Shown piece after piece: positions 1-64,000 of a DNA stretch of 64,000 nt; positions within the stretch are counted from its first letter, which is position 1; each line of letters starts with the position of its first letter. The notes below the pieces were generated by a model, which ran no database searches, was not told the DNA's origin, and saw nothing but the letters and a program-made list of their open reading frames with translations. Origin of the DNA: Gemmatimonadaceae bacterium (lineage in GTDB: Bacteria; Gemmatimonadota; Gemmatimonadetes; Gemmatimonadales; Gemmatimonadaceae); NCBI GenBank assembly GCA_019637445.1, contig JAHBVS010000003.1:1-64000 (forward strand), in the 5' to 3' direction. The translations under genes were made by a program, and so were the position numbers.

Positions 1-84
1 GCGACCCACACGGTGACAGGTGCTTGGAAAGTCGGGTAGACATGTCGCCGCATCACTCTCCACTCTGCGTCGCTCGACGGTGAT

Positions 85-537
85 ATGCTCCCGAGACTCG
101 CCGGACTCCTAGACAGACACGCGCTTCTGCTCGCGGTTGTCGGCATCGCTGGCTGCGCAGACCCGCTCTCGCCGCGCGACGTGGCTGGCGTGTATGCGCT
201 GCGCACCATCCCGCCCTCGGTGATGGATGGAGGCGACGTCCTCCGATTGCTCGCCGACACGCTTGTGCTCCACGCCGATGGAACCGGTGAACGCCGCAGC
301 AGCCTCGAGCGCACGCTTGCGGATTCACCGGTTCCGGTGATCGAGGTGCTTTTCAGCGACCTGACGTATCGCCTCAAGGGACGGTTCGTGGGAGTCGAGC
401 CCGTGCCTGGTCCATGCGAGGCCTGCGCGGGCGGGCCCCTCCCGCCGCTGCGGTTTGAGTTCCTCGGGCGTGCTCTGCGGTTTCGCTCGCTCCCTGGCTT
501 GATGTTCGACCGGGTTGCGGACGCGCCGGCGCCCTAA
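85..537 (+). CDS. Cassette 1: predicted lipoprotein of unknown function
   Basis: This 150-residue protein has a hydrophobic leader followed by a lipobox (VGIAGC, cysteine 24), so it is probably a lipoprotein. The rest has no family I recognise; a CEAC pair near residue 112 could form a disulphide. The TAA stop is the TAA inside the R'' box of the following attC, so the gene fills the cassette to its last base. The 5' end of the cassette lies outside the window, because the reverse complement of its R'' box is not found upstream. Only the signal and cassette position are supported; function is unknown. Confidence 0.7.
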   Translation: MLPRLAGLLDRHALLLAVVGIAGCADPLSPRDVAGVYALRTIPPSVMDGGDVLRLLADTLVLHADGTGERRSSLERTLADSPVPVIEVLFSDLTYRLKGRFVGVEPVPGPCEACAGGPLPPLRFEFLGRALRFRSLPGLMFDRVADAPAP

Positions 538-667
538 CGACGCTTGCAGCTGACGGTCGCGCTAGGGAAGCGGGAGCGGGGCGCGCGCCATATGCCCTAG
601 GCCGGTCTGGCGCGCGCCCCGCTCCCGCATTTTGTTAGAGCGTCCGCAGCTGAAGCAAACGTTATGC
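532..667 (+). other. attC site 1
   Basis: R'' box CCCTAAC at 532-538 and R' box GTTATGC at 661-667, with the recombination point after G661. The arms are GCGGGAGCGGGGCGCGCG and its complement around a short loop. The arms are nearly identical to those of attC 12, 9.5 kb away. Confidence 0.93.
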
Positions 668-1509
668 TGACCACACGCACTTCACGCAGAACGCTGATCG
701 CGCTTGGCGTCGCCCTGGTCGCGCTCGCCGGGCTCTGGTTTGGCGTCCGGCGGCCGGTCGAGCTCGTTGCTCTGGCCGATCCCTTCCTGTACAACGGTCC
801 TGCGGCCGTCGGGCTCCCGGTTCGCGCCCGCGACGCGCTTGGGCGCGAAGTCGGGGTCGAGCTTGCCGCGACCGCGATCCGCACCGGCATCGCAGAGGTC
901 GACGGTCAGAGGCTGCGCTGCCTAAGCGCCGGCGACACCGAGGTACGAGTGCGGTCCGGTCGGCTCACCACCTCGTTCCTGCTCCAGTGTCGGCCCGTCG
1001 CCGCCTTCGCGCCATTTCAGTCCCTCGAGCTTGTGCTCGGCGGTCCGCCACAGCTGCTCCCCGTGGTGGCCTTTGACACCCTGGGCCAGCTGGTCGACGC
1101 GCTTCGCTTCTCCGCCGTGTCGAGCGACACCTCGGTGGTCGTGGTGCACGGTGGGTACGCGGTGCCGCGGGCGCTCGGGCAGGTTCAGGTCACGGTGGAC
1201 GTCGGTGGTCTTGCCACGCGGATGGCCGTCGAGGTGACCGAAATCGTCGCGCGGGAGGCCGTGCAGCTGGCGGGCGGCGAGTATCGGAGCTGGGAGCTAG
1301 GGCCCGGGCGCTATCGAGCGGAGCTGGTCGCCACCGGCTCGGAGCGCATGCGGCCCGCCGCGACGTGGCGCAGCGTGAACGCGAACTGCGCCTACGAGCC
1401 GCAGTCGCGCGCGACACTGCATTGCGTGCTGGAGGAGCCCGGTCGCGTGGTATTGCTGGCCGACGCTTCGGTGTCGGCGGCAGTGCGGATTCATCGTCGG
1501 CTGCGGTAG
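664..1509 (+). CDS. Cassette 2: membrane-anchored or secreted protein with Ig-like (BIG2-type) repeats
   Basis: This 281-residue protein has an N-terminal hydrophobic segment (about residues 10-28) after an arginine-rich start, so it is either anchored in the inner membrane or exported. The remainder reads as beta-rich Ig-like modules of the kind seen in bacterial surface proteins (short threonine/valine strands, 'SAVSSDTSVVVV'), followed by a C-terminal domain with two cysteines. The ATG is formed by the attC R' box itself (GTTATGC), and no ribosome binding site can lie inside the cassette. Function is unknown; the Ig-like assignment is by eye. Confidence 0.7.
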   Translation: MLTTRTSRRTLIALGVALVALAGLWFGVRRPVELVALADPFLYNGPAAVGLPVRARDALGREVGVELAATAIRTGIAEVDGQRLRCLSAGDTEVRVRSGRLTTSFLLQCRPVAAFAPFQSLELVLGGPPQLLPVVAFDTLGQLVDALRFSAVSSDTSVVVVHGGYAVPRALGQVQVTVDVGGLATRMAVEVTEIVAREAVQLAGGEYRSWELGPGRYRAELVATGSERMRPAATWRSVNANCAYEPQSRATLHCVLEEPGRVVLLADASVSAAVRIHRRLR

Positions 1510-1515
1510 CGCGCA

Positions 1516-1648
1516 GCATAACGACGCTTGCAGCAGATGGCCGGGCTTCGGTAGCGGCCGGGCGGCCACGCCTTGATATTGGGACGGACGGGCGTGGCCG
1601 CCCGTCCGCATCTTATTTGAACGGCCACTGCTGAAGCAAACGTTATGC
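1516..1648 (+). other. attC site 2
   Basis: R'' GCATAAC at 1516-1522 and R' GTTATGC at 1642-1648. Arms of the GGCCGGGCGGCCACGCC family, shared with attC 5, 8, 10 and the decayed site at 10,919. Confidence 0.93.
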
Positions 1649-1661
1649 TGGCGGCAGACAG

Positions 1662-1877
1662 CTGACTCGCTACGGCTTCACCGTTAGTGTTGCCCACGCC
1701 GACCCGTTCGCAATCGTTCGAGTCGCCAGCCCGCGGAATGATTGGAAACGTCCGCGTCGAGAGCCACGCGGCTTGGGCGGCTCGGCCCGATCCGAAAGTG
1801 TGGTGCAGCGCCCGGCGAGTTCATCGGCAGTGCAGGGAACGTCCTGCCGCATAGGATCTGCAAACGCCGCAGCATAA
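1662..1877 (+). CDS. Cassette 3: doubtful 71-codon ORF with CTG start
   Basis: Cassette 3 (1643-1984) is only 342 bp and has no convincing ATG/GTG gene. An ATG in the R' core (1645) opens a six-codon ORF whose TGA (1663-1665) overlaps a CTG at 1662; from there a frame stays open for 71 codons and ends on the TAA of the attC R'' box, as higA does. The same start-stop overlap occurs in cassettes 6 and 12, where the downstream gene has a normal start. There is no homology I recognise, and CTG starts are rare, so the cassette may equally be non-coding. Confidence 0.25.
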   Translation: MTRYGFTVSVAHADPFAIVRVASPRNDWKRPRREPRGLGGSARSESVVQRPASSSAVQGTSCRIGSANAAA

Positions 1878-1990
1878 CGACGCTTGCAGCTGACGGGCCG
1901 CGGCTAGGGAAGGCCTAGGCCAAGCGGGCTGGCGCCCGCAGGGCCTAGGCCTCTTATTGAACGCGTCCGCAGCTGAAGCAAACGTTAGCC
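1872..1990 (+). other. attC site 3
   Basis: R'' GCATAAC at 1872-1878 and R' GTTAGCC at 1984-1990. Short 119-bp form with AAGGCCTAGGCC and GCGGGCTGGCGCCCGC elements; same family as attC 4 and 6. Confidence 0.93.
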
Positions 1991-1992
1991 TG

Positions 1993-2481
1993 ATGAGGCA
2001 GAGTTCGATGCGACGGCTGATTCTCCGAGTTCTGGTGGCGGTTCTCGCCGCGACGCTTGCGCCGGCCGCCGGAGGCGCCCAAGACTCGCCTGCCGCGCCT
2101 CGCGTAGAACGATATTGGCAGTCCGCGATAATGGGGCTTGGCTACGGAGCCCCCAACCGCTGGTTTCTCACAATCGGAGCGTTCGAGGGCAACGCAACCA
2201 GTATCTCTGGTCGCGTGGTGATGCTCGAGGTTGGGCAAGCAGGCACGCGCCTCGGCGCCGGGTACGCGGTCCACGCCGAGGCCGTCGGGGCACTCGCACG
2301 CGTGACTGCGCTGCGCACTTACGGGCATCCGCGCTGGGCCGCGCCGAACCGCACGATGGTCGGACCTGAGATCCGACTCGCAGTGCTCGGCTCGTTTGGG
2401 GTCGCGTGGCTGTGGGATGTCGGCCCGCGGCCGCGATCGGGTGCCCCACTTGTCGCGTACTCAATCAGCTTCTTTCTATAG
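1993..2481 (+). CDS. Cassette 4: exported protein, possibly a small outer-membrane beta-barrel
   Basis: The product (162 residues from ATG 1993, or 157 from ATG 2008) begins with a clear Sec signal peptide, arginines then a leucine/valine/alanine core, probably cleaved near GGAQD. The mature part alternates hydrophobic and polar residues and ends in '...AYSISFFL', a terminal aromatic-hydrophobic pattern like that of outer-membrane beta-barrels. No family is recognised. The reading frame is also open upstream through the attC right half to a TTG at 1957, but a start inside the cassette fits the signal peptide better. Confidence 0.6.
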   Translation: MRQSSMRRLILRVLVAVLAATLAPAAGGAQDSPAAPRVERYWQSAIMGLGYGAPNRWFLTIGAFEGNATSISGRVVMLEVGQAGTRLGAGYAVHAEAVGALARVTALRTYGHPRWAAPNRTMVGPEIRLAVLGSFGVAWLWDVGPRPRSGAPLVAYSISFFL

Positions 2482-2492
2482 GGCTCGTCACA

Positions 2493-2611
2493 GGCTAACG
2501 ACGCTTGCAGCTGACGGGCCGCGCTAAGGAAGGCCTGGGCCAAGCGGGCTGGCGCCCGCAGGGCCCAGGCCATCTTATTGAATGCGTCCGCAGCTGAAGC
2601 AAACGTTATCC
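2493..2611 (+). other. attC site 4
   Basis: R'' GGCTAAC at 2493-2499 and R' GTTATCC at 2605-2611. Arms GGCCTGGGCC/GGCCCAGGCC. Confidence 0.93.
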
Positions 2612-2621
2612 AGACGAGTCA

Positions 2622-3701
2622 ATGCCGAGTGAGTTCTTGAAGTGGCGTCATCGCGTCGTCCTCGCAGCTGTGTGTGTAGGCGCGGCTTGTGAGCGCGCAC
2701 CGAGTTCGACGGCGCCTTCGCTTGCGCTTGTGCCCATCGGCGTGGTCGAGCTCGAGGAGCCGGAGTCGGCACCTCTCGGCATGGCGGGTGGGTTCGCACG
2801 CACCGCGGACGGTCGATTCCTCGTCTCCGATCGGCAGCGCGGCACGCTGCTGGTCCACGGACCCGACGGAAGGCGCGAGGCAGAGATCGGGAGGCGCGGT
2901 AGCGGCCCCGGCGAGTGGGCGTCTGGGCCGTTCCGAATCTTCCCGTTCGACGATTCCACCGTTGCGGTGAGCGACGGGGGTCTCCTCAAGGTGTTTCCCA
3001 TCGAGCGGCCAGAGAACGCGTGGATTCGCACGCAGTCTCCGACCACTCCCGCCTTCAGTGCGCGCGGAGGGACGGTTCTCGCCAGACGCATCAACCGTGA
3101 CCACCGCGCGACCATGATGCGCTTCCGAGGCCCCGCCGATTCCGCGGAACTCGGCGGCCCCTTTCCAAGCCAGTTGGGGCGGAGCCGCACCGTGGACATG
3201 ATGCTGGTCTTCGTCGCAGCCACTCCGCTGGTGGCAGACTCGTTCGCGGTGTTCACGCAGGGGTCGGACTTTCTGTTCATCGGTCCGTTCGCGGGACCGT
3301 ATGACAGCCTGTATCTGCCGCCAGTTACCCGCCGCGGCGCCATGGCAGAGATCCTGGGTGCCGTGCGCGACGAGGACCCCGAGTCTGCTATGAAGGCGGC
3401 ATACCAGGCCTCCTATCCGTTGGACGTGCAAAGGCTTGGCTCACCGGGAGTGGTCGCGGTCCTGACCATTGATCAGGAGTTTCTCGGGAATCGCATGGCG
3501 GGCACGTTGCATCTCTCCGCAGCGAACCTTCGCACACGCGTTGCGTGTGGCGAGGTGCGGGTGCCCGTGTACTCAGATCCGCAGCCGTGGGCGGTCATTG
3601 GCGGGGATACCCTGTTCGTGTTCTCGCACGAGACCGACACGCTTTCCGCGCGCACGGCGCTGCGTGTGCGGAAGTTCCGCGTGGATCGAGAGGCATGTTG
3701 A
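2622..3701 (+). CDS. Cassette 5: six-bladed beta-propeller (NHL-like) lipoprotein
   Basis: The 359-residue product starts with a short leader and lipobox (VGAAC, cysteine 23). The next 100 residues show repeated propeller signatures: 'TADGRFLVSDRQRGTLLVHGPDG', then 'GRRGSGPGEW', then 'FDDSTVAVSDGG'. The RGSGPGEW motif is typical of the 6-bladed propeller proteins (BF3164/NHL-like) common in Bacteroidota and Gemmatimonadota. Such proteins are thought to be surface or periplasmic ligand-binding scaffolds; the ligand is unknown. Start ATG lies 10 bp after the attC R' box. It is among the larger cassette genes here. Confidence 0.75.
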   Translation: MPSEFLKWRHRVVLAAVCVGAACERAPSSTAPSLALVPIGVVELEEPESAPLGMAGGFARTADGRFLVSDRQRGTLLVHGPDGRREAEIGRRGSGPGEWASGPFRIFPFDDSTVAVSDGGLLKVFPIERPENAWIRTQSPTTPAFSARGGTVLARRINRDHRATMMRFRGPADSAELGGPFPSQLGRSRTVDMMLVFVAATPLVADSFAVFTQGSDFLFIGPFAGPYDSLYLPPVTRRGAMAEILGAVRDEDPESAMKAAYQASYPLDVQRLGSPGVVAVLTIDQEFLGNRMAGTLHLSAANLRTRVACGEVRVPVYSDPQPWAVIGGDTLFVFSHETDTLSARTALRVRKFRVDREAC

Positions 3702-3717
3702 GGATTGGAGCGGCGCT

Positions 3718-3850
3718 GGATAACGACGCTTGCAGCAGATGGCCGGGCTTCGGTAGCGGCCGGGCGGCCACGCCTTAGGTTAGGGGCGGTCGGGCGTGGC
3801 CGCCCGTCCGCATTTCATTTGAACGGCCACAGCTGAAGCAAACGTTATGC
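3718..3850 (+). other. attC site 5
   Basis: R'' GGATAAC at 3718-3724 and R' GTTATGC at 3844-3850, with GGCCGGGCGGCCACGCC-type arms. Confidence 0.93.
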
Positions 3851-3870
3851 GGATGGGAGCGGCATCATGA
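3847..3870 (+). other. Core-site mini-ORF overlapping the cassette 6 start codon
   Basis: The ATG within the R' box GTTATGC opens a seven-codon frame (M-R-M-G-A-A-S) whose TGA at 3868-3870 overlaps the ATG (3867) of the cassette gene in an ATGA arrangement. This geometry allows translational coupling, so ribosomes could enter from the recombination site. Coupling is inferred. Confidence 0.45.
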
Positions 3871-4073
3871 GCGAGCAGGCTCCTCGTCGAGGAGTAGTTG
3901 CGCGGGTATTCGCCGGCCTGCTGTCACCCCTGCTAGTGGTGGCGGGCGTCTGGTCGCTGGTTCGCGACGGCTGGCTCGGTTTCCTACCAGCACTCGGCGT
4001 GATCGCGCTCGGCGTGGCTGCCGCCGCCTTCGCATGGAGCGGCCGTGAACCGAGGTGGTTCCGACCCTCTTAG
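3867..4073 (+). CDS. Cassette 6: small two-helix membrane protein
   Basis: A 68-residue protein with two predicted transmembrane segments (about residues 11-30 and 38-58), a positive N terminus (RRGVVARVF) and a basic, tryptophan-containing C terminus. No family is recognised. A GGGAG motif lies about 8 bp before the ATG and the start also overlaps the stop of the seven-codon core-site ORF. Small membrane proteins of this type are common in cassette arrays. Confidence 0.65.
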   Translation: MSEQAPRRGVVARVFAGLLSPLLVVAGVWSLVRDGWLGFLPALGVIALGVAAAAFAWSGREPRWFRPS

Positions 4074-4102
4074 CGGTGCAGCTCTGGCATGCGGTGGCCA
4101 CC

Positions 4103-4221
4103 GCATAACGACGCTTGCAGCTGACGGGCCGCGCTAAGGAAGGCCTGGGCCAAGCGGGCTGGCGCCCGCAGCGCCCAGGCCAGTTTATTGAATGCGTCCG
4201 CAGCTGAAGCAAACGTTAGAC
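4103..4221 (+). other. attC site 6
   Basis: R'' GCATAAC at 4103-4109 and R' GTTAGAC at 4215-4221. The short 119-bp family, nearly identical to attC 4. Confidence 0.93.
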
Positions 4222-4232
4222 CGACAGAGACC

Positions 4233-4715
4233 ATGTCGCTGCAACTCCAAACTGTGCACGTGTTCGGCGAGGACTATCCCGGTGATGCTCCGTGGCAGCT
4301 CCTCGAGTGGTGCATGCGCCAGGGTGGGACCGAGTTCACCGTCGGAGGCATCCTCGTGGAGGGCGGCTCGCGCGCCGTCTTCGACGCATTCGACCGCATC
4401 GCAGATTCTCATCGACTCCCCCGGTCACCTCGCTACGATTTGTGCGCAGGGCGGGTTCTTGTCACAGACCTCTGGCGCCTGAACCCTGACACCGTCTCGG
4501 CGCTTCGGGTGGCATTCCCGGAGGGGTACTTCTCGTATCGGCCGGCCGACGCCTGGCACGAAGATCTCAGCGTCTATCGCGCGAGCGGCGAGCTGCTCTT
4601 CGCCGTCGTCACACATGAGTCTGAAGGCGTGCTACGCATCACGGACGCCGAGAAGACATCCCTCGTCAGCGAAGGATTCTCGGTGCACCCGGAGGGCAGG
4701 TACGTGGGGTACTGA
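4233..4715 (+). CDS. Cassette 7: soluble hypothetical protein
   Basis: The 160-residue product has no signal peptide or transmembrane segment and looks like a compact cytosolic alpha/beta protein. I do not recognise a family. The ATG at 4233 follows the R' box by 11 bp; the frame is also open upstream to a TTG at 4188 inside the attC, but that would add only attC-encoded residues (AEANV), which recur before other cassettes. Confidence 0.6.
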   Translation: MSLQLQTVHVFGEDYPGDAPWQLLEWCMRQGGTEFTVGGILVEGGSRAVFDAFDRIADSHRLPRSPRYDLCAGRVLVTDLWRLNPDTVSALRVAFPEGYFSYRPADAWHEDLSVYRASGELLFAVVTHESEGVLRITDAEKTSLVSEGFSVHPEGRYVGY

Positions 4716-4725
4716 TGCGGCTGCG

Positions 4726-4864
4726 GTCTAACGACGCTTGCAGCAGATGGCCGTGCGTCGGAGGCGGCGGCGGGGCCGCCGCCTGTTGACCTAGGGCAGG
4801 GCGTTTGCGGCGGCCCCGCCGCCGCGTCTTATTTGAACGGCCACTGCTGAAGCAAACGTTAGCC
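4726..4864 (+). other. attC site 7
   Basis: R'' GTCTAAC at 4726-4732 and R' GTTAGCC at 4858-4864. Longest site (139 bp), with GGCGGCGGGGCCGCCGCC-type arms not shared by the others. Confidence 0.92.
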
Positions 4865-4898
4865 GGATGCAGTAGGGTTCGATGCAAGGGGAGGATCC

Positions 4899-5255
4899 AT
4901 GACTGACGAATGGGCACCTGAACCAGAACCGGCCGGCAACCTGCAGCCACCGCGTCGGAATCCGCCGACCGCGGTCGGCGTGCTCACCCCGCCACCGCCG
5001 CATCGTCCGCAGCGTACTCGGTATCGAGCCTCAAGCCTGCGTCGGCGCCTGGCCCAAGCTTTTCTTGGCGCCTCCGGCGCCTTTGCCGGCATCGCGGCGG
5101 CGAGCATCGCCACTCACCCGGTGGCGGTAGCCGCTGGCTCGCTCCTGGCTCTGGCTGGCGCGCGACTGCTCGGCATCTCGGTGCGCAGCAACTCGGCTCC
5201 ACGTGAGCTGGCGCTGGTCCCTGACCGCAAGTCGTCACGCAAGCGAGCGGCTTGA
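4899..5255 (+). CDS. Cassette 8: small membrane protein, paralog of the gene at 10538
   Basis: The 118-residue product has an acidic, proline-rich N terminus (EPEPAG..., then PPPPHRP at about residues 31-37), a basic stretch (SSLRRRLAQ), two hydrophobic segments (about residues 52-68 and 74-92) and a basic tail. A GGGGAGG ribosome binding site precedes the ATG. It is about 85% identical (18 differences by hand alignment) to the product of 10538-10894, and the upstream non-coding sequence is also similar, showing a cassette duplication. Function unknown. Confidence 0.7.
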   Translation: MTDEWAPEPEPAGNLQPPRRNPPTAVGVLTPPPPHRPQRTRYRASSLRRRLAQAFLGASGAFAGIAAASIATHPVAVAAGSLLALAGARLLGISVRSNSAPRELALVPDRKSSRKRAA

Positions 5256-5279
5256 CGCCGCGAGTTCGCCACCGGCACC

Positions 5280-5412
5280 GGCTAACGACGCTTGCAGCTG
5301 ACGGCCGTGCGTCGGTAGCGGCCGGGCGGCCACGCCATAGGTTTGGGGCGGTCGGGCGTGGCCGCCCGCCCGCATTTCATTAGAACGGCCGCAGCTGAAG
5401 CAAACGTTATGC
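5280..5412 (+). other. attC site 8
   Basis: R'' GGCTAAC at 5280-5286 and R' GTTATGC at 5406-5412, with GGCCGGGCGGCCACGCC-type arms. Confidence 0.93.
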
Positions 5413-5681
5413 AGAGAGACCAGCGCCGCGATCACTTCGGCAGCTTGGCCAGGTTCGCTGAAGTTCTTGGGGTGAACTGCAACTGCACTCGGCTAGGTTC
5501 GCTCGCGCGCCGCGCTGAGTCCTTCGCGCCGGTACTTCAATCGTGGCGCGGCCCGTGTGGGCCGATGCAGGAGCACGCCGGGATCCCGTTCGCCCCCGGG
5601 GTCGCAACGGGCGGCTGTTACGGGTTCGCCGGTGCGGATTCGGTGACGGTCGTGCTCCTGCATAACGACGCTTGCAGCTGA
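5409..5681 (+). CDS. Cassette 9: hypothetical protein reading into its attC
   Basis: A 90-residue frame starts at the ATG of the R' box (GTTATGC), fills the 384-bp cassette and stops at a TGA inside the following attC, so its last few residues (HNDACS) are attC-encoded. It has five cysteines, including CNC and the attC-derived one, and no recognisable family, signal or membrane segment. There is no ribosome binding site inside the cassette. It is the longest forward frame but not strongly supported. Confidence 0.45.
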   Translation: MQRDQRRDHFGSLARFAEVLGVNCNCTRLGSLARRAESFAPVLQSWRGPCGPMQEHAGIPFAPGVATGGCYGFAGADSVTVVLLHNDACS

Positions 5682-5796
5682 CGGGCCGCGCTAGGGTAGC
5701 GTGGGCGGGGCGCTCGCTGGTTGCCCTAGGCTGGTCTAGCGAGCGCCCCGCCCACGCATTTTGTTAGAGCGTCCGCAGCTGAAGCAAACGTTAGTA
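5660..5796 (+). other. attC site 9
   Basis: R'' GCATAAC at 5660-5666 and R' GTTAGTA at 5790-5796. Arms GGGCGGGGCGCTCGCT and complement. Confidence 0.93.
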
Positions 5797-5822
5797 CGAC
5801 GGGGAGGGTCTGGCGGCGACTC

Positions 5823-6254
5823 ATGGCAGCACACGCTTCAGTGCACCTTCTCGACGTCCTGCTCGGTGCGCTCTCCGCCAAGGGGCTGAGCCCTGACGCG
5901 CTTGAGCCCTGGAGCGCCTGGGTGGCCTTCAAGGAGTTTGCGCGCGCCGCCGCCGAGGATCCGGATCCGGGTGTGAGCGTTCAGATCGACCCCGCAGGTG
6001 ATCGCGAGCCCGTCCGCCTCATCTTCGCTCGGCAGGTCGCAGTGCGCCGCGACGACCGTCTGGAGCCGGTGGGTGCTGTCGTGTGCGAGCTGACCTACGC
6101 GCCGCGGCGACGACCACCCCTGACGTGGCACGCGTGGAGCTTCGATTACCCGGACTTTGCGCACTTCATCGACTCGGTCGACCAGCATCCGCTTGTCGCG
6201 GATCTGTTGGTGACGCGCCCGCTCTCGACATCAGTGTACTGGAGAGAGGCGTGA
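5823..6254 (+). CDS. Cassette 10: soluble hypothetical protein
   Basis: A 143-residue protein with no signal or transmembrane segment. The N-terminal half is helical; the second half has beta-strand-like stretches (PVRLIFARQVAVRRDD, GAVVCELTY) and ends 'STSVYWREA'. I do not recognise the family. It starts 26 bp after the R' box, with a GGGAGGG motif about 15 bp upstream. Confidence 0.6.
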   Translation: MAAHASVHLLDVLLGALSAKGLSPDALEPWSAWVAFKEFARAAAEDPDPGVSVQIDPAGDREPVRLIFARQVAVRRDDRLEPVGAVVCELTYAPRRRPPLTWHAWSFDYPDFAHFIDSVDQHPLVADLLVTRPLSTSVYWREA

Positions 6255-6272
6255 TGCCTTCCGCTTGCCGCG

Positions 6273-6405
6273 TACTAACGACGCTTGCAGCTGATGGCCG
6301 TGCGTCGGTAGCGGCCGGGCGGCCACGCCTTGATATTGGGACGGACGGGCGTGGCCGCCCGTCCGCATTTCGTTAGAACGGCCACAGCTGAAGCAAACGT
6401 TATAC
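6273..6405 (+). other. attC site 10
   Basis: R'' TACTAAC at 6273-6279 and R' GTTATAC at 6399-6405, with GGCCGGGCGGCCACGCC-type arms. Confidence 0.93.
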
Positions 6406-6419
6406 CGACGGAGCTAGCT

Positions 6420-6623
6420 ATGAGAAGCGGTCGAACCGCACGCGAATGGGCAGCGCGCCGCACTGGCCTCGTCGGCGTGCGCTTCGGAACTGCCTCGATT
6501 GCCGCTGGAGGCAGTGTGCTCGGAGGCAGGGATCCCGGGTATCTGACGTCTGCCCGCTTCTTCGGTTCAACGCAGCTGTTGCGAAGTGTGGTATGGGTAC
6601 TACCGGCGGTCGGCGTGTCCTAG
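6420..6623 (+). CDS. Small hypothetical protein at the start of cassette 11
   Basis: A 67-residue, arginine- and glycine-rich frame beginning with ATG 6420 after a GGAG motif. The last third is hydrophobic (LLRSVVWVLPAVGVS). No family is recognised. The frame is also open upstream through the attC right half. It ends where a long inverted repeat begins, so it may be the remains of a separate small cassette gene. Confidence 0.4.
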   Translation: MRSGRTAREWAARRTGLVGVRFGTASIAAGGSVLGGRDPGYLTSARFFGSTQLLRSVVWVLPAVGVS

Positions 6624-6629
6624 AGCGGC

Positions 6630-6701
6630 CGCACTGATGACGGCAGCACTTAGCGCGCGAACGAGTAGTTTTGCACAGGCACACGCGCGGTCATCAGTGC
6701 G
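6630..6701 (+). repeat. Long inverted repeat (12-bp outer and 6-bp inner stems)
   Basis: CGCACTGATGAC at 6630-6641 is the exact reverse complement of 6690-6701. Inside it, CGCGCG at 6654-6659 and 6684-6689 pair as well, leaving a 24-base loop. The repeat sits 27 bp before the cupin start codon. It could be a 5' leader hairpin, a terminator for the upstream ORF without a T-tract, or a protein-binding site. The segment beginning at 6621 faintly resembles an attC right half. Confidence 0.6.
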
Positions 6702-6727
6702 CCGCCCCTCCCTCCCCCGGAGATTGT

Positions 6728-7117
6728 ATGGCTGAAGAGGATCGCCTGCGCGTGCACCCGCACGAGCGATTGGCTGGCAACGCGCAGCACATCGACTTGG
6801 CGGCCGTGGCCGCGCAGTTGCGCGCCGAGCCCCACGCAGCGAAGAATGGACACCGTCAGGTCGCGCTCGCGCGGCATGGTTCACTCGCCCATCTGCTGTT
6901 CGTGTTCGAGCCGGACGGTAAACTCAAGGCGCACCGCACCGACGGCGAGGTCACCATTCACGCGCTTTCCGGAGAGCTCGTGGTGACACTGGAGGATGGT
7001 CCGCGCGTCGTCAGCGGTGGGCAACTGCTTTGTCTCGCAGGGAATGTTACACACTCCGTGCGCGCGACGAAGGCGAGCGAGATGCTCCTGACCATCTGTC
7101 ACCATACCCGCGCGTAG
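6728..7117 (+). CDS. Cupin-domain protein
   Basis: This 129-residue protein has the small single-domain cupin fold: 'LLFVFEPDGKLKAHRTDGEVTIHALSGELVVTLEDG' carries a first cupin motif with histidines and the LSGELVV strand, and 'QLLCLAGNVTHSVRATKASEMLLTI' the second with its histidine. Such proteins bind a metal and are often sensors or stress-related. Its neighbours are a heme-copper-like membrane protein and NirK, so a role in nitrogen-oxide response is possible but inferred. The start ATG is preceded by GGAG. Confidence 0.75.
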   Translation: MAEEDRLRVHPHERLAGNAQHIDLAAVAAQLRAEPHAAKNGHRQVALARHGSLAHLLFVFEPDGKLKAHRTDGEVTIHALSGELVVTLEDGPRVVSGGQLLCLAGNVTHSVRATKASEMLLTICHHTRA

Positions 7118-7162
7118 CTTGGCATCATCATTGACGCCGCCGAGCGAGAGCCGAGCGCCATC

Positions 7163-7600
7163 GTGAGCCCACTGGTCCGTCGCTATCTCAAGACGGCCAT
7201 CGCCTTCCTGCTGATCGGGTTGGGCCTGGGATTCTGGATGCTACTCGGCCGGGAGTTCGGTGTACCGGTGGCTTGGCGGTTGCGCAGCGCACACACACAC
7301 GCGTTGCTAGTGGGATTCGTGCTGATGATGATTGCCGGCGTCGCACTGTGGATGTTCCCGCGCCCTCGCGCCGGTGAGGCCAAGCATCATCCGCTGCTCG
7401 CGGAGATTGCCTGGTGGGGTATCGCGGGAGGCACCGGAGTACGCGTGCTGCTGGAGTCGTGGCCAGGAACACATCAGGGCGTAGCGTGGCGCGCGACCAT
7501 TGTCGTGGCGGCGGCGCTGCAGGTTGCCGGACTCGGACTGTTCTTCGTGGCACTGTGGCCACGGATCCGGAGTTCCGGCGCGAAGACCGAAGTGCGCTAG
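7163..7600 (+). CDS. Four-helix membrane protein resembling a heme-copper oxidase subunit I fragment
   Basis: A 145-residue protein with four predicted transmembrane helices (about residues 9-31, 43-65, 80-97, 107-130). The motif HTHALLVGFVLMMIAGVALWMFPR after the first helix resembles short proteins annotated as cbb3-type or NorB-like subunit I. It is far shorter than a true oxidase (over 450 residues), so a catalytic role is doubtful. It starts with GTG, 45 bp after the cupin gene, and converges with nirK. A role linked to nitric oxide handling is inferred from context only. Confidence 0.6.
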   Translation: MSPLVRRYLKTAIAFLLIGLGLGFWMLLGREFGVPVAWRLRSAHTHALLVGFVLMMIAGVALWMFPRPRAGEAKHHPLLAEIAWWGIAGGTGVRVLLESWPGTHQGVAWRATIVVAAALQVAGLGLFFVALWPRIRSSGAKTEVR

Positions 7601-7706
7601 GTGGACGGACAGGCGACTGCCAGCACGCGCGGCTCGCACAGCGGCGGCGGTTGGGCTGGGCTCTTGGGCTTAGTGCTCATCGGCCTCTTCCAGCCCCAAA
7701 CTCGGC

Positions 7707-9152
7707 CTAGTGTGCGTCCATATTCACGCGCCGCCCGCCAGCAGCACGTACCGTTTTGACCTGGTCGGGCGTGACACGCGTGCCGTTGTTTCCCCACTGG
7801 CTATACACGTACGTCAGGACGTTGGCGACGTCCTCGTCGCCGAGCGACAGTGCTGGCATCAGGCTGTTGTACTGCGCACCATTGACCGTCACGGGGCCGG
7901 AGAGGCCGTGCAGCACCACACCGATGGCGCGCTTCACATCTGCATTCAGGTAGTCTGAGGCGGCGAGCGGCGGGAACGCCCCAGCCAGACCGGTGCCGGC
8001 TGGTTGATGGCAGGCGGCGCAATTCTGCGCGTAGACGCGCTCACCCATTGTGATCTGTTCCGCGCGGTTTCGTGCAGCGGCTGGCGCGGGCGAGTCGCTC
8101 GTCGGCATCCGTTGCATCGCACCACCCTCGGGCTGGTAGATGCCTTCGTACTGCCGGCCGGAGTACACGCCGCTGTCTGGCGTACCGCCCACCGTCAGCG
8201 TGCCGATGGCGCCCTTGTTGAAGGCGCGGAAGATGGAGTGGTCCACCAGGATGTAATTGCCCGTCGTCTCAAGCTTGAACTCCACGATGGCCGCTCCGCC
8301 CGCTGGAATCAGGGTGGTCTGCACATTCTCGTTGATGCTCTTGGTGCCTCCTTCCGTGTACACGCGATCGAAGATTTCTCCGATCACGTGGAAGCTTGAG
8401 ACGAGGTTCGGCCCACCGTTTCCGACAAAGAGTCGCACGGTCTCCCCAACCTCGGCCTTGAGCGCCTTTTCACCCATGAGGGCGCCGGCGGACCCATTGA
8501 ACACGACGTAGGCGGGGTCCTCGTCGATGGCGCGTTGCATGTCGAAGGGTTGGTGGCCCGTGACGCCGAAGTTCCCGCGTGTGTAGAACTCGCCCTGCTG
8601 CACGTAGTACTCGCGATCAACCGCAGGGAGCCCGCCCTTCGGCTCCACGAGGATGAGCCCATACATACCGTTCGCTATGTGCATGCCCACCGGCGATGTC
8701 GCACAATGGTACACATACAATCCGGGATTCAGCGCCTCGAAGGTAAACGTCGCCGTCTGCCCTGGAATCACCAGCGATGCCGATGCACCACCACCGGGCC
8801 CGGTCACGGCATGCAGGTCGATGTTGTGCGGATTCTTGCTTGATGGATGATTGGCGAGATGGAACTCCACGACGTCACCCTGCCGCACACGGATGAATGA
8901 ACCCGGTACTGTCCCACCGAAGGTCCAGAATGTGTAGTCTACGCCGTCGGCAAGCCGAGACGTCTGCTCGTGTGCCTCGAGATTGACGATCACCTTGGTG
9001 GGATACTGGCGCGTGATTGGCGACGGCACCACGGGCGGCGACGTGAGCACTGCCGTCTCCTCTCCGCGGAGTCGTTCGCCGCCGCAGGCCGCGACCAAGG
9101 AGAGGAAGGTCAGAGCCAGTAGCCGGCGCGCTTCGTGAGGAGCGTGGTGCAC
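7707..9152 (-). CDS. nirK: Copper-containing nitrite reductase with C-terminal cytochrome c domain
   Basis: This 481-residue protein reduces nitrite to nitric oxide in denitrification. The leader ends in a lipobox (LVAAC, Cys23), so it is probably a membrane-anchored lipoprotein. Two cupredoxin domains follow: type 1 copper ligands His109, Cys150, His158, Met163; type 2 ligands His114, His149, His305; catalytic Asp112 and His255. A linker of about 40 residues leads to a cytochrome c domain with heme motif CAACH at 378-382 and a late methionine, giving a built-in electron donor. GTG start at 9152. It runs against the cassette direction, so it needs its own promoter. All active-site residues are present, so it should be functional. 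Confidence 0.96.
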
Positions 9153-9245
9153 CTTATACCTCTACGATTTGGGGGATGAACCAATCTATAGGGAGTTCGC
9201 ACTCGAAGCGGAAAACCGGACAACGCCTGTTACCAAATGCGCGCG

Positions 9246-9380
9246 GTATAACGAAGCTTGCTGCCGACGAGCGCAGGTGCGGTAGCGGTTGCGGGGCCTC
9301 GGCCTCATCTTCTGTAAGGTTTGCCGAGGCCCCACAACCGCATTTTATGGGAGCGCTCGCAGCAGAAGCAAACGTTATGC
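9246..9380 (+). other. attC site 11 (end of nirK cassette)
   Basis: R'' GTATAAC at 9246-9252 and R' GTTATGC at 9374-9380. L boxes are variant (GAAGCTTGCTGC and GCAGCAGAAGC) and the arms (GGGGCCTCGGC/GCCGAGGCCCC) match no other site here. Confidence 0.92.
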
Positions 9381-9430
9381 GAGCCGGTCCGCTTGACAGC
9401 CGTCACGTGACACGTTACACTTGGGCGTGA
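9377..9430 (+). other. Core-site mini-ORF overlapping the higB start
   Basis: The ATG of the R' box GTTATGC opens a 17-codon frame ending with TGA at 9428-9430, overlapping the GTG start of higB (9427) in a GTGA arrangement. This mirrors the seven-codon frame before the cassette 6 gene. Translational coupling is inferred. Confidence 0.45.
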
Positions 9431-9708
9431 TCAAGTCCTTCGCCGATCGGCAGACCGAGGAGCTCTTCCGGACCGGCAAGGCCAAGAAAGTGCCGCCCGA
9501 CGTGGCGCGGCGCGCCCTGCGGAAGCTCGAGGCCGTGGATGCGGCCGACCAGGTGTCCGACCTCAAGGTTCCGCCTGGCAACCGGCTTCACGCCCTCAGG
9601 GGCGACCGTGCGGGGCAGCACGCCATCGCCGTCAACGACCAGTGGCGCATCTGCTTCCGGTTCCAGGACGGCGACGCCTACGACGTCGAGTTCTGCGACT
9701 ACCACTAG
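9427..9708 (+). CDS. higB: Cassette 12 toxin: HigB/RelE-family mRNA interferase
   Basis: The 93-residue product matches HigB-type plasmid maintenance toxins: N-terminal 'VIKSFADRQTEELFRTG', then a helical region, then the core 'PGNRLHALRGDRAGQHAIAVNDQWRICFRF' and the end 'YDVEFCDYH'. These ribosome-dependent RNases cut mRNA and are silenced by HigA. GTG 9427 is chosen because family members begin at this point; a TTG six bases upstream is the alternative. The antitoxin follows 13 bp downstream. Toxin-antitoxin cassettes are common in large arrays and help stabilise them. Confidence 0.92.
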   Translation: MIKSFADRQTEELFRTGKAKKVPPDVARRALRKLEAVDAADQVSDLKVPPGNRLHALRGDRAGQHAIAVNDQWRICFRFQDGDAYDVEFCDYH

Positions 9709-9721
9709 TGAGAGCCTCTCC

Positions 9722-10036
9722 ATGAGCATTCCCAACACTAAGCCGCTGGAGCGGCGGCCGATCCACCCCGGCGAGATCCTCCGCGAGGACTTCCTGCCGG
9801 AGTACGACCTGTCGGTCACCGCGCTGGCGGAGGCCGCCGGGGTGTCGCGCCAGTCCATGAACGAGCTGCTGCGCGAGCGGCGGGCGGTGAGCCCCGAGAT
9901 GGCGCTGCGCCTCGGCCGGCTGTTCGGTACGACGCCGGAATTCTGGCTCAACCTGCAGCGGAAGGTGGACCTCTGGGACGCGGCCCGCGGGCTCAAGCGC
10001 GAGATTGCGCACATCCATCCGCTCGCGGTCGCATAA
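9722..10036 (+). CDS. higA: Cassette 12 antitoxin: HigA-family XRE-type DNA-binding protein
   Basis: The 104-residue protein has the HigA opening 'RRPIHPGEILREDFLPEYDLS', then a helix-turn-helix (about residues 30-55: 'TALAEAAGVSRQSMNELLRERR') and the family end 'LGRLFGTTPEFWLNLQRKVDL'. It neutralises HigB by direct binding and usually represses the operon through its helix-turn-helix. Its TAA stop is part of the attC R'' box (GCATAAC), so the pair fills its cassette exactly. Confidence 0.93.
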   Translation: MSIPNTKPLERRPIHPGEILREDFLPEYDLSVTALAEAAGVSRQSMNELLRERRAVSPEMALRLGRLFGTTPEFWLNLQRKVDLWDAARGLKREIAHIHPLAVA

Positions 10037-10168
10037 CGACGCTTGCAGCTGACGGGCCGCGCTAGGGAAGCGGGAGCGGGGCGCGCGCCATATGCCCTAG
10101 GCTGGTCTGGCGCGCGCCCCGCTCCCGCATTTTTGTTAGAGCGTCCGCAGCTGAGGCAAACGTTTTCC
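10031..10168 (+). other. attC site 12
   Basis: R'' GCATAAC at 10031-10037 and an R' variant GTTTTCC at 10162-10168; L' has GAGGCAAACG instead of GAAGCAAACG. Arms nearly identical to attC 1. This is the last well-formed site. Confidence 0.9.
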
Positions 10169-10217
10169 GGATGCGCGCCGGTCGTTCCGCTCGGAAGGTG
10201 AGTATGGACAACTCCGC

Positions 10218-10475
10218 ATGACTGGTCCAACTGCTGGTTTGATCGCCTGGGTCTTGGCCACAGGCATCGGGCTCGTTCTACTTGGTGTCGCGGTGCGCGC
10301 CATCGTGCGCATCACGCGAGGCCCCCGAATCTCCGCAGACGATGCCCGGATTGCGGCACTTCAGCTGCGGGTCGACATGCTGGAGTCGGATCTGCATGCG
10401 GTCGACACCGGCCTAGAACATCTCAAGGCGCGAACGGAGTTTGCGGAGCGGCTGGCCCAGAGCCAGGACGCGTGA
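10218..10475 (+). CDS. Cassette 13: single-helix membrane protein with coiled coil
   Basis: An 85-residue protein with one transmembrane helix (about residues 8-30), a basic juxtamembrane stretch (RAIVRITRGPR) and a C-terminal predicted coiled coil (residues about 40-80, leucine/alanine heptads). The layout resembles small PspB-like proteins but no sequence motif confirms it. It is followed directly by an attC that has lost its central part. Confidence 0.6.
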   Translation: MTGPTAGLIAWVLATGIGLVLLGVAVRAIVRITRGPRISADDARIAALQLRVDMLESDLHAVDTGLEHLKARTEFAERLAQSQDA

Positions 10476-10476
10476 G

Positions 10477-10501
10477 CAGTCACGCTTGAAGCAAACGCAA
10501 G
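10477..10501 (+). other. attC relic with internal deletion
   Basis: The sequence joins the left part of an attC (ACGCTTG) directly to the right part (AAGCAAACG), with the arms and loop missing. No R'' box complementary to the cassette 13 start (GTTTTCCGG) is present, so cassettes 13 and 14 can no longer be excised separately. Confidence 0.75.
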
Positions 10502-10537
10502 CTGGGCGCGGTAGGGTTTGATGCACAGGGAGAGCTT

Positions 10538-10894
10538 ATGACGGACGAATGGGCACCCGAACCAGAACCGGCTGGCTCCCTTGAGCCGCCGCGCCAGAAT
10601 CCACCGACGGCAGTCGGAGTGCTCACGCCTCCGCCGCCGCATCGTCCGCGGCGTTCCAGGTATCCGACATCGAGCCTACGTCGGCGCTTGGCCCAAGCGA
10701 TTCTCGGCGCCTCGGGCGCGTTTCTCGGCATCGCGGCGGCGAGCATCGCCGCTCACCCGGTAGCTGTCGCCGCTGGTTCGCTCGTCGCGCTGGTTGGTGC
10801 GCGGCTGCTCGGAATCTCGGTACGAGGCAATCCGGCGCGGCGTGAGCTGGCGCTGGTCGCTGACCGCAAGCCGATACGCAAGCGAGCGGCCTGA
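10538..10894 (+). CDS. Cassette 14: small membrane protein, paralog of the gene at 4899
   Basis: A 118-residue protein with the same layout as the 4899-5255 product: acidic, proline-rich N terminus with PPPPHRP, SSLRRRLAQ, two hydrophobic segments and a basic tail. 100 of 118 residues match by hand alignment. The downstream attC is of the same family as attC 8 but decayed, so this copy looks the older one. A GGGAGA motif precedes the ATG. Function is unknown. Confidence 0.7.
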   Translation: MTDEWAPEPEPAGSLEPPRQNPPTAVGVLTPPPPHRPRRSRYPTSSLRRRLAQAILGASGAFLGIAAASIAAHPVAVAAGSLVALVGARLLGISVRGNPARRELALVADRKPIRKRAA

Positions 10895-10918
10895 CGCCGC
10901 GAGTTCGCCACGGGCACC

Positions 10919-11051
10919 GGCTACCGAAGCTTGCAGCTGACGACCGAGTGTAGGTAGCGGCCGGGCGGCCACGCCTTAGAATTGGGGCGGTCGGGCGTGG
11001 CCGCCCGTCCGCACTTCACCAGAACGGCCACCGCCGATGCAAACGCCAGCC
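10919..11051 (+). other. Decayed attC site (cassette 14)
   Basis: Full-length, 133 bp, but both core boxes are damaged: GGCTACC for GGCTAAC and GCCAGCC for GTTAGCC. The GTT at the recombination point is lost, so it is probably inactive. Confidence 0.85.
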
Positions 11052-11067
11052 AGATGAGCACCGACCG

Positions 11068-11529
11068 ATGAGCACGAAGGCCGCCCAAGCGTCCCATCTG
11101 CTGCGCCTCCGCCTTCGCGTGGTCGGCCCGCCCGCGAACGTGAGCTGGGCCGTGCAACTCGGCCGCTCGGAGCTTCTCGCCCCCGTGAAGCGCGGCAAGG
11201 ATCACATCGAGTTCGACATTCCATTGGAGCTGGTGTCCGCAGCGGGCGGGGAACTCAAGGTTCGTGGCCAGGCCGTGCAGGGCCCACGAGGTGGCCGCTT
11301 CCTCTATGTGACTTCCGGCAAGCGTGCGGGGGACGTCATGTCGCCGTGGGATCGGCGCGCCAAGGTCTCCCTCGAGACGCTTCCGCTCGACACGATCCGC
11401 AAGCGTCCGCTCGGGACCGTCATCGCGCTTGAAGGCGAAATCGATGGCACGGCCAAGGACGGCGGTCCGGCCTGCGCGTCGATTCCGTTGCTCAGCAAGG
11501 CCTGGACAGTGGCCGCGAGCACTCGCTAA
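11068..11529 (+). CDS. Cassette 15: DUF5990 family protein
   Basis: This 153-residue soluble protein matches DUF5990 in its order of motifs: 'LRLRVVGPPANVSWAVQLGR', 'VQGPRGGRFLYVTSGKRAGD' and 'SPWDRRAKVSLETLP'. The family has no established function and is often found near mobile or stress genes. The stop TAA is the TAA of a damaged attC R'' box (CGCTAAC), the same cassette-filling arrangement as higA. It is the last gene with a visible cassette boundary. Confidence 0.8.
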   Translation: MSTKAAQASHLLRLRLRVVGPPANVSWAVQLGRSELLAPVKRGKDHIEFDIPLELVSAAGGELKVRGQAVQGPRGGRFLYVTSGKRAGDVMSPWDRRAKVSLETLPLDTIRKRPLGTVIALEGEIDGTAKDGGPACASIPLLSKAWTVAASTR

Positions 11530-11560
11530 CAACGCTGGCAGCACTTGGCCGCCCGCCAAC
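11524..11560 (+). other. Partial attC relic at the array end
   Basis: R''-like CGCTAAC and L''-like AACGCTGGCAGC are visible, followed by GGCCGCCCGCC-type sequence, but no right half (GAAGCAAACGTT) follows. It marks the distal end of the recognisable array. Confidence 0.55.
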
Positions 11561-11585
11561 AGCACACATCCCATCAATCGCGAGT

Positions 11586-12215
11586 ATGTCGACCCGACGC
11601 TCCTCAGTATCAGTCAGCGTGGTGGCTCCGCACGCGTACAGCCGTCGCGTGGCGTGGCGAACCTGGGCCTTCAAGCGCCTCGCCGTGTCGCTCGCCGTTG
11701 CCTGCGTTGCCTGTGACGGCGATCCGACTCTGCCGTCGATCGTGGACGTCACCGAGCCCGGGACCTTCTCGCTCCAGGTCCTCAACCCCGTGGAGCCAAC
11801 GTTCACGGGAATCGCGCTGGTCAACTATTGCGCCGCCGCAACCCAGGACCGTGGATTGCGGCTCCGCACGCCGAGCTGGCCCGGCGAGGACATCACCATG
11901 TATCCCCAGGGCGGGATACCGGCCGTTCTAATGCCCGTCCCAACCGGCGAGCATCGGTTCAGTGAACTCGCGGGCGGCAACCAGACGTACACCGTTCGGC
12001 ACGATCGCCGCGCGCTGAGTGGACTGGCGGTCGAGAACGGCATTCCGACGCCGGACGGGAGCATTGAGATCCTGGAGTCGTCCATGAGCACGCTCCGCGG
12101 ACGTATCGACCTGCGCTTCAAGTATTACTACGACTCGGCGTCGCCTCCAAAGCTGCGGCGCCTCCGTGGCAGCTTCTGGGCGGTCGCTGACCCCGCCTGT
12201 GCCGAGGCTCCCTAG
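11586..12215 (+). CDS. Predicted lipoprotein, possible former cassette gene
   Basis: A 209-residue protein; the lipobox VACVAC after a hydrophobic stretch (about residues 30-43) points to a lipoprotein, though the N terminus before it is long and a later start is possible (for example a GTG near the hydrophobic stretch). The body is beta-rich and of no family I recognise. It follows the last attC remnant and precedes an attC-like relic at 12,217, so it may have entered as a cassette. Confidence 0.55.
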   Translation: MSTRRSSVSVSVVAPHAYSRRVAWRTWAFKRLAVSLAVACVACDGDPTLPSIVDVTEPGTFSLQVLNPVEPTFTGIALVNYCAAATQDRGLRLRTPSWPGEDITMYPQGGIPAVLMPVPTGEHRFSELAGGNQTYTVRHDRRALSGLAVENGIPTPDGSIEILESSMSTLRGRIDLRFKYYYDSASPPKLRRLRGSFWAVADPACAEAP

Positions 12216-12216
12216 C

Positions 12217-12255
12217 GTTCAACGACATCCTTGACGGCTTTGAGGCAAGCGCAAT
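12217..12255 (+). other. Possible attC relic with internal deletion
   Basis: TTCAACGAC...CCTTG followed at once by GGCTTTGAGGCAAGCG resembles an attC left end joined to a right end (GCTGAAGCAAACG), like the relic at 10,477. The match is partial, so this is tentative. Confidence 0.35.
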
Positions 12256-12388
12256 ACCTGGGTCGCGCGCCAAGGGACGAGCACCCGATTCGCCGTGGTG
12301 ATTCTCTTCAGAGCTTCAGCCTGTCCCCCGTAGCTTGCTCCTGTACCGAAGCGCATCCATCCAGGACTGACCGACGAGGGGAGTTGTC

Positions 12389-13882
12389 GTGCCGTACCGT
12401 ACGATCTGCAAGTTGTTCGCCCTCCTGCTGCTTCTCGCCCGACCTGGCGCGGCGCAACAGGCCGAGTCGCGGTATCACGAGGCGTTTCGGCGGCTGCACG
12501 AGGCCGGGATGTTCAATGGCGCCGTGCTCATCGCGAAAGACGACTCGATCGTGCTCGACGCCGCCTTCGGCGAATCGGATGTCACGACGCACACGCCACT
12601 GACCGACCGCTCGCTCTACCGCGCGGCCTCCGTGTCGAAGACGGTCACCGCGCTGGCACTGCTGACCCTCGTCGACTCAGGACGGCTGGACCTCGACGAT
12701 CCCGTGCAGCGCTACCTGCCGCGCTTTCCGTATCCGCAGACGACGCTGCGCCAACTGCTGCAGCACAGCAGTGGCCTCCCGGAGTACATCTTCGGCGTCG
12801 GCGACTATTGGTCCTCGCATACGGAGCCGATGACGGACGCGGCCGTGCTCCGGTGGCTCATCGACACGACGCCGGAGCTGGACTTCGCACCGGGGCAGGG
12901 CTGGGACTACTGCAACACGAACTACGCCCTCATCCCGCTCGTCATCGAGGCGGTGACTCGCGAACCGTACGCGGTGTACCTGCGTCGGGCGGTGCTCGAG
13001 CCGGCGGGAATGCGCAACAGCTTTCATCTGTCCGAGCTCGGGCCGCGCGAACGCGCGCGGCTCGCTGCCGGCCACGGCTTCGACTACGCCACCGGACAAG
13101 ACCTGCGCATCGATCGGCATCCCGTCCTCTCGGCGGAGTTCAACGCCGACAGTGTCTTCGGCGCAGGGGACCTCGTCTCGACGGCGCGCGACCTGTTCGC
13201 GCTGGACCAGGCGCTGAAGGCGGGGCAGGTGATCAGCCTCGAGCTGCAGGCGACAGCCTACACCTCAATGGTGCTGCCTGAGGGCTTCCCCGCGGGCTAC
13301 GGTCTGGGCTGGCAGGTGGCCGAGTCCGACTTCACCGGCCGCATCATCCATCACCACGGCCAGGGCGATGGCTATCGCACGCGGTACTATCGATTCCTTG
13401 ACCGCGGCATCACGATCATCACCTTGCAGAACGCGCGGGAGAAGTACGCCGACGATGCGGTGCGCGTGGCCCAGCTGCTCGCGTTCAAGGACAGCGCGGC
13501 GATGCCGATGCCCTCGCTGGCGGAGGCGTTGAGCCGGACGATGCACGCGGACGGCCTAGAGGCGACGCGCGCGCAGGTAGCCATGGCGGCGCAAGCGCCG
13601 GCCGCCTGGTCACTGAACGAGCGCGACCTCAACAACCTCGCCCTGACGTACTGGTTCAGCGGGCAGCGGGACAGCGCGCTCTCGCTCTTCACCAGCTATC
13701 TCTCGCTGATGCCCGATCGTCCCAGCGTCTACGCGACGCTCGCCGAGGCGCTGGCGGATGCGGGGCGCACCGAGGAGTCAAAGGCACGGTATGCAGAGGC
13801 GCTTGCGGTCGCACGTCGCGACGCACGGAAGTACGCCCGGGATATCGCGCGGCTAGAGAAGCTGCTCGCGGACGGACGCTAG
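12389..13882 (+). CDS. Secreted beta-lactamase-fold serine hydrolase with TPR-like C terminus
   Basis: The 497-residue protein has a Sec signal (ending GAAQQ) and a class C beta-lactamase/penicillin-binding-like domain: SxxK in 'ASVSKTVTAL' (about residue 73), YxN in 'YCNTNYAL', and HHHGQGDG in place of the usual HxG/KTG motif. Family members include esterases and D-aminopeptidases as well as beta-lactamases, so the substrate cannot be named. The C-terminal 90 residues contain alanine-rich helical pairs reminiscent of TPR repeats. GTG start after a GAGGGGAG site. Confidence 0.85.
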   Translation: MPYRTICKLFALLLLLARPGAAQQAESRYHEAFRRLHEAGMFNGAVLIAKDDSIVLDAAFGESDVTTHTPLTDRSLYRAASVSKTVTALALLTLVDSGRLDLDDPVQRYLPRFPYPQTTLRQLLQHSSGLPEYIFGVGDYWSSHTEPMTDAAVLRWLIDTTPELDFAPGQGWDYCNTNYALIPLVIEAVTREPYAVYLRRAVLEPAGMRNSFHLSELGPRERARLAAGHGFDYATGQDLRIDRHPVLSAEFNADSVFGAGDLVSTARDLFALDQALKAGQVISLELQATAYTSMVLPEGFPAGYGLGWQVAESDFTGRIIHHHGQGDGYRTRYYRFLDRGITIITLQNAREKYADDAVRVAQLLAFKDSAAMPMPSLAEALSRTMHADGLEATRAQVAMAAQAPAAWSLNERDLNNLALTYWFSGQRDSALSLFTSYLSLMPDRPSVYATLAEALADAGRTEESKARYAEALAVARRDARKYARDIARLEKLLADGR

Positions 13883-13883
13883 G

Positions 13884-13976
13884 GTGATGTTCACCAGACC
13901 CATTCCACGACCTCCCGCCTTGCGTTCGAGCCTCGCGCTGGTCGCCTGCGCCGTGCTCGCCACTGCCTGCGGCGGA
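13884..13976 (+). pseudogene. Truncated lipoprotein leader
   Basis: A GTG/ATG start opens a typical lipoprotein leader with lipobox (LATACGG), but the frame then runs into the antisense of the convergent protease gene, where it has no protein-like character. It looks like the 5' remnant of a lipoprotein gene once cotranscribed with the serine hydrolase just upstream. Confidence 0.35.
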
Positions 13977-15527
13977 CTAGGGGTCGCGCGATGCGCCTGT
14001 AGACCCAGTCGCTGCTTGCGAGAGCACGTACCGCATCAGGGGATCAAGCGTCAGCAGGAACTCGCGCCCATAGATGTCGCCTTCGTAGGTGGCGCGGCGA
14101 TGATAATCCTCGGCCGTCGGCCGGATCTCGACCTCCACCTCGTTGTGGGCGAAGTCCTCGAGACGTCCCACGGCGAGGAAGTCGAGCGCCGGCTCGACGC
14201 GAAACACCAGTCCCGTGTGATCGAGCTTGATGAACAGCGGCTCGATCTGCGATCCGCCCACGAGATCGGTGGCTGCCCCCACCGTGGTGAGCTGTGGGTC
14301 GCCGTTCGCGAACACGGCGAAGTTTGCCGCTGACGAGTAGATGTAGGCGTCGCGCAGGACATAGATGGGTCCGCGGAAGTCGAGCGAGATGGAGTCCGGT
14401 CCGAACCGGATCTCGTTGTCCAGGTATGGCCAGTAGCGTGCATTGCGCAGCTGTGGGACCGCTGTCGCGGGCCTCGCGTCCGCCCGGCCGTAGCGCGCGC
14501 GTGCCGAAGGGTTGTCCTTCATGCGCAGGTCGAGACGCATCGCGAGCTCGCGGCCGAGCAGGTGCCCCAGCACGCCTCGCCAGGTGAGGTCGCTGCCGCC
14601 AGGGTTTCCGCGGATGTCGATGGCGATGCGGTCGAACTGGGCGCCGCTGCGCACGAGGGCATCGACGCGCCCGTTAATGCTGTCCGCGAGCTCCACGTTC
14701 ATCATCGGCAGGCCGATGTAGAGCAGGCGCTGCGTCTCGAAGTACTCGACGCGATGGGTGGACTGCGAGGCGAAGCCAATCGCGTGTGCCCGCGGCGACA
14801 GCCAGCGCACGGAGTCCGCCATCTGCATCTCCAGCACGCGGCCATCGGCGAGCCCAAGGTGGAAGCCCTGGCCAGCCGCGCGATAGAACCGCAGGCTGTA
14901 CGGGATTCCGGCGTTGGACATCCGCAGTGGACGCACGACGTCGAGGTGGCCTTGGATGAAATCCGGGATCGTCTCGCCGTTGATGGTGGTCAGGACGGTC
15001 CCGCGCGACAGCCGTTCTCCGCGATACTCGATGTCGGCATAGACCACATACGCGCCGTCCACGAACACCAGTGGCAGGTCCAGGCGCTGCTCGGGCGCCG
15101 GACAGTGGCGCACGAGGGCCGCGACTCCCTCGTATGACTCGTCCTCCGCGATGTTGAGACGGCTCTGGTACCGTCCGTACTCGCGGAGATAGTCGTAGGA
15201 CATCGTCGACGCGTGCAGGTCCTGCACGAGGTTGATCGCGCGGCCGAGCAAAGCACTGAAGGCGCAGAGATCCGTGCCGGTGCCGATGGCCTGCCGCAAC
15301 GCGGCGAATCGGCGCTCGTAGTCGATGCCAAGCCGCACGGCATTCAAGTCGCGATGGACGGCAAAGGCGTTGATGAAGTCGATTGCTTGGTCGAAGTCTG
15401 CCTGCAACTCCGCAGTGGTGTAGGTCGGCTTCTGGTCGGGACGCGTGATCTCTGCTGCCTGTGCGGCCGACAGGCGAGGAAGCGTCGCGAGCAACGCGGC
15501 ACAGAAGACAATGGGCAGTCTGGGCAT
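13977..15527 (-). CDS. Secreted S41-family (tail-specific protease-like) peptidase
   Basis: A 516-residue protein with a Sec signal (LSAAQAAE). The S41 core is visible: 'FDRIAIDIRGNPGGSDLTWRG' (the strand and glycine loop of the oxyanion region), 'GPIYVLRDAYIYSSAANFAVF' with the nucleophile serine in the SSAA motif, and 'VGAATDLVGGSQ'. The N-terminal part is helical, as in Tricorn-core/CtpA-like secreted peptidases. It lacks an obvious PDZ domain. It may share transcription with the MBL-fold gene on the same strand 40 bp upstream. Confidence 0.82.
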   Translation of the reverse strand: MPRLPIVFCAALLATLPRLSAAQAAEITRPDQKPTYTTAELQADFDQAIDFINAFAVHRDLNAVRLGIDYERRFAALRQAIGTGTDLCAFSALLGRAINLVQDLHASTMSYDYLREYGRYQSRLNIAEDESYEGVAALVRHCPAPEQRLDLPLVFVDGAYVVYADIEYRGERLSRGTVLTTINGETIPDFIQGHLDVVRPLRMSNAGIPYSLRFYRAAGQGFHLGLADGRVLEMQMADSVRWLSPRAHAIGFASQSTHRVEYFETQRLLYIGLPMMNVELADSINGRVDALVRSGAQFDRIAIDIRGNPGGSDLTWRGVLGHLLGRELAMRLDLRMKDNPSARARYGRADARPATAVPQLRNARYWPYLDNEIRFGPDSISLDFRGPIYVLRDAYIYSSAANFAVFANGDPQLTTVGAATDLVGGSQIEPLFIKLDHTGLVFRVEPALDFLAVGRLEDFAHNEVEVEIRPTAEDYHRRATYEGDIYGREFLLTLDPLMRYVLSQAATGSTGASRDP

Positions 15528-15567
15528 CAGGGGCGTGGCGTGGAGGTCAAGGCAGGGTGGGCACGCA

Positions 15568-16995
15568 CTACCGAATGGGCAGGCGACGCATCGTCACCTC
15601 AAAGGGCTGCGTCCATTGCCCGTCCCCCGTTCCCGTCTCCACGAGCCAGGTCCAACTGCCATCCTCACGCGGACTGAAGCGCATGCGATTGAAGGCCTTC
15701 GCCCCGTCGCTGTCGAGGTAGTGCGTCCCCGGGCCGACGTTCGACACCAGCAGCGAGCCATCAGCCTCCCGTGTGCCCTCGAACACGTCGAGCAGTCCGG
15801 AGATCTGGTCGCGGGAGACGATGCGATATCGCGCCTGGACGTGGTCGTACGAGAACATCAGCTGATACTGGTAGCCGGAGGGAGCGGTGACCGTCGCGTC
15901 AATGTAGAGCCCGCCGAGCCCGAGCGTGATGTTCGCGTTCTCATAGCGTCCCACGAGGAACAGTAGCGGGCGCAGGCTGTCGCGCACAGCGGCAGTCGGA
16001 GGTGGCACTGGTCGCGTTGAGTCGGCGACGATGGTGGCGATCAACGCCGGGAGTTCGAAGCGCGCCATGCCCACGGCACCGATGCCGTAGTCGGCGCGCT
16101 GGGCCGTCTGCAGCGCGAGCAGCAGGAGCAACTGCCGCTTTGCGGGCATCGTGAAGTCGCCCGTGGCGCTTCGGTTCGTGGGGTCTGTCCCGACCAGCGC
16201 CGCCGCGGCGAGCATCGCGCGCAGCTGTTCGACGTTGTCGCCCACGACGCGGTCCAGCGGACGCGGACCGTAGTGTCCGGAGTACGCCGTGACCTCGCCC
16301 GGGTGGTCGGCGAGGATCTTCGGCAACGCGGCCAGGGCAGGCCGCGCAGTGGATGTCCCGACGTAGAACGTCGCGCCGTGGACCGTCGCGTCGCCCGTGA
16401 AGGCTGCCTTCATCTCCGGCACCCAAACCACGCTGTTGTTGGCCGCCTCCATCGGGCCGTAGTCCCGGATTACCATCGTGAGACCGGCGAGCCGCAGCGT
16501 GTCCCCCGAGGCGACGGTGCGGTCCACGCCGCGAAACTCGGCGTCGTACTCGTCGCCCAAGGCGCGCAGCCAGCCGCCGGGCACCATTCCCTCGTCGTGC
16601 ACCGCACGCATCGCGTCGGCCGTCGCTTGCGTGGCGATGACCGGCACGCCGGGGAAGGCTGCCCGGATGGTCGGGAGCCCGCCAAAGTGGTCGGCGTGTG
16701 GGTGCGTGATGATGACGGCACGCAGCGGCTTGCCCGACGCGCGCAGCGCGGCGACGAGGGCGCGTGCGTCGCGCCGCAGCATCAGCGCGTCGATGAGCAG
16801 CAGGCCGTCGGCGGTCTCGATCCACCAGGCGTTGGCGTCGTAGCCCTCAGCGGTCGCGACGGCGCGGTGCAGCAGCGGCCTGTCGCGCGAGGTCGTGTCG
16901 TTGCGCGGCGGCTGCTGGGCGGGCAGGGCGTTGGGGAGGAGGAACAGAATCGCGAGCGCCAGGACGCTCAAGCGGCGGCAGAATGGTGTAGGCAT
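15568..16995 (-). CDS. Secreted MBL-fold metallo-hydrolase
   Basis: A 475-residue protein with a signal peptide (ending LPAQQ) and an MBL-fold domain: zinc motif HPHADHFGG (about residues 98-106), a later 'FTGDATVHG' with the bridging aspartate, and 'YSGHYGPRP' with the last histidine. The C-terminal 120 residues form a beta-rich extra domain ('LFLVGRYENANITLGLGGLYIDATV'). The family covers many hydrolases (beta-lactamases, alkylsulfatases, lactonases), so the substrate is unknown. Confidence 0.85.
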   Translation of the reverse strand: MPTPFCRRLSVLALAILFLLPNALPAQQPPRNDTTSRDRPLLHRAVATAEGYDANAWWIETADGLLLIDALMLRRDARALVAALRASGKPLRAVIITHPHADHFGGLPTIRAAFPGVPVIATQATADAMRAVHDEGMVPGGWLRALGDEYDAEFRGVDRTVASGDTLRLAGLTMVIRDYGPMEAANNSVVWVPEMKAAFTGDATVHGATFYVGTSTARPALAALPKILADHPGEVTAYSGHYGPRPLDRVVGDNVEQLRAMLAAAALVGTDPTNRSATGDFTMPAKRQLLLLLALQTAQRADYGIGAVGMARFELPALIATIVADSTRPVPPPTAAVRDSLRPLLFLVGRYENANITLGLGGLYIDATVTAPSGYQYQLMFSYDHVQARYRIVSRDQISGLLDVFEGTREADGSLLVSNVGPGTHYLDSDGAKAFNRMRFSPREDGSWTWLVETGTGDGQWTQPFEVTMRRLPIR

Positions 16996-17113
16996 GCCGA
17001 TTCTTACGGGACACGGCGGCGCTCCGCCTCAGGCTGGCGATACCGTGGGATGAACGCCCGTCACTACGGTGCGAGTCGGCCGCCGCGACCTCAACGGCTG
17101 CCGCCGTTGCCGC

Positions 17114-17947
17114 CTACGCGTCGCCCAGCAACTCGCGCACCTCGGCCACGTAGCGCTCGCTCACCGCCACCGTGGCGCCGCCGCGCAGGCGTAGCGCATA
17201 CGTGCCGTCGCCCGTCACCTGCAGCGACCGACACTCGCGCCGCCGCACGATGTGCCGCCGGTGTACGCGCAGGAACTCGGCGGGGTCGAGCCGGTCGGCC
17301 AGCGCCGCCAAGGTCACGCGATGCAGTACCACTCGGCGCTCGAGGTGCAGCTCCGCATAGTTGCCGGCCGCCGAGATCCAGCGTACGTCTGCCACGCGGA
17401 CCACTTCGAGGTGCCCGACGGACTTCACGCTGAACCGTTGCAGGTAGCGCGAGGGCGCGGGCACGCCGTCCACCGCCGGCGCCGCCGTACCGGCATCGTC
17501 GAGGAATGCGCGCAGCGCCTCGCCGTACGCGGCCCCGGTGCGCAGGGCCAGCAGCGACTCCACGCGATGCAAGCCGCTGGCGAGCCGCGCGTCGTCAAAG
17601 GGCTTGATGAGATAGTCGATGGCGTGCAGCTCAAATGCCTCGACGGCGTGCCCTTCGTACGCCGTGACGAAGACGACGATCGGCGGCGCCGGGAGCTCGA
17701 TCAGATGGCGGGCGAGGACCAAGCCCGACGTGCGCGGCATCCGGATATCGAGGAAGACCACGTCCGGTCTCGAGTGCTCGATGGCCGCGAGCGCGGAGGC
17801 CGCGTCGGCGCAGGCGGCCAGCACCTGCCAACGCGGGAAGGCATCGAGGGCACGCTGGAGGTTCAGGCGGGCCAGCGGTTCGTCGTCGACGATGAGTGCC
17901 CGGATCGGCGCGTCGACAGGCGCCTTGGGCGTCGGCGTGTCAGTCAT
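17114..17947 (-). CDS. LytTR-family response regulator
   Basis: A 277-residue regulator. The receiver domain has 'ALIVDDEPLAR' (acid pocket), the phosphorylated aspartate in 'DVVFLDIRMP' and the lysine in 'YLIKPFD'. A linker leads to a LytTR DNA-binding domain ('VRVADVRWISAAGNYAELHLE', then 'FLRVHRRHIVRRRECRS'). The start ATG overlaps the end of the sensor kinase gene by eight bases, so the two form an operon and a cognate pair. Targets are unknown. Confidence 0.92.
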   Translation of the reverse strand: MTDTPTPKAPVDAPIRALIVDDEPLARLNLQRALDAFPRWQVLAACADAASALAAIEHSRPDVVFLDIRMPRTSGLVLARHLIELPAPPIVVFVTAYEGHAVEAFELHAIDYLIKPFDDARLASGLHRVESLLALRTGAAYGEALRAFLDDAGTAAPAVDGVPAPSRYLQRFSVKSVGHLEVVRVADVRWISAAGNYAELHLERRVVLHRVTLAALADRLDPAEFLRVHRRHIVRRRECRSLQVTGDGTYALRLRGGATVAVSERYVAEVRELLGDA

Positions 17948-19052
17948 CAATGCTGTGCGGCAGGATGAGCAGCACCTCAAAGCGGTCGTCGCGCTCGACG
18001 GTCTCCAGGGTTGCGCGTCCCCGGTACGCGGCCTCCACGCGTGCCTGCAGTGTGCGGAGTCCGACCCCCAAGCCGGGATTGGGGGGCGCGTCGGTCGGGA
18101 CAGAGTTCACAAGCCGGATCAGGCAGCGTTCCCCCTGCGACTCGCAGCGCACGTCGATGCTCGCCGTGCCCTCGCTGCGTTCCAGACCGTGCCGGATCGC
18201 GTTCTCCGCGAGCGGCTGCAGCAATAGGGGAGGCGACTCGAGGTCGTCCGGGATGCCGTCCAATCCGTCGTAGCGAACCTGCAGGCGCGTACCGAAGCGC
18301 AGTTGCTGCAGGCCAAGGTACTCGCGCAGGAACGACACTTCATCCGACAGCGGCACCCAGTCCTTGGCGACCGCCGTCGTCGCGTAGCGCAGCAGCCGGC
18401 TCAACTGCTGCAGCGCCGTCAGCGCCAGCGCGCGGTCGTCGCTGCGCACCAGCCCGGCGATGGCGTTCAGGGCGTTGTAGAGAAAGTGCGGCTCCAGTTG
18501 CGCGCGGAGGCCCTGCAGGCGCTGCTCCTCGAGCGCGAGCCGCAGCCGGAGATTCTCCTCGTGCAGGCGGCGTTCCAATGCGGCGTCGCGCCGTCGCGTA
18601 CTCACTGCAACCACGGCGTAGACTACGGCATTCGTCGCGAGCACAAGGCTGGCGTCGAGCAGGATGATCAGCGCAGGCAGCTGCCGCAGCGTGGGGAGGA
18701 TGGCCGAAAGCGTTACCGTGCCGTCGCTGAGGATCAGCACGGCTTGGTACGTCAACTCAAGCGCGAGGTACAGCGCGCTCACGAGGGCCACCGCCGCCCA
18801 GGGGCGCTTTGCCTGGCGATGAATCAGGTACAGCGCCGTCGCGAACGGCACGAAGGGCGCGTAGGCAATCCAGTAGCCGCGCAGCATGCCGGCGAGCGCG
18901 GGGGTCTGCCCGCGGTGCACGGCGTCGCTCCACGCCGAGAGGGCGTGGACGCTGGCGACGGCGCCCCAAACGGCCAGGTTGGCGAGCAACGTCCGGCCGA
19001 GCGAGGGCAGGCTGAGGGGCGCGGCGTTCGTGCGCGGTGCGGGTGCGGACAT
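17940..19052 (-). CDS. LytS/YehU-type sensor histidine kinase
   Basis: A 370-residue kinase with four to five predicted transmembrane helices in the first 150 residues and no obvious periplasmic sensor domain. The His_kinase domain carries 'LRAQLEPHFLYNALNAIAGL' with the phosphorylated histidine, and the ATPase domain has the N box ('PLAENAIRHGLERS') and G box ('GLGVGLRTLQARVEA'). This is the architecture of kinases paired with LytTR regulators, and the partner overlaps its 3' end. The signal sensed is unknown. Confidence 0.92.
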   Translation of the reverse strand: MSAPAPRTNAAPLSLPSLGRTLLANLAVWGAVASVHALSAWSDAVHRGQTPALAGMLRGYWIAYAPFVPFATALYLIHRQAKRPWAAVALVSALYLALELTYQAVLILSDGTVTLSAILPTLRQLPALIILLDASLVLATNAVVYAVVAVSTRRRDAALERRLHEENLRLRLALEEQRLQGLRAQLEPHFLYNALNAIAGLVRSDDRALALTALQQLSRLLRYATTAVAKDWVPLSDEVSFLREYLGLQQLRFGTRLQVRYDGLDGIPDDLESPPLLLQPLAENAIRHGLERSEGTASIDVRCESQGERCLIRLVNSVPTDAPPNPGLGVGLRTLQARVEAAYRGRATLETVERDDRFEVLLILPHSIDD

Positions 19053-19217
19053 CAGGGGTTCAAGCTACGCCATTCTATAGTAGAGGGTGGCGGGGAGACG
19101 GGGCCAATCGCCGATGCGGTGGGACGAACGTGCCCGTGCGGGAGTCCTTGGCGTCGGTGGCGGAAGTGTGGCGAGCCCGTAGAATTGCGGGGGTGGGGCG
19201 AGACCTTGGAGGGTGGA

Positions 19218-19709
19218 ATGCGAAGAGGGGAGTCGATGCTGCCGGAGTTCGACCAAGAGATGGCCACGACGCGTCGGCTGCTCGAACGCGTGCCAAGCGA
19301 GCACATGGCGTGGCGGCCGCATCCGAAGTCGTTCCCGCTCGGCCACCTGGTGCAGCTCATTTGCCGCATGCCGGGTTGGATCACGAATGCCCTCACCGAC
19401 GACAGTCTCGACCTCGCAGCGGGGAAGGGCTACTCCTTCGAGACCCTGGCCACGCTGCTCCAGGAGTTCGATGGCAACGTGAATCAGGCGCGCACAGTCC
19501 TCGCCGAGACTTCGGACGCCCATCTCGACACGGAGTGGTCGCTCCGCATGGGAGACCGCACGCTGTTCACCTCGCTCCGAGGGGCGGTGGTCCGCCAGAC
19601 CATCAGCCACTTGGTGCACCACCGCGGGCAGCTCAGTGTGTACCTGCGGCTGCTCGACGTGCCGCTGCCGTCGATCTACGGTCCGACCGCTGACGAGCGG
19701 ACATTTTGA
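19218..19709 (+). CDS. DinB-family (DUF664-like) protein
   Basis: A 163-residue four-helix-bundle protein with the conserved metal-site histidines of DinB-like proteins: 'PLGHLVQLI' in helix 2 and 'TISHLVHHRGQLSVYLRLL' near the C terminus. The family includes thiol-dependent transferases (bacillithiol or glutathione S-transferases), but most members have no known activity. ATG 19218 follows GGAGGG; ATG 19236 is also possible after GAGGGGAG. Divergent from the kinase gene. Confidence 0.85.
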   Translation: MRRGESMLPEFDQEMATTRRLLERVPSEHMAWRPHPKSFPLGHLVQLICRMPGWITNALTDDSLDLAAGKGYSFETLATLLQEFDGNVNQARTVLAETSDAHLDTEWSLRMGDRTLFTSLRGAVVRQTISHLVHHRGQLSVYLRLLDVPLPSIYGPTADERTF

Positions 19710-19827
19710 ACTCGTGGGCGCGCGAGGCGCCGTGCCCGGTGACCATTTCGTCCGCCGAAGGGTATGGCGGGTATCCCCGGCCGAGGAGAGGCGCCTGCGC
19801 CAGCATCTCCAGTTCCCCCCGCGTCAG

Positions 19828-20187
19828 GTGCGCACGCAGGTCACGCTCCTGTCCGTGATCGTCATGCTCTTCGGGTGCGCTCCAGAGCGGGCCCTGGGTC
19901 CGGCGGCTCCGTCGCGCGCCGAGGCGGTCGCGAGTGTGGTCCCGGAGTCGATGCAGGCGCCCGCCCCGACCATCATCGTCTGCCAACGCTTCGCCGTTCG
20001 TGACACGCTGCATCTCGTCGACGGGAAGATCGTGTCGGCGAACACCGCGCGCGCACGGATCAAGCAGGGACGGGTGCAGGTCGATACGCTGCGCGGAGCT
20101 GCCGCCGTTTCGCTCTACGGGTCGAGGGGCGCGCTGGGGGCGATTGTCGTGACCACGCGCGAGAGCGGGCGCGCAGCGACACGCTGA
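19828..20187 (+). CDS. Small lipoprotein with TonB-receptor plug-like C terminus
   Basis: The 119-residue product has a hydrophobic leader and lipobox (VMLFGC). The end, 'AAVSLYGSRGALGAIVVTTRES', closely resembles the close of a TonB-dependent receptor plug domain (the S-x-YG-x-RGA-x-G-x-I-x-x-T pattern), but there is no barrel. Such plug-only lipoproteins occur in Gemmatimonadota and Bacteroidota and may dock to a partner. A GTG start is assumed. A decayed attC overlaps its stop codon, so it may be a former cassette gene. Confidence 0.55.
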   Translation: MRTQVTLLSVIVMLFGCAPERALGPAAPSRAEAVASVVPESMQAPAPTIIVCQRFAVRDTLHLVDGKIVSANTARARIKQGRVQVDTLRGAAAVSLYGSRGALGAIVVTTRESGRAATR

Positions 20188-20258
20188 CTCGGCCTAGGCC
20201 AGGCTGATTGCGGCAGCTTCGCCGCGGCAGCTTATTTGAGCGGCCACCGCCGAGCAAT
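20186..20258 (+). other. attC relic far outside the array
   Basis: CTTATTTGAGCGGCCACCGC followed by CGAGCAA matches the right half of attC 7 (CTTATTTGAACGGCCACTGC, then TGAAGCAA) with only four differences. GGCCTAGGCC at 20190-20199 matches the arm of attC 3. The left core box and the GTT are gone, so it is inactive. It lies 8.6 kb beyond the array end. Confidence 0.7.
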
Positions 20259-20291
20259 GCGGTGGTAGGACCTGTCGCCCGGGAGGCTGCC

Positions 20292-20558
20292 GTGTTCTCG
20301 CTCATACTCATCGTCGGTATCATCGCCATGGTGATCAGCGCGCGCCGGTTCGCCGCGCGGAAGGAGCGCGAGGGCACCTGGGATCGCAACGGACCGCTGC
20401 ATCCGACGACGGGGCCGATGCTGGCCTCCGAGATCTTCGACAGCGGGCTCCGCCGCGCCTGGGAGCACCAGCACGGACCCGAAGGCACGCACTTGCCGTA
20501 CGCGCGCGAGATGCCGCCCATCGTTCCGCCGCTGGATGACGACAACGCGCCACGCTAG
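20292..20558 (+). CDS. Small single-helix membrane protein
   Basis: An 88-residue protein with one N-terminal transmembrane helix (about residues 2-18) followed by a basic stretch (SARRFAARKERE) and a proline-rich soluble tail with an HQHGPEGTH segment. GTG 20292 is chosen because it has a strong GGGAGG site six bases upstream. No family is recognised. Confidence 0.6.
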   Translation: MFSLILIVGIIAMVISARRFAARKEREGTWDRNGPLHPTTGPMLASEIFDSGLRRAWEHQHGPEGTHLPYAREMPPIVPPLDDDNAPR

Positions 20559-20708
20559 TGGGACGCGCATCCGGAACGCATCCGGACGGAGGTCTGCTAC
20601 CTCGTGGAACGCGTCGCCCCCGGCCTGGCGCAGTGAATCAACACCTCATGACGCGAACCGGCCACGTCTGGCGAGCTCCACTCGACGCGCAGGGAATCCA
20701 CGCGAACT

Positions 20709-21125
20709 GTGAACACCACAAGGACGCCCCACGTGCACGCTGATGTCCAGCGCTACAACGCCACGCAATCGCCCAACCACCAAGTCCTCTGCGAGCTACT
20801 GGCCGCGGAGATCGACAAGGCCCTGCCCACGGCCGAGAACAAGATCTGGCACGGCCACCCCGTGTGGTTCCTCGACGACAATCCCATCGTCGGCTACAGC
20901 CGACAGAAGCCGGGCATCCGATTGATGTTCTGGAGCGGCGCCGATTTCGACGAGGAGGGACTCGACGTCGTCGGCAAGAAGTTCAAGGACGCCTCGGCGT
21001 TCTTCAACGACGTCGCCGAGGTGAGGAAGACGCTGCTGCGGCGCTGGCTCAAGAAGTCGCGCGAGATCCAGTGGAATTACCGGGACATCGTCAAGCGCAA
21101 AGGGCGGCTCGAGCGGCTACGCTGA
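20709..21125 (+). CDS. DUF1801-family protein
   Basis: A 138-residue soluble protein with the DUF1801 (YdhG-like) pattern: 'LCELLAAEIDKALPTAENKIWHGHPVWFLDDNPIVGYSRQKPGIRLMFWSGADFD', an alpha/beta fold of unknown activity. The C terminus is strongly basic (KKSREIQWNYRDIVKRKGRLERLR). The start is GTG; no close ribosome binding site is seen. It appears monocistronic. Confidence 0.75.
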   Translation: MNTTRTPHVHADVQRYNATQSPNHQVLCELLAAEIDKALPTAENKIWHGHPVWFLDDNPIVGYSRQKPGIRLMFWSGADFDEEGLDVVGKKFKDASAFFNDVAEVRKTLLRRWLKKSREIQWNYRDIVKRKGRLERLR

Positions 21126-21179
21126 CGGCCGTGCGGCGCTTCGGGCGAGTCGCTCTCGCTTGCACTCGCAAGCCGCGCC

Positions 21180-23141
21180 TCAGCGGATCCCCAACTCCGC
21201 GCGCGCATCCGCCGGCAACAATGGAATCAACTGCCGCACCGGCACCGCGAACCCATACTGCCGCTGCCCCTGCGCCAAGGCCTCGCGCAGGCCGGCCCGA
21301 TGCACCCCGACCACCTCGCCGTCGGCATTGAACAGCGGACTGCCACTCGAGCCACCCACCGAGAAGCCGTTGAATCGCAGCTCGTCGCTGGTGACCTGCG
21401 CAAAGATGCCCGCGCTCATCGACGTGCGTACCGCACCGGTCGAGAAGTCGTAGGCCAACGACGCGCCGGCTGGATACCCAATCATCGCCGCCGACTCGCC
21501 CTGCTTGGCGCGTGTGCCGCTCCAGTCGATCTTCGGGATCACCGGGCCGCCGTAGTCGCGGATCCTGAGCAGCGCGAGATCGGGTGTATCGCCGGTCGGC
21601 AAACTGACGACCTCGGCGCGCAGCCGCTGGTTGGTATCCGCCAATCGCACGAACAATGAGTCCGCCGGTTTCCCGTTGTCCGTCGCCACGTGGCGATTGG
21701 TGACGAAATAGCCGGAGCGCGTGAGCACAAAGCCCGAGCCGTCCCAGACCTCGCTGCCGCCGTAGCCGGTGACCATCCCGACGGCCGGCCCCGCCGCTTG
21801 CGAGATGGCCGCGAGGTTCACGGACTTCACCGCGCGCACCTGGTCGGAGATGGCGGCGCTGCGTTCCTCCTGACTGCGGATGGCGCTGCGCAGGCTGTCG
21901 AGCAGGCCGCGCGAGGCGCGGGCCTCGCGTTCGCTGCCGCTGGCGACGCGCGCGCTCGCTGCGGCCAACTCATCGCGCAGGCGATTGAGTTCGTCGAGCG
22001 ATTGGCGCTGCGCCGAATCGCCGGCGGCGAGCTGTTGGCTGAGCGCGAGCTCGGCGCGCTGCAGGGCGCCCTCGAGCGCGGTCGTCTTCTCCGACGCTGC
22101 GGCCAGGGCGACTCGCTGTTCCTCGAGCTGGCGCGCGGTGAGGCGCTGCTGTTGGTCCGTCCACCAATAGAAGCCCGCCACCGAGGCGGACATCAAGGCG
22201 ACAAACGACCACACCGTCACGCGCAGGCGTGAGGCGCTCTTGCGGCTCGACTCCTCGATCATGCCGCGCAGCATCATCGTCTTGCCTTGCGGGGCGGCGG
22301 CCGCTGCGTTTGCCACGTGCGCGGCGGAGCGCGCGCCTGCGGAGCCGGCAGCGGCCGGGCGCGGGGACTGCGCTGCATCGGCGACTGCCGGAGGGAGCTT
22401 CAGGACCTCGACGAGCAACTCCGGCCCGCCAGGGCCCAGCGCGATGCGATCGCGCAGCTTGAGCTCGTGGTCGCCCGTGACGGGCTTCGCGTTGAGCTGA
22501 GTGCCATTGCTGCTCTTCAGGTCACGCAACAGCACGCGCCCATCCGGCGCGAGGACGATCTCGGCGTGCACGCGCGAGACGGCCGAATCGCCCGCCTGCC
22601 GCGGTTGCACTTCGCACTCCTCGCCGCGGCCGAGGCGGATGCGACCGCCGCGCGCGGGATAGCGGTTCCCGGTGCGCACTTCCTTGAGCACGAGTTCAAG
22701 CGTCGGGGAAGCGGGAGACGCCGCGGCTGATGCAGCGGCAGGCGCAACCGCAGGTGCCGAGCGCGCCGCGCTGGGAGCGCCCGCCGGTCCCGCCGCGCCA
22801 TCCTCGGCAATCGTCTCCGCGATGCGCCGGTTGCGCAGCCCATCGACCCGGAACTCCGGGCCACGCTCTCCGAGCCGCAGCAGCGCGCCGACATCGATTG
22901 GCTGCGGCGCGTTCGCCCCCAGCCGCTGCCCGTTGAGCGAGGTCCCGTTGCGGCTGCCGAGGTCCTCGATCATCCAGCGCCCGTCACGCTGGAACAGCCG
23001 CGCGTGGAATCCGGAGACGACGCCAGCCCCATCGCCCTCGATGACGACCGCACAGTCCGGATCACGCCCGAGGCGCAGCTCGTCCGACGCGAACTCTTGG
23101 ACGGTGCCGGTGCGCATATCGCGAAGCGAGAGCAGCGTCAC
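21180..23141 (-). CDS. Membrane protein with two FHA domains, coiled coil and trypsin-like serine protease domain
   Basis: This 653-residue protein has FHA domain 1 (about residues 1-95, 'LGRDPDCAVVIEGDG...VSGFHARLF...DLGSRNGTSLNG'), an alanine-rich linker, FHA domain 2 (about 140-235, 'RIRLGRGEECEV...VSRVHAEI...DLKSSNGTQLNA'), one transmembrane helix (about residue 300, 'VWSFVALMSASVAGFYWW'), a coiled coil, and a trypsin/Deg-like protease with His in 'TNRHVAT', Asp in 'DLALLRI' and Ser in 'GGSSGSPLF'. FHA domains bind phosphothreonine, so cytosolic kinase signals could control an extracytoplasmic protease. GTG start at 23141, chosen just before the first FHA strand. Confidence 0.85.
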   Translation of the reverse strand: MTLLSLRDMRTGTVQEFASDELRLGRDPDCAVVIEGDGAGVVSGFHARLFQRDGRWMIEDLGSRNGTSLNGQRLGANAPQPIDVGALLRLGERGPEFRVDGLRNRRIAETIAEDGAAGPAGAPSAARSAPAVAPAAASAAASPASPTLELVLKEVRTGNRYPARGGRIRLGRGEECEVQPRQAGDSAVSRVHAEIVLAPDGRVLLRDLKSSNGTQLNAKPVTGDHELKLRDRIALGPGGPELLVEVLKLPPAVADAAQSPRPAAAGSAGARSAAHVANAAAAAPQGKTMMLRGMIEESSRKSASRLRVTVWSFVALMSASVAGFYWWTDQQQRLTARQLEEQRVALAAASEKTTALEGALQRAELALSQQLAAGDSAQRQSLDELNRLRDELAAASARVASGSEREARASRGLLDSLRSAIRSQEERSAAISDQVRAVKSVNLAAISQAAGPAVGMVTGYGGSEVWDGSGFVLTRSGYFVTNRHVATDNGKPADSLFVRLADTNQRLRAEVVSLPTGDTPDLALLRIRDYGGPVIPKIDWSGTRAKQGESAAMIGYPAGASLAYDFSTGAVRTSMSAGIFAQVTSDELRFNGFSVGGSSGSPLFNADGEVVGVHRAGLREALAQGQRQYGFAVPVRQLIPLLPADARAELGIR

Positions 23142-23334
23142 GCGGGGAGGGCTCCGGGGCGGGAAGGGAGGGAGGGGAGCGAGGGGAGGGACGCGGTGGA
23201 AGACTGTCCCAAGATGCGGCGCACTGGTCGGAGCGGATAGGGCGGACGGCCGACTGCCCCTCGCCGCCGGATTGGGCCATCTTTCGGGCCACCGCGCGCG
23301 AGTGCGTGCGGACCCCCACCTCTGTCGTCCGCAC

Positions 23335-25569
23335 GTGATCTCTCTTCGCTCCCTCGCGGCCATCGCCCTCCTGGCGTTGGCGCTCGGCCCGGCCGCTGAC
23401 GCCCAGTCGGTGACGATGACCGGCCCCGGTGGCCGCAGTGGCCGCGCGACGGTCGTCAGCGTGGCCCCTACCATAGATGGGCGCCTCGATGACGAGGCCT
23501 GGCAGCAGGCCACGGTGTTCACGGATTTCGTGCAGCGCGAGCCCGTCGAGGGCAATCCGGTCAGCGAGCGCACGGAGGTGCGCATCGTCACGGACGGCGT
23601 GGCGCTGTATGTGGCGGCCTGGCTCTACGACCGCGAGGCGGCGTTGATCGTCCCCAGCGAGACGATCCGCGACGTGACCCTGACGAACAGCGATTACTTC
23701 GCGTTCATCCTCGACACGTATCACGACCGGCAGAACGGCTTCCTCTTCGGCACCACGCCCTCGGGGATCGAGCACGATGCGCAGGTGATTCGCGAGGGTG
23801 AGGGCGGGGGCGTGTTTGTGGCGGGGCAGAGCCGCGCGCAGGCGGGCTCGTTGGGTGGCGTGAACCTGAACTGGGACGCCAACTGGACCGTGCGCACCTC
23901 GCGCGACGGCGAGGGCTGGTACGCCGAGTTCCGCGTACCGTTCTCGACGCTGCGCTACGGCGGCGGGGCGACGCAGACCTGGGGCCTGAACCTGATGCGC
24001 GGCATCCGGCGCCGGAACGAGGAGGCGCTGTGGTCGCGCGTGTCGCGGCAGTTCAGCATCAACCGGCTCTCGCAGGCGGGCACACTGGAGGACCTCGCCG
24101 TGCCCGCGCAGCGTATCGCCACCGTGACGCCGTACGTGCTCGGCAACTCGGCGCGCAACTACACCACGCAGTCGGCGTTCCGCGGCACCGGTGAGTTCGG
24201 CGTGGATGCCAAGTACGGCATCACGCCCAGCCTGACGCTGGATCTCACGTACAACACCGACTTCGCGCAGGTCGAGGTGGACGAGCAGCGCACGAACCTC
24301 ACGCGATTTCCGCTGTTCTTTCCTGAGAAGCGGCCCTTCTTCCTGGAGAACGCCGGCGTGCTCTCGGCGGGCACGCCGCAGGCCGTGGACCTGTTCTTCA
24401 CCCGACGCATCGGCATCGACTCGCTGGGCCAGCCCGTGCCGATCCTCGGCGGCGGTCGGCTTACGGGGCGCGTGGGCGGACTGACGGTCGGCGCCCTGGC
24501 GATGGTCACCGACGCGCAGAACGGCGTCGAAGGCAACGGCTACGGCGTGCTGCGCCTGCTGCGCGAGCTCTCGACGCGCTCGCGCGTCGGCGTGATGGCC
24601 GTGCAGCGCCAGCGGCGCGGCGACGGCGGCGACTTCAATCGGGTACTCGGCGTGGATGCGCGCGTCGGGATCGGGCAGGACTGGACGGCCGATGCCTGGG
24701 CCGGCCACTCGGAGACCCCGGGTCTCACAGGCGATCCCTACTCGTGGAGCGGCCGCGTGGCCTACGAGACGCGCGACTGGCGGCACTCGGTGCGCGTGCT
24801 GCAGGTGGGCGATGCGTTCAATCCCGAGGTGGGCTTCATGGCGCGGCCCGCCGGGTATCGCTTCGACGAGTTGATGTTGATGCGGTTGGTGCGCAATCCC
24901 TCGTGGCGGCACGTGCGCGAGTGGAACCCGCACATCAGCCTGCGCCGCTACGTGGGCACGGACGGATTCCTGCAGTCGTCGTGGGCGCACATCGACGTCA
25001 CCGAGGTGCAGTTCAATGGCGGTGGTCGATTCGGGCCCGACATCAATGTGTACACGGAAGGCCTGCAGGTGCCGTTCGAGATTGCGCCGGGCGTGATCCT
25101 GCAGCCGGGCCAGTATGCGTTCTCGGTGCCGGGCCTCGACTGGGGCTCGGATCCCAGTGACGCGATCTCCTTCCTCGCGCGCCTCGAGGCCGGCCAGTTC
25201 TACTCGGGCACGAAGACCGGCGGCAACGTGGCCATCACGGCACGGCGCGGCGCGGCGTTCTCCTCGACGCTGACGCTGGACCACCAGGACGTGGACCTGC
25301 CGGAGGGCGACTTCGTCCGCGATTTGATTGGCCTCAAGCTCGCGTACTTCTTCACGCCGCGGATCTTCGTGCAGTCGCTGACACAGTACAACAACCAGGC
25401 GGAGGTGTTCACGGCGAACGTGCGACTGGGTTGGTTGAGCACGGCGAACACGGGCCTGTTTGTGGTGCTCAACGATGGCGAAGAGGCGGAGGGCTTCACG
25501 CGGTGGCGGCGACCCTTGGCGCGCTCGGTGACGGTGAAGTATTCGTACCAAGTGGGAGCAGCGAGGTAG
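23335..25569 (+). CDS. DUF5916 outer-membrane protein with N-terminal CBM9-like domain
   Basis: A 744-residue protein with a signal peptide (ending AADAQS), then a family 9 carbohydrate-binding-like domain ('APTIDGRLDDEAWQQATVFTDFVQREP...VRIVTDGVALYVAAWLYDR', residues about 35-230), then the DUF5916 region, including the family hallmark 'FPLFFPEKRPFFLENAGV' (about residue 330) and amphipathic beta strands to the end. The family is probably an outer-membrane barrel common in Bacteroidota and Gemmatimonadota; its substrate is unknown. GTG 23335 is 193 bp from the divergent FHA-protease gene. Confidence 0.85.
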   Translation: MISLRSLAAIALLALALGPAADAQSVTMTGPGGRSGRATVVSVAPTIDGRLDDEAWQQATVFTDFVQREPVEGNPVSERTEVRIVTDGVALYVAAWLYDREAALIVPSETIRDVTLTNSDYFAFILDTYHDRQNGFLFGTTPSGIEHDAQVIREGEGGGVFVAGQSRAQAGSLGGVNLNWDANWTVRTSRDGEGWYAEFRVPFSTLRYGGGATQTWGLNLMRGIRRRNEEALWSRVSRQFSINRLSQAGTLEDLAVPAQRIATVTPYVLGNSARNYTTQSAFRGTGEFGVDAKYGITPSLTLDLTYNTDFAQVEVDEQRTNLTRFPLFFPEKRPFFLENAGVLSAGTPQAVDLFFTRRIGIDSLGQPVPILGGGRLTGRVGGLTVGALAMVTDAQNGVEGNGYGVLRLLRELSTRSRVGVMAVQRQRRGDGGDFNRVLGVDARVGIGQDWTADAWAGHSETPGLTGDPYSWSGRVAYETRDWRHSVRVLQVGDAFNPEVGFMARPAGYRFDELMLMRLVRNPSWRHVREWNPHISLRRYVGTDGFLQSSWAHIDVTEVQFNGGGRFGPDINVYTEGLQVPFEIAPGVILQPGQYAFSVPGLDWGSDPSDAISFLARLEAGQFYSGTKTGGNVAITARRGAAFSSTLTLDHQDVDLPEGDFVRDLIGLKLAYFFTPRIFVQSLTQYNNQAEVFTANVRLGWLSTANTGLFVVLNDGEEAEGFTRWRRPLARSVTVKYSYQVGAAR

Positions 25570-25574
25570 CGTCG

Positions 25575-25958
25575 ATGCCGATTCACTATCGGATCGATCC
25601 GACGACGCAGACCGTCTATGAGACCTGGACGGGCACGGTCAACGCCGAGCAACTCGGTGCGTACTGGAGCGCGAGCCTGCGCAAGGACGAGTTTCTCACC
25701 TGCGGCAAGACGATTGCGGACGTGCGCGCGGCGGACGTCGAACTTGTCGGGGCGGACCTGCAAGTCCTCATCCAGGGCATCGCCGTTCCCCTGCTGGCGG
25801 GGCGGAGATGGCTCACGGCCGTGGTGGTGGCGTCGCCCTCTCAGTTCGGCACGGCGCGTCAGTATGAGGTATTCTCCGAAGTGTTCAGTACGGGCGGCAT
25901 CTTTCATGATCTCGAGAGCGCCGAAGCGTGGCTGGCGGCGCAGTCGGAAGGCAGATGA
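25575..25958 (+). CDS. SpoIIAA/STAS-like small protein
   Basis: A 127-residue protein that fits the SpoIIAA-like fold seen in small 'STAS/SpoIIAA-like' proteins: N-terminal strand pair 'IDPTTQTVYETWTGTVNAEQL', central helix-strand units ('KTIADVRAADVELVGADLQVL') and C-terminal 'ESAEAWLAAQ'. Role unknown. It begins five bases after the DUF5916 gene and its TGA overlaps the ATG of the cupredoxin gene, so the three are probably cotranscribed. Confidence 0.6.
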   Translation: MPIHYRIDPTTQTVYETWTGTVNAEQLGAYWSASLRKDEFLTCGKTIADVRAADVELVGADLQVLIQGIAVPLLAGRRWLTAVVVASPSQFGTARQYEVFSEVFSTGGIFHDLESAEAWLAAQSEGR

Positions 25959-26422
25959 GAGCGCAGGCTCGCACGAGACCCGGCTGGGCCTTACCGCTTG
26001 CGTTGGTGGCTCTCACGGTGACGGCGGGTGAGGCGATGATGGCGTCTCCGGCACCCGCGGCGGCGCCGATGGGCTCGCGCGACGGCGCCGCGGCCGAGGT
26101 GCGTGTCGTGATGCGTGGCCAGCGCTTCTTCCCCGCGCGCGTGGAATCCACGGTCGGCGACACAGTTGTGTTCGTGCTGGAATCCGGCGCGCCGCACAAC
26201 GTGGCCTTTGAGCGGGACTCGATTCCGGCGGGCGCGCTCTCGCCGCTCGCGCGTGCGCTCGGGGGAGACGAGAAATACCTCTTCTCGAAGGACATGGTGC
26301 TGATTCCCGGAGAGACGATCGCGGTGGCAACCGCGGAACTGCCGCCTGGCCGCTATGTGTTCTACTGCGCGCCACACTACGGCGGCGGGATGCGCGGCGA
26401 GCTCGTACTACGCGCGCGTTGA
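25955..26422 (+). CDS. Secreted cupredoxin (plastocyanin/azurin-like)
   Basis: A 155-residue protein with a signal peptide (ends near GEAMMASPA) and a single cupredoxin domain. Type 1 copper ligands are visible: His in 'SGAPHNVAF', Cys and His in 'YVFYCAPHYGGGM' and the final Met. Such periplasmic proteins shuttle single electrons. Its partner is not shown by context, although cytochromes and copper enzymes lie within the window. The ATG overlaps the preceding stop codon. Confidence 0.88.
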   Translation: MRAQARTRPGWALPLALVALTVTAGEAMMASPAPAAAPMGSRDGAAAEVRVVMRGQRFFPARVESTVGDTVVFVLESGAPHNVAFERDSIPAGALSPLARALGGDEKYLFSKDMVLIPGETIAVATAELPPGRYVFYCAPHYGGGMRGELVLRAR

Positions 26423-26480
26423 CGCGGATGCATTGACGCGGCTGCATTGACGCGGCTGCCGGTCGCCGCGTAGCAGCAAA

Positions 26481-26519
26481 GCGGGGCGCGTCGGCGATTC
26501 CTTCGCCCACGCGCCCCGC
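26481..26519. terminator. Hairpin between convergent genes
   Basis: GCGGGGCGCGT (26481-26491) and ACGCGCCCCGC (26509-26519) form a perfect 11-bp stem with a 17-base loop between two convergent genes. There is no T-tract, so it may act as a bidirectional or Rho-assisted end. Confidence 0.6.
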
Positions 26520-26538
26520 AGTCTCATCCGAGCTCGTG

Positions 26539-27252
26539 CTACTCCAGCCCCAACGCCCGCAGCACCTCCGGTGGCGGCGGATCCCACTTGGGCAGGGCCG
26601 TATTCCCGATGTACCCGATGTCGCGCATGCCCGCATCCGTCGTATAGAACGCCGTGGACACCAGGTTCCGCACCAGCGAGAAGAACCGCGCCCCGGTGCG
26701 ATGCTCGGGCTTGGCCTTCGGCAGGTAGCAGATGTCATCGCAGATGGCGGTGCGCTGCGCCGCCGTGATGCGATGGAACGGCGCGCCATACCGCTGCTGG
26801 CTCTCGATGTTGATCCAACTCACGCCGCCGCGCACCCGTACGAGGTCGCGGGCGTAGTTCTCACCCGGCGCGCTGACGTGCTCGTTGATGTACTGGTGCG
26901 CGCCGACCGCCGTGGCGCTCGGCGACTTGGCATCCGCGGGGATGATGGTGTCCGCCAGCGCGGCCAGCGTCGTCATCTCGGCCGCCGTGAGCAGGCGCGG
27001 CCAGTCCTTCTTGGGTCGGATGAGGTCCGGATCCCAAGCATCGCCGCGCGGGACGCCGGGCGCCGGCTGTCGTCCTTGCTGGCCCTGCGCGGGACGCGCC
27101 GCTGCCGCGCCTTGTCCCTGCGCGCCTGCCTCGCTCGGCGCGCCGAGTACGGGCAGCGCCGCCGCGGTGGCAATGACCTTGAGCGCCTCGCGACGCTTCA
27201 TGCCGTCCTTCGCGTCCCCGGTTTCCGTGGGGTGCCTCGGAGTGTCACTCAT
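26539..27252 (-). CDS. Gluconate 2-dehydrogenase subunit 3-family protein (Tat-exported)
   Basis: A 237-residue protein with a Tat-type signal ('MKRREALKVIATAAALPVLG' after a short lead). The subunit 3 domain is recognised by 'LTAAEMTTLAALADTIIPADAKSPSATAVGAHQYINEHVS' and the end 'FYTTDAGMRDIGYIG'. In known enzymes this small subunit carries the Tat signal for its flavoprotein partner, which lacks one. Here the ATG overlaps the stop of the upstream GMC gene, consistent with a complex. The substrate is an unknown sugar or alcohol. Confidence 0.88.
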   Translation of the reverse strand: MSDTPRHPTETGDAKDGMKRREALKVIATAAALPVLGAPSEAGAQGQGAAAARPAQGQQGRQPAPGVPRGDAWDPDLIRPKKDWPRLLTAAEMTTLAALADTIIPADAKSPSATAVGAHQYINEHVSAPGENYARDLVRVRGGVSWINIESQQRYGAPFHRITAAQRTAICDDICYLPKAKPEHRTGARFFSLVRNLVSTAFYTTDAGMRDIGYIGNTALPKWDPPPPEVLRALGLE

Positions 27253-29045
27253 CAGCCGATCTCCCGCGTGCGCAGCTGCTCGAGGATGTAGTCCGTGGTG
27301 CGCCAGGCCAGCGCGAGGATGCTCAGCGTGGGGTTCTTGTCCGCGTTCGACACGAAGGGCGCGCCGTCGGTGACGAAGAGATTCTTCACGTCCCACGACT
27401 GGCAGTACTCGTTGAGCACGCTCGTGCGCGGGTCGCTGCCCATGCGGCAGGTGCCGACCTCGTGGATGATCTGCCCGCCGCGCGCAATCGCCCGGTTGCC
27501 GTCCGTCTGCGGCTCGGAGCTCGGCGTGCCGCCCATCGACCGGATGATCTCGGCGAAGGTCTTCTGCATGTGCACGGCCTGCTTGAGCTCGTGGTCGCTC
27601 CACTTCCAATGGAAGCGCAGCACCGGGATGCCCCACTGGTCGACCGTGTCGGGGTCGATCTCGCAGAAGCTGTCCTCGTTGGGGATCATCTCGCCGCGGC
27701 CATCGAACCAGACGTAGGTGCCATAGTGGCGACGCGCGGCTTCCTTGAACTTCGTGCCGTAGGAACCCTCGGTGAGGTTCTCGAGGAAGTTGAAGCTGCC
27801 GTTGCCCGGCATCCCGCGCCCACCGCCGAACTCGATGTGATAGCCGCGCGCGAAGTCGAGCTTGCCGCTCATCTGATCCTTGTAGCCCCACCACGGCATG
27901 TAGAGGTGCATGCCCGAGGCGCCGTCGTTGTTGTGCGGCGGCAGGCCCTCGAGGGCAGGGATGCGGCCGCCCAGTCCGGCGCCGACCGTGTCCATCAAGT
28001 ACTTGCCGACGAGCCCGCTGGAATTGGAGACGCCGTTGGGATTCCGTGAGCTCTTGGAGTTAAGCAGGATGCGCGCGGTCTCGGCGGCGCTGGCCGCCAA
28101 CACGACGACGCGCGCCGAGACGTGCCGGTCCTGGCGCGTGCGCTTGTCGATGTAGCTCACGCCCGTGGCCTTGCCGTCGGGGCCGACGCTGACCTCGCGC
28201 ACCATCGCGTCGGTAATGACGCTGACGTTGCCCGTGGCCACGGCCGGCGGCAGCAGCACCGTGGTGCTCTGGAAGTTGGCCTTGATCGAGCAGCCCCATC
28301 CGCAGGGCGTGGCGTAGAAGCAGGCCTGCCGCGAGCGCATCGACTCGGCGAGCACGCGCTGCGCGAGCGGATTGTTGGGGAAGAGGCGGCGGGGAAGGCG
28401 ATCCGCATCCTGCCGCTGCGTCATGATCGCGAGGTGCGCCGGGATTGTCGGGATGCCCAAGCCGGTGGCGTGCTTGTGTACGAGCCGCTCGACAGCGCGC
28501 GGCTCGGGCGCCGGCATCAGGACGCCGGGTGACGAGCGCGGGGTGTTCTCGAGGTCATCGTCGCCGCCGTAAACGCCGATGAGCATCTCGGTCTTGTCGT
28601 AGTACGGCGCGAGGTCTTCATATGAGAGGGGCCAGTCGGCACCCAGTCCGTCGCGGGTCTTGGGCTTGAAGTCGTACTCGCCCATGCGCAGCGAGATGCG
28701 GCCCCAGTGGTTGGTGCGGCCGCCGAGCATTCGCGAACGCCACCAGAGGAAGGAGCTGCCGGGCGCGGTGGTGTAGGGTTCGCCGGGGACTTCCCAGCCG
28801 CCATCGACCGTGGCGTCGTAGAAGCCGAAGGGCTTCTCGCGGCTGCCGGCGCCGCGCAGTGGGGCCTCGCGCGGCAGCTTGAACATCGGCGTCTCACGCG
28901 TGGGATCGTAGTTCCGGCCCGCTTCGAGCACGAGGACCTTGAGGCCGGCCACGCCGAGCTGGAAGGCGGCCATGCCACCCCCCGCGCCGGAGCCGACGAT
29001 GATGACGTCGTAGCTGTCCTGCGACTTCGCGGCACTGCTGGTCAC
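27252..29045 (-). CDS. GMC-family FAD-dependent oxidoreductase (large subunit)
   Basis: A 597-residue flavoprotein. The FAD-binding fold opens with 'YDVIIVGSGAGGGMAAFQLG' (about residue 12), followed by 'VLVLEAG'. The C-terminal GMC domain contains 'EVGTCRMG' and 'NLFVTDGAPFVSNADKNPTLSILALAWR' with the catalytic histidine/asparagine region. There is no signal peptide, so export is expected as a complex with the Tat-bearing subunit 3. GTG 29045 is chosen because GGAG lies five bases upstream. Electrons may pass to the diheme cytochrome encoded divergently. Substrate unknown. Confidence 0.88.
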   Translation of the reverse strand: MTSSAAKSQDSYDVIIVGSGAGGGMAAFQLGVAGLKVLVLEAGRNYDPTRETPMFKLPREAPLRGAGSREKPFGFYDATVDGGWEVPGEPYTTAPGSSFLWWRSRMLGGRTNHWGRISLRMGEYDFKPKTRDGLGADWPLSYEDLAPYYDKTEMLIGVYGGDDDLENTPRSSPGVLMPAPEPRAVERLVHKHATGLGIPTIPAHLAIMTQRQDADRLPRRLFPNNPLAQRVLAESMRSRQACFYATPCGWGCSIKANFQSTTVLLPPAVATGNVSVITDAMVREVSVGPDGKATGVSYIDKRTRQDRHVSARVVVLAASAAETARILLNSKSSRNPNGVSNSSGLVGKYLMDTVGAGLGGRIPALEGLPPHNNDGASGMHLYMPWWGYKDQMSGKLDFARGYHIEFGGGRGMPGNGSFNFLENLTEGSYGTKFKEAARRHYGTYVWFDGRGEMIPNEDSFCEIDPDTVDQWGIPVLRFHWKWSDHELKQAVHMQKTFAEIIRSMGGTPSSEPQTDGNRAIARGGQIIHEVGTCRMGSDPRTSVLNEYCQSWDVKNLFVTDGAPFVSNADKNPTLSILALAWRTTDYILEQLRTREIG

Positions 29046-29097
29046 GTCCACTCCGGGGGCAGGTGCGGGCTCTGCGGTCAGCGACCGCGACGGGCGT

Positions 29098-29156
29098 CCA
29101 CTCGGGCAACCATTCGGGGACCAACTGCGGCAGCCATCCGGGCCGCCACTCGGGCG
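29098..29156. repeat. Five imperfect 11-13 bp tandem repeats upstream of the GMC gene
   Basis: Units CCACTCGGGCAA, CCATTCGGGGA, CCAACTGCGGCAG, CCATCCGGGCCG and CCACTCGGGCG lie head to tail in the divergent region between the GMC and cytochrome genes. They may be operator half-sites; translated on the minus strand they read PEW-rich repeats, but no gene is supported there. Confidence 0.6.
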
Positions 29157-29238
29157 AGAACGTAGCATTTGGAAGCGGCGATGTGAAGGCGCGCCGTGGG
29201 CATTCCGCGATGCCGCGCGGGACGGTACACTCTCCGCC

Positions 29239-30126
29239 ATGAGGCATCGCAGAGTCGTGGGAATCGGCGTGGCCGCGCTTCTCCTGCCCGTGATGGGACT
29301 GGCGCTCGTCTACGGATTGAGCGAGCGCCGACTTCGCACGTTTGCGCCGCCGCCAGCCTTCACGGCAGCGATCCCGACCGACTCCGTGTCGCTGGCGCGG
29401 GGCCGCCATCTCCTCCGTACGCGGGGCTGCTTCGGTTGCCACGGCGATCAGTTGGAGGGGCAGGTCTTTGAGGAGTGGGTCTGGGTGAAGCGCGCGGTCG
29501 CCCCCAACCTTGCCCGGCACGCGCGGGCGCACGACGCACAGACGCTGGCCAACGCCATCCGCGCCGGTGTGGGCGCCGATGGCCGTGCGCTGTGGTCGAT
29601 GCCCTCGTACAACTTCCGCCATCTGCCGGACGAGGACATTGCGGCGATCATTGGGGCGCTGCGTTCGGCAGAGGTCATCCAGGTCGAGCATCCAGCGCCA
29701 GCGCTCGGCTGGACCGCACGCTGGGCGGTGCTTACCGATGACGCCGGGCACATGGCGGACTGGGCGGCGCGGGTTCCGCCGCTGCAACTCGGCGACTCAG
29801 ACGACCCGCAACTCGTCCGCGGCGAGCGACTGGCGATGACGACCTGCAATGAGTGCCACGGGCTCGACCTTCGCGGGGCCTGGGTCGAGGGAGACATTGC
29901 GCCTCCCGACCTGGCAATCGTCGCGGGCTACAGTCCGGAGGAGTTCACGACCCTGATGCGTACCGGGGTGCCGAAGGACGGACGCGACCTCGGCCTGATG
30001 GCGATGGTCGCCAAGGACCGATTCGCCGCGTTTTCGGACGATGAGCGCCGCGACCTGTACGCGTATCTGCAATCACTGCCGTCGCGGCCGATCGCGACGG
30101 GCGTCTTCTGGCGGCCGGGGCGGTAG
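29239..30126 (+). CDS. Membrane-anchored diheme cytochrome c
   Basis: A 295-residue protein with an uncleaved or cleaved N-terminal hydrophobic segment (about residues 9-26) and two cytochrome c domains, with heme motifs CFGCH (about residues 64-68) and CNECH (about 204-208). It is similar in plan to the cytochrome subunits of alcohol and gluconate dehydrogenases. It is divergently transcribed from the GMC/subunit 3 pair, so it is a candidate electron acceptor for that enzyme; this is inferred. Confidence 0.85.
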   Translation: MRHRRVVGIGVAALLLPVMGLALVYGLSERRLRTFAPPPAFTAAIPTDSVSLARGRHLLRTRGCFGCHGDQLEGQVFEEWVWVKRAVAPNLARHARAHDAQTLANAIRAGVGADGRALWSMPSYNFRHLPDEDIAAIIGALRSAEVIQVEHPAPALGWTARWAVLTDDAGHMADWAARVPPLQLGDSDDPQLVRGERLAMTTCNECHGLDLRGAWVEGDIAPPDLAIVAGYSPEEFTTLMRTGVPKDGRDLGLMAMVAKDRFAAFSDDERRDLYAYLQSLPSRPIATGVFWRPGR

Positions 30127-30171
30127 CAGGCGCGCGCAGGATTGGCGCTCAGTCTGCCGATACTTGGGGCG

Positions 30172-31965
<1,794 letters not shown>

Positions 31966-31999
31966 ACCGCGGGGCGTCGCGCGCCGTCCTGACGACGCG

Positions 32000-32212
32000 C
32001 TAGCGCAGCCTGCTGAGGACCAGGGCGGCCGCCGCCACCACTGCGGCAATCACCGCCACGATGGCCAGCGCGATGCGCCGCGGCGACGCGTGCCCTTCAT
32101 AGCGGCGCAGGCTGATGGGGTCGATATCCCCTCGGTTCAGTCGCACGGTGTGCTCGGTCTCGAGCACGCCGGACATCAGTTCTTCCACGGATCGCTGTTC
32201 GGTTGCGGGCAT
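32000..32212 (-). CDS. Small tail-anchored membrane protein
   Basis: A 70-residue protein with a soluble acidic N-terminal half (TEQRSVEELMSGVLETEHTV) and a single C-terminal transmembrane helix (about residues 48-67). No family is recognised. ATG 32212 is preceded by a strong GGAGG. It converges with the hybrid kinase gene. Confidence 0.65.
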   Translation of the reverse strand: MPATEQRSVEELMSGVLETEHTVRLNRGDIDPISLRRYEGHASPRRIALAIVAVIAAVVAAAALVLSRLR

Positions 32213-32347
32213 CGGTGCCTCCGGTCGTCCCCGGGGCAGCGCCCGCAGTCGCGGGCGATCCCGGTGAGTATCGGACGCGCGGCCGGAGACTGAAGTCACC
32301 GGCCGCGCTCTGGGGCACCCGAACAGAAGGCGATGCCGGAGGCGGCC

Positions 32348-33250
32348 CTACGCGAAGACCCGCTGCGCCTCGGCCAGTGACTCGAACGGCGCACGCTTGG
32401 GGATGAACTCGTGCGCCACGTAGCCGGTGAACCCCGTCCCAGCAATCGCCTGCGCGATGCGGCGGTAGTTCAGCTCCTGCGTGTCGTCGATCTCGTTGCG
32501 GCCCGGCACGCCGGCCGTGTGGTAGTGCGAGATCAGCGGCGAATAGCGCTCAATTGTGCGAATCACGTCGCCTTCCATGATCTGCATGTGGTAGACGTCG
32601 TACAACAGCCGGAAGCGCTCCGTGCCGAGCCCGCGCGCCACTTGCGCCGCCCACTCCGTGCGGTCGGCGTGATAGTCGCGATGGTCCACCTTGCTGTTCA
32701 GCATCTCCATCACCAGCGTGACGCCGTGTCGCTCGGCGGCCGGCACGATGCGCTTGAGGCCGGCCACGCAGTTGGCGATGCCCTCGCCGTCGGACATGCC
32801 GCGCTTGTTGCCGGAGAAGACGATCATCTGCGGGATGCCCGCCGCGGCCACGAGCGGGAGCAGGCGTTCGCTCTCCGCCACGAGGCGGTCGTGCAGGTCT
32901 GGACGGTTCCAGCCATCGACAATCGGGCCTGGGCCGTTGGCGACGGCGCAGCGCAGGCCGTGCGCGATGGGCACGCTCCACTCGTTCTCGGACAGCAGGT
33001 CCACCGCGTGGAGGCCGATGCGCTTGGCCTGCGCGCAGAGTTCGTCGAGCGGCGTGTTGGCGAAGCACCAGCGGGCCACGCTTTGGCGAAATGGGACTTC
33101 GCGCGCTGGCGTGGGGAGCGCGTCGAGTTCGCGCGCCGCATCGGATCGCGTCGCGCCCATCGCATCGGCTGCGTTCACGAGCGGCGCGGCCGCGGCCGCC
33201 GCGAGTACCCCCGCGCCCTTCACCAGCACCTCGCGTCTCGTCGGACTCAT
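32348..33250 (-). CDS. Tat-exported TIM-barrel isomerase (hydroxypyruvate isomerase-like)
   Basis: A 300-residue protein with a Tat signal ('SPTRREVLVKGAGVLAAAAAA') and an AP endonuclease 2-type TIM barrel. Typical segments are 'VTLVMEMLNSKVDH', 'FRLLYDVYHMQIMEGDVIRTI', 'SHYHTAGVPGRNEID' and 'GYVAHEFIPK', with metal-site glutamates and histidines. It resembles hydroxypyruvate isomerase/sugar epimerases, which usually act in the cytosol; export suggests a role on periplasmic sugar derivatives. Its ATG overlaps the stop of the GMC gene, so it is in one operon with that oxidoreductase. Confidence 0.85.
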   Translation of the reverse strand: MSPTRREVLVKGAGVLAAAAAAPLVNAADAMGATRSDAARELDALPTPAREVPFRQSVARWCFANTPLDELCAQAKRIGLHAVDLLSENEWSVPIAHGLRCAVANGPGPIVDGWNRPDLHDRLVAESERLLPLVAAAGIPQMIVFSGNKRGMSDGEGIANCVAGLKRIVPAAERHGVTLVMEMLNSKVDHRDYHADRTEWAAQVARGLGTERFRLLYDVYHMQIMEGDVIRTIERYSPLISHYHTAGVPGRNEIDDTQELNYRRIAQAIAGTGFTGYVAHEFIPKRAPFESLAEAQRVFA

Positions 33251-34950
33251 AGCTCGCCTCGATTCATACGCTCCACCACGCGGGCCGCCGCCCGCGCCGT
33301 CAACGCCATATAGGTAATGCTGGGATTCTGACAGGCCGAGCTGGCCATGCAAGCGCCGTCGGTGACGTGCACATTCGGCACTTCCCACAGCGCGTTGTTG
33401 TCATCCAGCACCGATACCTCGGCACTGCGTCCCATCCGGGCGCCGCCCATCTCGTGGATGCACAGCCCAGGGGGAATCTCCGTGCGGTTCTGTCGGATGT
33501 TCGTCGCCCCGGCCGCTTCGAGCATCTCCGTCGCCGACGCGGCCATGTCGCGCATCATCGCCCGCTCGTTCTCGCTCCAGCGGCATTCAATGTGAAGCGC
33601 GGGGATGCCCCACTTGTCGGTCTTGGTCGGGTCCAAGGTCGCGGCGTTCTCGGCGCGTGGCAGCATCTCGCCCCAGCCGTTGATGCCGATCGACCAGGAG
33701 CCCAGCTCGCTGGAGATCCGGCGCTTGTACTCGGCACCGCCGCCATCGCCGCCCCAGCGGCCGCGCCCACCGCCACCCTGCATGCCGTAGCCACGCAGGA
33801 AGTCGGCGCTCTGCGGCGAGCGCTTCGTGTTCCGGAATCGCGCCACGTAGATGCCGTTCGGCCGGCTGCCCTGCGTGCGACGGTCCTCGAAGCCGGGCAT
33901 CGTCCCGCCCGCGCCCCAGAGGAAATGGTGGTCCATGATGTACTTGCCCAAGGTGCCGGAGGCGTTGCCCATGCCCTGCGGATGCGCGCTGCTCCTGGAG
34001 TTGAGCAGGATGCGCACCGACTCCAACGCCGAGGCGCAGAGGAAGATCACGCGCGCCTCGAAGACTTGTTCCTCGCGGGACTGCGCGTCGATCACCCGGA
34101 CGCCACTGGCGAGACCCGTGCGCGGATCGTGCACGACCTCGGCCACCACGCTGTGCGGACGCAGGGTGAGTCGGCCGGTGGCTTGAGCGGCCGGCAACGT
34201 CGAGCCCAGCGACGAGAAGTACGAATGCGTGACGCAGCCGCGCTCGCAGGGCCCGCAGTAGTGGCAGGCCGCACGCCCATTGTGGTTGCGCGTGAGGATC
34301 GCTGCGCGGCCGATGGTCATCACCCGCTGGCCATTGAACGCGGCGAGGATCTTCTCTCGCGCGTGGCGCTCGACGCAGGTCATCTCCATCGGCGGCAGGA
34401 AGTCGCCGTCGGGGAGCTGGTCGAGACCTTCCGTCGCGCCCGACACGCCGATGAAACGCTCCACGTGCGTGTACCAGGGCGCGATGTCAGCGTAGCGGAT
34501 GGGCCAATCGGTGCCGTGCCCGTCGCGGGCGTTAGCCTCGAAGTCGAGGTCGCTCCAGCGGTAGACCTGCCGTCCCCAGGTGATCGAGCGACCCCCCACG
34601 TGTCGCCCGCGGATCCACTTGAACGGTGCGTCGTCCGGCGTCGTGTACGGGTTCTCGATGTCGTTGACGAAGAACTTGTGGCCGAACTCATCGCAGGCGT
34701 AGCACTCGCGCTGCACGGGCTGGTCGCGCTCGAAAGCCTTGCGGTCACCGTAGCCGCGGTAGCGCACTTCCCAGGGTCGGACGTGCTCGGTGTAGTCCGT
34801 GCGTGGGTCCACCGGGCCGCCAGCCTCAAGCACCAAGGTGTCGAGCCCGCGCTCCGTGAGTTCCTTGGCCGCCCAGCCACCGGAGATGCCGGAGCCGACC
34901 ACGATGGCGTCGAAGGCGCGGCGCTGGCCGCGGGGCAGTTCGCGCGGCAT
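33247..34950 (-). CDS. GMC-family FAD-dependent oxidoreductase, second copy
   Basis: A 567-residue flavoprotein with 'FDAIVVGSGISGGWAAKELTERG' (FAD fold, about residue 13) and 'DTLVLEAGG', a cysteine-rich stretch ('ACHYCGPCERGC', about residue 235) and the GMC C terminus ('GLCIHEMGGARMG', 'NVHVTDGACMASSACQNPSITYMAL'). No signal peptide; export is expected with the Tat-bearing subunit 3 encoded just upstream. The operon order is subunit 3, GMC, isomerase, with ATGA overlaps at both junctions. A sugar oxidation followed by isomerisation is a reasonable inference. Confidence 0.88.
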   Translation of the reverse strand: MPRELPRGQRRAFDAIVVGSGISGGWAAKELTERGLDTLVLEAGGPVDPRTDYTEHVRPWEVRYRGYGDRKAFERDQPVQRECYACDEFGHKFFVNDIENPYTTPDDAPFKWIRGRHVGGRSITWGRQVYRWSDLDFEANARDGHGTDWPIRYADIAPWYTHVERFIGVSGATEGLDQLPDGDFLPPMEMTCVERHAREKILAAFNGQRVMTIGRAAILTRNHNGRAACHYCGPCERGCVTHSYFSSLGSTLPAAQATGRLTLRPHSVVAEVVHDPRTGLASGVRVIDAQSREEQVFEARVIFLCASALESVRILLNSRSSAHPQGMGNASGTLGKYIMDHHFLWGAGGTMPGFEDRRTQGSRPNGIYVARFRNTKRSPQSADFLRGYGMQGGGGRGRWGGDGGGAEYKRRISSELGSWSIGINGWGEMLPRAENAATLDPTKTDKWGIPALHIECRWSENERAMMRDMAASATEMLEAAGATNIRQNRTEIPPGLCIHEMGGARMGRSAEVSVLDDNNALWEVPNVHVTDGACMASSACQNPSITYMALTARAAARVVERMNRGEL

Positions 34951-35522
34951 CAGCGGTCGCCCTCGGACTGTGCCACCGGCGCACATCCATAGTAGGCCTG
35001 GTGAAACAGTTGCGAGCGGAACACTTCGCGCTGCACCCGCTCGCTAGTCACCCAACCGTGCACGGTCCAGGACTTGAGGCGTCGGAAGGCGCGCTGACCA
35101 AGGCTTGCCGTGCCCACGCGCGACTCAGCCCAGGCGATCTCGGACTGCTGCTGTGCGAGCGTGAGCGCCGGCCAGGCCGCGCCGTGCGTGCTGTTGGCGC
35201 GCCGGTCGAGCTCGACGATCCCTACGTGCAGGTCGCTGCGCTCCTCGTCCGTGAGCCACTCCGCGGCAAGGATCTCGATGAACGCGGGCACCTGGACATC
35301 GAGCGCGCCCGGCGTCTCCGTGCGCGGCAAAATGGCGTCGGCAATCGCCGCGATGGTGGCGCGCTCGTCGGCGCTCAAGACGCCTTGGCCGGACGGGCCG
35401 ACCTCGGCTCCGCGGGCGAGCGCGGCGCGCGTCCACTCGGCCGAGGGCAGCTCGGCGCGCGCGGCGCGGGGCAGGGCAGCAACGCCGGCAATGGCGAGGA
35501 GGCTGCGACGAGACAGCGACAT
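34950..35522 (-). CDS. Gluconate 2-dehydrogenase subunit 3-family protein, second copy
   Basis: A 190-residue protein with a Tat-type signal ('SLSRRSLLAIAGVAALP') and the subunit 3 domain ('LSADERATIAAIADAILPRTETPGALDVQVPAFIEILAAEWL...', ending 'FHQAYYGCAP'). First gene of the operon with the GMC and isomerase genes, overlapping the next ATG by one base. The long upstream frame extension is not needed, as ATG 35522 fits the signal exactly. Confidence 0.86.
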   Translation of the reverse strand: MSLSRRSLLAIAGVAALPRAARAELPSAEWTRAALARGAEVGPSGQGVLSADERATIAAIADAILPRTETPGALDVQVPAFIEILAAEWLTDEERSDLHVGIVELDRRANSTHGAAWPALTLAQQQSEIAWAESRVGTASLGQRAFRRLKSWTVHGWVTSERVQREVFRSQLFHQAYYGCAPVAQSEGDR

Positions 35523-35761
35523 CGGATGCGTGGATTCGGGGGAGGGGACACCAACAGCGCGCGGGCAAACGTGCCACGTGAGGCAGACCCCCGCCAGAGC
35601 GACACGCTGGGCAATCGGTAGTGGCCTCGCGTCCTCGGCCGCCCTCTCACGTGATCGCACGAGATCGCCTCTTGGCGATCCCCATTGCCCCCCGATGTCG
35701 GGATTCCCGCCCACCCCGCGCATCCCTTGGTGTTCACCCCCTCACACCACTGGAGCAGACA

Positions 35762-36457
35762 ATGACTTCGACTCGACGTGACTTCCTGGACAAGCTGATG
35801 GTAGGCGGGCTGAGCGCGAGCGGTCTCGCGCTTGGGCTCGGTGCACTCCCCGACGTGCTGGCGGCCGCGGACCTCGCCGGCGCGCCCTCGGCGCGTTCGC
35901 GCGACTGGGACGTGAGCTGGCCGCAGCAGCTCACCGGCCGCGTGCGCAGCGTGTTCGACGTGCCGGAAGTCGAGCGCGGCTACGGCGTCTGGCGCGCCAC
36001 CATCTGGGCCAAGCAGTACGAGGGCGTGATGGGGGTGCCCTTCGCGCAGCTCTCCACCGCGCTGGTCCTGCGGCACAACGGCATCGTGCTGGCGATGAAG
36101 CAGGAGTTCTGGGACCGCTACGGCGTCGCGAACCCGACGATCGAGCATCCGCTCACCGGCAAGGTGATCACGAAGAACCCCGCGCTGCTCGGCGAGGGCG
36201 ATGGCGTGCCGGAGCCCTATGCCTCGTTCGCGCTGCCGCACTTCATCGCCCGTGGCGGCGTGGTGCTGGCCTGCGATGCGGCCCTGCGCATGCTGATGGT
36301 GCCGCTGGTCGTGGTCAAGGACGGCGTGAGCGCCGAGGAGGCCCGCGAGCGGGCGATTGCCGGGCTGATTCCGGGTGTGCGCCTGCAGCCGTCGGGGATC
36401 TTCGCCGCACTGCTGGCGCAGCAGCAGGCCAAGGCACTGTACATCCGGGCCAGCTGA
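35762..36457 (+). CDS. Tat-exported protein of unknown function
   Basis: A 231-residue protein with a Tat signal ('MTSTRRDFLDKLMVGGLSASG') and a mature domain of no family I can name with confidence; it has DsrE-like features ('GVPFAQLSTALVLRHNGIVLAM', 'GVVLACDAALRML'). A GGAG ribosome binding site precedes the ATG. It is divergent from the second GMC operon and shares its promoter region, so a linked role in the periplasm is possible. Confidence 0.7.
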   Translation: MTSTRRDFLDKLMVGGLSASGLALGLGALPDVLAAADLAGAPSARSRDWDVSWPQQLTGRVRSVFDVPEVERGYGVWRATIWAKQYEGVMGVPFAQLSTALVLRHNGIVLAMKQEFWDRYGVANPTIEHPLTGKVITKNPALLGEGDGVPEPYASFALPHFIARGGVVLACDAALRMLMVPLVVVKDGVSAEEARERAIAGLIPGVRLQPSGIFAALLAQQQAKALYIRAS

Positions 36458-36637
36458 GGCGCGGGGAGGGTCCAGCGCCGCGCGCATGCGGCGTCTGGCC
36501 CCAGGGAAGTGAGTCGCCTGATTGAATCGACGGGCGGAACTGGGGAGATTTCCCCCGTTCCGTCCGTTGCTCGTTTCCGCGCCCGCCTCGTCGCGCCGAT
36601 TCATTCACGCTTGCCGCCTCGCCCTGCTCTGCATTCG

Positions 36638-38566
36638 ATGACCGCCCCCGACGCTGACCGCCGCACCCCGCCGACGCAGGAGTCCCTCCTGGCCCGGCGA
36701 GCGCTGTTGCTGCTGGCGCTCTACGTCACCGTGCGCGCGGTCTTCCTCGTCGACAACCGCTCGGCGTTCGCCGATAGCTCGTGGACGGGCATCGCCGGGG
36801 CCTTTCTGCACGGCCTGCGCTTCGATCTCTCGGCGATCGCCTACTCGAACCTGCCGTTCGTGTTGCTGAGCCTCGCACCGGCGGCGTTGCTGGCGCGGCG
36901 CTGGTATCAGCGGGCGCTGTTCGCGGTCTTCGTACTCGTGAACGCCACGCTCACCGTCATCATGATGGGCGACGTGGGCTACTTCCCGTTCACGGGCACG
37001 CGGGTAACGCTGGATGTCTTCGCGCTCAGCAACGAGGCGCAGGCGCAGGCGGGGCAGCTCTTCGTGAACTTCGCGGGCCTCACCGCGATCGGCCTTGCAC
37101 TGATCGCCGGCTTGGTCTTCCTGTATCCGCGTGCCCGCGACGGTGTGGCGCCGCGCCGCAGCTGGCTTCAGGCCGCGGGCCGCACGCTGGGCGTGGTGCT
37201 GCTCACGTTCCTTGCCGCGCGCGGCGGCTGGCAGAAGAAGCCCCTCAAGCCGATCCACGCCTTTGCCGCCGGCGAGCACGCGCTGGGCATCCTCACGCTG
37301 AACAGCGCGTTCACGATGCTGCACTCGGAGTCGCGTGGACGGCTCACGCCGCTCGACTTCTTCGCAAGTGACGCCGAGGTCGAGGCCCGGCTGCCGGCGC
37401 CGTACGGCGGCGCGGCACGGGTGCCGCCGGCCCCGCGCCCGCAGAATGTCGTGCTGTTGGTACTCGAGAGCTTCGGCACCGAGTACTGGGGTGCGGACGA
37501 TCGCGAGGCGCCCGAGCTCACGCCCTTCCTCGACTCGCTGGCGCAGCACGGCGTCTTCTATCGCGACGCCTTCGCCAACGGCCGTCGTTCGATGGACGCC
37601 TTGCCCAGCCTGCTGCTCGGCGTGCCGCTCTACTACGGCCGTTCAATTGCGGTATCGGCCTACCAAGGCAATGAGTGGCGTGGGCTGGGGCACTTCCTCG
37701 CCGAGCAGGGCTACCACTCGAGTTTCTTCCACGGCGCGCCCAAGGGCACGATGTTCTTCGACGCCATCGCGGCGATGTCGGGCATCGAGGAGTTCATCCC
37801 GCTGGAGGCGTATCCCGACTCGCTGCAGCGTGCGGCCTTCGACGGACACTGGGGACTCTTCGACGAACCCGCGCTGCAGTACGCGGCCCGCACGCTGAGC
37901 ACGCACCGCGAGCCCTGGTTCACCACGCTGTTCACCATCAGCACGCACCATCCGTATCGCGTGCCGGAGCGCTATCGCGACTCGCTGCCTACGGGCACGC
38001 GCGAGATCCACCAGAGCGTGGCCTACGTGGACCTCGCGGTGCGCCGCTTCTTCGAGGCCGCGCGGCAGCAGCCGTGGTTCGCGCACACGCTGTTCGTCAT
38101 CACCGGCGACCACACGGCGCCGTTGCGCGCGCCCCGCTACGACACGCCGATCGGCCGCTACCTGGTACCCGTGCTGCTGTATCATCCCACGCAGTCGCTC
38201 GCGGGCTTGGACTCCACGCGCATCATCCAGCACGCGGACCTGTTCAAGACCATCCTCGACTACGCTGGCGCGCGGCCCGAGCGTGTGCCGCGCTTCGGGC
38301 AGTCGTTGTTCGCTGACGCCGAAGGTGAGGCTGTGCTGTCCAGCGACGAGACCTTCTGGCTGGTGCGGCGCGAGGGCGTGCTGGAGCGGCTGCCCGACGG
38401 GCAGGAGCGCAGCGTGGCGTACTCGCGGGAGACCACGGGCGGAACGCCCGCGTCGCTGCCCAGCGAACGCGTGACGGCGATGTCCGCCAAGCTCAAGGCA
38501 CAGTTGCAGCACTTCGTGAACTCGATGGTGGGCAACTCGTTCTACCGCTCCGAAGGCACACCGTGA
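36638..38566 (+). CDS. LTA synthase/phosphoglycerol transferase-like membrane sulfatase
   Basis: A 642-residue protein with about five N-terminal transmembrane helices (residues about 25-220) and a large sulfatase-fold domain. The metal-site nucleophile is the threonine/serine region after 'NVVLLVLESFGTEYWG' (metal glutamate), with 'GRRSMDALPSLL', 'TISTHHPYRVPE' and 'ITGDHTAP' as further metal-site motifs. This matches the LTA synthase family, which in Gram-negatives transfers phosphoglycerol or phosphoethanolamine to glycans or lipids. The stop overlaps the GTG of the next gene, so they form an operon. Confidence 0.87.
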   Translation: MTAPDADRRTPPTQESLLARRALLLLALYVTVRAVFLVDNRSAFADSSWTGIAGAFLHGLRFDLSAIAYSNLPFVLLSLAPAALLARRWYQRALFAVFVLVNATLTVIMMGDVGYFPFTGTRVTLDVFALSNEAQAQAGQLFVNFAGLTAIGLALIAGLVFLYPRARDGVAPRRSWLQAAGRTLGVVLLTFLAARGGWQKKPLKPIHAFAAGEHALGILTLNSAFTMLHSESRGRLTPLDFFASDAEVEARLPAPYGGAARVPPAPRPQNVVLLVLESFGTEYWGADDREAPELTPFLDSLAQHGVFYRDAFANGRRSMDALPSLLLGVPLYYGRSIAVSAYQGNEWRGLGHFLAEQGYHSSFFHGAPKGTMFFDAIAAMSGIEEFIPLEAYPDSLQRAAFDGHWGLFDEPALQYAARTLSTHREPWFTTLFTISTHHPYRVPERYRDSLPTGTREIHQSVAYVDLAVRRFFEAARQQPWFAHTLFVITGDHTAPLRAPRYDTPIGRYLVPVLLYHPTQSLAGLDSTRIIQHADLFKTILDYAGARPERVPRFGQSLFADAEGEAVLSSDETFWLVRREGVLERLPDGQERSVAYSRETTGGTPASLPSERVTAMSAKLKAQLQHFVNSMVGNSFYRSEGTP

Positions 38567-39891
38567 GCACCGAGCGACGCTTTGCGCTGCTCGCGTGCTT
38601 CGCCTTTGCGCTGCGGGCCGCGCTGATCCTCTGGCTGCGCACCTGGATGGGTGATGCCGGCGCCTACGAGCACGAGGAGATCGCACAGGCCCTGCTGCGC
38701 GGCGAGGGCTTTGTCTTTCGGTTCTTCTCGGATGTGCCCGAGCCCACCGGGCACCAAGCGCCCGCGATCCCGATGCTGCTGGCCCTCGGCTACTGGATCT
38801 TCGGCTCTGGCTCCGCGATGGGACGCCTGTTCGTCGAGTTGGTCTTCGCAGTGCTGGCGGCTGGCGGCGCCATCGCGCTCGGGCGACTGGCGCTGCGTTG
38901 GTGGAGCGAACGTGCCGCCATCGCCGCGATGCTCATCTTCGCCTGTTACCCCGCCTTCATTTACCTGCCCACGCGCATCCAGTCCGTGAACTGGACCGTG
39001 CCCTTCCTGTTGTTCGCGCTCGCCGGCTTCGTGGCGATGTCTGAAGGGCGGGGCAGCACACGCACCGCGGTCTGGACCGGCGTCGCCGGCGGGCTCGGCG
39101 CGCTTGGCGAGCCAATCCTTGCCGCGCCCTTCGGACTCTGCTGGCTCTGGCTGCTGTGGCAGGAACGCGGCGCGCCGCGGCGACCACTGTTGGTGGCGGC
39201 GACTGCCGCGCTCGTGCTCGCGCCCTGGCTGCTGCGCAACGCGGTGGTACTGGGCGCGCCAGGCTTCGTGAAGTCCTCATTCGGCTACGTGGCGTGGCAG
39301 GGCAACCACGTCGGGGCCTCGGGCACGGACAAGCGTCCGGTGTCGTCGGAGGTGGCGGACGCTCTCGCGTGGAAGATTGGCGGCGGCCCGGCAACGGAGG
39401 CACTGCTCGACGCCGCGCGCGCCGAGGCGGTGAGCGTGGACAGTGCGCTCCGCGCCGCCGACAGCGCGGCGATTCGTGCGTTGCCGACTGAACGCGAACG
39501 GATGCACTGGTTCCGCGCTCGGCTGCTCGAGGACCTGCGCCGTGAGCCGACCGCGTACCTGAGGGTCGCGGTGAAGCGGCTTGGGATGCTGCTGTGGTTC
39601 GATCCCACCAACCCGCGCGCCTTCGTGGCCGCGTATCGCCTGCCGTACCTCGTGCTGGCCGCGGCGGCGCTCGTTGGCCTCGCCCTCATCGGTCGGGCCG
39701 GCCGTCGCGACCGGCGATGGCCGCCCGGCTACGCCTACTGGCTGCTCTCGTTGCTCGGCCTCTCGCTGGTCTTCGTGGGGATCATCGCCAGCGCGCGCTT
39801 CCGCCTGCCGATTGAACTCCTGCTCGTGCTGCCGGCGGCGTACGTGGCGCATCGCCAAGTTGTCCCCACTCCGTCCGACCGCCACCTTTAG
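38563..39891 (+). CDS. GT39/PMT-like membrane glycosyltransferase
   Basis: A 442-residue polytopic protein with about ten predicted transmembrane helices. An Asp near the start ('WMGDAGAYEHEEIAQALLRGEGFVF') fits the first-loop acid of the GT-C ArnT/PMT superfamily, as does 'HQAPAIPMLLALGYWIFG'. Such enzymes move a sugar from a lipid-linked donor onto a periplasmic acceptor. The GTG start overlaps the preceding TGA. Cell-envelope modification together with the upstream sulfatase is inferred. Confidence 0.8.
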   Translation: MSTERRFALLACFAFALRAALILWLRTWMGDAGAYEHEEIAQALLRGEGFVFRFFSDVPEPTGHQAPAIPMLLALGYWIFGSGSAMGRLFVELVFAVLAAGGAIALGRLALRWWSERAAIAAMLIFACYPAFIYLPTRIQSVNWTVPFLLFALAGFVAMSEGRGSTRTAVWTGVAGGLGALGEPILAAPFGLCWLWLLWQERGAPRRPLLVAATAALVLAPWLLRNAVVLGAPGFVKSSFGYVAWQGNHVGASGTDKRPVSSEVADALAWKIGGGPATEALLDAARAEAVSVDSALRAADSAAIRALPTERERMHWFRARLLEDLRREPTAYLRVAVKRLGMLLWFDPTNPRAFVAAYRLPYLVLAAAALVGLALIGRAGRRDRRWPPGYAYWLLSLLGLSLVFVGIIASARFRLPIELLLVLPAAYVAHRQVVPTPSDRHL

Positions 39892-39894
39892 AGC

Positions 39895-41034
39895 GTGCAG
39901 AACCCCAAGGGCATCCTCGCCGAGGAGCGGGCCAGTCTCGTCACCGTGTCGGTGGTCGTCATCGCCGCGGTGGCCATTGCGTTCGCGCTGGCGTACACGC
40001 GGCCGCTGCTGGTGCCCTTCGTGCTGGCGGTCTTCATCTACTATCTCGTCTCGCCCATCGCGGACCTGCTGGAATCCAAGGTGCGCTTCCCGCGCTGGGC
40101 GTCCACCGTGGTCACGATGGCGGTGGTGGGCGTGGGCGTGTTCCTCGTCGGCCTGCTCTTCGTCACCTCGGGTCGCGGCCTGACGGAATCGGCCGACATC
40201 TATCGCGAGAAGCTGATCGATGTCGCGCGGCAGGTGACGGCGTGGCTCGACTCCCGCGGCGTGCAACTCAGCCAGGACACGCTCGTCGACACGATGCGCA
40301 ACCTGCCGGTGTCACGCCTCGTGCAGGCCTCGGCCGAGTCGGCGTTCACGCTGGTGAGCAACGGCACGCTGGTGCTGATCTTCGTCATCTTCCTGCTGCT
40401 GGGCCGTCGGCGCGAGATGATCAAGAGCCCCGTCTTCCGACAGATCGACCGCGACATCCGCCGCTACCTCGTCATCAAGTTCCTCATCTCGACGATGACG
40501 GGCTTCCTGATCTGGGTGATCCTCACGGCCTTCGGGCTGGAACTGGCGCTGGTGTTCGCCGTGCTGACCTTCGTGCTCAACTTCATCCCGAGCATCGGGT
40601 CGATCGTCGCCACGCTGCTGCCGATCCCGATTGCGCTGGTGCAGTACGAGACGCTGGGGCCGGTCATCGCCATCTTCGTGTTGAGCAGTGTGGTGCAGAT
40701 GGTGATCGGCAACGGATTGGATCCGATGCTGATGGGCCAAAACCTTGACCTGAGCCCGGTGACGATCGTGGCGGCCCTCGTCTTCTGGGGCCTGCTCTGG
40801 GGCGTGGTCGGGATGCTGCTCGCGGCGCCGCTGACGGCGATCCTCCGCATCGTGTTGGGGCAGTTCGAGACGACGCGGCCGGTCGGTGAACTGCTTGCGG
40901 GACGATTACCGCAAGGCGGATTCACCGCCGAGATGCCCGTGGTGCGTCCTGACGAGGCGGGCGCGGGAGGCGACGAGGACGGCGGAGCCGCGGAGAGTGC
41001 GCGCGACGGCGCGCCCTCGCGACCGGCGGCTTGA
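39895..41034 (+). CDS. AI-2E family transporter
   Basis: A 379-residue protein with the PF01594 layout: two N-terminal helices ('VSVVVIAAVAIAFALAYTRPLLVPFVLAVFIYYLVSPIADLLE'), a soluble loop, then helices with the family motif 'LNFIPSIGSIVATLLPIPIAL' and 'DPMLMGQNLDLSPVTIVAALVFWGLLWGVVGMLLAAPLTAILRI'. Family members export AI-2 or act as Na+(Li+)/H+ antiporters; which applies here is unknown. GTG start three bases after the previous stop, so it probably belongs to that operon. Confidence 0.9.
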   Translation: MQNPKGILAEERASLVTVSVVVIAAVAIAFALAYTRPLLVPFVLAVFIYYLVSPIADLLESKVRFPRWASTVVTMAVVGVGVFLVGLLFVTSGRGLTESADIYREKLIDVARQVTAWLDSRGVQLSQDTLVDTMRNLPVSRLVQASAESAFTLVSNGTLVLIFVIFLLLGRRREMIKSPVFRQIDRDIRRYLVIKFLISTMTGFLIWVILTAFGLELALVFAVLTFVLNFIPSIGSIVATLLPIPIALVQYETLGPVIAIFVLSSVVQMVIGNGLDPMLMGQNLDLSPVTIVAALVFWGLLWGVVGMLLAAPLTAILRIVLGQFETTRPVGELLAGRLPQGGFTAEMPVVRPDEAGAGGDEDGGAAESARDGAPSRPAA

Positions 41035-41073
41035 CTGGCGCTCCGGCGTCAGTTCCACTAGTTCTGTAGGACA

Positions 41074-41156
41074 GCCGCCAGGGGTACTTCGCGAGTGCGA
41101 AGTTGAGACAGTCCCTTGGAACCTGACCCGGTTCACACCGGCGTAGGGAGCGCGGC
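41074..41156 (+). promoter_or_regulatory. TPP (thiamine pyrophosphate) riboswitch
   Basis: The THI element is present in order: P1 strand GCCGC (41074-41078), CAGGGGTAC, TTGAGA (for CTGAGA) at 41103-41108, CCCTTGGAACCTGA, a short hairpin CCGGTTCACACCGG and CGTAGGGAG, closed by GCGGC (41152-41156). The element should fold on binding TPP and switch off the downstream TonB receptor gene. Confidence 0.93.
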
Positions 41157-41181
41157 GAGTGTCGTGAGTGCCGCTGCATGG

Positions 41182-41224
41182 GGCCACGCCACCCGCCTGC
41201 CGGGTGACGTGGCCTTTGTCGTTT
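41182..41224 (+). terminator. Strong hairpin and T-rich tail after the TPP riboswitch
   Basis: GGCCACG (41182-41188) pairs with CGTGGCC (41208-41214), continued by CACCCG/CGGGTG, and is followed by TTTGTCGTTT. It lies between the riboswitch and the receptor gene, so it fits a terminator controlled by TPP. Confidence 0.8.
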
Positions 41225-41289
41225 CTGGCCACGCCACTCGGCAGGACTCGCAGCGACGGCGCCCTCACGTCTCACCGAGGACACCGCGA

Positions 41290-43380
41290 ATGTACGACTG
41301 CCGCACGATGGACCGATGGAACGCTCGACTGCTTGTTGCCGCAGGTCACGCGGCCGCTGCGGGCTGCTTGGCCCTGCTGCTGTCTTCGCCACTGGACGCC
41401 CAGCAATCGCCACGCGACTCGACCGCTGCTCGTGACACGCTCGAGAGCGTGGTCATCCGCGCCCTGCGCGCCGGTGGCGCTACGCCCACCTCGCAGACCA
41501 CGCTCGACCGCCGCACGATCGAGCGCACGTATGCGGGGCAGGACGCGCCGCTGGCGCTGCTCGGCGCCACGGGCATCACCGCCGCCTCGGACGCCGGCGC
41601 GTTTTCGGGTTACAGCTCCATCCGCCTACGCGGCGTGGACCAGACGCGCCTCGCCATCTCGGTGGACGGCGTCCCTCTCAACGATCCTGAAGACCAGGTC
41701 CTGTACTTCTCAAACGTACCGGACTTCATGAACTCGATGCACAGCGTGCAGGTGCAGCGCGGCGTGGGCTCCAGCGCCTTCGGCACGGCGTCCTTCGCCG
41801 GCTCGCTGGACTTCCAGAGCCTGCCGCTGATGACCACCGAGCGTTTCGCCGAGGGACAGCTCACCGGCGGGAGCTGGGGCACGCAGCGCGTGAGCGTTGA
41901 GGGCGCGACAGGTCTCGTGAACGGCTTCGCCGCCTACGGCCGCGTCTCGACGCAGGAGACTGTTGGCTACCGCGAGCACTCCGGCAACGAAGCGCTGTCG
42001 GGCTTCGTGAGCGCCGGGTGGTTCGGCTCGCGTGATGCGCTCAAGCTCACCGGCTTCGCCGGCAGATCGAAGATGCAGCTCGCCTACTACGCTCCCAGCG
42101 AAGCGGAACTCGAGGCCAATCCTCGCACGAACGTGATGGGACGGGACGAGCGCGACGACTTCCGTCAGGAGATGCTCTCGCTTCAGTACACGCGGGTGCT
42201 GCGTCCGGGAGTGACCGTCACCACCACTGGCTATCGCAACTCGGCAGGCGGTTGGTACGACGTGGACGTCGGCGACCCCACGCTGTGGCGCTTCAATCTC
42301 GACCACGTGTGGTACGGGCTGCTGTCCACGCTGAACTATGATCGCGAGGGCCTTAGCGTCTCCGCGGGCGCACATCTCAGCCGCTACGCGCGCGACCACT
42401 TTCTCAACATCAAGCCGGACACGCGCACGCGCATCTACGACAACACGGGCCACAAGGCGGAGCAGAGTGCCTTCGTGAAGGCGACCGTCACGCGTGGTGC
42501 CTTCGACTGGACCGGCGACCTGCAGCTGCGCCGCGCCGCGTTCCGGTACGAAGCGACGCCCGGCAACAGCTTCGACACGCCACGCGTCGACTGGCTCTTC
42601 ATGAACCCCAAGGTCGGCGTCACCTGGCGGGCGCAGCCCGCGCTCTCGCTGTTCGCCTCGCTGGGGCAGGCCAGCCGAGAGCCCACCCGCAGCGACATGT
42701 TCGCCGGCGCCGACGATATGGACGACGCGGCGGCCGCCGACCTGCTGCCGCTCTCGCAGGTAAAGCCCGAACGACTCACCGACGTCGAAGTGGGTGCGCG
42801 CTGGCGGCGCGGCACACTGCAGGCAAGCGTGAACGGCTTCGCGATGTGGTTCCAGGACGAGATCGCCGCCATCGGCGCCATCGCCGTGACGGGCAGCCAG
42901 CTGCGCAAGAACGTGGATCGCTCGACACGGCTTGGCGTCGAGGGTGAGCTCGCCTGGCAGGTGCATCGTCGGCTCTTGGTCACGGGCAACGCGATGCTCA
43001 TGCGCGCGCGCATCGCCGAGTACACGGACGAAGCTTCGGCCACGACCTACACGGATGTGGCGCCGGTGCTCTCGCCGGCCGTCATCGCCAACGCGCAGTT
43101 GGCCTGGCAGGCCGCGTCGGCGCTGGAACTGACGCTGTCCGGGCGCCACGTGGGTGAGTCACAGCTCGCCAATGATGGCAACGCGGCGCTGGTGACACCC
43201 GCCTTCACGCTGGCGGACTTGGGCCTGGCCTACACGGTCGGGCGCTCCGCGCTGCGCGTGCAGGTGCAGAACCTCTTCGATGCCACCGCCTACGCCAGCG
43301 GCTACACGGACGGCTCCGTCCGCTACTTCTTCCCAGTGGCGGCCCGCACCGTGCTGGCCACCGTGACCGTGGGATTCTAA
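41290..43380 (+). CDS. TonB-dependent outer-membrane receptor, probably for thiamine or a precursor
   Basis: A 696-residue receptor with a signal peptide (ending PLDAQQ), plug domain (about residues 40-165: 'LLGATGITAASDAGAFSGYSSIRLRGVDQTRLAISVDGVPLNDPED') and a 22-strand-type barrel ending in a terminal phenylalanine ('TVLATVTVGF'). The leader holds a TPP riboswitch and terminator, which in other bacteria marks outer-membrane thiamine transport; the substrate is therefore inferred from regulation. ATG 41290 has GAGGA upstream; ATG 41308 is also possible. Confidence 0.9.
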   Translation: MYDCRTMDRWNARLLVAAGHAAAAGCLALLLSSPLDAQQSPRDSTAARDTLESVVIRALRAGGATPTSQTTLDRRTIERTYAGQDAPLALLGATGITAASDAGAFSGYSSIRLRGVDQTRLAISVDGVPLNDPEDQVLYFSNVPDFMNSMHSVQVQRGVGSSAFGTASFAGSLDFQSLPLMTTERFAEGQLTGGSWGTQRVSVEGATGLVNGFAAYGRVSTQETVGYREHSGNEALSGFVSAGWFGSRDALKLTGFAGRSKMQLAYYAPSEAELEANPRTNVMGRDERDDFRQEMLSLQYTRVLRPGVTVTTTGYRNSAGGWYDVDVGDPTLWRFNLDHVWYGLLSTLNYDREGLSVSAGAHLSRYARDHFLNIKPDTRTRIYDNTGHKAEQSAFVKATVTRGAFDWTGDLQLRRAAFRYEATPGNSFDTPRVDWLFMNPKVGVTWRAQPALSLFASLGQASREPTRSDMFAGADDMDDAAAADLLPLSQVKPERLTDVEVGARWRRGTLQASVNGFAMWFQDEIAAIGAIAVTGSQLRKNVDRSTRLGVEGELAWQVHRRLLVTGNAMLMRARIAEYTDEASATTYTDVAPVLSPAVIANAQLAWQAASALELTLSGRHVGESQLANDGNAALVTPAFTLADLGLAYTVGRSALRVQVQNLFDATAYASGYTDGSVRYFFPVAARTVLATVTVGF

Positions 43381-43389
43381 GTTGCAGGC

Positions 43390-43875
43390 ATGACGCGTCC
43401 GCGCTCGCTGCAGGAGGAGCTGCAGCAGTCCAAGCCCTTTGACACGCCGGCTGACGAGGCCGTGGTGGCCCTGATGCGCACCGCGGCCCTCGTCCGGCGC
43501 GCCATCGCGAAGCGCGTGGAGCCGTACGGGATCTCCGTGGCGCAGTACAACGTGCTGCGGATCCTGCGCGGGGCGGGGAAGGACGGGCTGCCCACGCTGG
43601 CCGTGCGCGATCGCTTGATCGAGGAGGCGCCGGGCATCACGCGCCTGGTGGACAAGCTCGAGCAATCAGGGTTGGTGCGGCGCGCGCGCACGGGCTCGGA
43701 CCGGCGCGTCGTGCACTGCGTCATCGCCGAGAAGGGCCTGCGATTGCTCGATGCGATGGACACGCTGATTCGGGAGACAGGCCGGCTCGTCAGTGACGGC
43801 CTGCCCCGGGAGGAGGACCAGCGTGCGCTGAACGCCTTGCTCGCGTCCGTGCGCGACGGCGTGCAGGACGACTAG
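43390..43875 (+). CDS. MarR-family transcriptional regulator
   Basis: A 161-residue winged-helix protein with the MarR core: 'ISVAQYNVLRILRGAGKDGLPTLAVRDRLIEEAPGITRLVDKLEQSGLVRRARTGSDRRVVHCVIAEKG' (residues about 52-120), flanked by dimerisation helices. Nine bases separate it from the TonB receptor stop, so it may be cotranscribed under the TPP riboswitch. Ligand and targets are unknown. Its 3' end overlaps the convergent cyclophilin gene by four bases. Confidence 0.9.
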   Translation: MTRPRSLQEELQQSKPFDTPADEAVVALMRTAALVRRAIAKRVEPYGISVAQYNVLRILRGAGKDGLPTLAVRDRLIEEAPGITRLVDKLEQSGLVRRARTGSDRRVVHCVIAEKGLRLLDAMDTLIRETGRLVSDGLPREEDQRALNALLASVRDGVQDD

Positions 43876-45353
43876 GGCCGCGCGGCCGGCCGCCGCACCT
43901 CGCGGATGCTGACGATGCGGTCGCCCTCGAGCGCGGCGTCGGCGATGTCCATCCCCTCCACGACCTCGGCGAACACGGTGTAGTCCCCGACCAAGCGGGC
44001 ATTGTCGCGCAGGTTGATGAACCACTGCGCGTCGCCGGTGTCGTGCCCGCGCGTGCTCATCCCCACCGATCCGCGCGGATGCGCGATGGTGCCCAGTTCG
44101 TCCACGAGGAAGCGCGCGTCGCCCACGTACTCGTTGGCGCCGGCGCTGCCGCCCTGCAGCACGAAGTCGTACTCGGCACGGTGCCAGCTCGTGTTGTTGT
44201 AGTGGCCGCTGCGCGCGAGGTCGAGCACGCGCGCTGCCATGATTGGCGCGACGTCGCCGCGCAGGCGCACGGTGAAGTGCCCGCCGCCGTGTTCCGGCGC
44301 CATCAGCACCTCGAGGTACCGCTCGGCCCCGAGCGCGAGGGCCACCGCGTCGCGTCCGAGTTGCGCTGGGCGCGCGGGCGCACGGTCGTCGCTCGCGGGG
44401 CGGCCGAGCATCGCCAGCAGTGCCACGCGGACATCGCGCTCGGAGGCAATGGCGTGCGCCGTGAAGCGAGCCAGTGCACGCTCAGCGGCGGCGCGGAGCG
44501 CCGGATCACCGACTACACCTGCAGTGATCGCGGCCGCACGCACCGCCTGCGCCTCCTCGCGCTCCAGGGCCCGCAGCAGCAATGGCGTTGCGGGAGTCTG
44601 TTTCGCGCTGCGCATCGCATCGAAGGCCGCCTCGGCGACATTGGCGTCACGATCGTCCGCGAGCGCGACCAGGGTCGTACTGTCGCGCAGCAGGCCGGCA
44701 GCGCGCGCCGCGTACTGCCGCACATTCCATTGCCGATGGGAGGCCAGTCTCGGGAGACGTTGGCGCGCTTCGTCCGGCCGCAGGCGAGCGAGCGCCACGA
44801 TACCGTGCGCGCCCAGGTGCCAGGAGGCCTGCGCGCGCTGGTGCGTCGAGGTCGCCATCGGCAGCGCATCGACCCATGCTCGCAGCGTCGCGCCGACGGC
44901 TTCGTCCGTCGCGCACGAAGCTCGCAGCAGCGCGGCCGCGCGGACCTGCACCGCGACCACCGCGTCCGTCAGCCCCCGCTGCATCGCGGCGCAGTCATCC
45001 CGGCTGCCCGCGAGCGCCCGGTAGCGCGCCTTCCAGCCGGGCTCCGGCCAGGTCACTGTAGCGCGCAGGCGCCCGCCGAGCAGGGTGTCGCGCGCCGCAA
45101 AGGTCGAGTCGGCGATGCGTGCCCGCGCCCGCGCGGCGAGGCCCGATATCATCGGATCACGATGCCGCACCCCTTCCGCCAAGGCGGCGGCAGACAGCTC
45201 GCGCGCGTCCTCGGCGAGCAGAATCCGCCGCACGATAGCCGAGTCGGCAACGGTGTATGCGGCCTGGGCCGCGCCCATCGCCGGCGCCACCGCCAGGGCC
45301 AGCAGGGCGGCCGCGGCCGCCGTCACTCGGATCATCCGTCGCGCAGTTCGCAT
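43872..45353 (-). CDS. HEAT-repeat protein with C-terminal cyclophilin-type peptidyl-prolyl isomerase
   Basis: A 493-residue protein with a signal peptide (ending GAAQAAY), a helical HEAT-repeat-like region (about residues 50-320, e.g. 'RQYAARAAGLLRDSTTLVALADDRDANVAEAAFDAM') and a cyclophilin domain (about 330-485: 'FTVRLRGDVAPIMAARVLDLARSGHYNNTSWHRAEYDFVLQGG', 'GSVGMSTRGHDTGDAQWFIN', 'GDYTVFAEVVEGMDI'). It should catalyse proline isomerisation in exported proteins, with HEAT repeats for client binding (inferred). The combination is seen mainly in Gemmatimonadota and related phyla. Confidence 0.85.
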   Translation of the reverse strand: MRTARRMIRVTAAAAALLALAVAPAMGAAQAAYTVADSAIVRRILLAEDARELSAAALAEGVRHRDPMISGLAARARARIADSTFAARDTLLGGRLRATVTWPEPGWKARYRALAGSRDDCAAMQRGLTDAVVAVQVRAAALLRASCATDEAVGATLRAWVDALPMATSTHQRAQASWHLGAHGIVALARLRPDEARQRLPRLASHRQWNVRQYAARAAGLLRDSTTLVALADDRDANVAEAAFDAMRSAKQTPATPLLLRALEREEAQAVRAAAITAGVVGDPALRAAAERALARFTAHAIASERDVRVALLAMLGRPASDDRAPARPAQLGRDAVALALGAERYLEVLMAPEHGGGHFTVRLRGDVAPIMAARVLDLARSGHYNNTSWHRAEYDFVLQGGSAGANEYVGDARFLVDELGTIAHPRGSVGMSTRGHDTGDAQWFINLRDNARLVGDYTVFAEVVEGMDIADAALEGDRIVSIREVRRPAARP

Positions 45354-45419
45354 CCGCCGAAGCTACACCGCCTCCCACCACCCTGTCAGTCGCATTTCCG
45401 CACCGGTAACTTTCCCCGT

Positions 45420-45932
45420 ATGCTCGTCATCAAGTTCCTCCAGACGCTGTTCAAGGCGCTGAACTCGGACGGCACCCCCGGCCAAGTCGGGATGGGGATG
45501 GCCATCGGCCTCGCCTTCGGTCTCACACCGCTGCTCTCCTTGCACAACCTCGTGGTGCTCGCGGTCGCGATGCTCAGCACCGTCTCGATGCCCGGCGTGT
45601 TCCTCGGCTGGGCCATCGCCACGCCGCTGGGCTTCATGCTCGACCCCCTCTTTGACCAGCTGGGGATGGCCATCCTCACGCAGGATGCGCTGACGCCCTT
45701 CTTCGTCTGGGTCGTGAACACGCCAGTGATTGCGCTCTCGCGATTGAACAACACGATCGTGATCGGCAGCCTTGTGGCCTGGCTGCTCCTGCTCATCCCG
45801 GCCTTCTTTGGCTTCCGGACCTTCGTCGTCCAGTACCGCGCACACATCTACGCCCGCGTCCAGCAGTGGAAGGTCGTGCAACTGCTCAAGACCTCGAAGC
45901 TGTACCAGCTCTACGAGCTCTTCCGGCCATGA
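45420..45932 (+). CDS. TIGR03546-family membrane protein
   Basis: A 170-residue membrane protein with about three to four helices, matching TIGR03546: 'LVIKFLQTLFKALNSDGTPGQVGMGMAIGLAFGLTPLLSLHNLVVLA' (a DUF2062-like amphipathic/helical start), 'WAIATPLGFMLDPLFDQLGMAIL' and 'LNNTIVIGSLVAWLLLLIPAFF'. It is always next to TIGR03545, which here overlaps its 3' end by four bases. Function is unknown. Confidence 0.85.
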   Translation: MLVIKFLQTLFKALNSDGTPGQVGMGMAIGLAFGLTPLLSLHNLVVLAVAMLSTVSMPGVFLGWAIATPLGFMLDPLFDQLGMAILTQDALTPFFVWVVNTPVIALSRLNNTIVIGSLVAWLLLLIPAFFGFRTFVVQYRAHIYARVQQWKVVQLLKTSKLYQLYELFRP

Positions 45933-47755
45933 AATACATCCGCTGGAAGGCCCTGCTGCCCCTGAGCGTCACGCTGCTGCTGATCGCCGTGCTGACGTAC
46001 CTCTTCAAGGACAAGGCGGTGGAGTGGACCGTGGAGCGCGGCGGCACGGCAGCCGTTGGTGGCCGCGTAGACCTCGCGTCCGCGTCTGTCTCATTGGGCG
46101 AGGGCAGCGTCACGCTGCGTGGGCTCGATGTCACCAATCCCAACAAGCCGATGACCAACCTCGTCTCGGCCGAGGAGCTGGTGCTCGACATTGGGCTGTT
46201 GCCCGCGCTGGAGCGGAAAGTCGTCATCGACACGATGGCCGCGCGCGGCATTCGCTTCAACACGCCGCGTGAGACCTCGGGCGCGATTCCACGCGACCCG
46301 AACGCCAAGCCCGACGAGCCAAGTCAGGTCGTCGAGGACTTCAAGCGCGGCATCAAGATTCCGCCGCTCGAACTCAGCACGCTGACCAAGTCGGTGAACG
46401 TAGCCGGCATCTCCGCGGAGTCGCTGGCCACGCTGCGCGAGGCACGCCACGCGCAGGCCTACGCCGACACCGCGCGCGACAAGCTCTTGGCGGACCTGCG
46501 GGCCGCTGACCCACGCCCTGCCATCGACTCCGCGGAGGCCTTGGCGCGGCGCCTTGGAAGCGCGAACCTCCGGACCCTTGGGATTGCAGGCGCACGGCAA
46601 GCGGTAACCGACGTCCGGCGCACGCTACGCGACCTCGAGCAGATCGACGACCGCCTCCGACAGTTCGAGGCGGAAACGCGCGGCAACGCCGCCGGCCTGC
46701 AGGACCGCGTGAACGCCATCTCCGCGGCGCGCACGCAGGACTACGCCTACGCCAGATCGCTGCTGCAACTGCCGAGCTTCGACCTGCCCTCCATCGGCCC
46801 GCAGCTGTTCAGCGACCTGATTGCCGAACAACTCGGTGACGTGATGTACTGGGTGGCCAAGGCCGAGCAGTACCTGCCGCCTGGTCTGGAGCGACAGTTC
46901 CAACCCGGCCCCAAGCGTGTCCGCGCCTCGGGCACGGATGTCATCTTCCCGAAGGCTACGGTCTATCCGCAGTTCCTGCTGCGGCTCGCCGAGCTCTCGT
47001 TGGCGGTCGGTGGCACGGGCGCGAGTGCGGGGGACTACGACGCGCGCATCGTGGGCCTCACGTCCGAGCCCAGCGTCTACGGCGCGCCGACCACCTTTTC
47101 GGTGAATCGCGCGGCCGGCCAGCGCGGGCCGTCCGACGTCGGCGTGGTTGGGATGTTTGACCATCGCCAGCAGCCGGTGCGTGACACGGTCGCCGCGCGC
47201 TTCCGCGGCATTACGCTGCCGACGTTCCCGCTCGGCGGACTCGGCGGCGCGGTGCAGCTCAATGCCGGCTTGAGCGACCTCGTGATCCGTCGTACCGGAG
47301 ATGCGCTCGACGGCCGCTGGCTCTGGCGCGCCCCGAAGGTCACCTGGGTCCGCGATACCACGCGCCCGGCCGCGGCTGACGCCAAGATCCGTATCGTCGA
47401 GGACGCGCTTTGGCGCGCACTCGGCCGCATCGACTCCGTTGAAATCGAGGCCCGCATCGGCGGTACAATGCGCAACCCGACCCTCGGCGTGCGCACGAAC
47501 ATCGCCAACGCCGTCGGCAACGCCCTGCGCGACCAGCTCGGCGACGAGGTGCGGCGCGCCGAACAGCAGGTGCGTCAGCGCGTGGACCAGCTGGTGGACA
47601 GCAAGGTCGCCGAGGCGCGCGCCGCCGCCGACCAGGCGCGGAGCCAGGTCAGCAGCCGCATCGCCGAGGAACGCCAGCGGCTCGAGACGCAGAAGCAGGC
47701 GCTGGAAGCTCGGCTGCGCGAGCTGACGCGCATCCCCGGCATCGGATCACTCTAG
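45929..47755 (+). CDS. TIGR03545-family membrane-anchored protein
   Basis: A 608-residue protein with an N-terminal transmembrane anchor ('WKALLPLSVTLLLIAVLTYLF') followed by AsmA-like beta-rich sequence ('AAVGGRVDLASASVSLGEGSVTLRGLDVTNPN'), a long helical region (residues about 150-300) and a C-terminal coiled coil ('EVRRAEQQVRQRVDQLVDSKV'). It pairs with the TIGR03546 protein. The AsmA-like start suggests a role in envelope lipid or protein handling, which is inferred. Confidence 0.82.
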   Translation: MKYIRWKALLPLSVTLLLIAVLTYLFKDKAVEWTVERGGTAAVGGRVDLASASVSLGEGSVTLRGLDVTNPNKPMTNLVSAEELVLDIGLLPALERKVVIDTMAARGIRFNTPRETSGAIPRDPNAKPDEPSQVVEDFKRGIKIPPLELSTLTKSVNVAGISAESLATLREARHAQAYADTARDKLLADLRAADPRPAIDSAEALARRLGSANLRTLGIAGARQAVTDVRRTLRDLEQIDDRLRQFEAETRGNAAGLQDRVNAISAARTQDYAYARSLLQLPSFDLPSIGPQLFSDLIAEQLGDVMYWVAKAEQYLPPGLERQFQPGPKRVRASGTDVIFPKATVYPQFLLRLAELSLAVGGTGASAGDYDARIVGLTSEPSVYGAPTTFSVNRAAGQRGPSDVGVVGMFDHRQQPVRDTVAARFRGITLPTFPLGGLGGAVQLNAGLSDLVIRRTGDALDGRWLWRAPKVTWVRDTTRPAAADAKIRIVEDALWRALGRIDSVEIEARIGGTMRNPTLGVRTNIANAVGNALRDQLGDEVRRAEQQVRQRVDQLVDSKVAEARAAADQARSQVSSRIAEERQRLETQKQALEARLRELTRIPGIGSL

Positions 47756-47767
47756 GAGCCCCACGCG

Positions 47768-48694
47768 ATGGGTATTGGACGTTCCCTCCTCCTGGCCGCA
47801 GCCAAGAGCGACGCGCTCAACCGCTTCGCCACGCGCAGCGCCGTCGTGCGCCGCGCCACCAAGGCGTTCATGCCCGGTGAGAAGATGGATGACGGACTCG
47901 CCGCCGGCACCGCCATTGCCGACAGCGGGCGCAAGCTGCTCTACACGCGACTCGGCGAGGCGCTGACACGCGCCGAGGACGCCGTGCCCGTGCGCGAGCA
48001 CTACCTGCAACTCTTCGACGCCATCAAGGCGCGCGGGCTGCCGGCCGAGGTCAGTGTGAAGCCCACGCAGCTCGCGCTCGACCAGTCGATGGACCTCTGC
48101 GTCGAACATTGCCTCGCCCTGGCGGCCAAGGCTGAGTCGGTGGGCTCGGCGCTCTGGCTGGATATGGAAGACCACACGTATGTGGACCGCACGATCGACC
48201 TCTATCGCCGCGTGCGCGCCGTGCACGGGCGCGCCGGCCTCGCGATGCAGGCGTATCTGTATCGCACCATGGACGACCTCGAGGCATTGCTGCCGGTGAA
48301 GCCGACGATTCGCCTCGTGAAGGGCGCCTACGCCGAGCCGGCCAACGTGGCGTATCCCAAGAAGGCCGACACCGACGCGGCCTTCGAGCGTCTGGCGCAG
48401 CGGATGCTGCAGGCCGCGCGTGAGGAGGCCTGCACGCCGATCCTTGGCACGCACGACATCCCAATGCTGCGGCGCATCGTGGCGCAGGCGCGCACGCTTG
48501 GCGTCCCGCAGGGCCGCTACGAGGTGCACATGCTCTACGGCATCCGCGAGCGCGAGCAGATGCAGCTGCGCGGCGAGGGCGAGACGGTCGCCACGCTGAT
48601 CTCCTACGGCGACGCCTGGTACCGCTGGTATATGCGTCGCCTCGCCGAGCGCCCGGCGAACGTGGGGTTCGTCGTGCGCTCGATGTTCAGCTGA
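47768..48694 (+). CDS. Proline dehydrogenase (monofunctional)
   Basis: A 308-residue FAD enzyme that oxidises proline to pyrroline-5-carboxylate. The barrel motifs are visible: 'GLPAEVSVKPTQLALD', 'ALWLDMEDHTYVDRTIDLYRR', 'AGLAMQAYLYRTMDDL', 'IRLVKGAYAEPANVAYPKK', 'LGTHDIPMLRRI' and the end 'YEVHMLYGIREREQMQL...YGDAWYRWYMRRLAERPANV'. It is the single-domain form, so the P5C dehydrogenase must be elsewhere. It starts 13 bp after the TIGR03545 gene. Confidence 0.92.
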   Translation: MGIGRSLLLAAAKSDALNRFATRSAVVRRATKAFMPGEKMDDGLAAGTAIADSGRKLLYTRLGEALTRAEDAVPVREHYLQLFDAIKARGLPAEVSVKPTQLALDQSMDLCVEHCLALAAKAESVGSALWLDMEDHTYVDRTIDLYRRVRAVHGRAGLAMQAYLYRTMDDLEALLPVKPTIRLVKGAYAEPANVAYPKKADTDAAFERLAQRMLQAAREEACTPILGTHDIPMLRRIVAQARTLGVPQGRYEVHMLYGIREREQMQLRGEGETVATLISYGDAWYRWYMRRLAERPANVGFVVRSMFS

Positions 48695-48697
48695 TCG

Positions 48698-49147
48698 CTA
48701 CCGCGGGAACACGAAGGTCCGGTAGCTGATCTTCCGCTGCGCCACCGCCTTCACCACGTCCGTGGTGGAGATGATGCCGACCAGCTTCTCGCCCTCCACC
48801 ACCGGCAGGCGGTGGATGTTCGATTCCTGCAGCACCTCGGCCACGCGGTTCGCCGGCGCCTCGGGATCGATCGTCGTCAGCGGCGCGCGGGTCATCGCTT
48901 CCTCAACCGTGTGATCATCGAGGATGCCGTGCTCCATCCCGCCGCTCACGGCCTCGGGGTCGGCCGGCAGCGAGGAGATGAACTCCAGCAGATCGGCCGC
49001 GCTGACCATCCCGACCAGTTTGCCGAGCCGCACCACCGGTGCGCCGCTCACGTGTTCGGTGGCGAGCAGCTCCGCCGCCTCGCGGACGCTGGTGTTGGGG
49101 GCGAGGGTGAGCACCTCGCGGGTCATGAGATCCTTGACCTTGAGCAT
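48698..49147 (-). CDS. Two-CBS-domain protein
   Basis: A 149-residue protein consisting of two CBS domains: 'VKDLMTREVLTLAPNTSVREAAELLATEHVSGAPVV...LVGMVSAADLLEFI' and 'VEEAMTRAPLTTIDPEAPANRVAEVLQESNIHRLPVVEGEKLVGIISTTDVVKAVA'. Such Bateman modules bind adenosine nucleotides and regulate partners. ATG 49147 has a strong GGAGG site; the gene is divergent from the sulfur-oxidation operon and shares its promoter region. Confidence 0.92.
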   Translation of the reverse strand: MLKVKDLMTREVLTLAPNTSVREAAELLATEHVSGAPVVRLGKLVGMVSAADLLEFISSLPADPEAVSGGMEHGILDDHTVEEAMTRAPLTTIDPEAPANRVAEVLQESNIHRLPVVEGEKLVGIISTTDVVKAVAQRKISYRTFVFPR

Positions 49148-49305
49148 CGTTCCTCCGGCGTCGAGGGCGGGCCAGCGACCCAGTGGCGATGAACTGCCGC
49201 CGGCCGTGGCGAAACACGCAGTACCACTGTTGAATATCGGAGCGGGGCAGGGCCGTGCAGTCGGGCGCTGCCGCACCCGCGCTGCGGGTTCCCCTGACGT
49301 GGTGC

Positions 49306-49336
49306 TTGCCGATGTCGACCTACCATATTACTGTAT
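49306..49336 (+). promoter_or_regulatory. Candidate promoter and ATA-N6-TAT operator of the sulfur operon
   Basis: TTGCCG (49306-49311), 17 bp, TACTGT (49329-49334) fits a sigma-70-like promoter 56 bp before the first gene. Overlapping it, ATATTACTGTAT is an ATA-N6-TAT palindrome typical of ArsR/SmtB-type operators in an otherwise GC-rich region; the operon encodes an ArsR regulator. Tentative. Confidence 0.4.
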
Positions 49337-49389
49337 CGGCGTAAGGTGCAAGGCGATGCCCCCTCTTCCCGACACGAGGTCTTGAACGG

Positions 49390-50334
49390 ATGCGGATGAC
49401 TCTCTCCTGGCCCGCGGCGCTCGCGATGGCCGCTGCCCTCACCGCCTGCGGTGGTGCCGACCCCGCGGCCGATGGCGCGGCCGTCCAGTTCTCCGAAGCC
49501 AACTGGAAGCCGCTGCGCGAAGCCGACATTCCCAATGACTCGATGGGCGCCTCGATCCGTCGCGGCCTTACCTTGATGCGCTTCACGCCGGAGTCACTGC
49601 CGCAGTATGCCACCTCCGGCCTGCGTTGCACCTCCTGCCACCAGGAAGACGGGCTCAAGGTCACGGCTGCCCCGCTCACCGGCTCCCACGCGCGCTATCC
49701 CAAGTACATGGGACGCACCGGCGCCGTGGTCGACCTCTCGGACCGCATCAACTACTGCTTCACGCGCTCCCTGGCGGGCAACGCGCTGCCCAAGGAAAGC
49801 CGCGAGATGACGGACCTGCTCGCGTACATGAAGTTCATCTCCACGGACGTGCCCGTCGGCGTGCAGATCGCCGGCACCGACGGCCTCATCAAGATGCCGA
49901 ACATGCTCGATGGCAACGCCGAGCGCGGCAAGGCGCTGTACGTGGAGAAGACCTGCTCGACCTGCCACGGCCCGAACGGCGAAGGTCTCGGCATCCTGCC
50001 GCCGCTCTGGGGCGCGCGGTCGTACTCCATTGGCGCCAGCATGTCGCGCCTCGAGCGCGCGGCGAGCTTCATCTACCACAACATGCCGCAGACGATGCCG
50101 GGCACCCTGACCGAGCAGGAGGCCTTCGACCTCTCGGCGTACATCAACAGCCAGCCGCGTCCCGACTCGCCCGGCAAGGAGCTGGACTTCCCGGCCGGCG
50201 GCAACGCGTCGGACGTGCCGTTTGACCTGAACTCCGGGCACAAGGGCTTCCGTCCGCCGCCGCTGCTGCCGCGCGCGACCCCGCAGAAGAGCCTCGTGCC
50301 GGCGCCACCGCGCGCCGCGGGAATGGGGCGCTGA
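49390..50334 (+). CDS. tsdA: TsdA-like diheme cytochrome c (thiosulfate dehydrogenase type)
   Basis: A 314-residue lipoprotein (lipobox LTAC, Cys20) with heme motifs CTSCH (80-84) and CSTCH (189-193). Between them 'RINYCFTRSLAGNALP' carries Cys123, the position of the unusual heme-ligating cysteine of TsdA, which oxidises thiosulfate to tetrathionate. First gene of the operon with soxC and soxD, overlapping the next ATG by one base. Activity could instead be electron transfer for SoxCD; the TsdA assignment rests on these motifs. Confidence 0.8.
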   Translation: MRMTLSWPAALAMAAALTACGGADPAADGAAVQFSEANWKPLREADIPNDSMGASIRRGLTLMRFTPESLPQYATSGLRCTSCHQEDGLKVTAAPLTGSHARYPKYMGRTGAVVDLSDRINYCFTRSLAGNALPKESREMTDLLAYMKFISTDVPVGVQIAGTDGLIKMPNMLDGNAERGKALYVEKTCSTCHGPNGEGLGILPPLWGARSYSIGASMSRLERAASFIYHNMPQTMPGTLTEQEAFDLSAYINSQPRPDSPGKELDFPAGGNASDVPFDLNSGHKGFRPPPLLPRATPQKSLVPAPPRAAGMGR

Positions 50335-51581
50335 TGGCGCGAAAGCTCACGCGACGTGAAATGATCGCGGGGACGGCGACGGCACTCGGTGCCGCCGCCG
50401 TCGCGAACGTCGAGGCCCAGCAATCGGCATCGCCGACCGCTGCGGCCGCGCCGACGGTGCCTGCCGATCCCACCAAGCTGCAGGGCCAGCCCACCAGCGC
50501 GCTCGGCGCACGCTCGCCCTTCGTGAAGCCGATGCGTGGTCCGCGCACTGGCGAGACCACGGGTTCGTCGTACACGCCGCTGCAGGATCTCACGGGCCCC
50601 ATCACTCCCGCCGACCTGCACTTCGAGCGGCACCACGCGGGCATCCCGGTCATCGACCCGGCGCGCCACCAGCTGATGATCCACGGCCTCGTGGACCGTC
50701 CGGTCACGCTCTCGCTCGACGACATCAAGCGCTTTCCGCAGGTCACGCGCACGCACTTCATCGAGTGTTCGGGCAACGGCCGCAACGCGTTCCGCCATCC
50801 CAAGCCGGACCTCACCCCGCAGCAGGTCTCCGGGATGCTGTCCACGTCGGAATGGACCGGCGTGCCGCTGGCCACCCTGTTCCGCGAAGTGGGCGCCAAG
50901 CCCGAGGCCAGCTGGTTCCTCGCCGAGGGCGGCGATGCCTGTATGATGACGCGCTCCGTGCCAATGACGAAGGCCTGGGACGATGCGCTGATCGTGTGGG
51001 CACAGAACGGCGAGCCGCTGCGCCCGTCCCAGGGCTATCCGCTGCGCCTGCTGCTGCCGGGCTGGGAGGGCAACATCAACGTGAAGTGGCTGCGCCGCCT
51101 CGAACTCGGCACGCGCCCCTGGCGCACGCGCTGGGAGACGAGCAAGTACACGGACCCGGTGCCGGGCAACAAGGCGCGCGAGTTCACCTTCGAGAACGAC
51201 GTTAAGTCGATCATCACGATGCCGTCGTTTCCCGGCAAGCTCACGGCGCGCGGCTGGCACTCGGTGCAGGGCCTCGCCTGGAGCGGACGCGGGCGCGTGA
51301 CGCGCGTGGAGGTCAGCGCGAACGGCGGACGCTCCTGGGAGGACGCCGAGCTGATGGGTCCGGCACTGCCCAAGGCCGCCGTGCGCTTCCAGTACATGCT
51401 CGACTGGCAGGGTCGCGAGACCGTGTTGATGAGCCGCGCCACCGACGAGGCCGGCTACACGCAGCCCACGCGCACCGTGCTTCTCGAGGCGCGCGGACTC
51501 GGCACCGACTACCACTTCAACCAGATCGTGGGCTGGAAGGTGGCCACGGATGGTGCGGTGACCTTCCACGGGGAGAGCTGA
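50334..51581 (+). CDS. soxC: SoxC-like molybdenum sulfite/sulfane dehydrogenase
   Basis: A 415-residue protein with a Tat signal ('KLTRREMIAGTATALGAAAVA') and the sulfite oxidase fold: Mo-binding cysteine in 'HFIECSGNGRN' (Cys145), 'GYPLRLLLPGWEGNINVKWLRRL' and the dimerisation domain ('RGWHSVQGLAWSGRGRVTRVEVSANGGRSWEDAEL'). SoxC with the cytochrome SoxD removes sulfane sulfur electrons in thiosulfate oxidation. It lies between a TsdA-like cytochrome and SoxD with one-base overlaps; soxXYZAB are not in the window. Confidence 0.9.
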   Translation: MARKLTRREMIAGTATALGAAAVANVEAQQSASPTAAAAPTVPADPTKLQGQPTSALGARSPFVKPMRGPRTGETTGSSYTPLQDLTGPITPADLHFERHHAGIPVIDPARHQLMIHGLVDRPVTLSLDDIKRFPQVTRTHFIECSGNGRNAFRHPKPDLTPQQVSGMLSTSEWTGVPLATLFREVGAKPEASWFLAEGGDACMMTRSVPMTKAWDDALIVWAQNGEPLRPSQGYPLRLLLPGWEGNINVKWLRRLELGTRPWRTRWETSKYTDPVPGNKAREFTFENDVKSIITMPSFPGKLTARGWHSVQGLAWSGRGRVTRVEVSANGGRSWEDAELMGPALPKAAVRFQYMLDWQGRETVLMSRATDEAGYTQPTRTVLLEARGLGTDYHFNQIVGWKVATDGAVTFHGES

Positions 51582-52213
51582 TGCGTCGCACCGCGCGAGT
51601 GATGCCCGTGGCCGTGGCTGCCGGTCTGATGTCGATGGCTTGCTCTGCATCGGAGTCCCGGCCAGCAGCGTCGGCGGCCGATGCGACCGTTGCCTACGCT
51701 GCGCCGCGCGAGTACGCGGCGGGGCACTTCAAGATCGGCAGCACGCCGAGTGCCGCACAGCTCGCCGCCTGGGACACCGACATCGGGCCCGAGGGCGCCG
51801 AGTTGCCAGCCGGCCGCGGCAGCGCCCGCGACGGCGAACAGATCTTCAAGGCGCAGTGCGCGGCCTGCCACGGCGCCAACGGGCAGGGCATCGAGCCGGT
51901 GTATCCGCAACTCGTGGGTCGCGACCCGCGCGGCGAGGACTTCAACTTCTCCGCCGATCCCTCCGTGCCGCGCACCATCGGCAACTACTGGTCGCACGCC
52001 ACTACGCTCTACGACTACATCCGCCGCGCGATGCCGCTGTTCACCCCGGGCTCGCTGACGGCGGACGAGACCTACGCCGTGACGGCGTACCTGCTGGCCG
52101 CCAACAAGGTCATTCCCGATACCGCCACCTTGGACGCCGCCACCCTGCGCGCCGTACAGATGCCCGCCCGTGATCGCTTCGTTCCCGACGACCGTTCTCC
52201 CTCCACGAGGTAG
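51581..52213 (+). CDS. soxD: SoxD-like cytochrome c
   Basis: A 210-residue protein with a lipobox (SMACS) and one cytochrome c domain (CAACH, about residues 91-95). The sequence around 'HFKIGSTPSAAQLAAWDTDIGPEGAELPAGRGSARDGEQIFKAQC' is typical of SoxD. It takes electrons from SoxC. Shorter than classical SoxD (about 360-380 residues, two heme domains), so this is a single-heme form. ATG overlaps the soxC stop by one base. Confidence 0.85.
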   Translation: MRRTARVMPVAVAAGLMSMACSASESRPAASAADATVAYAAPREYAAGHFKIGSTPSAAQLAAWDTDIGPEGAELPAGRGSARDGEQIFKAQCAACHGANGQGIEPVYPQLVGRDPRGEDFNFSADPSVPRTIGNYWSHATTLYDYIRRAMPLFTPGSLTADETYAVTAYLLAANKVIPDTATLDAATLRAVQMPARDRFVPDDRSPSTR

Positions 52214-52216
52214 CTG

Positions 52217-52765
52217 ATGAGCGCACCTGCCGTTCCATCCACCGCCCCCGCGGCCGCCACGCGCAGTGGCCTGCCGCCCTGGGCATCGTTGGGCATCATC
52301 TTCGGGCTCGTCGGCGCCGCGTCGATCGTGCTCTTCGGCCCCATCGGCGTCTCGAGCACCTATCCGCGTTTCGTCGGCGAGGTCGCCCGCGCCCTCGACC
52401 CGGCCTTCGCTGAGTCGAATCCGTACCTCGTGCGGATGGGCGCGCTGCTGCGCCCCGAGACCTTCCTCGTCGTCGGCCTGCTGATCGGCGGCTTCCTCGG
52501 CGCCCGCAAGGACACCGTGAAGGCGCCCAAGGTCGAGAACCCGCACGCCGGCGTCGAGACCAACACGCGGCGCTACACGGAGGCCTTCCTTGCCGGCTTC
52601 CTCATCCTCTTTGGCTCGCGCCTCGCGGGCGGCTGCACCAGCGGCCTCATCATCTCCGGCATGACGCAGTTGAGCATCGCCGGCTTCGTGTTCGCCGCCG
52701 GCGTGTTCGCCACCGGCATCGGTACCGCCAAGTTGATGCACGCCATGCGCGTGGGAGGCAACTGA
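52217..52765 (+). CDS. YeeE/YedE-family protein, half 1 (thiosulfate/sulfur transport)
   Basis: A 182-residue membrane protein with about four helices. The YeeE/YedE half-repeat is marked by 'FLAGFLILFGSRLAGGCTSGLIISGMTQLSIAGFVFAAGVFATGIGTA', with the conserved GGCTSG cysteine. In known transporters (TsuA, PmpA/PmpB) cysteines in this motif pass thiosulfate-type sulfur. Here the two halves are separate genes, presumably forming a complex. Confidence 0.85.
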   Translation: MSAPAVPSTAPAAATRSGLPPWASLGIIFGLVGAASIVLFGPIGVSSTYPRFVGEVARALDPAFAESNPYLVRMGALLRPETFLVVGLLIGGFLGARKDTVKAPKVENPHAGVETNTRRYTEAFLAGFLILFGSRLAGGCTSGLIISGMTQLSIAGFVFAAGVFATGIGTAKLMHAMRVGGN

Positions 52766-52766
52766 G

Positions 52767-53306
52767 ATGATGGCCAACATCTATGGCTTGCTCGTCGGCA
52801 TCGCGATGGGCGTGCTGATCCAGCGCGTGCGCGCCTCCAGCCCGGCGATGATCCTCAAGAACCTCCGGCTCGAGAACATCGCCGTCATCAAGTTCATGGC
52901 GATGACCATCGCCGTGGGCATGATCACGGTGTACACGCTCAACCTGTTCATCCCGAACCTGCTGCACTTCGACATCAAGCCCACGTACCTGGTGGGCGTG
53001 CTCGTCGGTGGCCTGATCTTTGGCGTTGGCTTCGGGTTGGGTGGCTATTGCCCGGGGACCTGCGTGGTCGGCATCGGCGAAGGCCGGCGGGATGCCTGGT
53101 TCGCGGTGGCCGGCGGCGTGGCCGGCGCGCTGGTGTTCTCGCTGGTCTATGCCAGCGCCATCCAGCCGATCATCCAGCTGATGGACTTCGGACGCATCAC
53201 GCTACAGGACGTGCTGCACGTGCCGGCCATCGTGGCCGCGCTCGGCGTGGGCATCCTCTTCTTCGTGGTGCTGCGGATGCTGCCCACGGAGATCAAGAAG
53301 GCGTGA
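52767..53306 (+). CDS. YeeE/YedE-family protein, half 2
   Basis: A 179-residue membrane protein with about five helices and the conserved cysteine motif 'GVGFGLGGYCPGTCVVGIGEG' of the second YeeE/YedE half. It starts two bases after half 1 (GGAGG 15 bp upstream) and its end overlaps the ArsR start by four bases. Together with half 1 it should form a sulfur-compound channel feeding or draining the periplasmic oxidation system. Confidence 0.86.
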   Translation: MMANIYGLLVGIAMGVLIQRVRASSPAMILKNLRLENIAVIKFMAMTIAVGMITVYTLNLFIPNLLHFDIKPTYLVGVLVGGLIFGVGFGLGGYCPGTCVVGIGEGRRDAWFAVAGGVAGALVFSLVYASAIQPIIQLMDFGRITLQDVLHVPAIVAALGVGILFFVVLRMLPTEIKKA

Positions 53307-53659
53307 GTACCAAGAGAACCGCGGCACGGCGTTCGGCGACCCCCGAGTTGTTGACGGAGGTCGCCGCGCGCTTCCGCGCCCTGGCGGAGCCGGCGCGCCT
53401 GGCCGTGCTGCACGCGCTTGAGCACGGCGAACTCACCGTGAGCGAGCTGGTGGAGGCCACGGGGCTGGCGCAGGGCAACCTCAGCAAGCATTTGCAGCAG
53501 CTGCACGCCGGTGGTTTCGTCTCGCGGCGCCGCGAGGGGATGTTCGTCTACTACGCCCTCGCCGACGACGACGTGCTGGCGCTCTGCGAGTTGATGTGCG
53601 GCCGCCTCGAGGGCGAGGTCGAGGCCGTGCGCGCGCTGCTCAGCCGTCGGCGCGCGTAG
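53303..53659 (+). CDS. ArsR/SmtB-family regulator of the sulfur operon
   Basis: A 118-residue winged-helix protein: 'RFRALAEPARLAVLHALEHGELTVSELVEATGLAQGNLSKHLQQLHAGGFVSRRREGMFVYYALADDDVLALCELMCGRL'. It has two cysteines near the C terminus (CELMC, about residues 95-99), which suits the thiol/persulfide-sensing subgroup (BigR, SqrR, YgaV) that controls sulfur oxidation genes, although those sensors usually have differently spaced cysteines. Last gene of the operon, GTG start overlapping the previous stop. Confidence 0.85.
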   Translation: MSTKRTAARRSATPELLTEVAARFRALAEPARLAVLHALEHGELTVSELVEATGLAQGNLSKHLQQLHAGGFVSRRREGMFVYYALADDDVLALCELMCGRLEGEVEAVRALLSRRRA

Positions 53660-53665
53660 CGAGAT

Positions 53666-53695
53666 CGGCGGCGCGGCGACCAGGCCGCGCCGCCG
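53666..53695. terminator. Perfect 12-bp hairpin after the sulfur operon
   Basis: CGGCGGCGCGGC (53666-53677) and GCCGCGCCGCCG (53684-53695) pair fully around a six-base loop (GACCAG), seven bases after the ArsR stop and before a convergent gene. No T-tract follows, so it may act bidirectionally or with Rho. Confidence 0.65.
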
Positions 53696-53701
53696 CGATG
53701 G

Positions 53702-54322
53702 CTAGAGTGGCCGCCGGAGCAGCGTCGAGAGCCAGTCCTCGGGCAGCGGATCCGTCAGCCCGTAGATGCAGCGCACGGCCAGTTCTATTGCCATCGCGTG
53801 CGCGCGCTGGAAGTCCTCGTCGCGCAGCGGCTGTTCGCGCATCGCGCGCGGGACCAGGTCGCGGCCGCGCCGGCTGGGCACGATGACCCGATAGCCCTCC
53901 TGCACATCACCCGTCGGCAGGAACCGGATGGTCACCGCATCGGTACCGCCGCCCAGTGAGTCGGGGCGGGGGATCCGCAGCTGCAGCATCCGCGGGCGCT
54001 GCACGGCATCGAGTGTCAGCGTCGCCGACCGGTTCCGGCTCGACTCGATGCGATAGTGCCGCGACAGGTTCTCGTCCCAGCCCGCCGCCGGATAGTACCA
54101 GCCGGGCCCCCGGCGCTGGATCGCAAACTCGTCCTGCATCCGGGTACGCGAGCAAAACAGGCGCTCGGGGAGGCTGGAGGCGTAGAGCCGCCCCATGGGG
54201 GCCGGCGGTGCCAGCGCGGCAATCACCTGCGCGGCAGACGCCGTGGGTGCCTGCGCGATCAGTCCAAGGGCGGCGGTGAGCTGCAGCAGCGTCCGATGCA
54301 CGGGGCCTCCGGGCCAGTCCAC
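53702..54322 (-). CDS. Exported hypothetical protein
   Basis: A 206-residue protein with a signal peptide (ends near TASAAQ). The mature part has two cysteines (FCSRTR and RCIYG) and beta-rich sequence ('YYPAAGWDENLSRHYRIESS', 'MLQLRIPRP', 'DAVTIRFLPTGDVQEGYRVIVPSRRG'). No family is recognised. It converges with the sulfur operon and is divergent from the serine hydrolase gene. Confidence 0.6.
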   Translation of the reverse strand: MDWPGGPVHRTLLQLTAALGLIAQAPTASAAQVIAALAPPAPMGRLYASSLPERLFCSRTRMQDEFAIQRRGPGWYYPAAGWDENLSRHYRIESSRNRSATLTLDAVQRPRMLQLRIPRPDSLGGGTDAVTIRFLPTGDVQEGYRVIVPSRRGRDLVPRAMREQPLRDEDFQRAHAMAIELAVRCIYGLTDPLPEDWLSTLLRRPL

Positions 54323-54383
54323 TTGATGCTACCCGGCGTGGCAGCGGATTGCCACCGGCGGGGACCGTCCACAGCTTCCCGCC

Positions 54384-55904
54384 ATGCCAAACGCCGCTCG
54401 CTTCCGTCTCCCGCCGCGCCTGTGTCCCGCGGCCGCGCACTCGTTGCGTGCCGCGCTCGTTGGCGGTGCCCTGCTCTCGCTGCCCGCGCTGCTCGCGCTG
54501 CCGCTCGTCGCGCAGACAGCGACTGGCCGGTCCGCCACGCCGGCAACGACCACGCCCGCGACTGCAAGCTTCGCGCAGCGCGCCGCCGTCGACTCGATCT
54601 TCGCGCGTTTCAACTCCACGGCCAGCCCCGGCTGCATCGTTGGCGTCAACCGCGCCGGCGCGCCGCTGCTGCGCCAGGCCTACGGCATGGCGGACCTCGA
54701 GCGCGGCATCGCGCTGCGCGACGGGATGATGCTCGAGATCGGCTCGGTCTCCAAACAGTTTGTCGCCGCCCTGCTCGTGCTCCTCGAACAGCAAGGGCGG
54801 CTGTCCCTCGATGACCCCGCTGCCCAGTACCTGCCCGGCTTCCCAGCATTCGCGGATGCCGGCGGCCCCATCACCATCCGGCACCTGCTCCAGCACACCA
54901 GTGGCCTGCGGGACCAGTACACGCTGCTCGAACTCGTCGGACGGCCCTATGGCGAGGTCGCCCACGACAACTTCGAAGTCCTGCAGCTGATCAACCGGCA
55001 GCGCGGCCTGAACTTCCCCGTCAACAGCCGCTACCTGTACAGCAACACCGGCTACACGCTGGCGGCCATCATCGCCCAGCGCGTGACCCGGGAGTCGTTC
55101 CAGCCGATGTTCGAGCGGATGCTCTTTCAGCCGCTGGGCATCGAGCGCGCTAGGTGGCGTACGGATTTCCGCGACATCATTCCAGACCGCGCCGTGCCCT
55201 ACGCCTTCGAGCACGGGAACTGGACCCTCGACTGGCCGTTCAGCAACCTCTTCGGCGCGGGCGCCCTGCTCACCACCATCGACGGGATGATGACCTGGAC
55301 GGAGGCGCTGCACGCCGGCCGCGTCGGCAATGGCAGCACGCTGGCCACGATGACGCGACTCGGCGTGCTCAGCGACGGCAGCACGACGGAGTACGGCCTT
55401 GGCTTGATGGTGCGTGACTGGCGCGGCGTCCACGAAGTGGCACACAGCGGCTCCACGGCAGGCTACCGCGCGTATCTCGCACGCTATCCGGCGCAGGACC
55501 TGACCGTCGCGATGCAGTGCAACGCGGGGAACGGCGACTACGTGGTGTTGGCGCGCGCCGTCGCGGCGGTGTTCCTCGGCAGTGCGCTCTCGCCGGCGCC
55601 GACGCCCGCCGTCGCCACCGCCGCGCCAGCGCGCGCAGCCGTGGCAGGCACGGAGTTCCGCGCGCTGGTTGGTCGTTGGCAGGACGCCGAGACGGGCGGC
55701 GTGCTGGAGATTGCCGCGGCAGACTCGGGGGTTACCGTGACCACGCTGCGGGGCCGGCGCATCCCGATGCGCGGCGACTCGCGCGACCGCCTCGTGGGTG
55801 GCGGCTGGAGCTTCACGCTGGAGCGAGATGCACGGGGCCGCGTCCGCGCCCTGCGCCTCGACGCCGGCCGCGTGCTCGGCGTGCGCTTCACCAAGCTCGA
55901 CTGA
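54384..55904 (+). CDS. Secreted beta-lactamase-fold serine hydrolase
   Basis: A 506-residue protein with a long signal peptide (cleaved near LVAQTA) and a class C beta-lactamase-like domain: SxxK in 'IGSVSKQFVAAL' (about residue 125), YxN in 'YLYSNTGYTL', and HxG in 'VAHSGSTAGY'. The C-terminal 90 residues form a lipocalin-like add-on ('FRALVGRWQDAETGGVLEIAAADSG'). It is related to the protein encoded at 57,700-59,355. Substrate unknown. Its stop overlaps the next ATG by one base. Confidence 0.87.
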   Translation: MPNAARFRLPPRLCPAAAHSLRAALVGGALLSLPALLALPLVAQTATGRSATPATTTPATASFAQRAAVDSIFARFNSTASPGCIVGVNRAGAPLLRQAYGMADLERGIALRDGMMLEIGSVSKQFVAALLVLLEQQGRLSLDDPAAQYLPGFPAFADAGGPITIRHLLQHTSGLRDQYTLLELVGRPYGEVAHDNFEVLQLINRQRGLNFPVNSRYLYSNTGYTLAAIIAQRVTRESFQPMFERMLFQPLGIERARWRTDFRDIIPDRAVPYAFEHGNWTLDWPFSNLFGAGALLTTIDGMMTWTEALHAGRVGNGSTLATMTRLGVLSDGSTTEYGLGLMVRDWRGVHEVAHSGSTAGYRAYLARYPAQDLTVAMQCNAGNGDYVVLARAVAAVFLGSALSPAPTPAVATAAPARAAVAGTEFRALVGRWQDAETGGVLEIAAADSGVTVTTLRGRRIPMRGDSRDRLVGGGWSFTLERDARGRVRALRLDAGRVLGVRFTKLD

Positions 55905-56851
55905 TGGATCCCATCACGCACACCCTGGCCGGCGCGGCGATGGCGCGCGTCGGCGCGGATCGGACCACCCCGCTGGCCACCGCAACGCTGATGCTCGCCG
56001 CGAATGCGCCCGACGTGGACATGGTCACGGTGTGGACGACGACTGGCTACGGCAGCATCGCGTTTCGCCGAGGGTGGACGCACGGGCCGCTGGCGTTGCT
56101 GTTGTTGCCCCTGATCCTCACGGCGCTCGTTTGGCTCTGGGATGTCGCGGTCCGCCGGCGCCGCGCGCCGGACGCGCCGCCGCTGCGCCTCGGGTGGATC
56201 CTTGCGCTCGCGTACATCGGCACGCTGAGCCACCCCATGCTTGATTGGCTCAATACCTACGGCATCCGCCTCTTGATGCCGTTCTCGGACCGATGGTTCT
56301 ACGGCGATGCGGTGTTCATCATCGATCCGTACTGGTGGCTGCTGCTCGCCTCGGTCGTGGTGCTGGCGCGACGCAAGGCGTCGTTGCGTGCCGTCCGCGT
56401 CGCCGGCATCGTGGCGCTGGCGTATCCACTCGCGTTGGTCGCACTCGCGCGCGTGGGCGACCGTCTCGCGATGCAAGCCGCAGCGGAGCAGGGCATCGAA
56501 GGCGCGTACGAGGTGCTCTACCAGCCGCGGCCGGCCCGGCCCTTCGCGGCGCAGCTCATCGCCGTCACCGACAGCGCCTACCACTTCGGGCGCTTGCAGT
56601 GGTTGCCCCGGCCGTCGGTCCACTACGACGGCGCTGTCATCGCCGTCGGCGACCTCACGCATCCACGCGTCGTGCAGGCCCGCGACGAGGACCAGGACGT
56701 CCGCGACTTCCTCGTATGGTCACGCTATCCCTACGTGGAAATGCACACGACCGCCGCGGACGGATCCACGACGGTCGTGCTCGGTGATGCGCGCTTCCCG
56801 CGCGGCGGCTTTGCCGGCGCGCTCGGTGGGCTCGCCGTCAGCGTCCGATAA
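55904..56851 (+). CDS. YdjM/LexA-binding inner-membrane metal-dependent hydrolase family protein
   Basis: A 315-residue membrane protein with the PF04307 start 'MDPITHTLAGAAMARVG' and 'ANAPDVDMV', 'FRRGWTHGPLALLLLPLI', 'GTLSHPMLDWLNTYGIRLLMPFSDRWFYGD', which hold the conserved histidines and aspartates of a metal site. About four helices are followed by a soluble C-terminal domain. Activity is unproven in the family. Translationally coupled to the hydrolase gene upstream. Confidence 0.85.
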   Translation: MDPITHTLAGAAMARVGADRTTPLATATLMLAANAPDVDMVTVWTTTGYGSIAFRRGWTHGPLALLLLPLILTALVWLWDVAVRRRRAPDAPPLRLGWILALAYIGTLSHPMLDWLNTYGIRLLMPFSDRWFYGDAVFIIDPYWWLLLASVVVLARRKASLRAVRVAGIVALAYPLALVALARVGDRLAMQAAAEQGIEGAYEVLYQPRPARPFAAQLIAVTDSAYHFGRLQWLPRPSVHYDGAVIAVGDLTHPRVVQARDEDQDVRDFLVWSRYPYVEMHTTAADGSTTVVLGDARFPRGGFAGALGGLAVSVR

Positions 56852-57329
56852 GCGCGTCCGCCTCGGCCTTCGTCACCGTCCGCGAGACCACGCGGCCATC
56901 GGCGAAGGTGGTCGTGACCGTAATCGCATCCTGCGACTTCGGCATCGTCATCGTGGTCGTGGACAGCGTCTGGCCGTCCTTCAGCTCCTCGATGGTCAGC
57001 ACACGCGCGTGGTTCACCACCTGCCGCGTCTGCCGCAGTTGGCGGCCGTCGTCGGTGCCCGTCACGCTCACCGAGGTGATGGGGTTGTTGCCCGTCCAGA
57101 ACTCCACGCTGTTGAAGATCAGCACGTCGCCGGCGTTGACCAGCGCATACACGGGAATGATGCTGAAGGCCAGGAACACGAACTCCTGCACCCACTTGTC
57201 GCCCATGCTCTTGTTATAGGCGTACAGCTTGCGCGTGGCCTGGAACGAGCCGAAACAGCCGCTGCTGGCAACCAGGCCAAGTGCGGCGGCGCCGAGGACG
57301 ATGCCGCGGGTGAGGCGTGAGGGACGCAT
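56838..57329 (-). CDS. DUF3332-family lipoprotein
   Basis: A 163-residue protein with a lipobox (ASSGC, Cys25) and the DUF3332 signature 'CFGSFQATRKLYAYNKSMGDKWVQEFVFLAFSIIPVYALVNAGDVLIFNSVEFWTGNNP', containing one transmembrane segment. The C-terminal half is beta-rich. Function unknown. ATG 57329 has a GGGAG site eight bases upstream. It overlaps the convergent gene by 14 bp. Confidence 0.87.
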   Translation of the reverse strand: MRPSRLTRGIVLGAAALGLVASSGCFGSFQATRKLYAYNKSMGDKWVQEFVFLAFSIIPVYALVNAGDVLIFNSVEFWTGNNPITSVSVTGTDDGRQLRQTRQVVNHARVLTIEELKDGQTLSTTTMTMPKSQDAITVTTTFADGRVVSRTVTKAEADALIGR

Positions 57330-57699
57330 AGGGTTCTCCCTGTGGTGGTGGGACTGCAACAGCCTTGAGGCGTGGCGCAAACGATACGGCGCGGTGCCAC
57401 CGGGCGCAAAGTCGCCCAAGGTCGCACCGCGCCGTTCCCCCCACCACGGAGGATCGCACGGACCTGCCCCTTCAACGTGTGGAGGCCTCGCTACATCAGC
57501 GCTGCCTCGAGACTTCCCAGTAGTGACGCGGCCGGGGGCGCCAAGTCGTGCACCCCATCACGAGAACCGTACCGAACACCCCCGGCCCGTCCGCGCAGTA
57601 GACGGTGCATTTCCTGTGCCAGTCACAAGCCGCCGCCGTGTGGACATGTGATGCGCGACACCTTTGTGATGCGACGGCAACTTCGTGACGTGTAAAGCG
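57330..57699. other. 370-bp non-coding stretch
   Basis: The stretch holds the upstream region of the DUF3332 gene and the 3' side of the serine hydrolase gene at 57,700. I see no credible gene, hairpin terminator or attC-like element. Several short frames cross it but lack start signals and family resemblance. Confidence 0.5.
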
Positions 57700-59355
57700 T
57701 CAACGCTGCCGCACGAAGCGCACGCCACGCACGCGGCCGGTGTTCACGACGAAGCCCGTCACGCGACCGCGACGGTCGCGCTCAATCAGGTACGTCGTGC
57801 CGCCGCCGGTGAAGATGTCGCGGGCCACGGCCCGCAGTACCTGGGTGCCGAGCGTGCGGTGCTCACGTACGAGCGCCCCGCTGCGCGCAATGAACTCATA
57901 CTCCGTGTCGAGCTCTTCACTGCGGTACCGGCCCGCGTAGGCCTCGAATGTCGTGAATGGTGCCGGCTGTTTCACCAGCACCGGCTCGCGGAGCCCGCCC
58001 CCCACATGTCGAATGGTCACAGCGGATCCCGCCGTCGTGCGGCGGAGATGACCGGGAACACCTGGCAGGGTGCCGGTGCTGTCGCTGCCGAACCGCAGCC
58101 GCATTCCATCAACAAAGATTGAATCGCCAACCGCCCACATGCGCACCAACTGATTGCTCAGCGTATCCCGCCAGGTGCCGACCCAGGCCTCGCGCACCGC
58201 TGCGCTCGGCCGGTGCTCCGGGGCACGGGCCTCCACCATCGGAGGAGGCAGTCGGTCTCCGAAGACCGCCCTCGCCACGCGCTCGGCGCGGCCCTGCGGG
58301 TTTGCGTTCGCGTGGTTGCACAGCACCGCCACGGCGCCCTTCAGGTCCGGATAGCGCTCGACGAAGGCGCGGTAGCCGGCATCCGCACCGCCGTGGCCGA
58401 TCGTGCGCGTGCCGCGGAAGTCGCCGAGACTCAAACCGAAGCCGTAGTTGATGGCCCTGCCGTTCGTCAGGAGGCCGCTCGTCTCCGCCGCTCGCACCAC
58501 GCGGCCCCACGCGGACTCTTCGCTGCGCACGCGGTCGAGGAACGCCATCCAGGTCAGCAGGTCACCAGCGGTGGTGAACAGCGACGTCGCCCCATAGGTG
58601 TCGAAGACCGGGATCGAGACGCGCCACTCGTTGCCGCGCGGCACGTAGGCCGAGGTACGGCCAGGCACGACCATCGCGTGGTCGTCGTGGAAGTGCGTGT
58701 CGGCCATCCCCAACGGCGCGAAGACTCGCTGCTCCGCAAACTGCCGCAGTGACATCCCGCTTACGCGCTGCGTGACGACAGCGAGCAGCGTGTATCCGGA
58801 GTTCGAATACAGGTACTCGCTCCCGGGCGTGAAGTTGAGCCCACGCTGCCGCGCCAGCACCCAGAGCACGTCGCGCTCGCTTATGAGGTCGTCTGGGAAG
58901 CGCCAGCCCGCCAGCGACAGCAGCGACCATTGGTCGCGGATGCCGCTGGTGTGGTGCATCAACTGCCGCAGCGTAATCCGCTGGCCGAGGTCCGGCAGCT
59001 CGGGCACGTACGACCTGATGTCGTCGTCCAGCGTGAGCTTACCGTCCTCCGCCAAGAGGGCCACGCTCATTGCCGTGAACTGCTTCGACACACTGGCCAC
59101 GTGGAAGATGCTGCGTGCTGCGATGGCCGTGCCCTGCTGCAGGTCGGACATGCCATAGCCGCGCAGGTAGCGGGCGTCGCCGTCGGCTACGCCCACTGCG
59201 CAGCCTGGTCCGTTGCTGCGGTTCACGTCCGCAAAGACGGAGTCGATGCGCAGCCGCAGCGCGTCACCGAGTTGCGCGGATGCGGTGGCCGGCAGCAGCA
59301 GGGCGAGGCAGAGCAGGGCGGTTCGGCAGTGGCGGCGGTCTCCGCTGCGGATCAT
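57700..59355 (-). CDS. Secreted beta-lactamase-fold serine hydrolase
   Basis: A 551-residue protein with a signal peptide (ends TASAQLG) and a class C-like domain: SxxK in 'VASVSKQFTAMSVALL' (about residue 85), YxN in 'YLYSNSGYTL' and HGG in 'IGHGGADAGYRAF'. Two lipocalin-like C-terminal segments follow ('VGTWRDTLSNQLVRMW', 'YAGRYRSEELDTEYEF'). It is similar to the 54,384 gene product, so the two are paralogs. ATG 59355 is chosen over an upstream in-frame ATG to give a normal signal peptide. Confidence 0.86.
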   Translation of the reverse strand: MIRSGDRRHCRTALLCLALLLPATASAQLGDALRLRIDSVFADVNRSNGPGCAVGVADGDARYLRGYGMSDLQQGTAIAARSIFHVASVSKQFTAMSVALLAEDGKLTLDDDIRSYVPELPDLGQRITLRQLMHHTSGIRDQWSLLSLAGWRFPDDLISERDVLWVLARQRGLNFTPGSEYLYSNSGYTLLAVVTQRVSGMSLRQFAEQRVFAPLGMADTHFHDDHAMVVPGRTSAYVPRGNEWRVSIPVFDTYGATSLFTTAGDLLTWMAFLDRVRSEESAWGRVVRAAETSGLLTNGRAINYGFGLSLGDFRGTRTIGHGGADAGYRAFVERYPDLKGAVAVLCNHANANPQGRAERVARAVFGDRLPPPMVEARAPEHRPSAAVREAWVGTWRDTLSNQLVRMWAVGDSIFVDGMRLRFGSDSTGTLPGVPGHLRRTTAGSAVTIRHVGGGLREPVLVKQPAPFTTFEAYAGRYRSEELDTEYEFIARSGALVREHRTLGTQVLRAVARDIFTGGGTTYLIERDRRGRVTGFVVNTGRVRGVRFVRQR

Positions 59356-59431
59356 CGGCACGGGCAGTTCTCGCGATTGGGGTCGGCCAAGTGTCACGCT
59401 CGTGTGGGGCCGCGTCAACTAGTTTCCCCGC

Positions 59432-59917
59432 GTGGACGGCCTCGATCTTTCCTCTCCGGCTCTCGCGCTGTTCTCGGCGGGCATCCTCGGTGTCGCGTCG
59501 GGCATCCTGCCGACGGGCCTCGCCGAAGTGGCGGCGCTCGGTATCGGTGTCGCGGCAGGCGCACCGCTGGCGCTCGGCATGTGGCTCACGTTCACGGTCG
59601 GCCACGTGGCCGCAAAGCTTCCGTGGTACTGGCTTGGGGCGCACGCGGACCGTGTGGTGCACGGCGGTCGCGCCGAGCGCTGGATCGCGAGGGCGCGCGG
59701 GCTGCTCGCGGTGCGACCGCACTATGGCACCGGGCTGCTCTTCGTGAGCGCGCTGCTCAGCGTGCCCCCGTTCCATGTCGCGGCCATCGCCGCCGGACTC
59801 GTGCGCATCCGCCTGCTCCCATTCCTCGCGCTTTGCCTCCTCGGCCGCCTCCTGCGCTTTGGCCTACTCGTGGGCGCGCCTGGATTGTTGCGGTCGCTGT
59901 TCGGGAACGGTCTATAG
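59432..59917 (+). CDS. Small polytopic membrane protein (YqaA/DedA-like)
   Basis: A 161-residue protein with three to four predicted helices. 'FSAGILGVASGILPTGLAEVAALGIGVAAGAPLALGMWLTFTVGHVAAKLPWYWLG' resembles the glycine/proline-rich re-entrant core of VTT/SNARE-associated (YqaA-like) proteins, and 'GLLFVSALLSVPPFHVAAIAAGLVRI' their second core. Starts with GTG. Function unknown. Confidence 0.6.
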   Translation: MDGLDLSSPALALFSAGILGVASGILPTGLAEVAALGIGVAAGAPLALGMWLTFTVGHVAAKLPWYWLGAHADRVVHGGRAERWIARARGLLAVRPHYGTGLLFVSALLSVPPFHVAAIAAGLVRIRLLPFLALCLLGRLLRFGLLVGAPGLLRSLFGNGL

Positions 59918-59977
59918 AAGGGCCCGGAATGTAGGTCACAGCGGGCAGCTCCCACGCCTCCACACCTTCCACGTCCT

Positions 59978-61543
59978 ATGCGGCGACGTCGCGAACGCCT
60001 CATCCTCGGAATCTCACTCGCCGCCTTCGCGGGCGTCGCGACGATGTTCGCGTCGCTGCTGTGGTATCTGCAGCGCGAATCGCTGAGCGCCGAGGAGCGC
60101 CTGGTCGGCGGCTTGGCGGCCACCCTGGGTGCGGACGCCGAGGCGATGATCCTCGACACGCGGCAACTGTTGATGGAGTTCGAACAGCTCACGGAGCCGC
60201 GCTGCTCGCCCGAACATCTGCAGCGCCTCCAGCAGGCCGCGATCGGTCGCAAGTACATCCGCGCCATCGGTCATTGGCGAGCCACGGACCGACAATGCGG
60301 CGTGGGCTTCCTGCAGGCGCAGGCCCTGCGTCCCGCGCGCGCCGACCGCATCTACGACTCCGGTGTCATCGCGTGGTGGCCGAGCCCGCAGACCCAGGTC
60401 GGCGACGTGCAGCTCTTCCTGATGCGCTACGGCGACCACGACGTCGCCATCGATCCGCGCGACCTGCTCGACGTCGGCCCGCTGCAGCAGCGGCAGGCGG
60501 GGCTCTGGGTCGAAGGCCTGCCCTTCGTGCAGTTCCCGCGGGACGCCGAGCTTCCCGCGCCGCGCACCGTGCCCATTGGACTAACCCTCGACCGCGTGCG
60601 CGGCGTGGCCGTCTCGCGCTTCTCGCGCGAGGGCGAGCTCGCCATCGACATCGTCGCCATCGAACCGCTGGACAGCTTCTGGGGCCGCTACGCCCGTTCG
60701 CTCGCCGTCGGCAGCGGCATCGGCTTGCTGCTGCTCGGTGGCTTCGTGTACGGATTGGTCCGCTACACGCGCTACCGCCTCAGCATGGGCACCCTGTTGC
60801 GCAAGGCCGTCGCCCGCGGGCGAGTACGCGCGATGTATCAGCCCGTCGTGGACTTGCGCTCCCGCAAATGCGTCGGCGCCGAGGCGCTGGCGCGCTGGAA
60901 GATGGACGGCGGTGATACGGTGCCACCCGACGAGTTCATTCCCATCGCCGAGCGCGAGGGCCTGATGCCGGAGATCACGCTCGCCGTGTTGTCGAATCCG
61001 CTCAAGGAACTCCGGCCCCTGCTCACACAGGAGCAGCGCCTCAGCATCAACCTCAATGTCAGTCCCGAGGACCTCAAGGCCGAACAGTTCGTCCAGACCT
61101 TGGCCGAGCGGCTCGCGGCCAGCGGCCTGCCCGAGCGCAGCATCAAGCTGGAGATCACCGAGCGCGCCCTCGTGAACACGGACCTCGCGCGCTCGATGAT
61201 TCGCCGCCTGCGCGAGCGCGGCCACGAGGTCGCGGTGGACGACTTCGGCACGGGCTTCTCGAGCTTGTCGTATCTTTCCACCTTCGAGTTGGACTGGCTG
61301 AAGATCGACAAGAGTTTCGTGGATGCCATCGGCACGGGCGCGGCGACCAGCCACGTGATCGTGCACGTCATCGAGATGGCCCGCTCGCTGGGGCTCAGGA
61401 CGGTGGCGGAGGGCGTCGAGACCGAGGAGCAGGTACAGTGGCTGATCGAGCACGGCGTGGACCTGGGGCAGGGCTTCTACTTCAGTCGACCGCTCACGGC
61501 GGAGCAGTTCACCGAGTACGTGTCGGTGAAGGGCGTGGCGTGA
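59978..61543 (+). CDS. CSS-motif EAL-domain cyclic-di-GMP phosphodiesterase
   Basis: A 521-residue protein with two transmembrane helices (about residues 8-28 and 235-257) flanking a periplasmic CSS-type domain ('EPRCSPEHLQRLQ', 'DRQCGVGFLQA' provide the paired cysteines) and a cytosolic EAL domain ('VGAEALARWKM', 'LSINLNVSPEDL', 'IKLEITERALVNT', 'VAVDDFGTGFSSLSYLSTFELDWLKIDKSFV', 'TVAEGVETEEQ'). Catalytic residues are complete, so it should hydrolyse cyclic-di-GMP. In E. coli the CSS domain senses redox through its disulphide. GTG of the next gene overlaps the stop. Confidence 0.93.
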   Translation: MRRRRERLILGISLAAFAGVATMFASLLWYLQRESLSAEERLVGGLAATLGADAEAMILDTRQLLMEFEQLTEPRCSPEHLQRLQQAAIGRKYIRAIGHWRATDRQCGVGFLQAQALRPARADRIYDSGVIAWWPSPQTQVGDVQLFLMRYGDHDVAIDPRDLLDVGPLQQRQAGLWVEGLPFVQFPRDAELPAPRTVPIGLTLDRVRGVAVSRFSREGELAIDIVAIEPLDSFWGRYARSLAVGSGIGLLLLGGFVYGLVRYTRYRLSMGTLLRKAVARGRVRAMYQPVVDLRSRKCVGAEALARWKMDGGDTVPPDEFIPIAEREGLMPEITLAVLSNPLKELRPLLTQEQRLSINLNVSPEDLKAEQFVQTLAERLAASGLPERSIKLEITERALVNTDLARSMIRRLRERGHEVAVDDFGTGFSSLSYLSTFELDWLKIDKSFVDAIGTGAATSHVIVHVIEMARSLGLRTVAEGVETEEQVQWLIEHGVDLGQGFYFSRPLTAEQFTEYVSVKGVA

Positions 61544-62316
61544 GCTGTCGCTGGCTCCCGCTGCGCGCGCTTGGCATTGTCGTTGCGCCCCTGCTCGTGA
61601 CGGCCTGCGGGGTGTTCGGCGGCCGCGCGCCCGCGCGCCCTGAACCCGAGTCCACACCTGACGCGACGCTGGCCACGGAGGTCCGGGCGCCCGCCGACGC
61701 TGCCGTGCGCGAGACGCCCGCGCCCACCCCGACCGAGCCGCGCCCAACACCCGCATCGGCGCCGGCTGTCGCACCCGCCGCGCCGCCCGTGACCGTCGCG
61801 GCTGCCGAGAATGTCGGCGGCACCGTGGTCGACCGACGGCGCACATTGGTCGGCCGCGGGCAGCAACTCGCACCGGACGAAGTCGGCTACTACATGGACA
61901 CCCAGGAGGCGCGCTTTCGCCAACTGGCCCCGCAGGGGATCCGGGTGGTCCGCAACGGTGAGCAGCTGATGCTCACGCTGCCGGGGTCGATGTCCTTCGA
62001 TGTGGCCAGCGCCACGCTCTCCGCCGTGGCTGACTCCGCGCTCGGCGTCATCGCGCGCGTGGTGGCGGAGTATCGGCTCACCTTGGTGAGCGTGCGTGGC
62101 TTCACGGATTCCACCGGCGACGCGGCCGTGAATCGCCGGTTGTCGGAACAGCGCGCCCTCTCGGTGGCGCGCGCCCTTTTGGCGCGCGGCATCACGGCCG
62201 AACGCATCATCGCGACGGGCTTTGGTGCCGCGCAGCCGTTGGCGAGCAACGAGACGCCCGAGGGGCGCGAGCAGAACCGCAGGATCGAGTTGGTGCTGGC
62301 TCCGCTCCGACCCTGA
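61540..62316 (+). CDS. OmpA-family peptidoglycan-binding lipoprotein
   Basis: A 258-residue protein with a lipobox (LVTACG, about Cys20), a proline/alanine-rich spacer (residues about 25-90) and an OmpA-like C-terminal domain ('[69 protein letters not shown]'). It anchors the outer membrane to peptidoglycan. The start GTG overlaps the EAL gene's stop. Confidence 0.92.
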
Positions 62317-62329
62317 ACCCGGAGTACCC

Positions 62330-62689
62330 TTGCCACCGCACCGCATCTTCAAGATGCCCTTCGCCCGCGTCTATCCCGCCTACGTGCAGAAGGCGGAGCG
62401 CAAGGGCCGCACGCGCGCCGAAGTCGACCAGGTCATCCGCTGGTTGACGGGCTACACCGCCGCCGGCCTCAAGCGCCAGCTCGACAGCGAGCACGATATC
62501 GAGACCTTCTTCGCCGAGGCGCCGGCGCTGAACAAGAACGTCAGTCTCATCACCGGCGTCGTCTGCGGCGTGCGCGTCGAGGAGGTTGAGGACCCGCTGA
62601 TGCGGAAGATCCGCTACCTCGACAAGCTCGTGGACGAGCTGGCAAAGGGGAAAGCGATGGAGAAGATCCTCCGCGGCACGGCCGCGTGA
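62330..62689 (+). CDS. DUF2200-family protein
   Basis: A 119-residue soluble protein matching DUF2200: '[44 protein letters not shown]' and '[48 protein letters not shown]'. The TTG at 62330 is chosen because family members begin 'HRIFxMPFAxVYPxYV' and GGAG lies five bases upstream. Function unknown. The following gene overlaps its stop by four bases. Confidence 0.88.
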
Positions 62690-63291
62690 GCAAGCGCCTG
62701 CAGACGTACGAAACGCCCGAGATCACGGTCACCTTCGACCCGGAGGTCTGTATTCACTCCGGCAAGTGCGTGCGTGGCTTGCCCGGCGTCTTCGATGTCA
62801 AGCGGAAGCGCTGGATCGCGCTCGAGGCGGCGTCGCCGGACGAGATCGCGGCGCAGGTCGCGCGCTGCCCGTCCGGCGCGCTCCAGGCAACCCGGCACGC
62901 CGTGCGCTACTATCACGGCACCAAGGCCGACCTACAGCCGGGCGACCTCATCGAACCAGGACGCCAATCGAACTACGGCAGCCGTCGCGCGGCCAAGTTC
63001 GTCTACTTCACCGCCACGCTCGACGCGGCCACTTGGGGCGCGGAGCTCGCCGTCGGAGACGGCCGGGGCCGCATCTTCGTCGTCGAACCCAGCGGAAGCT
63101 TCGAGGACGACCCCAACCTCACCGACAAGCGATTCCCCGGGAACCCGACCCGCTCCTACAGGACGGCCGCGCCTCTGCGCGTGACCGGCGAGATCGCCGA
63201 GTGGACGGGACACACGCCCGAGCAGTTGGCGCAGATGCACGCGCACCTGGAGAAGCTCAAGGCCGAAGGCGTGGAAGCCATCGAGGAGTGA
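62686..63291 (+). CDS. arr: Fusion of YjdI-type [4Fe-4S] domain and rifampin ADP-ribosyltransferase (Arr)
   Basis: A 201-residue protein made of two known domains. Residues 1-70 match the YjdI-like iron-sulfur family (Fer4_19): 'CIHSGKC' (Cys22, Cys28), '[14 protein letters not shown]' and 'CPSGAL' (Cys61). Residues 72-190 match Arr, which inactivates rifamycins by ADP-ribosylation with NAD: '[18 protein letters not shown]', '[21 protein letters not shown]', '[20 protein letters not shown]', with His77, Tyr107 and Asp142 at the spacing of the Arr triad. GTG start overlaps the DUF2200 stop. The fusion looks genuine, with no frame break. What the iron-sulfur part adds is unknown. Confidence 0.9.
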
Positions 63292-63355
63292 CGGCGTCAC
63301 CGCGAGACCGGGCCGCGCGCTAGCGTTCCGCCCTCTGCCTGCGTAGCCTCCTGTC

Positions 63356-64000
63356 GTGACCCCACGCCTCGCTTTCCTCCTCGCGGCTGCTGCCCTCGGC
63401 GCCTGCGCGCGGCAAACGCCGCCCAACGCTTCCGTTCCGGCGACGGCTCGCACATCACAAGCCACCACCGAGACCGGCGTCGCCGAGGAACATCACGCCC
63501 ACATGATGCCCGGCATGGCGCCGGTCGAAGTGCCCGACAACGCGCTCTTCACCGCCGCCGACGTGCACTTCATGCAGGGCATGATTGCCCACCACGCACA
63601 GGCCGTGCACATGACGCGGCTCGCCGAGGCCGCCGGCGCCGGGCCCCGCGTTCTCAAGCTCGCGCAGAAGATCGACCTCTCGCAGGCCGGCGAGATCGCC
63701 TTGATGCAGGGCTGGCTGCGCGATCACCGCCAGTTCGCCCCCGACACCTCTGCCTGGCGCACGATGTCGATGCCGGGCATGCTCACGCCCGACGAGCTCA
63801 CGCGACTCGAGGCCGCCCGTGGCACCGATTTCGATCGCCTGTTCCTGCGCCTGATGATCAAGCACCACGAGGGCGCCATCAAGATGGTCGCCGATCTCAT
63901 GGCCACGCCGCGCGCCGCGCAGGACGTGGACGTGTCCGTCCTCGCCAACGACGTGGAGAACACGCAGTTGGCCGAGATCGGCCTGATGTGGCAGATGCTC
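63356..64000 (+). CDS. DUF305-family lipoprotein (cut by window end)
   Basis: At least 215 residues, open at the window edge. The lipobox (LGACA, about Cys17) is followed by histidine/methionine-rich sequence (EEHHAHMMPGM) and a DUF305 ferritin-like helical domain: 'FMQGMIAHHAQAVHMTRLAE', 'GEIALMQGWLRDHRQFAPD', 'FLRLMIKHHEGAIKMVADLMATP'. The HH and MxxH motifs probably bind copper or another metal. The start is taken as GTG 63356. Confidence 0.88.
   Translation, partial: MTPRLAFLLAAAALGACARQTPPNASVPATARTSQATTETGVAEEHHAHMMPGMAPVEVPDNALFTAADVHFMQGMIAHHAQAVHMTRLAEAAGAGPRVLKLAQKIDLSQAGEIALMQGWLRDHRQFAPDTSAWRTMSMPGMLTPDELTRLEAARGTDFDRLFLRLMIKHHEGAIKMVADLMATPRAAQDVDVSVLANDVENTQLAEIGLMWQML

Follow-up and report, generated by a model that had tools for sequence, protein, structure and literature searches.

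The segment at 20191-20257 of the window, i.e., the whole 64-kb stretch of DNA analysed here, is confirmed by sequence comparison to be derived from an attC recombination site, with significant similarity to the attCs of the integron in the same genome. It is a dead half site, which has neither a left half nor an R' core and has lost the attC fold. The small lipoprotein-like gene directly in front of it is best explained as a former gene cassette whose attC, of the attC7 subtype, lost its left half, so that the gene became fixed in the chromosome. We give this explanation a probability of about one half. The features concerned are listed in Table 1.

Table 1. Positions of the relic, the neighbouring genes and the sites and elements used for comparison (window coordinates unless a contig or a stretch is named)
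Feature	Position	Strand	Basis or remark
Lipoprotein-like gene, 119 aa, GTG start, proposed former cassette gene	19828-20187	+	stop codon at 20185-20187
Half attC relic: apical loop GGCCTAGGCC and right arm to the L' box (GCAA); attC7 subtype, R' core lost	20191-20257	+	alignment
Terminator-like hairpin from the self-complementary right arm, then CAGCTTATTT (T-rich tail)	20208-20227	+	one found; shuffles, mean 0.3
88-aa ORF, start about 30 bases downstream of the relic; might be the next cassette gene	20292-20558	+	no family
attC13, the decaying final whole attC of the array	10919-11051	+	102.9 bits; has CGGCCACCGCCGA in common with the relic
Left-end relic of a further attC (attC14), subtype of the relic; overlaps the stop of the ORF at 11068-11529	11526-11551	+	score 32
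attC sites away from the integron	C1:1061193-1064788, C1:1699130-1699266, C2:144394-149761, C2:382505-385435		covariance model, nine in total
SMR gene cassette, G072	L165, preceding attC 8246-8380, stop 8829-8831		PF00893, E 3.7e-26
IS110/IS1111-type-bearing stretches	L161, L165, L168, L169 (G072); L170-L172, L174-L177 (G049)		
IS481-type elements in the attC loop, G072	L164 15725-16877, L168 8284-9437, L167 6990-8168		

The window comprises the initial 64 kb of contig C3; the genome has 3.35 Mb in seven contigs. The integron integrase is encoded on contig C2 (622959-623900; TIGR02249, 394.8 bits) and is followed by four attCs, which reach the end of that contig. Thirteen more attCs lie on the plus strand of the window at 532-11051, and we infer that C2 continues into C3. 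Outside the integron, nine attCs (E<=4e-4) were found at four places in this genome. In the genus, attCs are present in at least 12 of 17 genomes and the integrase in 11 of 17. The near-complete genomes G072 and G049 have large attC arrays at several distant places and one integrase over the cut-off each. Among the matches listed, the arrays are found on C1 at 2.335-2.41, 3.121-3.156 and 1.337-1.343 Mb in G072, and on C1 at 0.65, 0.757-0.784 and 2.538-2.595 Mb in G049. Cassettes away from the integron are therefore usual here, judging from the nine dispersed attCs and the distant attCs of these two genomes. A weak further attC was seen at C1:1065140 (E 0.07), and the comparison of 1-26000 of the window with Rfam gave no match at the gathering threshold.

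The 26 attCs of this genome were aligned by the Smith-Waterman method to both strands of 11101-64000, and the relic was the top match with a score of 68. The maxima from 100 dinucleotide shuffles of the same sequence had a mean of 35.7 (sd 3.1), the largest being 49, and the reversed real sequence reached 33. By extrapolation from the shuffles, we put the chance of such a match in a sequence of this length at roughly one in a million. The best partner is C2:625753-625890, an attC of the same integron located about 1 kb from the end of the integrase-bearing contig; its positions 62-129 of 138 align with the relic at 55 of 67 identical bases and one gap. The score was 59 against attC7 and likewise 59 against C2:144394, which is of the same subtype, and 36 against attC2. 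The three live sites of the attC7 subtype show 2 to 5 mutual differences per 68 columns in this part. The relic is far more diverged than these sites are among themselves, and it is therefore old. Of the seven CCTAGG loop motifs in the window, six belong to attC1, attC3 (twice), attC7, attC9 and attC12, and the remaining one to the relic. The second-best place in the real sequence (score 48) was 35418-35467 on the minus strand, which matched the inner arm only. It is a GC-rich palindrome resembling the inner arm of an attC, lacks attC ends, and its score lies within the range of the shuffle maxima (up to 49).

The preliminary description had proposed an attC relic at this position, and the alignment, the shuffles, the fold and the distribution of CCTAGG support it. 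The match to the right half of an attC was borne out; it spans 20227-20257 in the comparison with attC2, extends over 20193-20257 with attC7, and includes substitutions and a one-base gap. An arm had also been matched to attC3, and GGCCTAGGCC does occur there, but in the relic these bases form the apical loop of an attC7-subtype site and are in register with the right arm. The stop codon of the lipoprotein gene, said to be overlapped by the relic, abuts on it instead, as the homology starts three bases past the stop. Thus, the ORF ends just before the attC remnant on the same strand. For ten cassettes of the array, whose ORFs were chosen by hand, the position of the stop codon relative to the attC start ranges from 21 bases within the site to 30 bases ahead of it.

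The right end of an attC consists of L' and of R' with the core GTTRRRY. In the relic, L' is recognisable as far as GCAA, but the position of GTT reads differently, and the R' core of a functional attC is thus absent. The left R''/L'' end (TAACGACGCTTGCAGC) of a functional attC was not found at the relic within 20090-20190. The left halves of the attCs reached a score of 26 against the same interval, which is background, being attained by 143 of 3000 control slices and by 808 of 3000 with laxer scoring. The bottom-strand attC fold was also absent, with z values against shuffles of -0.84 for 20135-20266 and -1.28 for 20186-20266; for comparison, whole sites gave -7.81 (attC7) and -4.56 (the decaying attC13). 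The hairpin formed by the right arm may plausibly serve as the terminator of the lipoprotein gene.

The whole-genome attC covariance search at a relaxed threshold, which the preliminary description had suggested as a check, did not recover the relic: it is missing from the list of model R1 at E<=10. This model was built from the 13 attCs of the window and needs both ends of the site. In 11060-30000 with filters off, the relic scored 11.2 bits with R1, the third best and below two other places. The covariance test is blind to the relic because it requires both attC ends, whereas alignment to the right subtype detects it. When 19700-20330 was used to search the own genome at the DNA level, no attC was among the 40 candidates scored out of 99 first-look ones. 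One match from this search, at C1:1693531-1693596 (76% to 20140-20206, E 2.3e-5), looks like the coding sequence of an unrelated gene. A tiny attC remnant seen by eye at about 12220-12258 was unsupported (R1 12133-12257, 10.4 bits, E 0.27).

In the product of the lipoprotein-like gene, we read VIVMLFGC as a putative lipoprotein signal. Its C-terminal part carries a SusC/RagA signature (TIGR04057, E 4.1e-9, residues 84-111), which is below the curated cut-off of that model, and comparison with the PDB found SusC homologues at E 0.01. No Pfam family was matched at E<=0.01, and the predicted structure had a mean pLDDT of 36.1, too low to use. Matches were found in 53 of 59 family genomes, own included (E<=0.001), and among the matches listed they were mostly the plug part of long receptors. 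A scan of the genome contigs gave one partial relative (44%) and listed no full-length one. The matches listed in 178 other family genomes included one partial match and no full-length relative (E<=5e-7). The latter result is expected of an accessory gene and was counted in favour of a former cassette. It also means that the relatives cannot decide the matter: the preliminary description would have been contradicted by the lipoprotein gene and the relic at the same place in relatives that have no integron, and no such case was found in these 178 genomes.

The lipoprotein gene is read as a former cassette mainly on account of a parallel case in G072. We analysed 18 stretches (355 kb) of the same-genus genomes G072 and G049, chosen around their attC arrays. 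These contained 186 model matches at E<=0.01, some of which are opposite-strand echoes of one site. By their end motifs, whole sites numbered 85 in G072 and 81 in G049, and 24 and 30 partial matches, respectively, lay outside them. Most partial matches are paired halves around insertions, and a few halves are partnerless (L161 13985-14013, L163 12362-12403, L177 19019-19052, L165 8841-8912 and L171 6814-6845). The one at L165 8841-8912 of G072 follows the stop codon of an SMR gene, corresponds to positions 64-135 of a 139-base attC, and has more attCs behind it. A left half is absent before it, the best score there being 18, which was reached by 458 of 500 control slices. From its position inside the array, the SMR gene is clearly a cassette with a left-truncated attC. 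Both in the relic and in the SMR cassette, the whole left arm is lost up to the apical loop.

We propose the following course of events. A deletion would have removed the left half of the attC together with a few bases behind the stop codon of the lipoprotein gene, and the R' core would have decayed afterwards. A site without its left half would be unable to form the hairpin needed by the integrase, and the gene would thereby be fixed in the chromosome, where the leftover right arm may now act as its terminator. This explanation is supported by the alignment and shuffles, the CCTAGG motif, the fold, the stop codon three bases before the homology, and the SMR parallel. Several observations argue against it. 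No attC remnant was found upstream of the gene (19701-19830; best score 17-19), and the 18 array stretches of G072 and G049 yielded no cassette related to the lipoprotein; one match of 39 residues (E 0.06) was obtained there. Moreover, the genes intervening between the array and the relic are on both strands and not cassette-like, R1 misses the relic, and an orphan left end at 11526 requires a separate explanation. The claim in the preliminary description that the gene is a domesticated cassette thus remains the best-supported reading, helped by the SMR parallel, but neither an upstream attC remnant nor a 5' border came to light.

The relic is real, but the phenomenon is of a known kind, namely the partial loss of an attC that gives fused cassettes. 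Such cassettes are described in PMC4670013, and there, as here, the coding region is kept, the attC behind it is partly lost, and the gene and its neighbour stay together. However, the pair described there lies inside an active class 1 integron, whereas the relic is 8.6 kb beyond the array and has lost the R' core too. The relic also resembles CALINs, clusters of attC sites lacking an integrase (PMC8618304, PMC12444791), in being an attC-derived sequence away from the integrase. According to PMC12444791, a CALIN requires at least two attC sites with no neighbouring integrase; here one half site is present, and the integrase is in the same genome. The case is a small, well-supported example of a mobile cassette gene immobilised by the loss of one arm of its recombination site, and the SMR case in another species points to a path taken more than once. 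Half sites escape models of whole attCs, and the cassette-derived share of the chromosome may thus be underestimated.

The orphan left end mentioned above overlaps the stop of a DUF5990 gene. Of 20000 control slices (50 bases each), 5 equalled its score, and 116 did so with laxer scoring; its best matches are attC7 and C2:144394, i.e., the subtype of the relic, and no right half was found behind it. It is conceivable, though rather unlikely, that this left end and the relic are the two halves of one attC, the last of the array (attC14), broken apart with 8.64 kb (11552-20190) between them. The two orphan halves are on the same strand, in the right order and of the same subtype, and split sites are common in the array stretches of G072 and G049. 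Every one of the 17 full-length IS110/IS1111-type transposase genes there sits between paired attC halves (17 pairs), close to where the right arm ends. Three further pairs enclose IS481-type genes in the apical loop, which are inserted at CCTAGG or CCTAGC and have this motif on either side. However, neither half contains positions 29-61 of the site, and halves with no partner are no rarity in these relatives. Three transposases of the relatives had no match in the window (E<=1e-5), the IS ends fit neither junction, and the right break just behind a stop codon would be a coincidence.

IS1111-attC elements target and split attCs, according to PMC11187229, and the half sites left are, as here, in the same orientation; at the relic, in contrast, there is no IS or IS end. 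In the array stretches taken, the IS481-type copies with at least 42% identity number seven; three are in an attC loop, and the other four are outside attCs, mostly also at CTAG motifs. In the literature on IS481, attC and integrons, no paper title dealt with IS481 insertion in attCs, as judged by title. On the splitting of attCs by IS1111-attC elements, PMC11187229 also cites Tetu and Holmes (2008). The apical loop contains CCTAG in 8 of 26 sites of this genome, 32 of 85 of G072 and 29 of 81 of G049. We suggest, quite tentatively, that the apical loop is a preferred breaking point of attCs in this genus, both for the landing of IS481-type elements and for the loss of left arms. Breakage at this point would then fix cassettes in the chromosome time and again, and in the present case it may also have allowed 8.6 kb to separate the halves of one attC. 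One attC of G049 (L175 13611-14964) is interrupted twice, once after about position 26, where 1.25 kb carrying a reading frame for an rve-like transposase intervene, and once by an IS110/IS1111-type element.

The preliminary description had left two options, an array that once reached 20 kb or the insertion of a cassette by the integrase at a secondary site. The latter would mean that the single lipoprotein cassette was placed at a non-att site close to the array, with later decay of its attC. This is rather unlikely, although the presence of an integrase (394.8 bits) and the dispersed attCs at four places speak for it, and off-target insertion has been proposed as one of the ways in which CALINs arise (PMC8618304). 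No trace of a 5' border was found, and loss of the left half is still required. The relic has the orientation of the array and lies 8.6 kb past its decaying end, which appears to fit the tail of the same array better. The dispersed attCs nevertheless keep the secondary site in consideration. That the stretch is merely the terminator of the lipoprotein gene and attC-like by chance is very improbable, because the similarity, despite the hairpin with its T-rich tail and the low R1 score, covers 67 bases including the loop and the arm beyond the hairpin, and 0 of 100 shuffles came near the score.

Counterparts of the MBL-LytTR-HK block that separates the array from the relic occur in G064 and, less strictly ordered, in G069; the stretches taken there contain no attC (E<=0.1). 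Therefore, either ordinary chromosomal genes came to lie in between, or the relic itself changed place. The occurrence of the block in G064 also counts against the reading as a former cassette. Within 11100-26000, the DUF5916 gene (23.4-25.5 kb) has DNA-level counterparts in ten other genomes for most of its extent, and in G059 for part of it. In six stretches around this gene, nothing else of 10.9-45 kb of the window matched. DUF1801 (20742-21125) occurs in 3 of 16 other genus genomes in different surroundings, and the FHA/trypsin gene has distant relatives only (up to 35%). For these reasons, no empty site could be demonstrated. For the beta-lactamase-family gene at 12389-13882, which follows shortly after the array, the closest DNA relative within the genus is found in G069 (L116 9840-11345); it too has an attC at a distance of about 1.3 kb, but in the opposite orientation.
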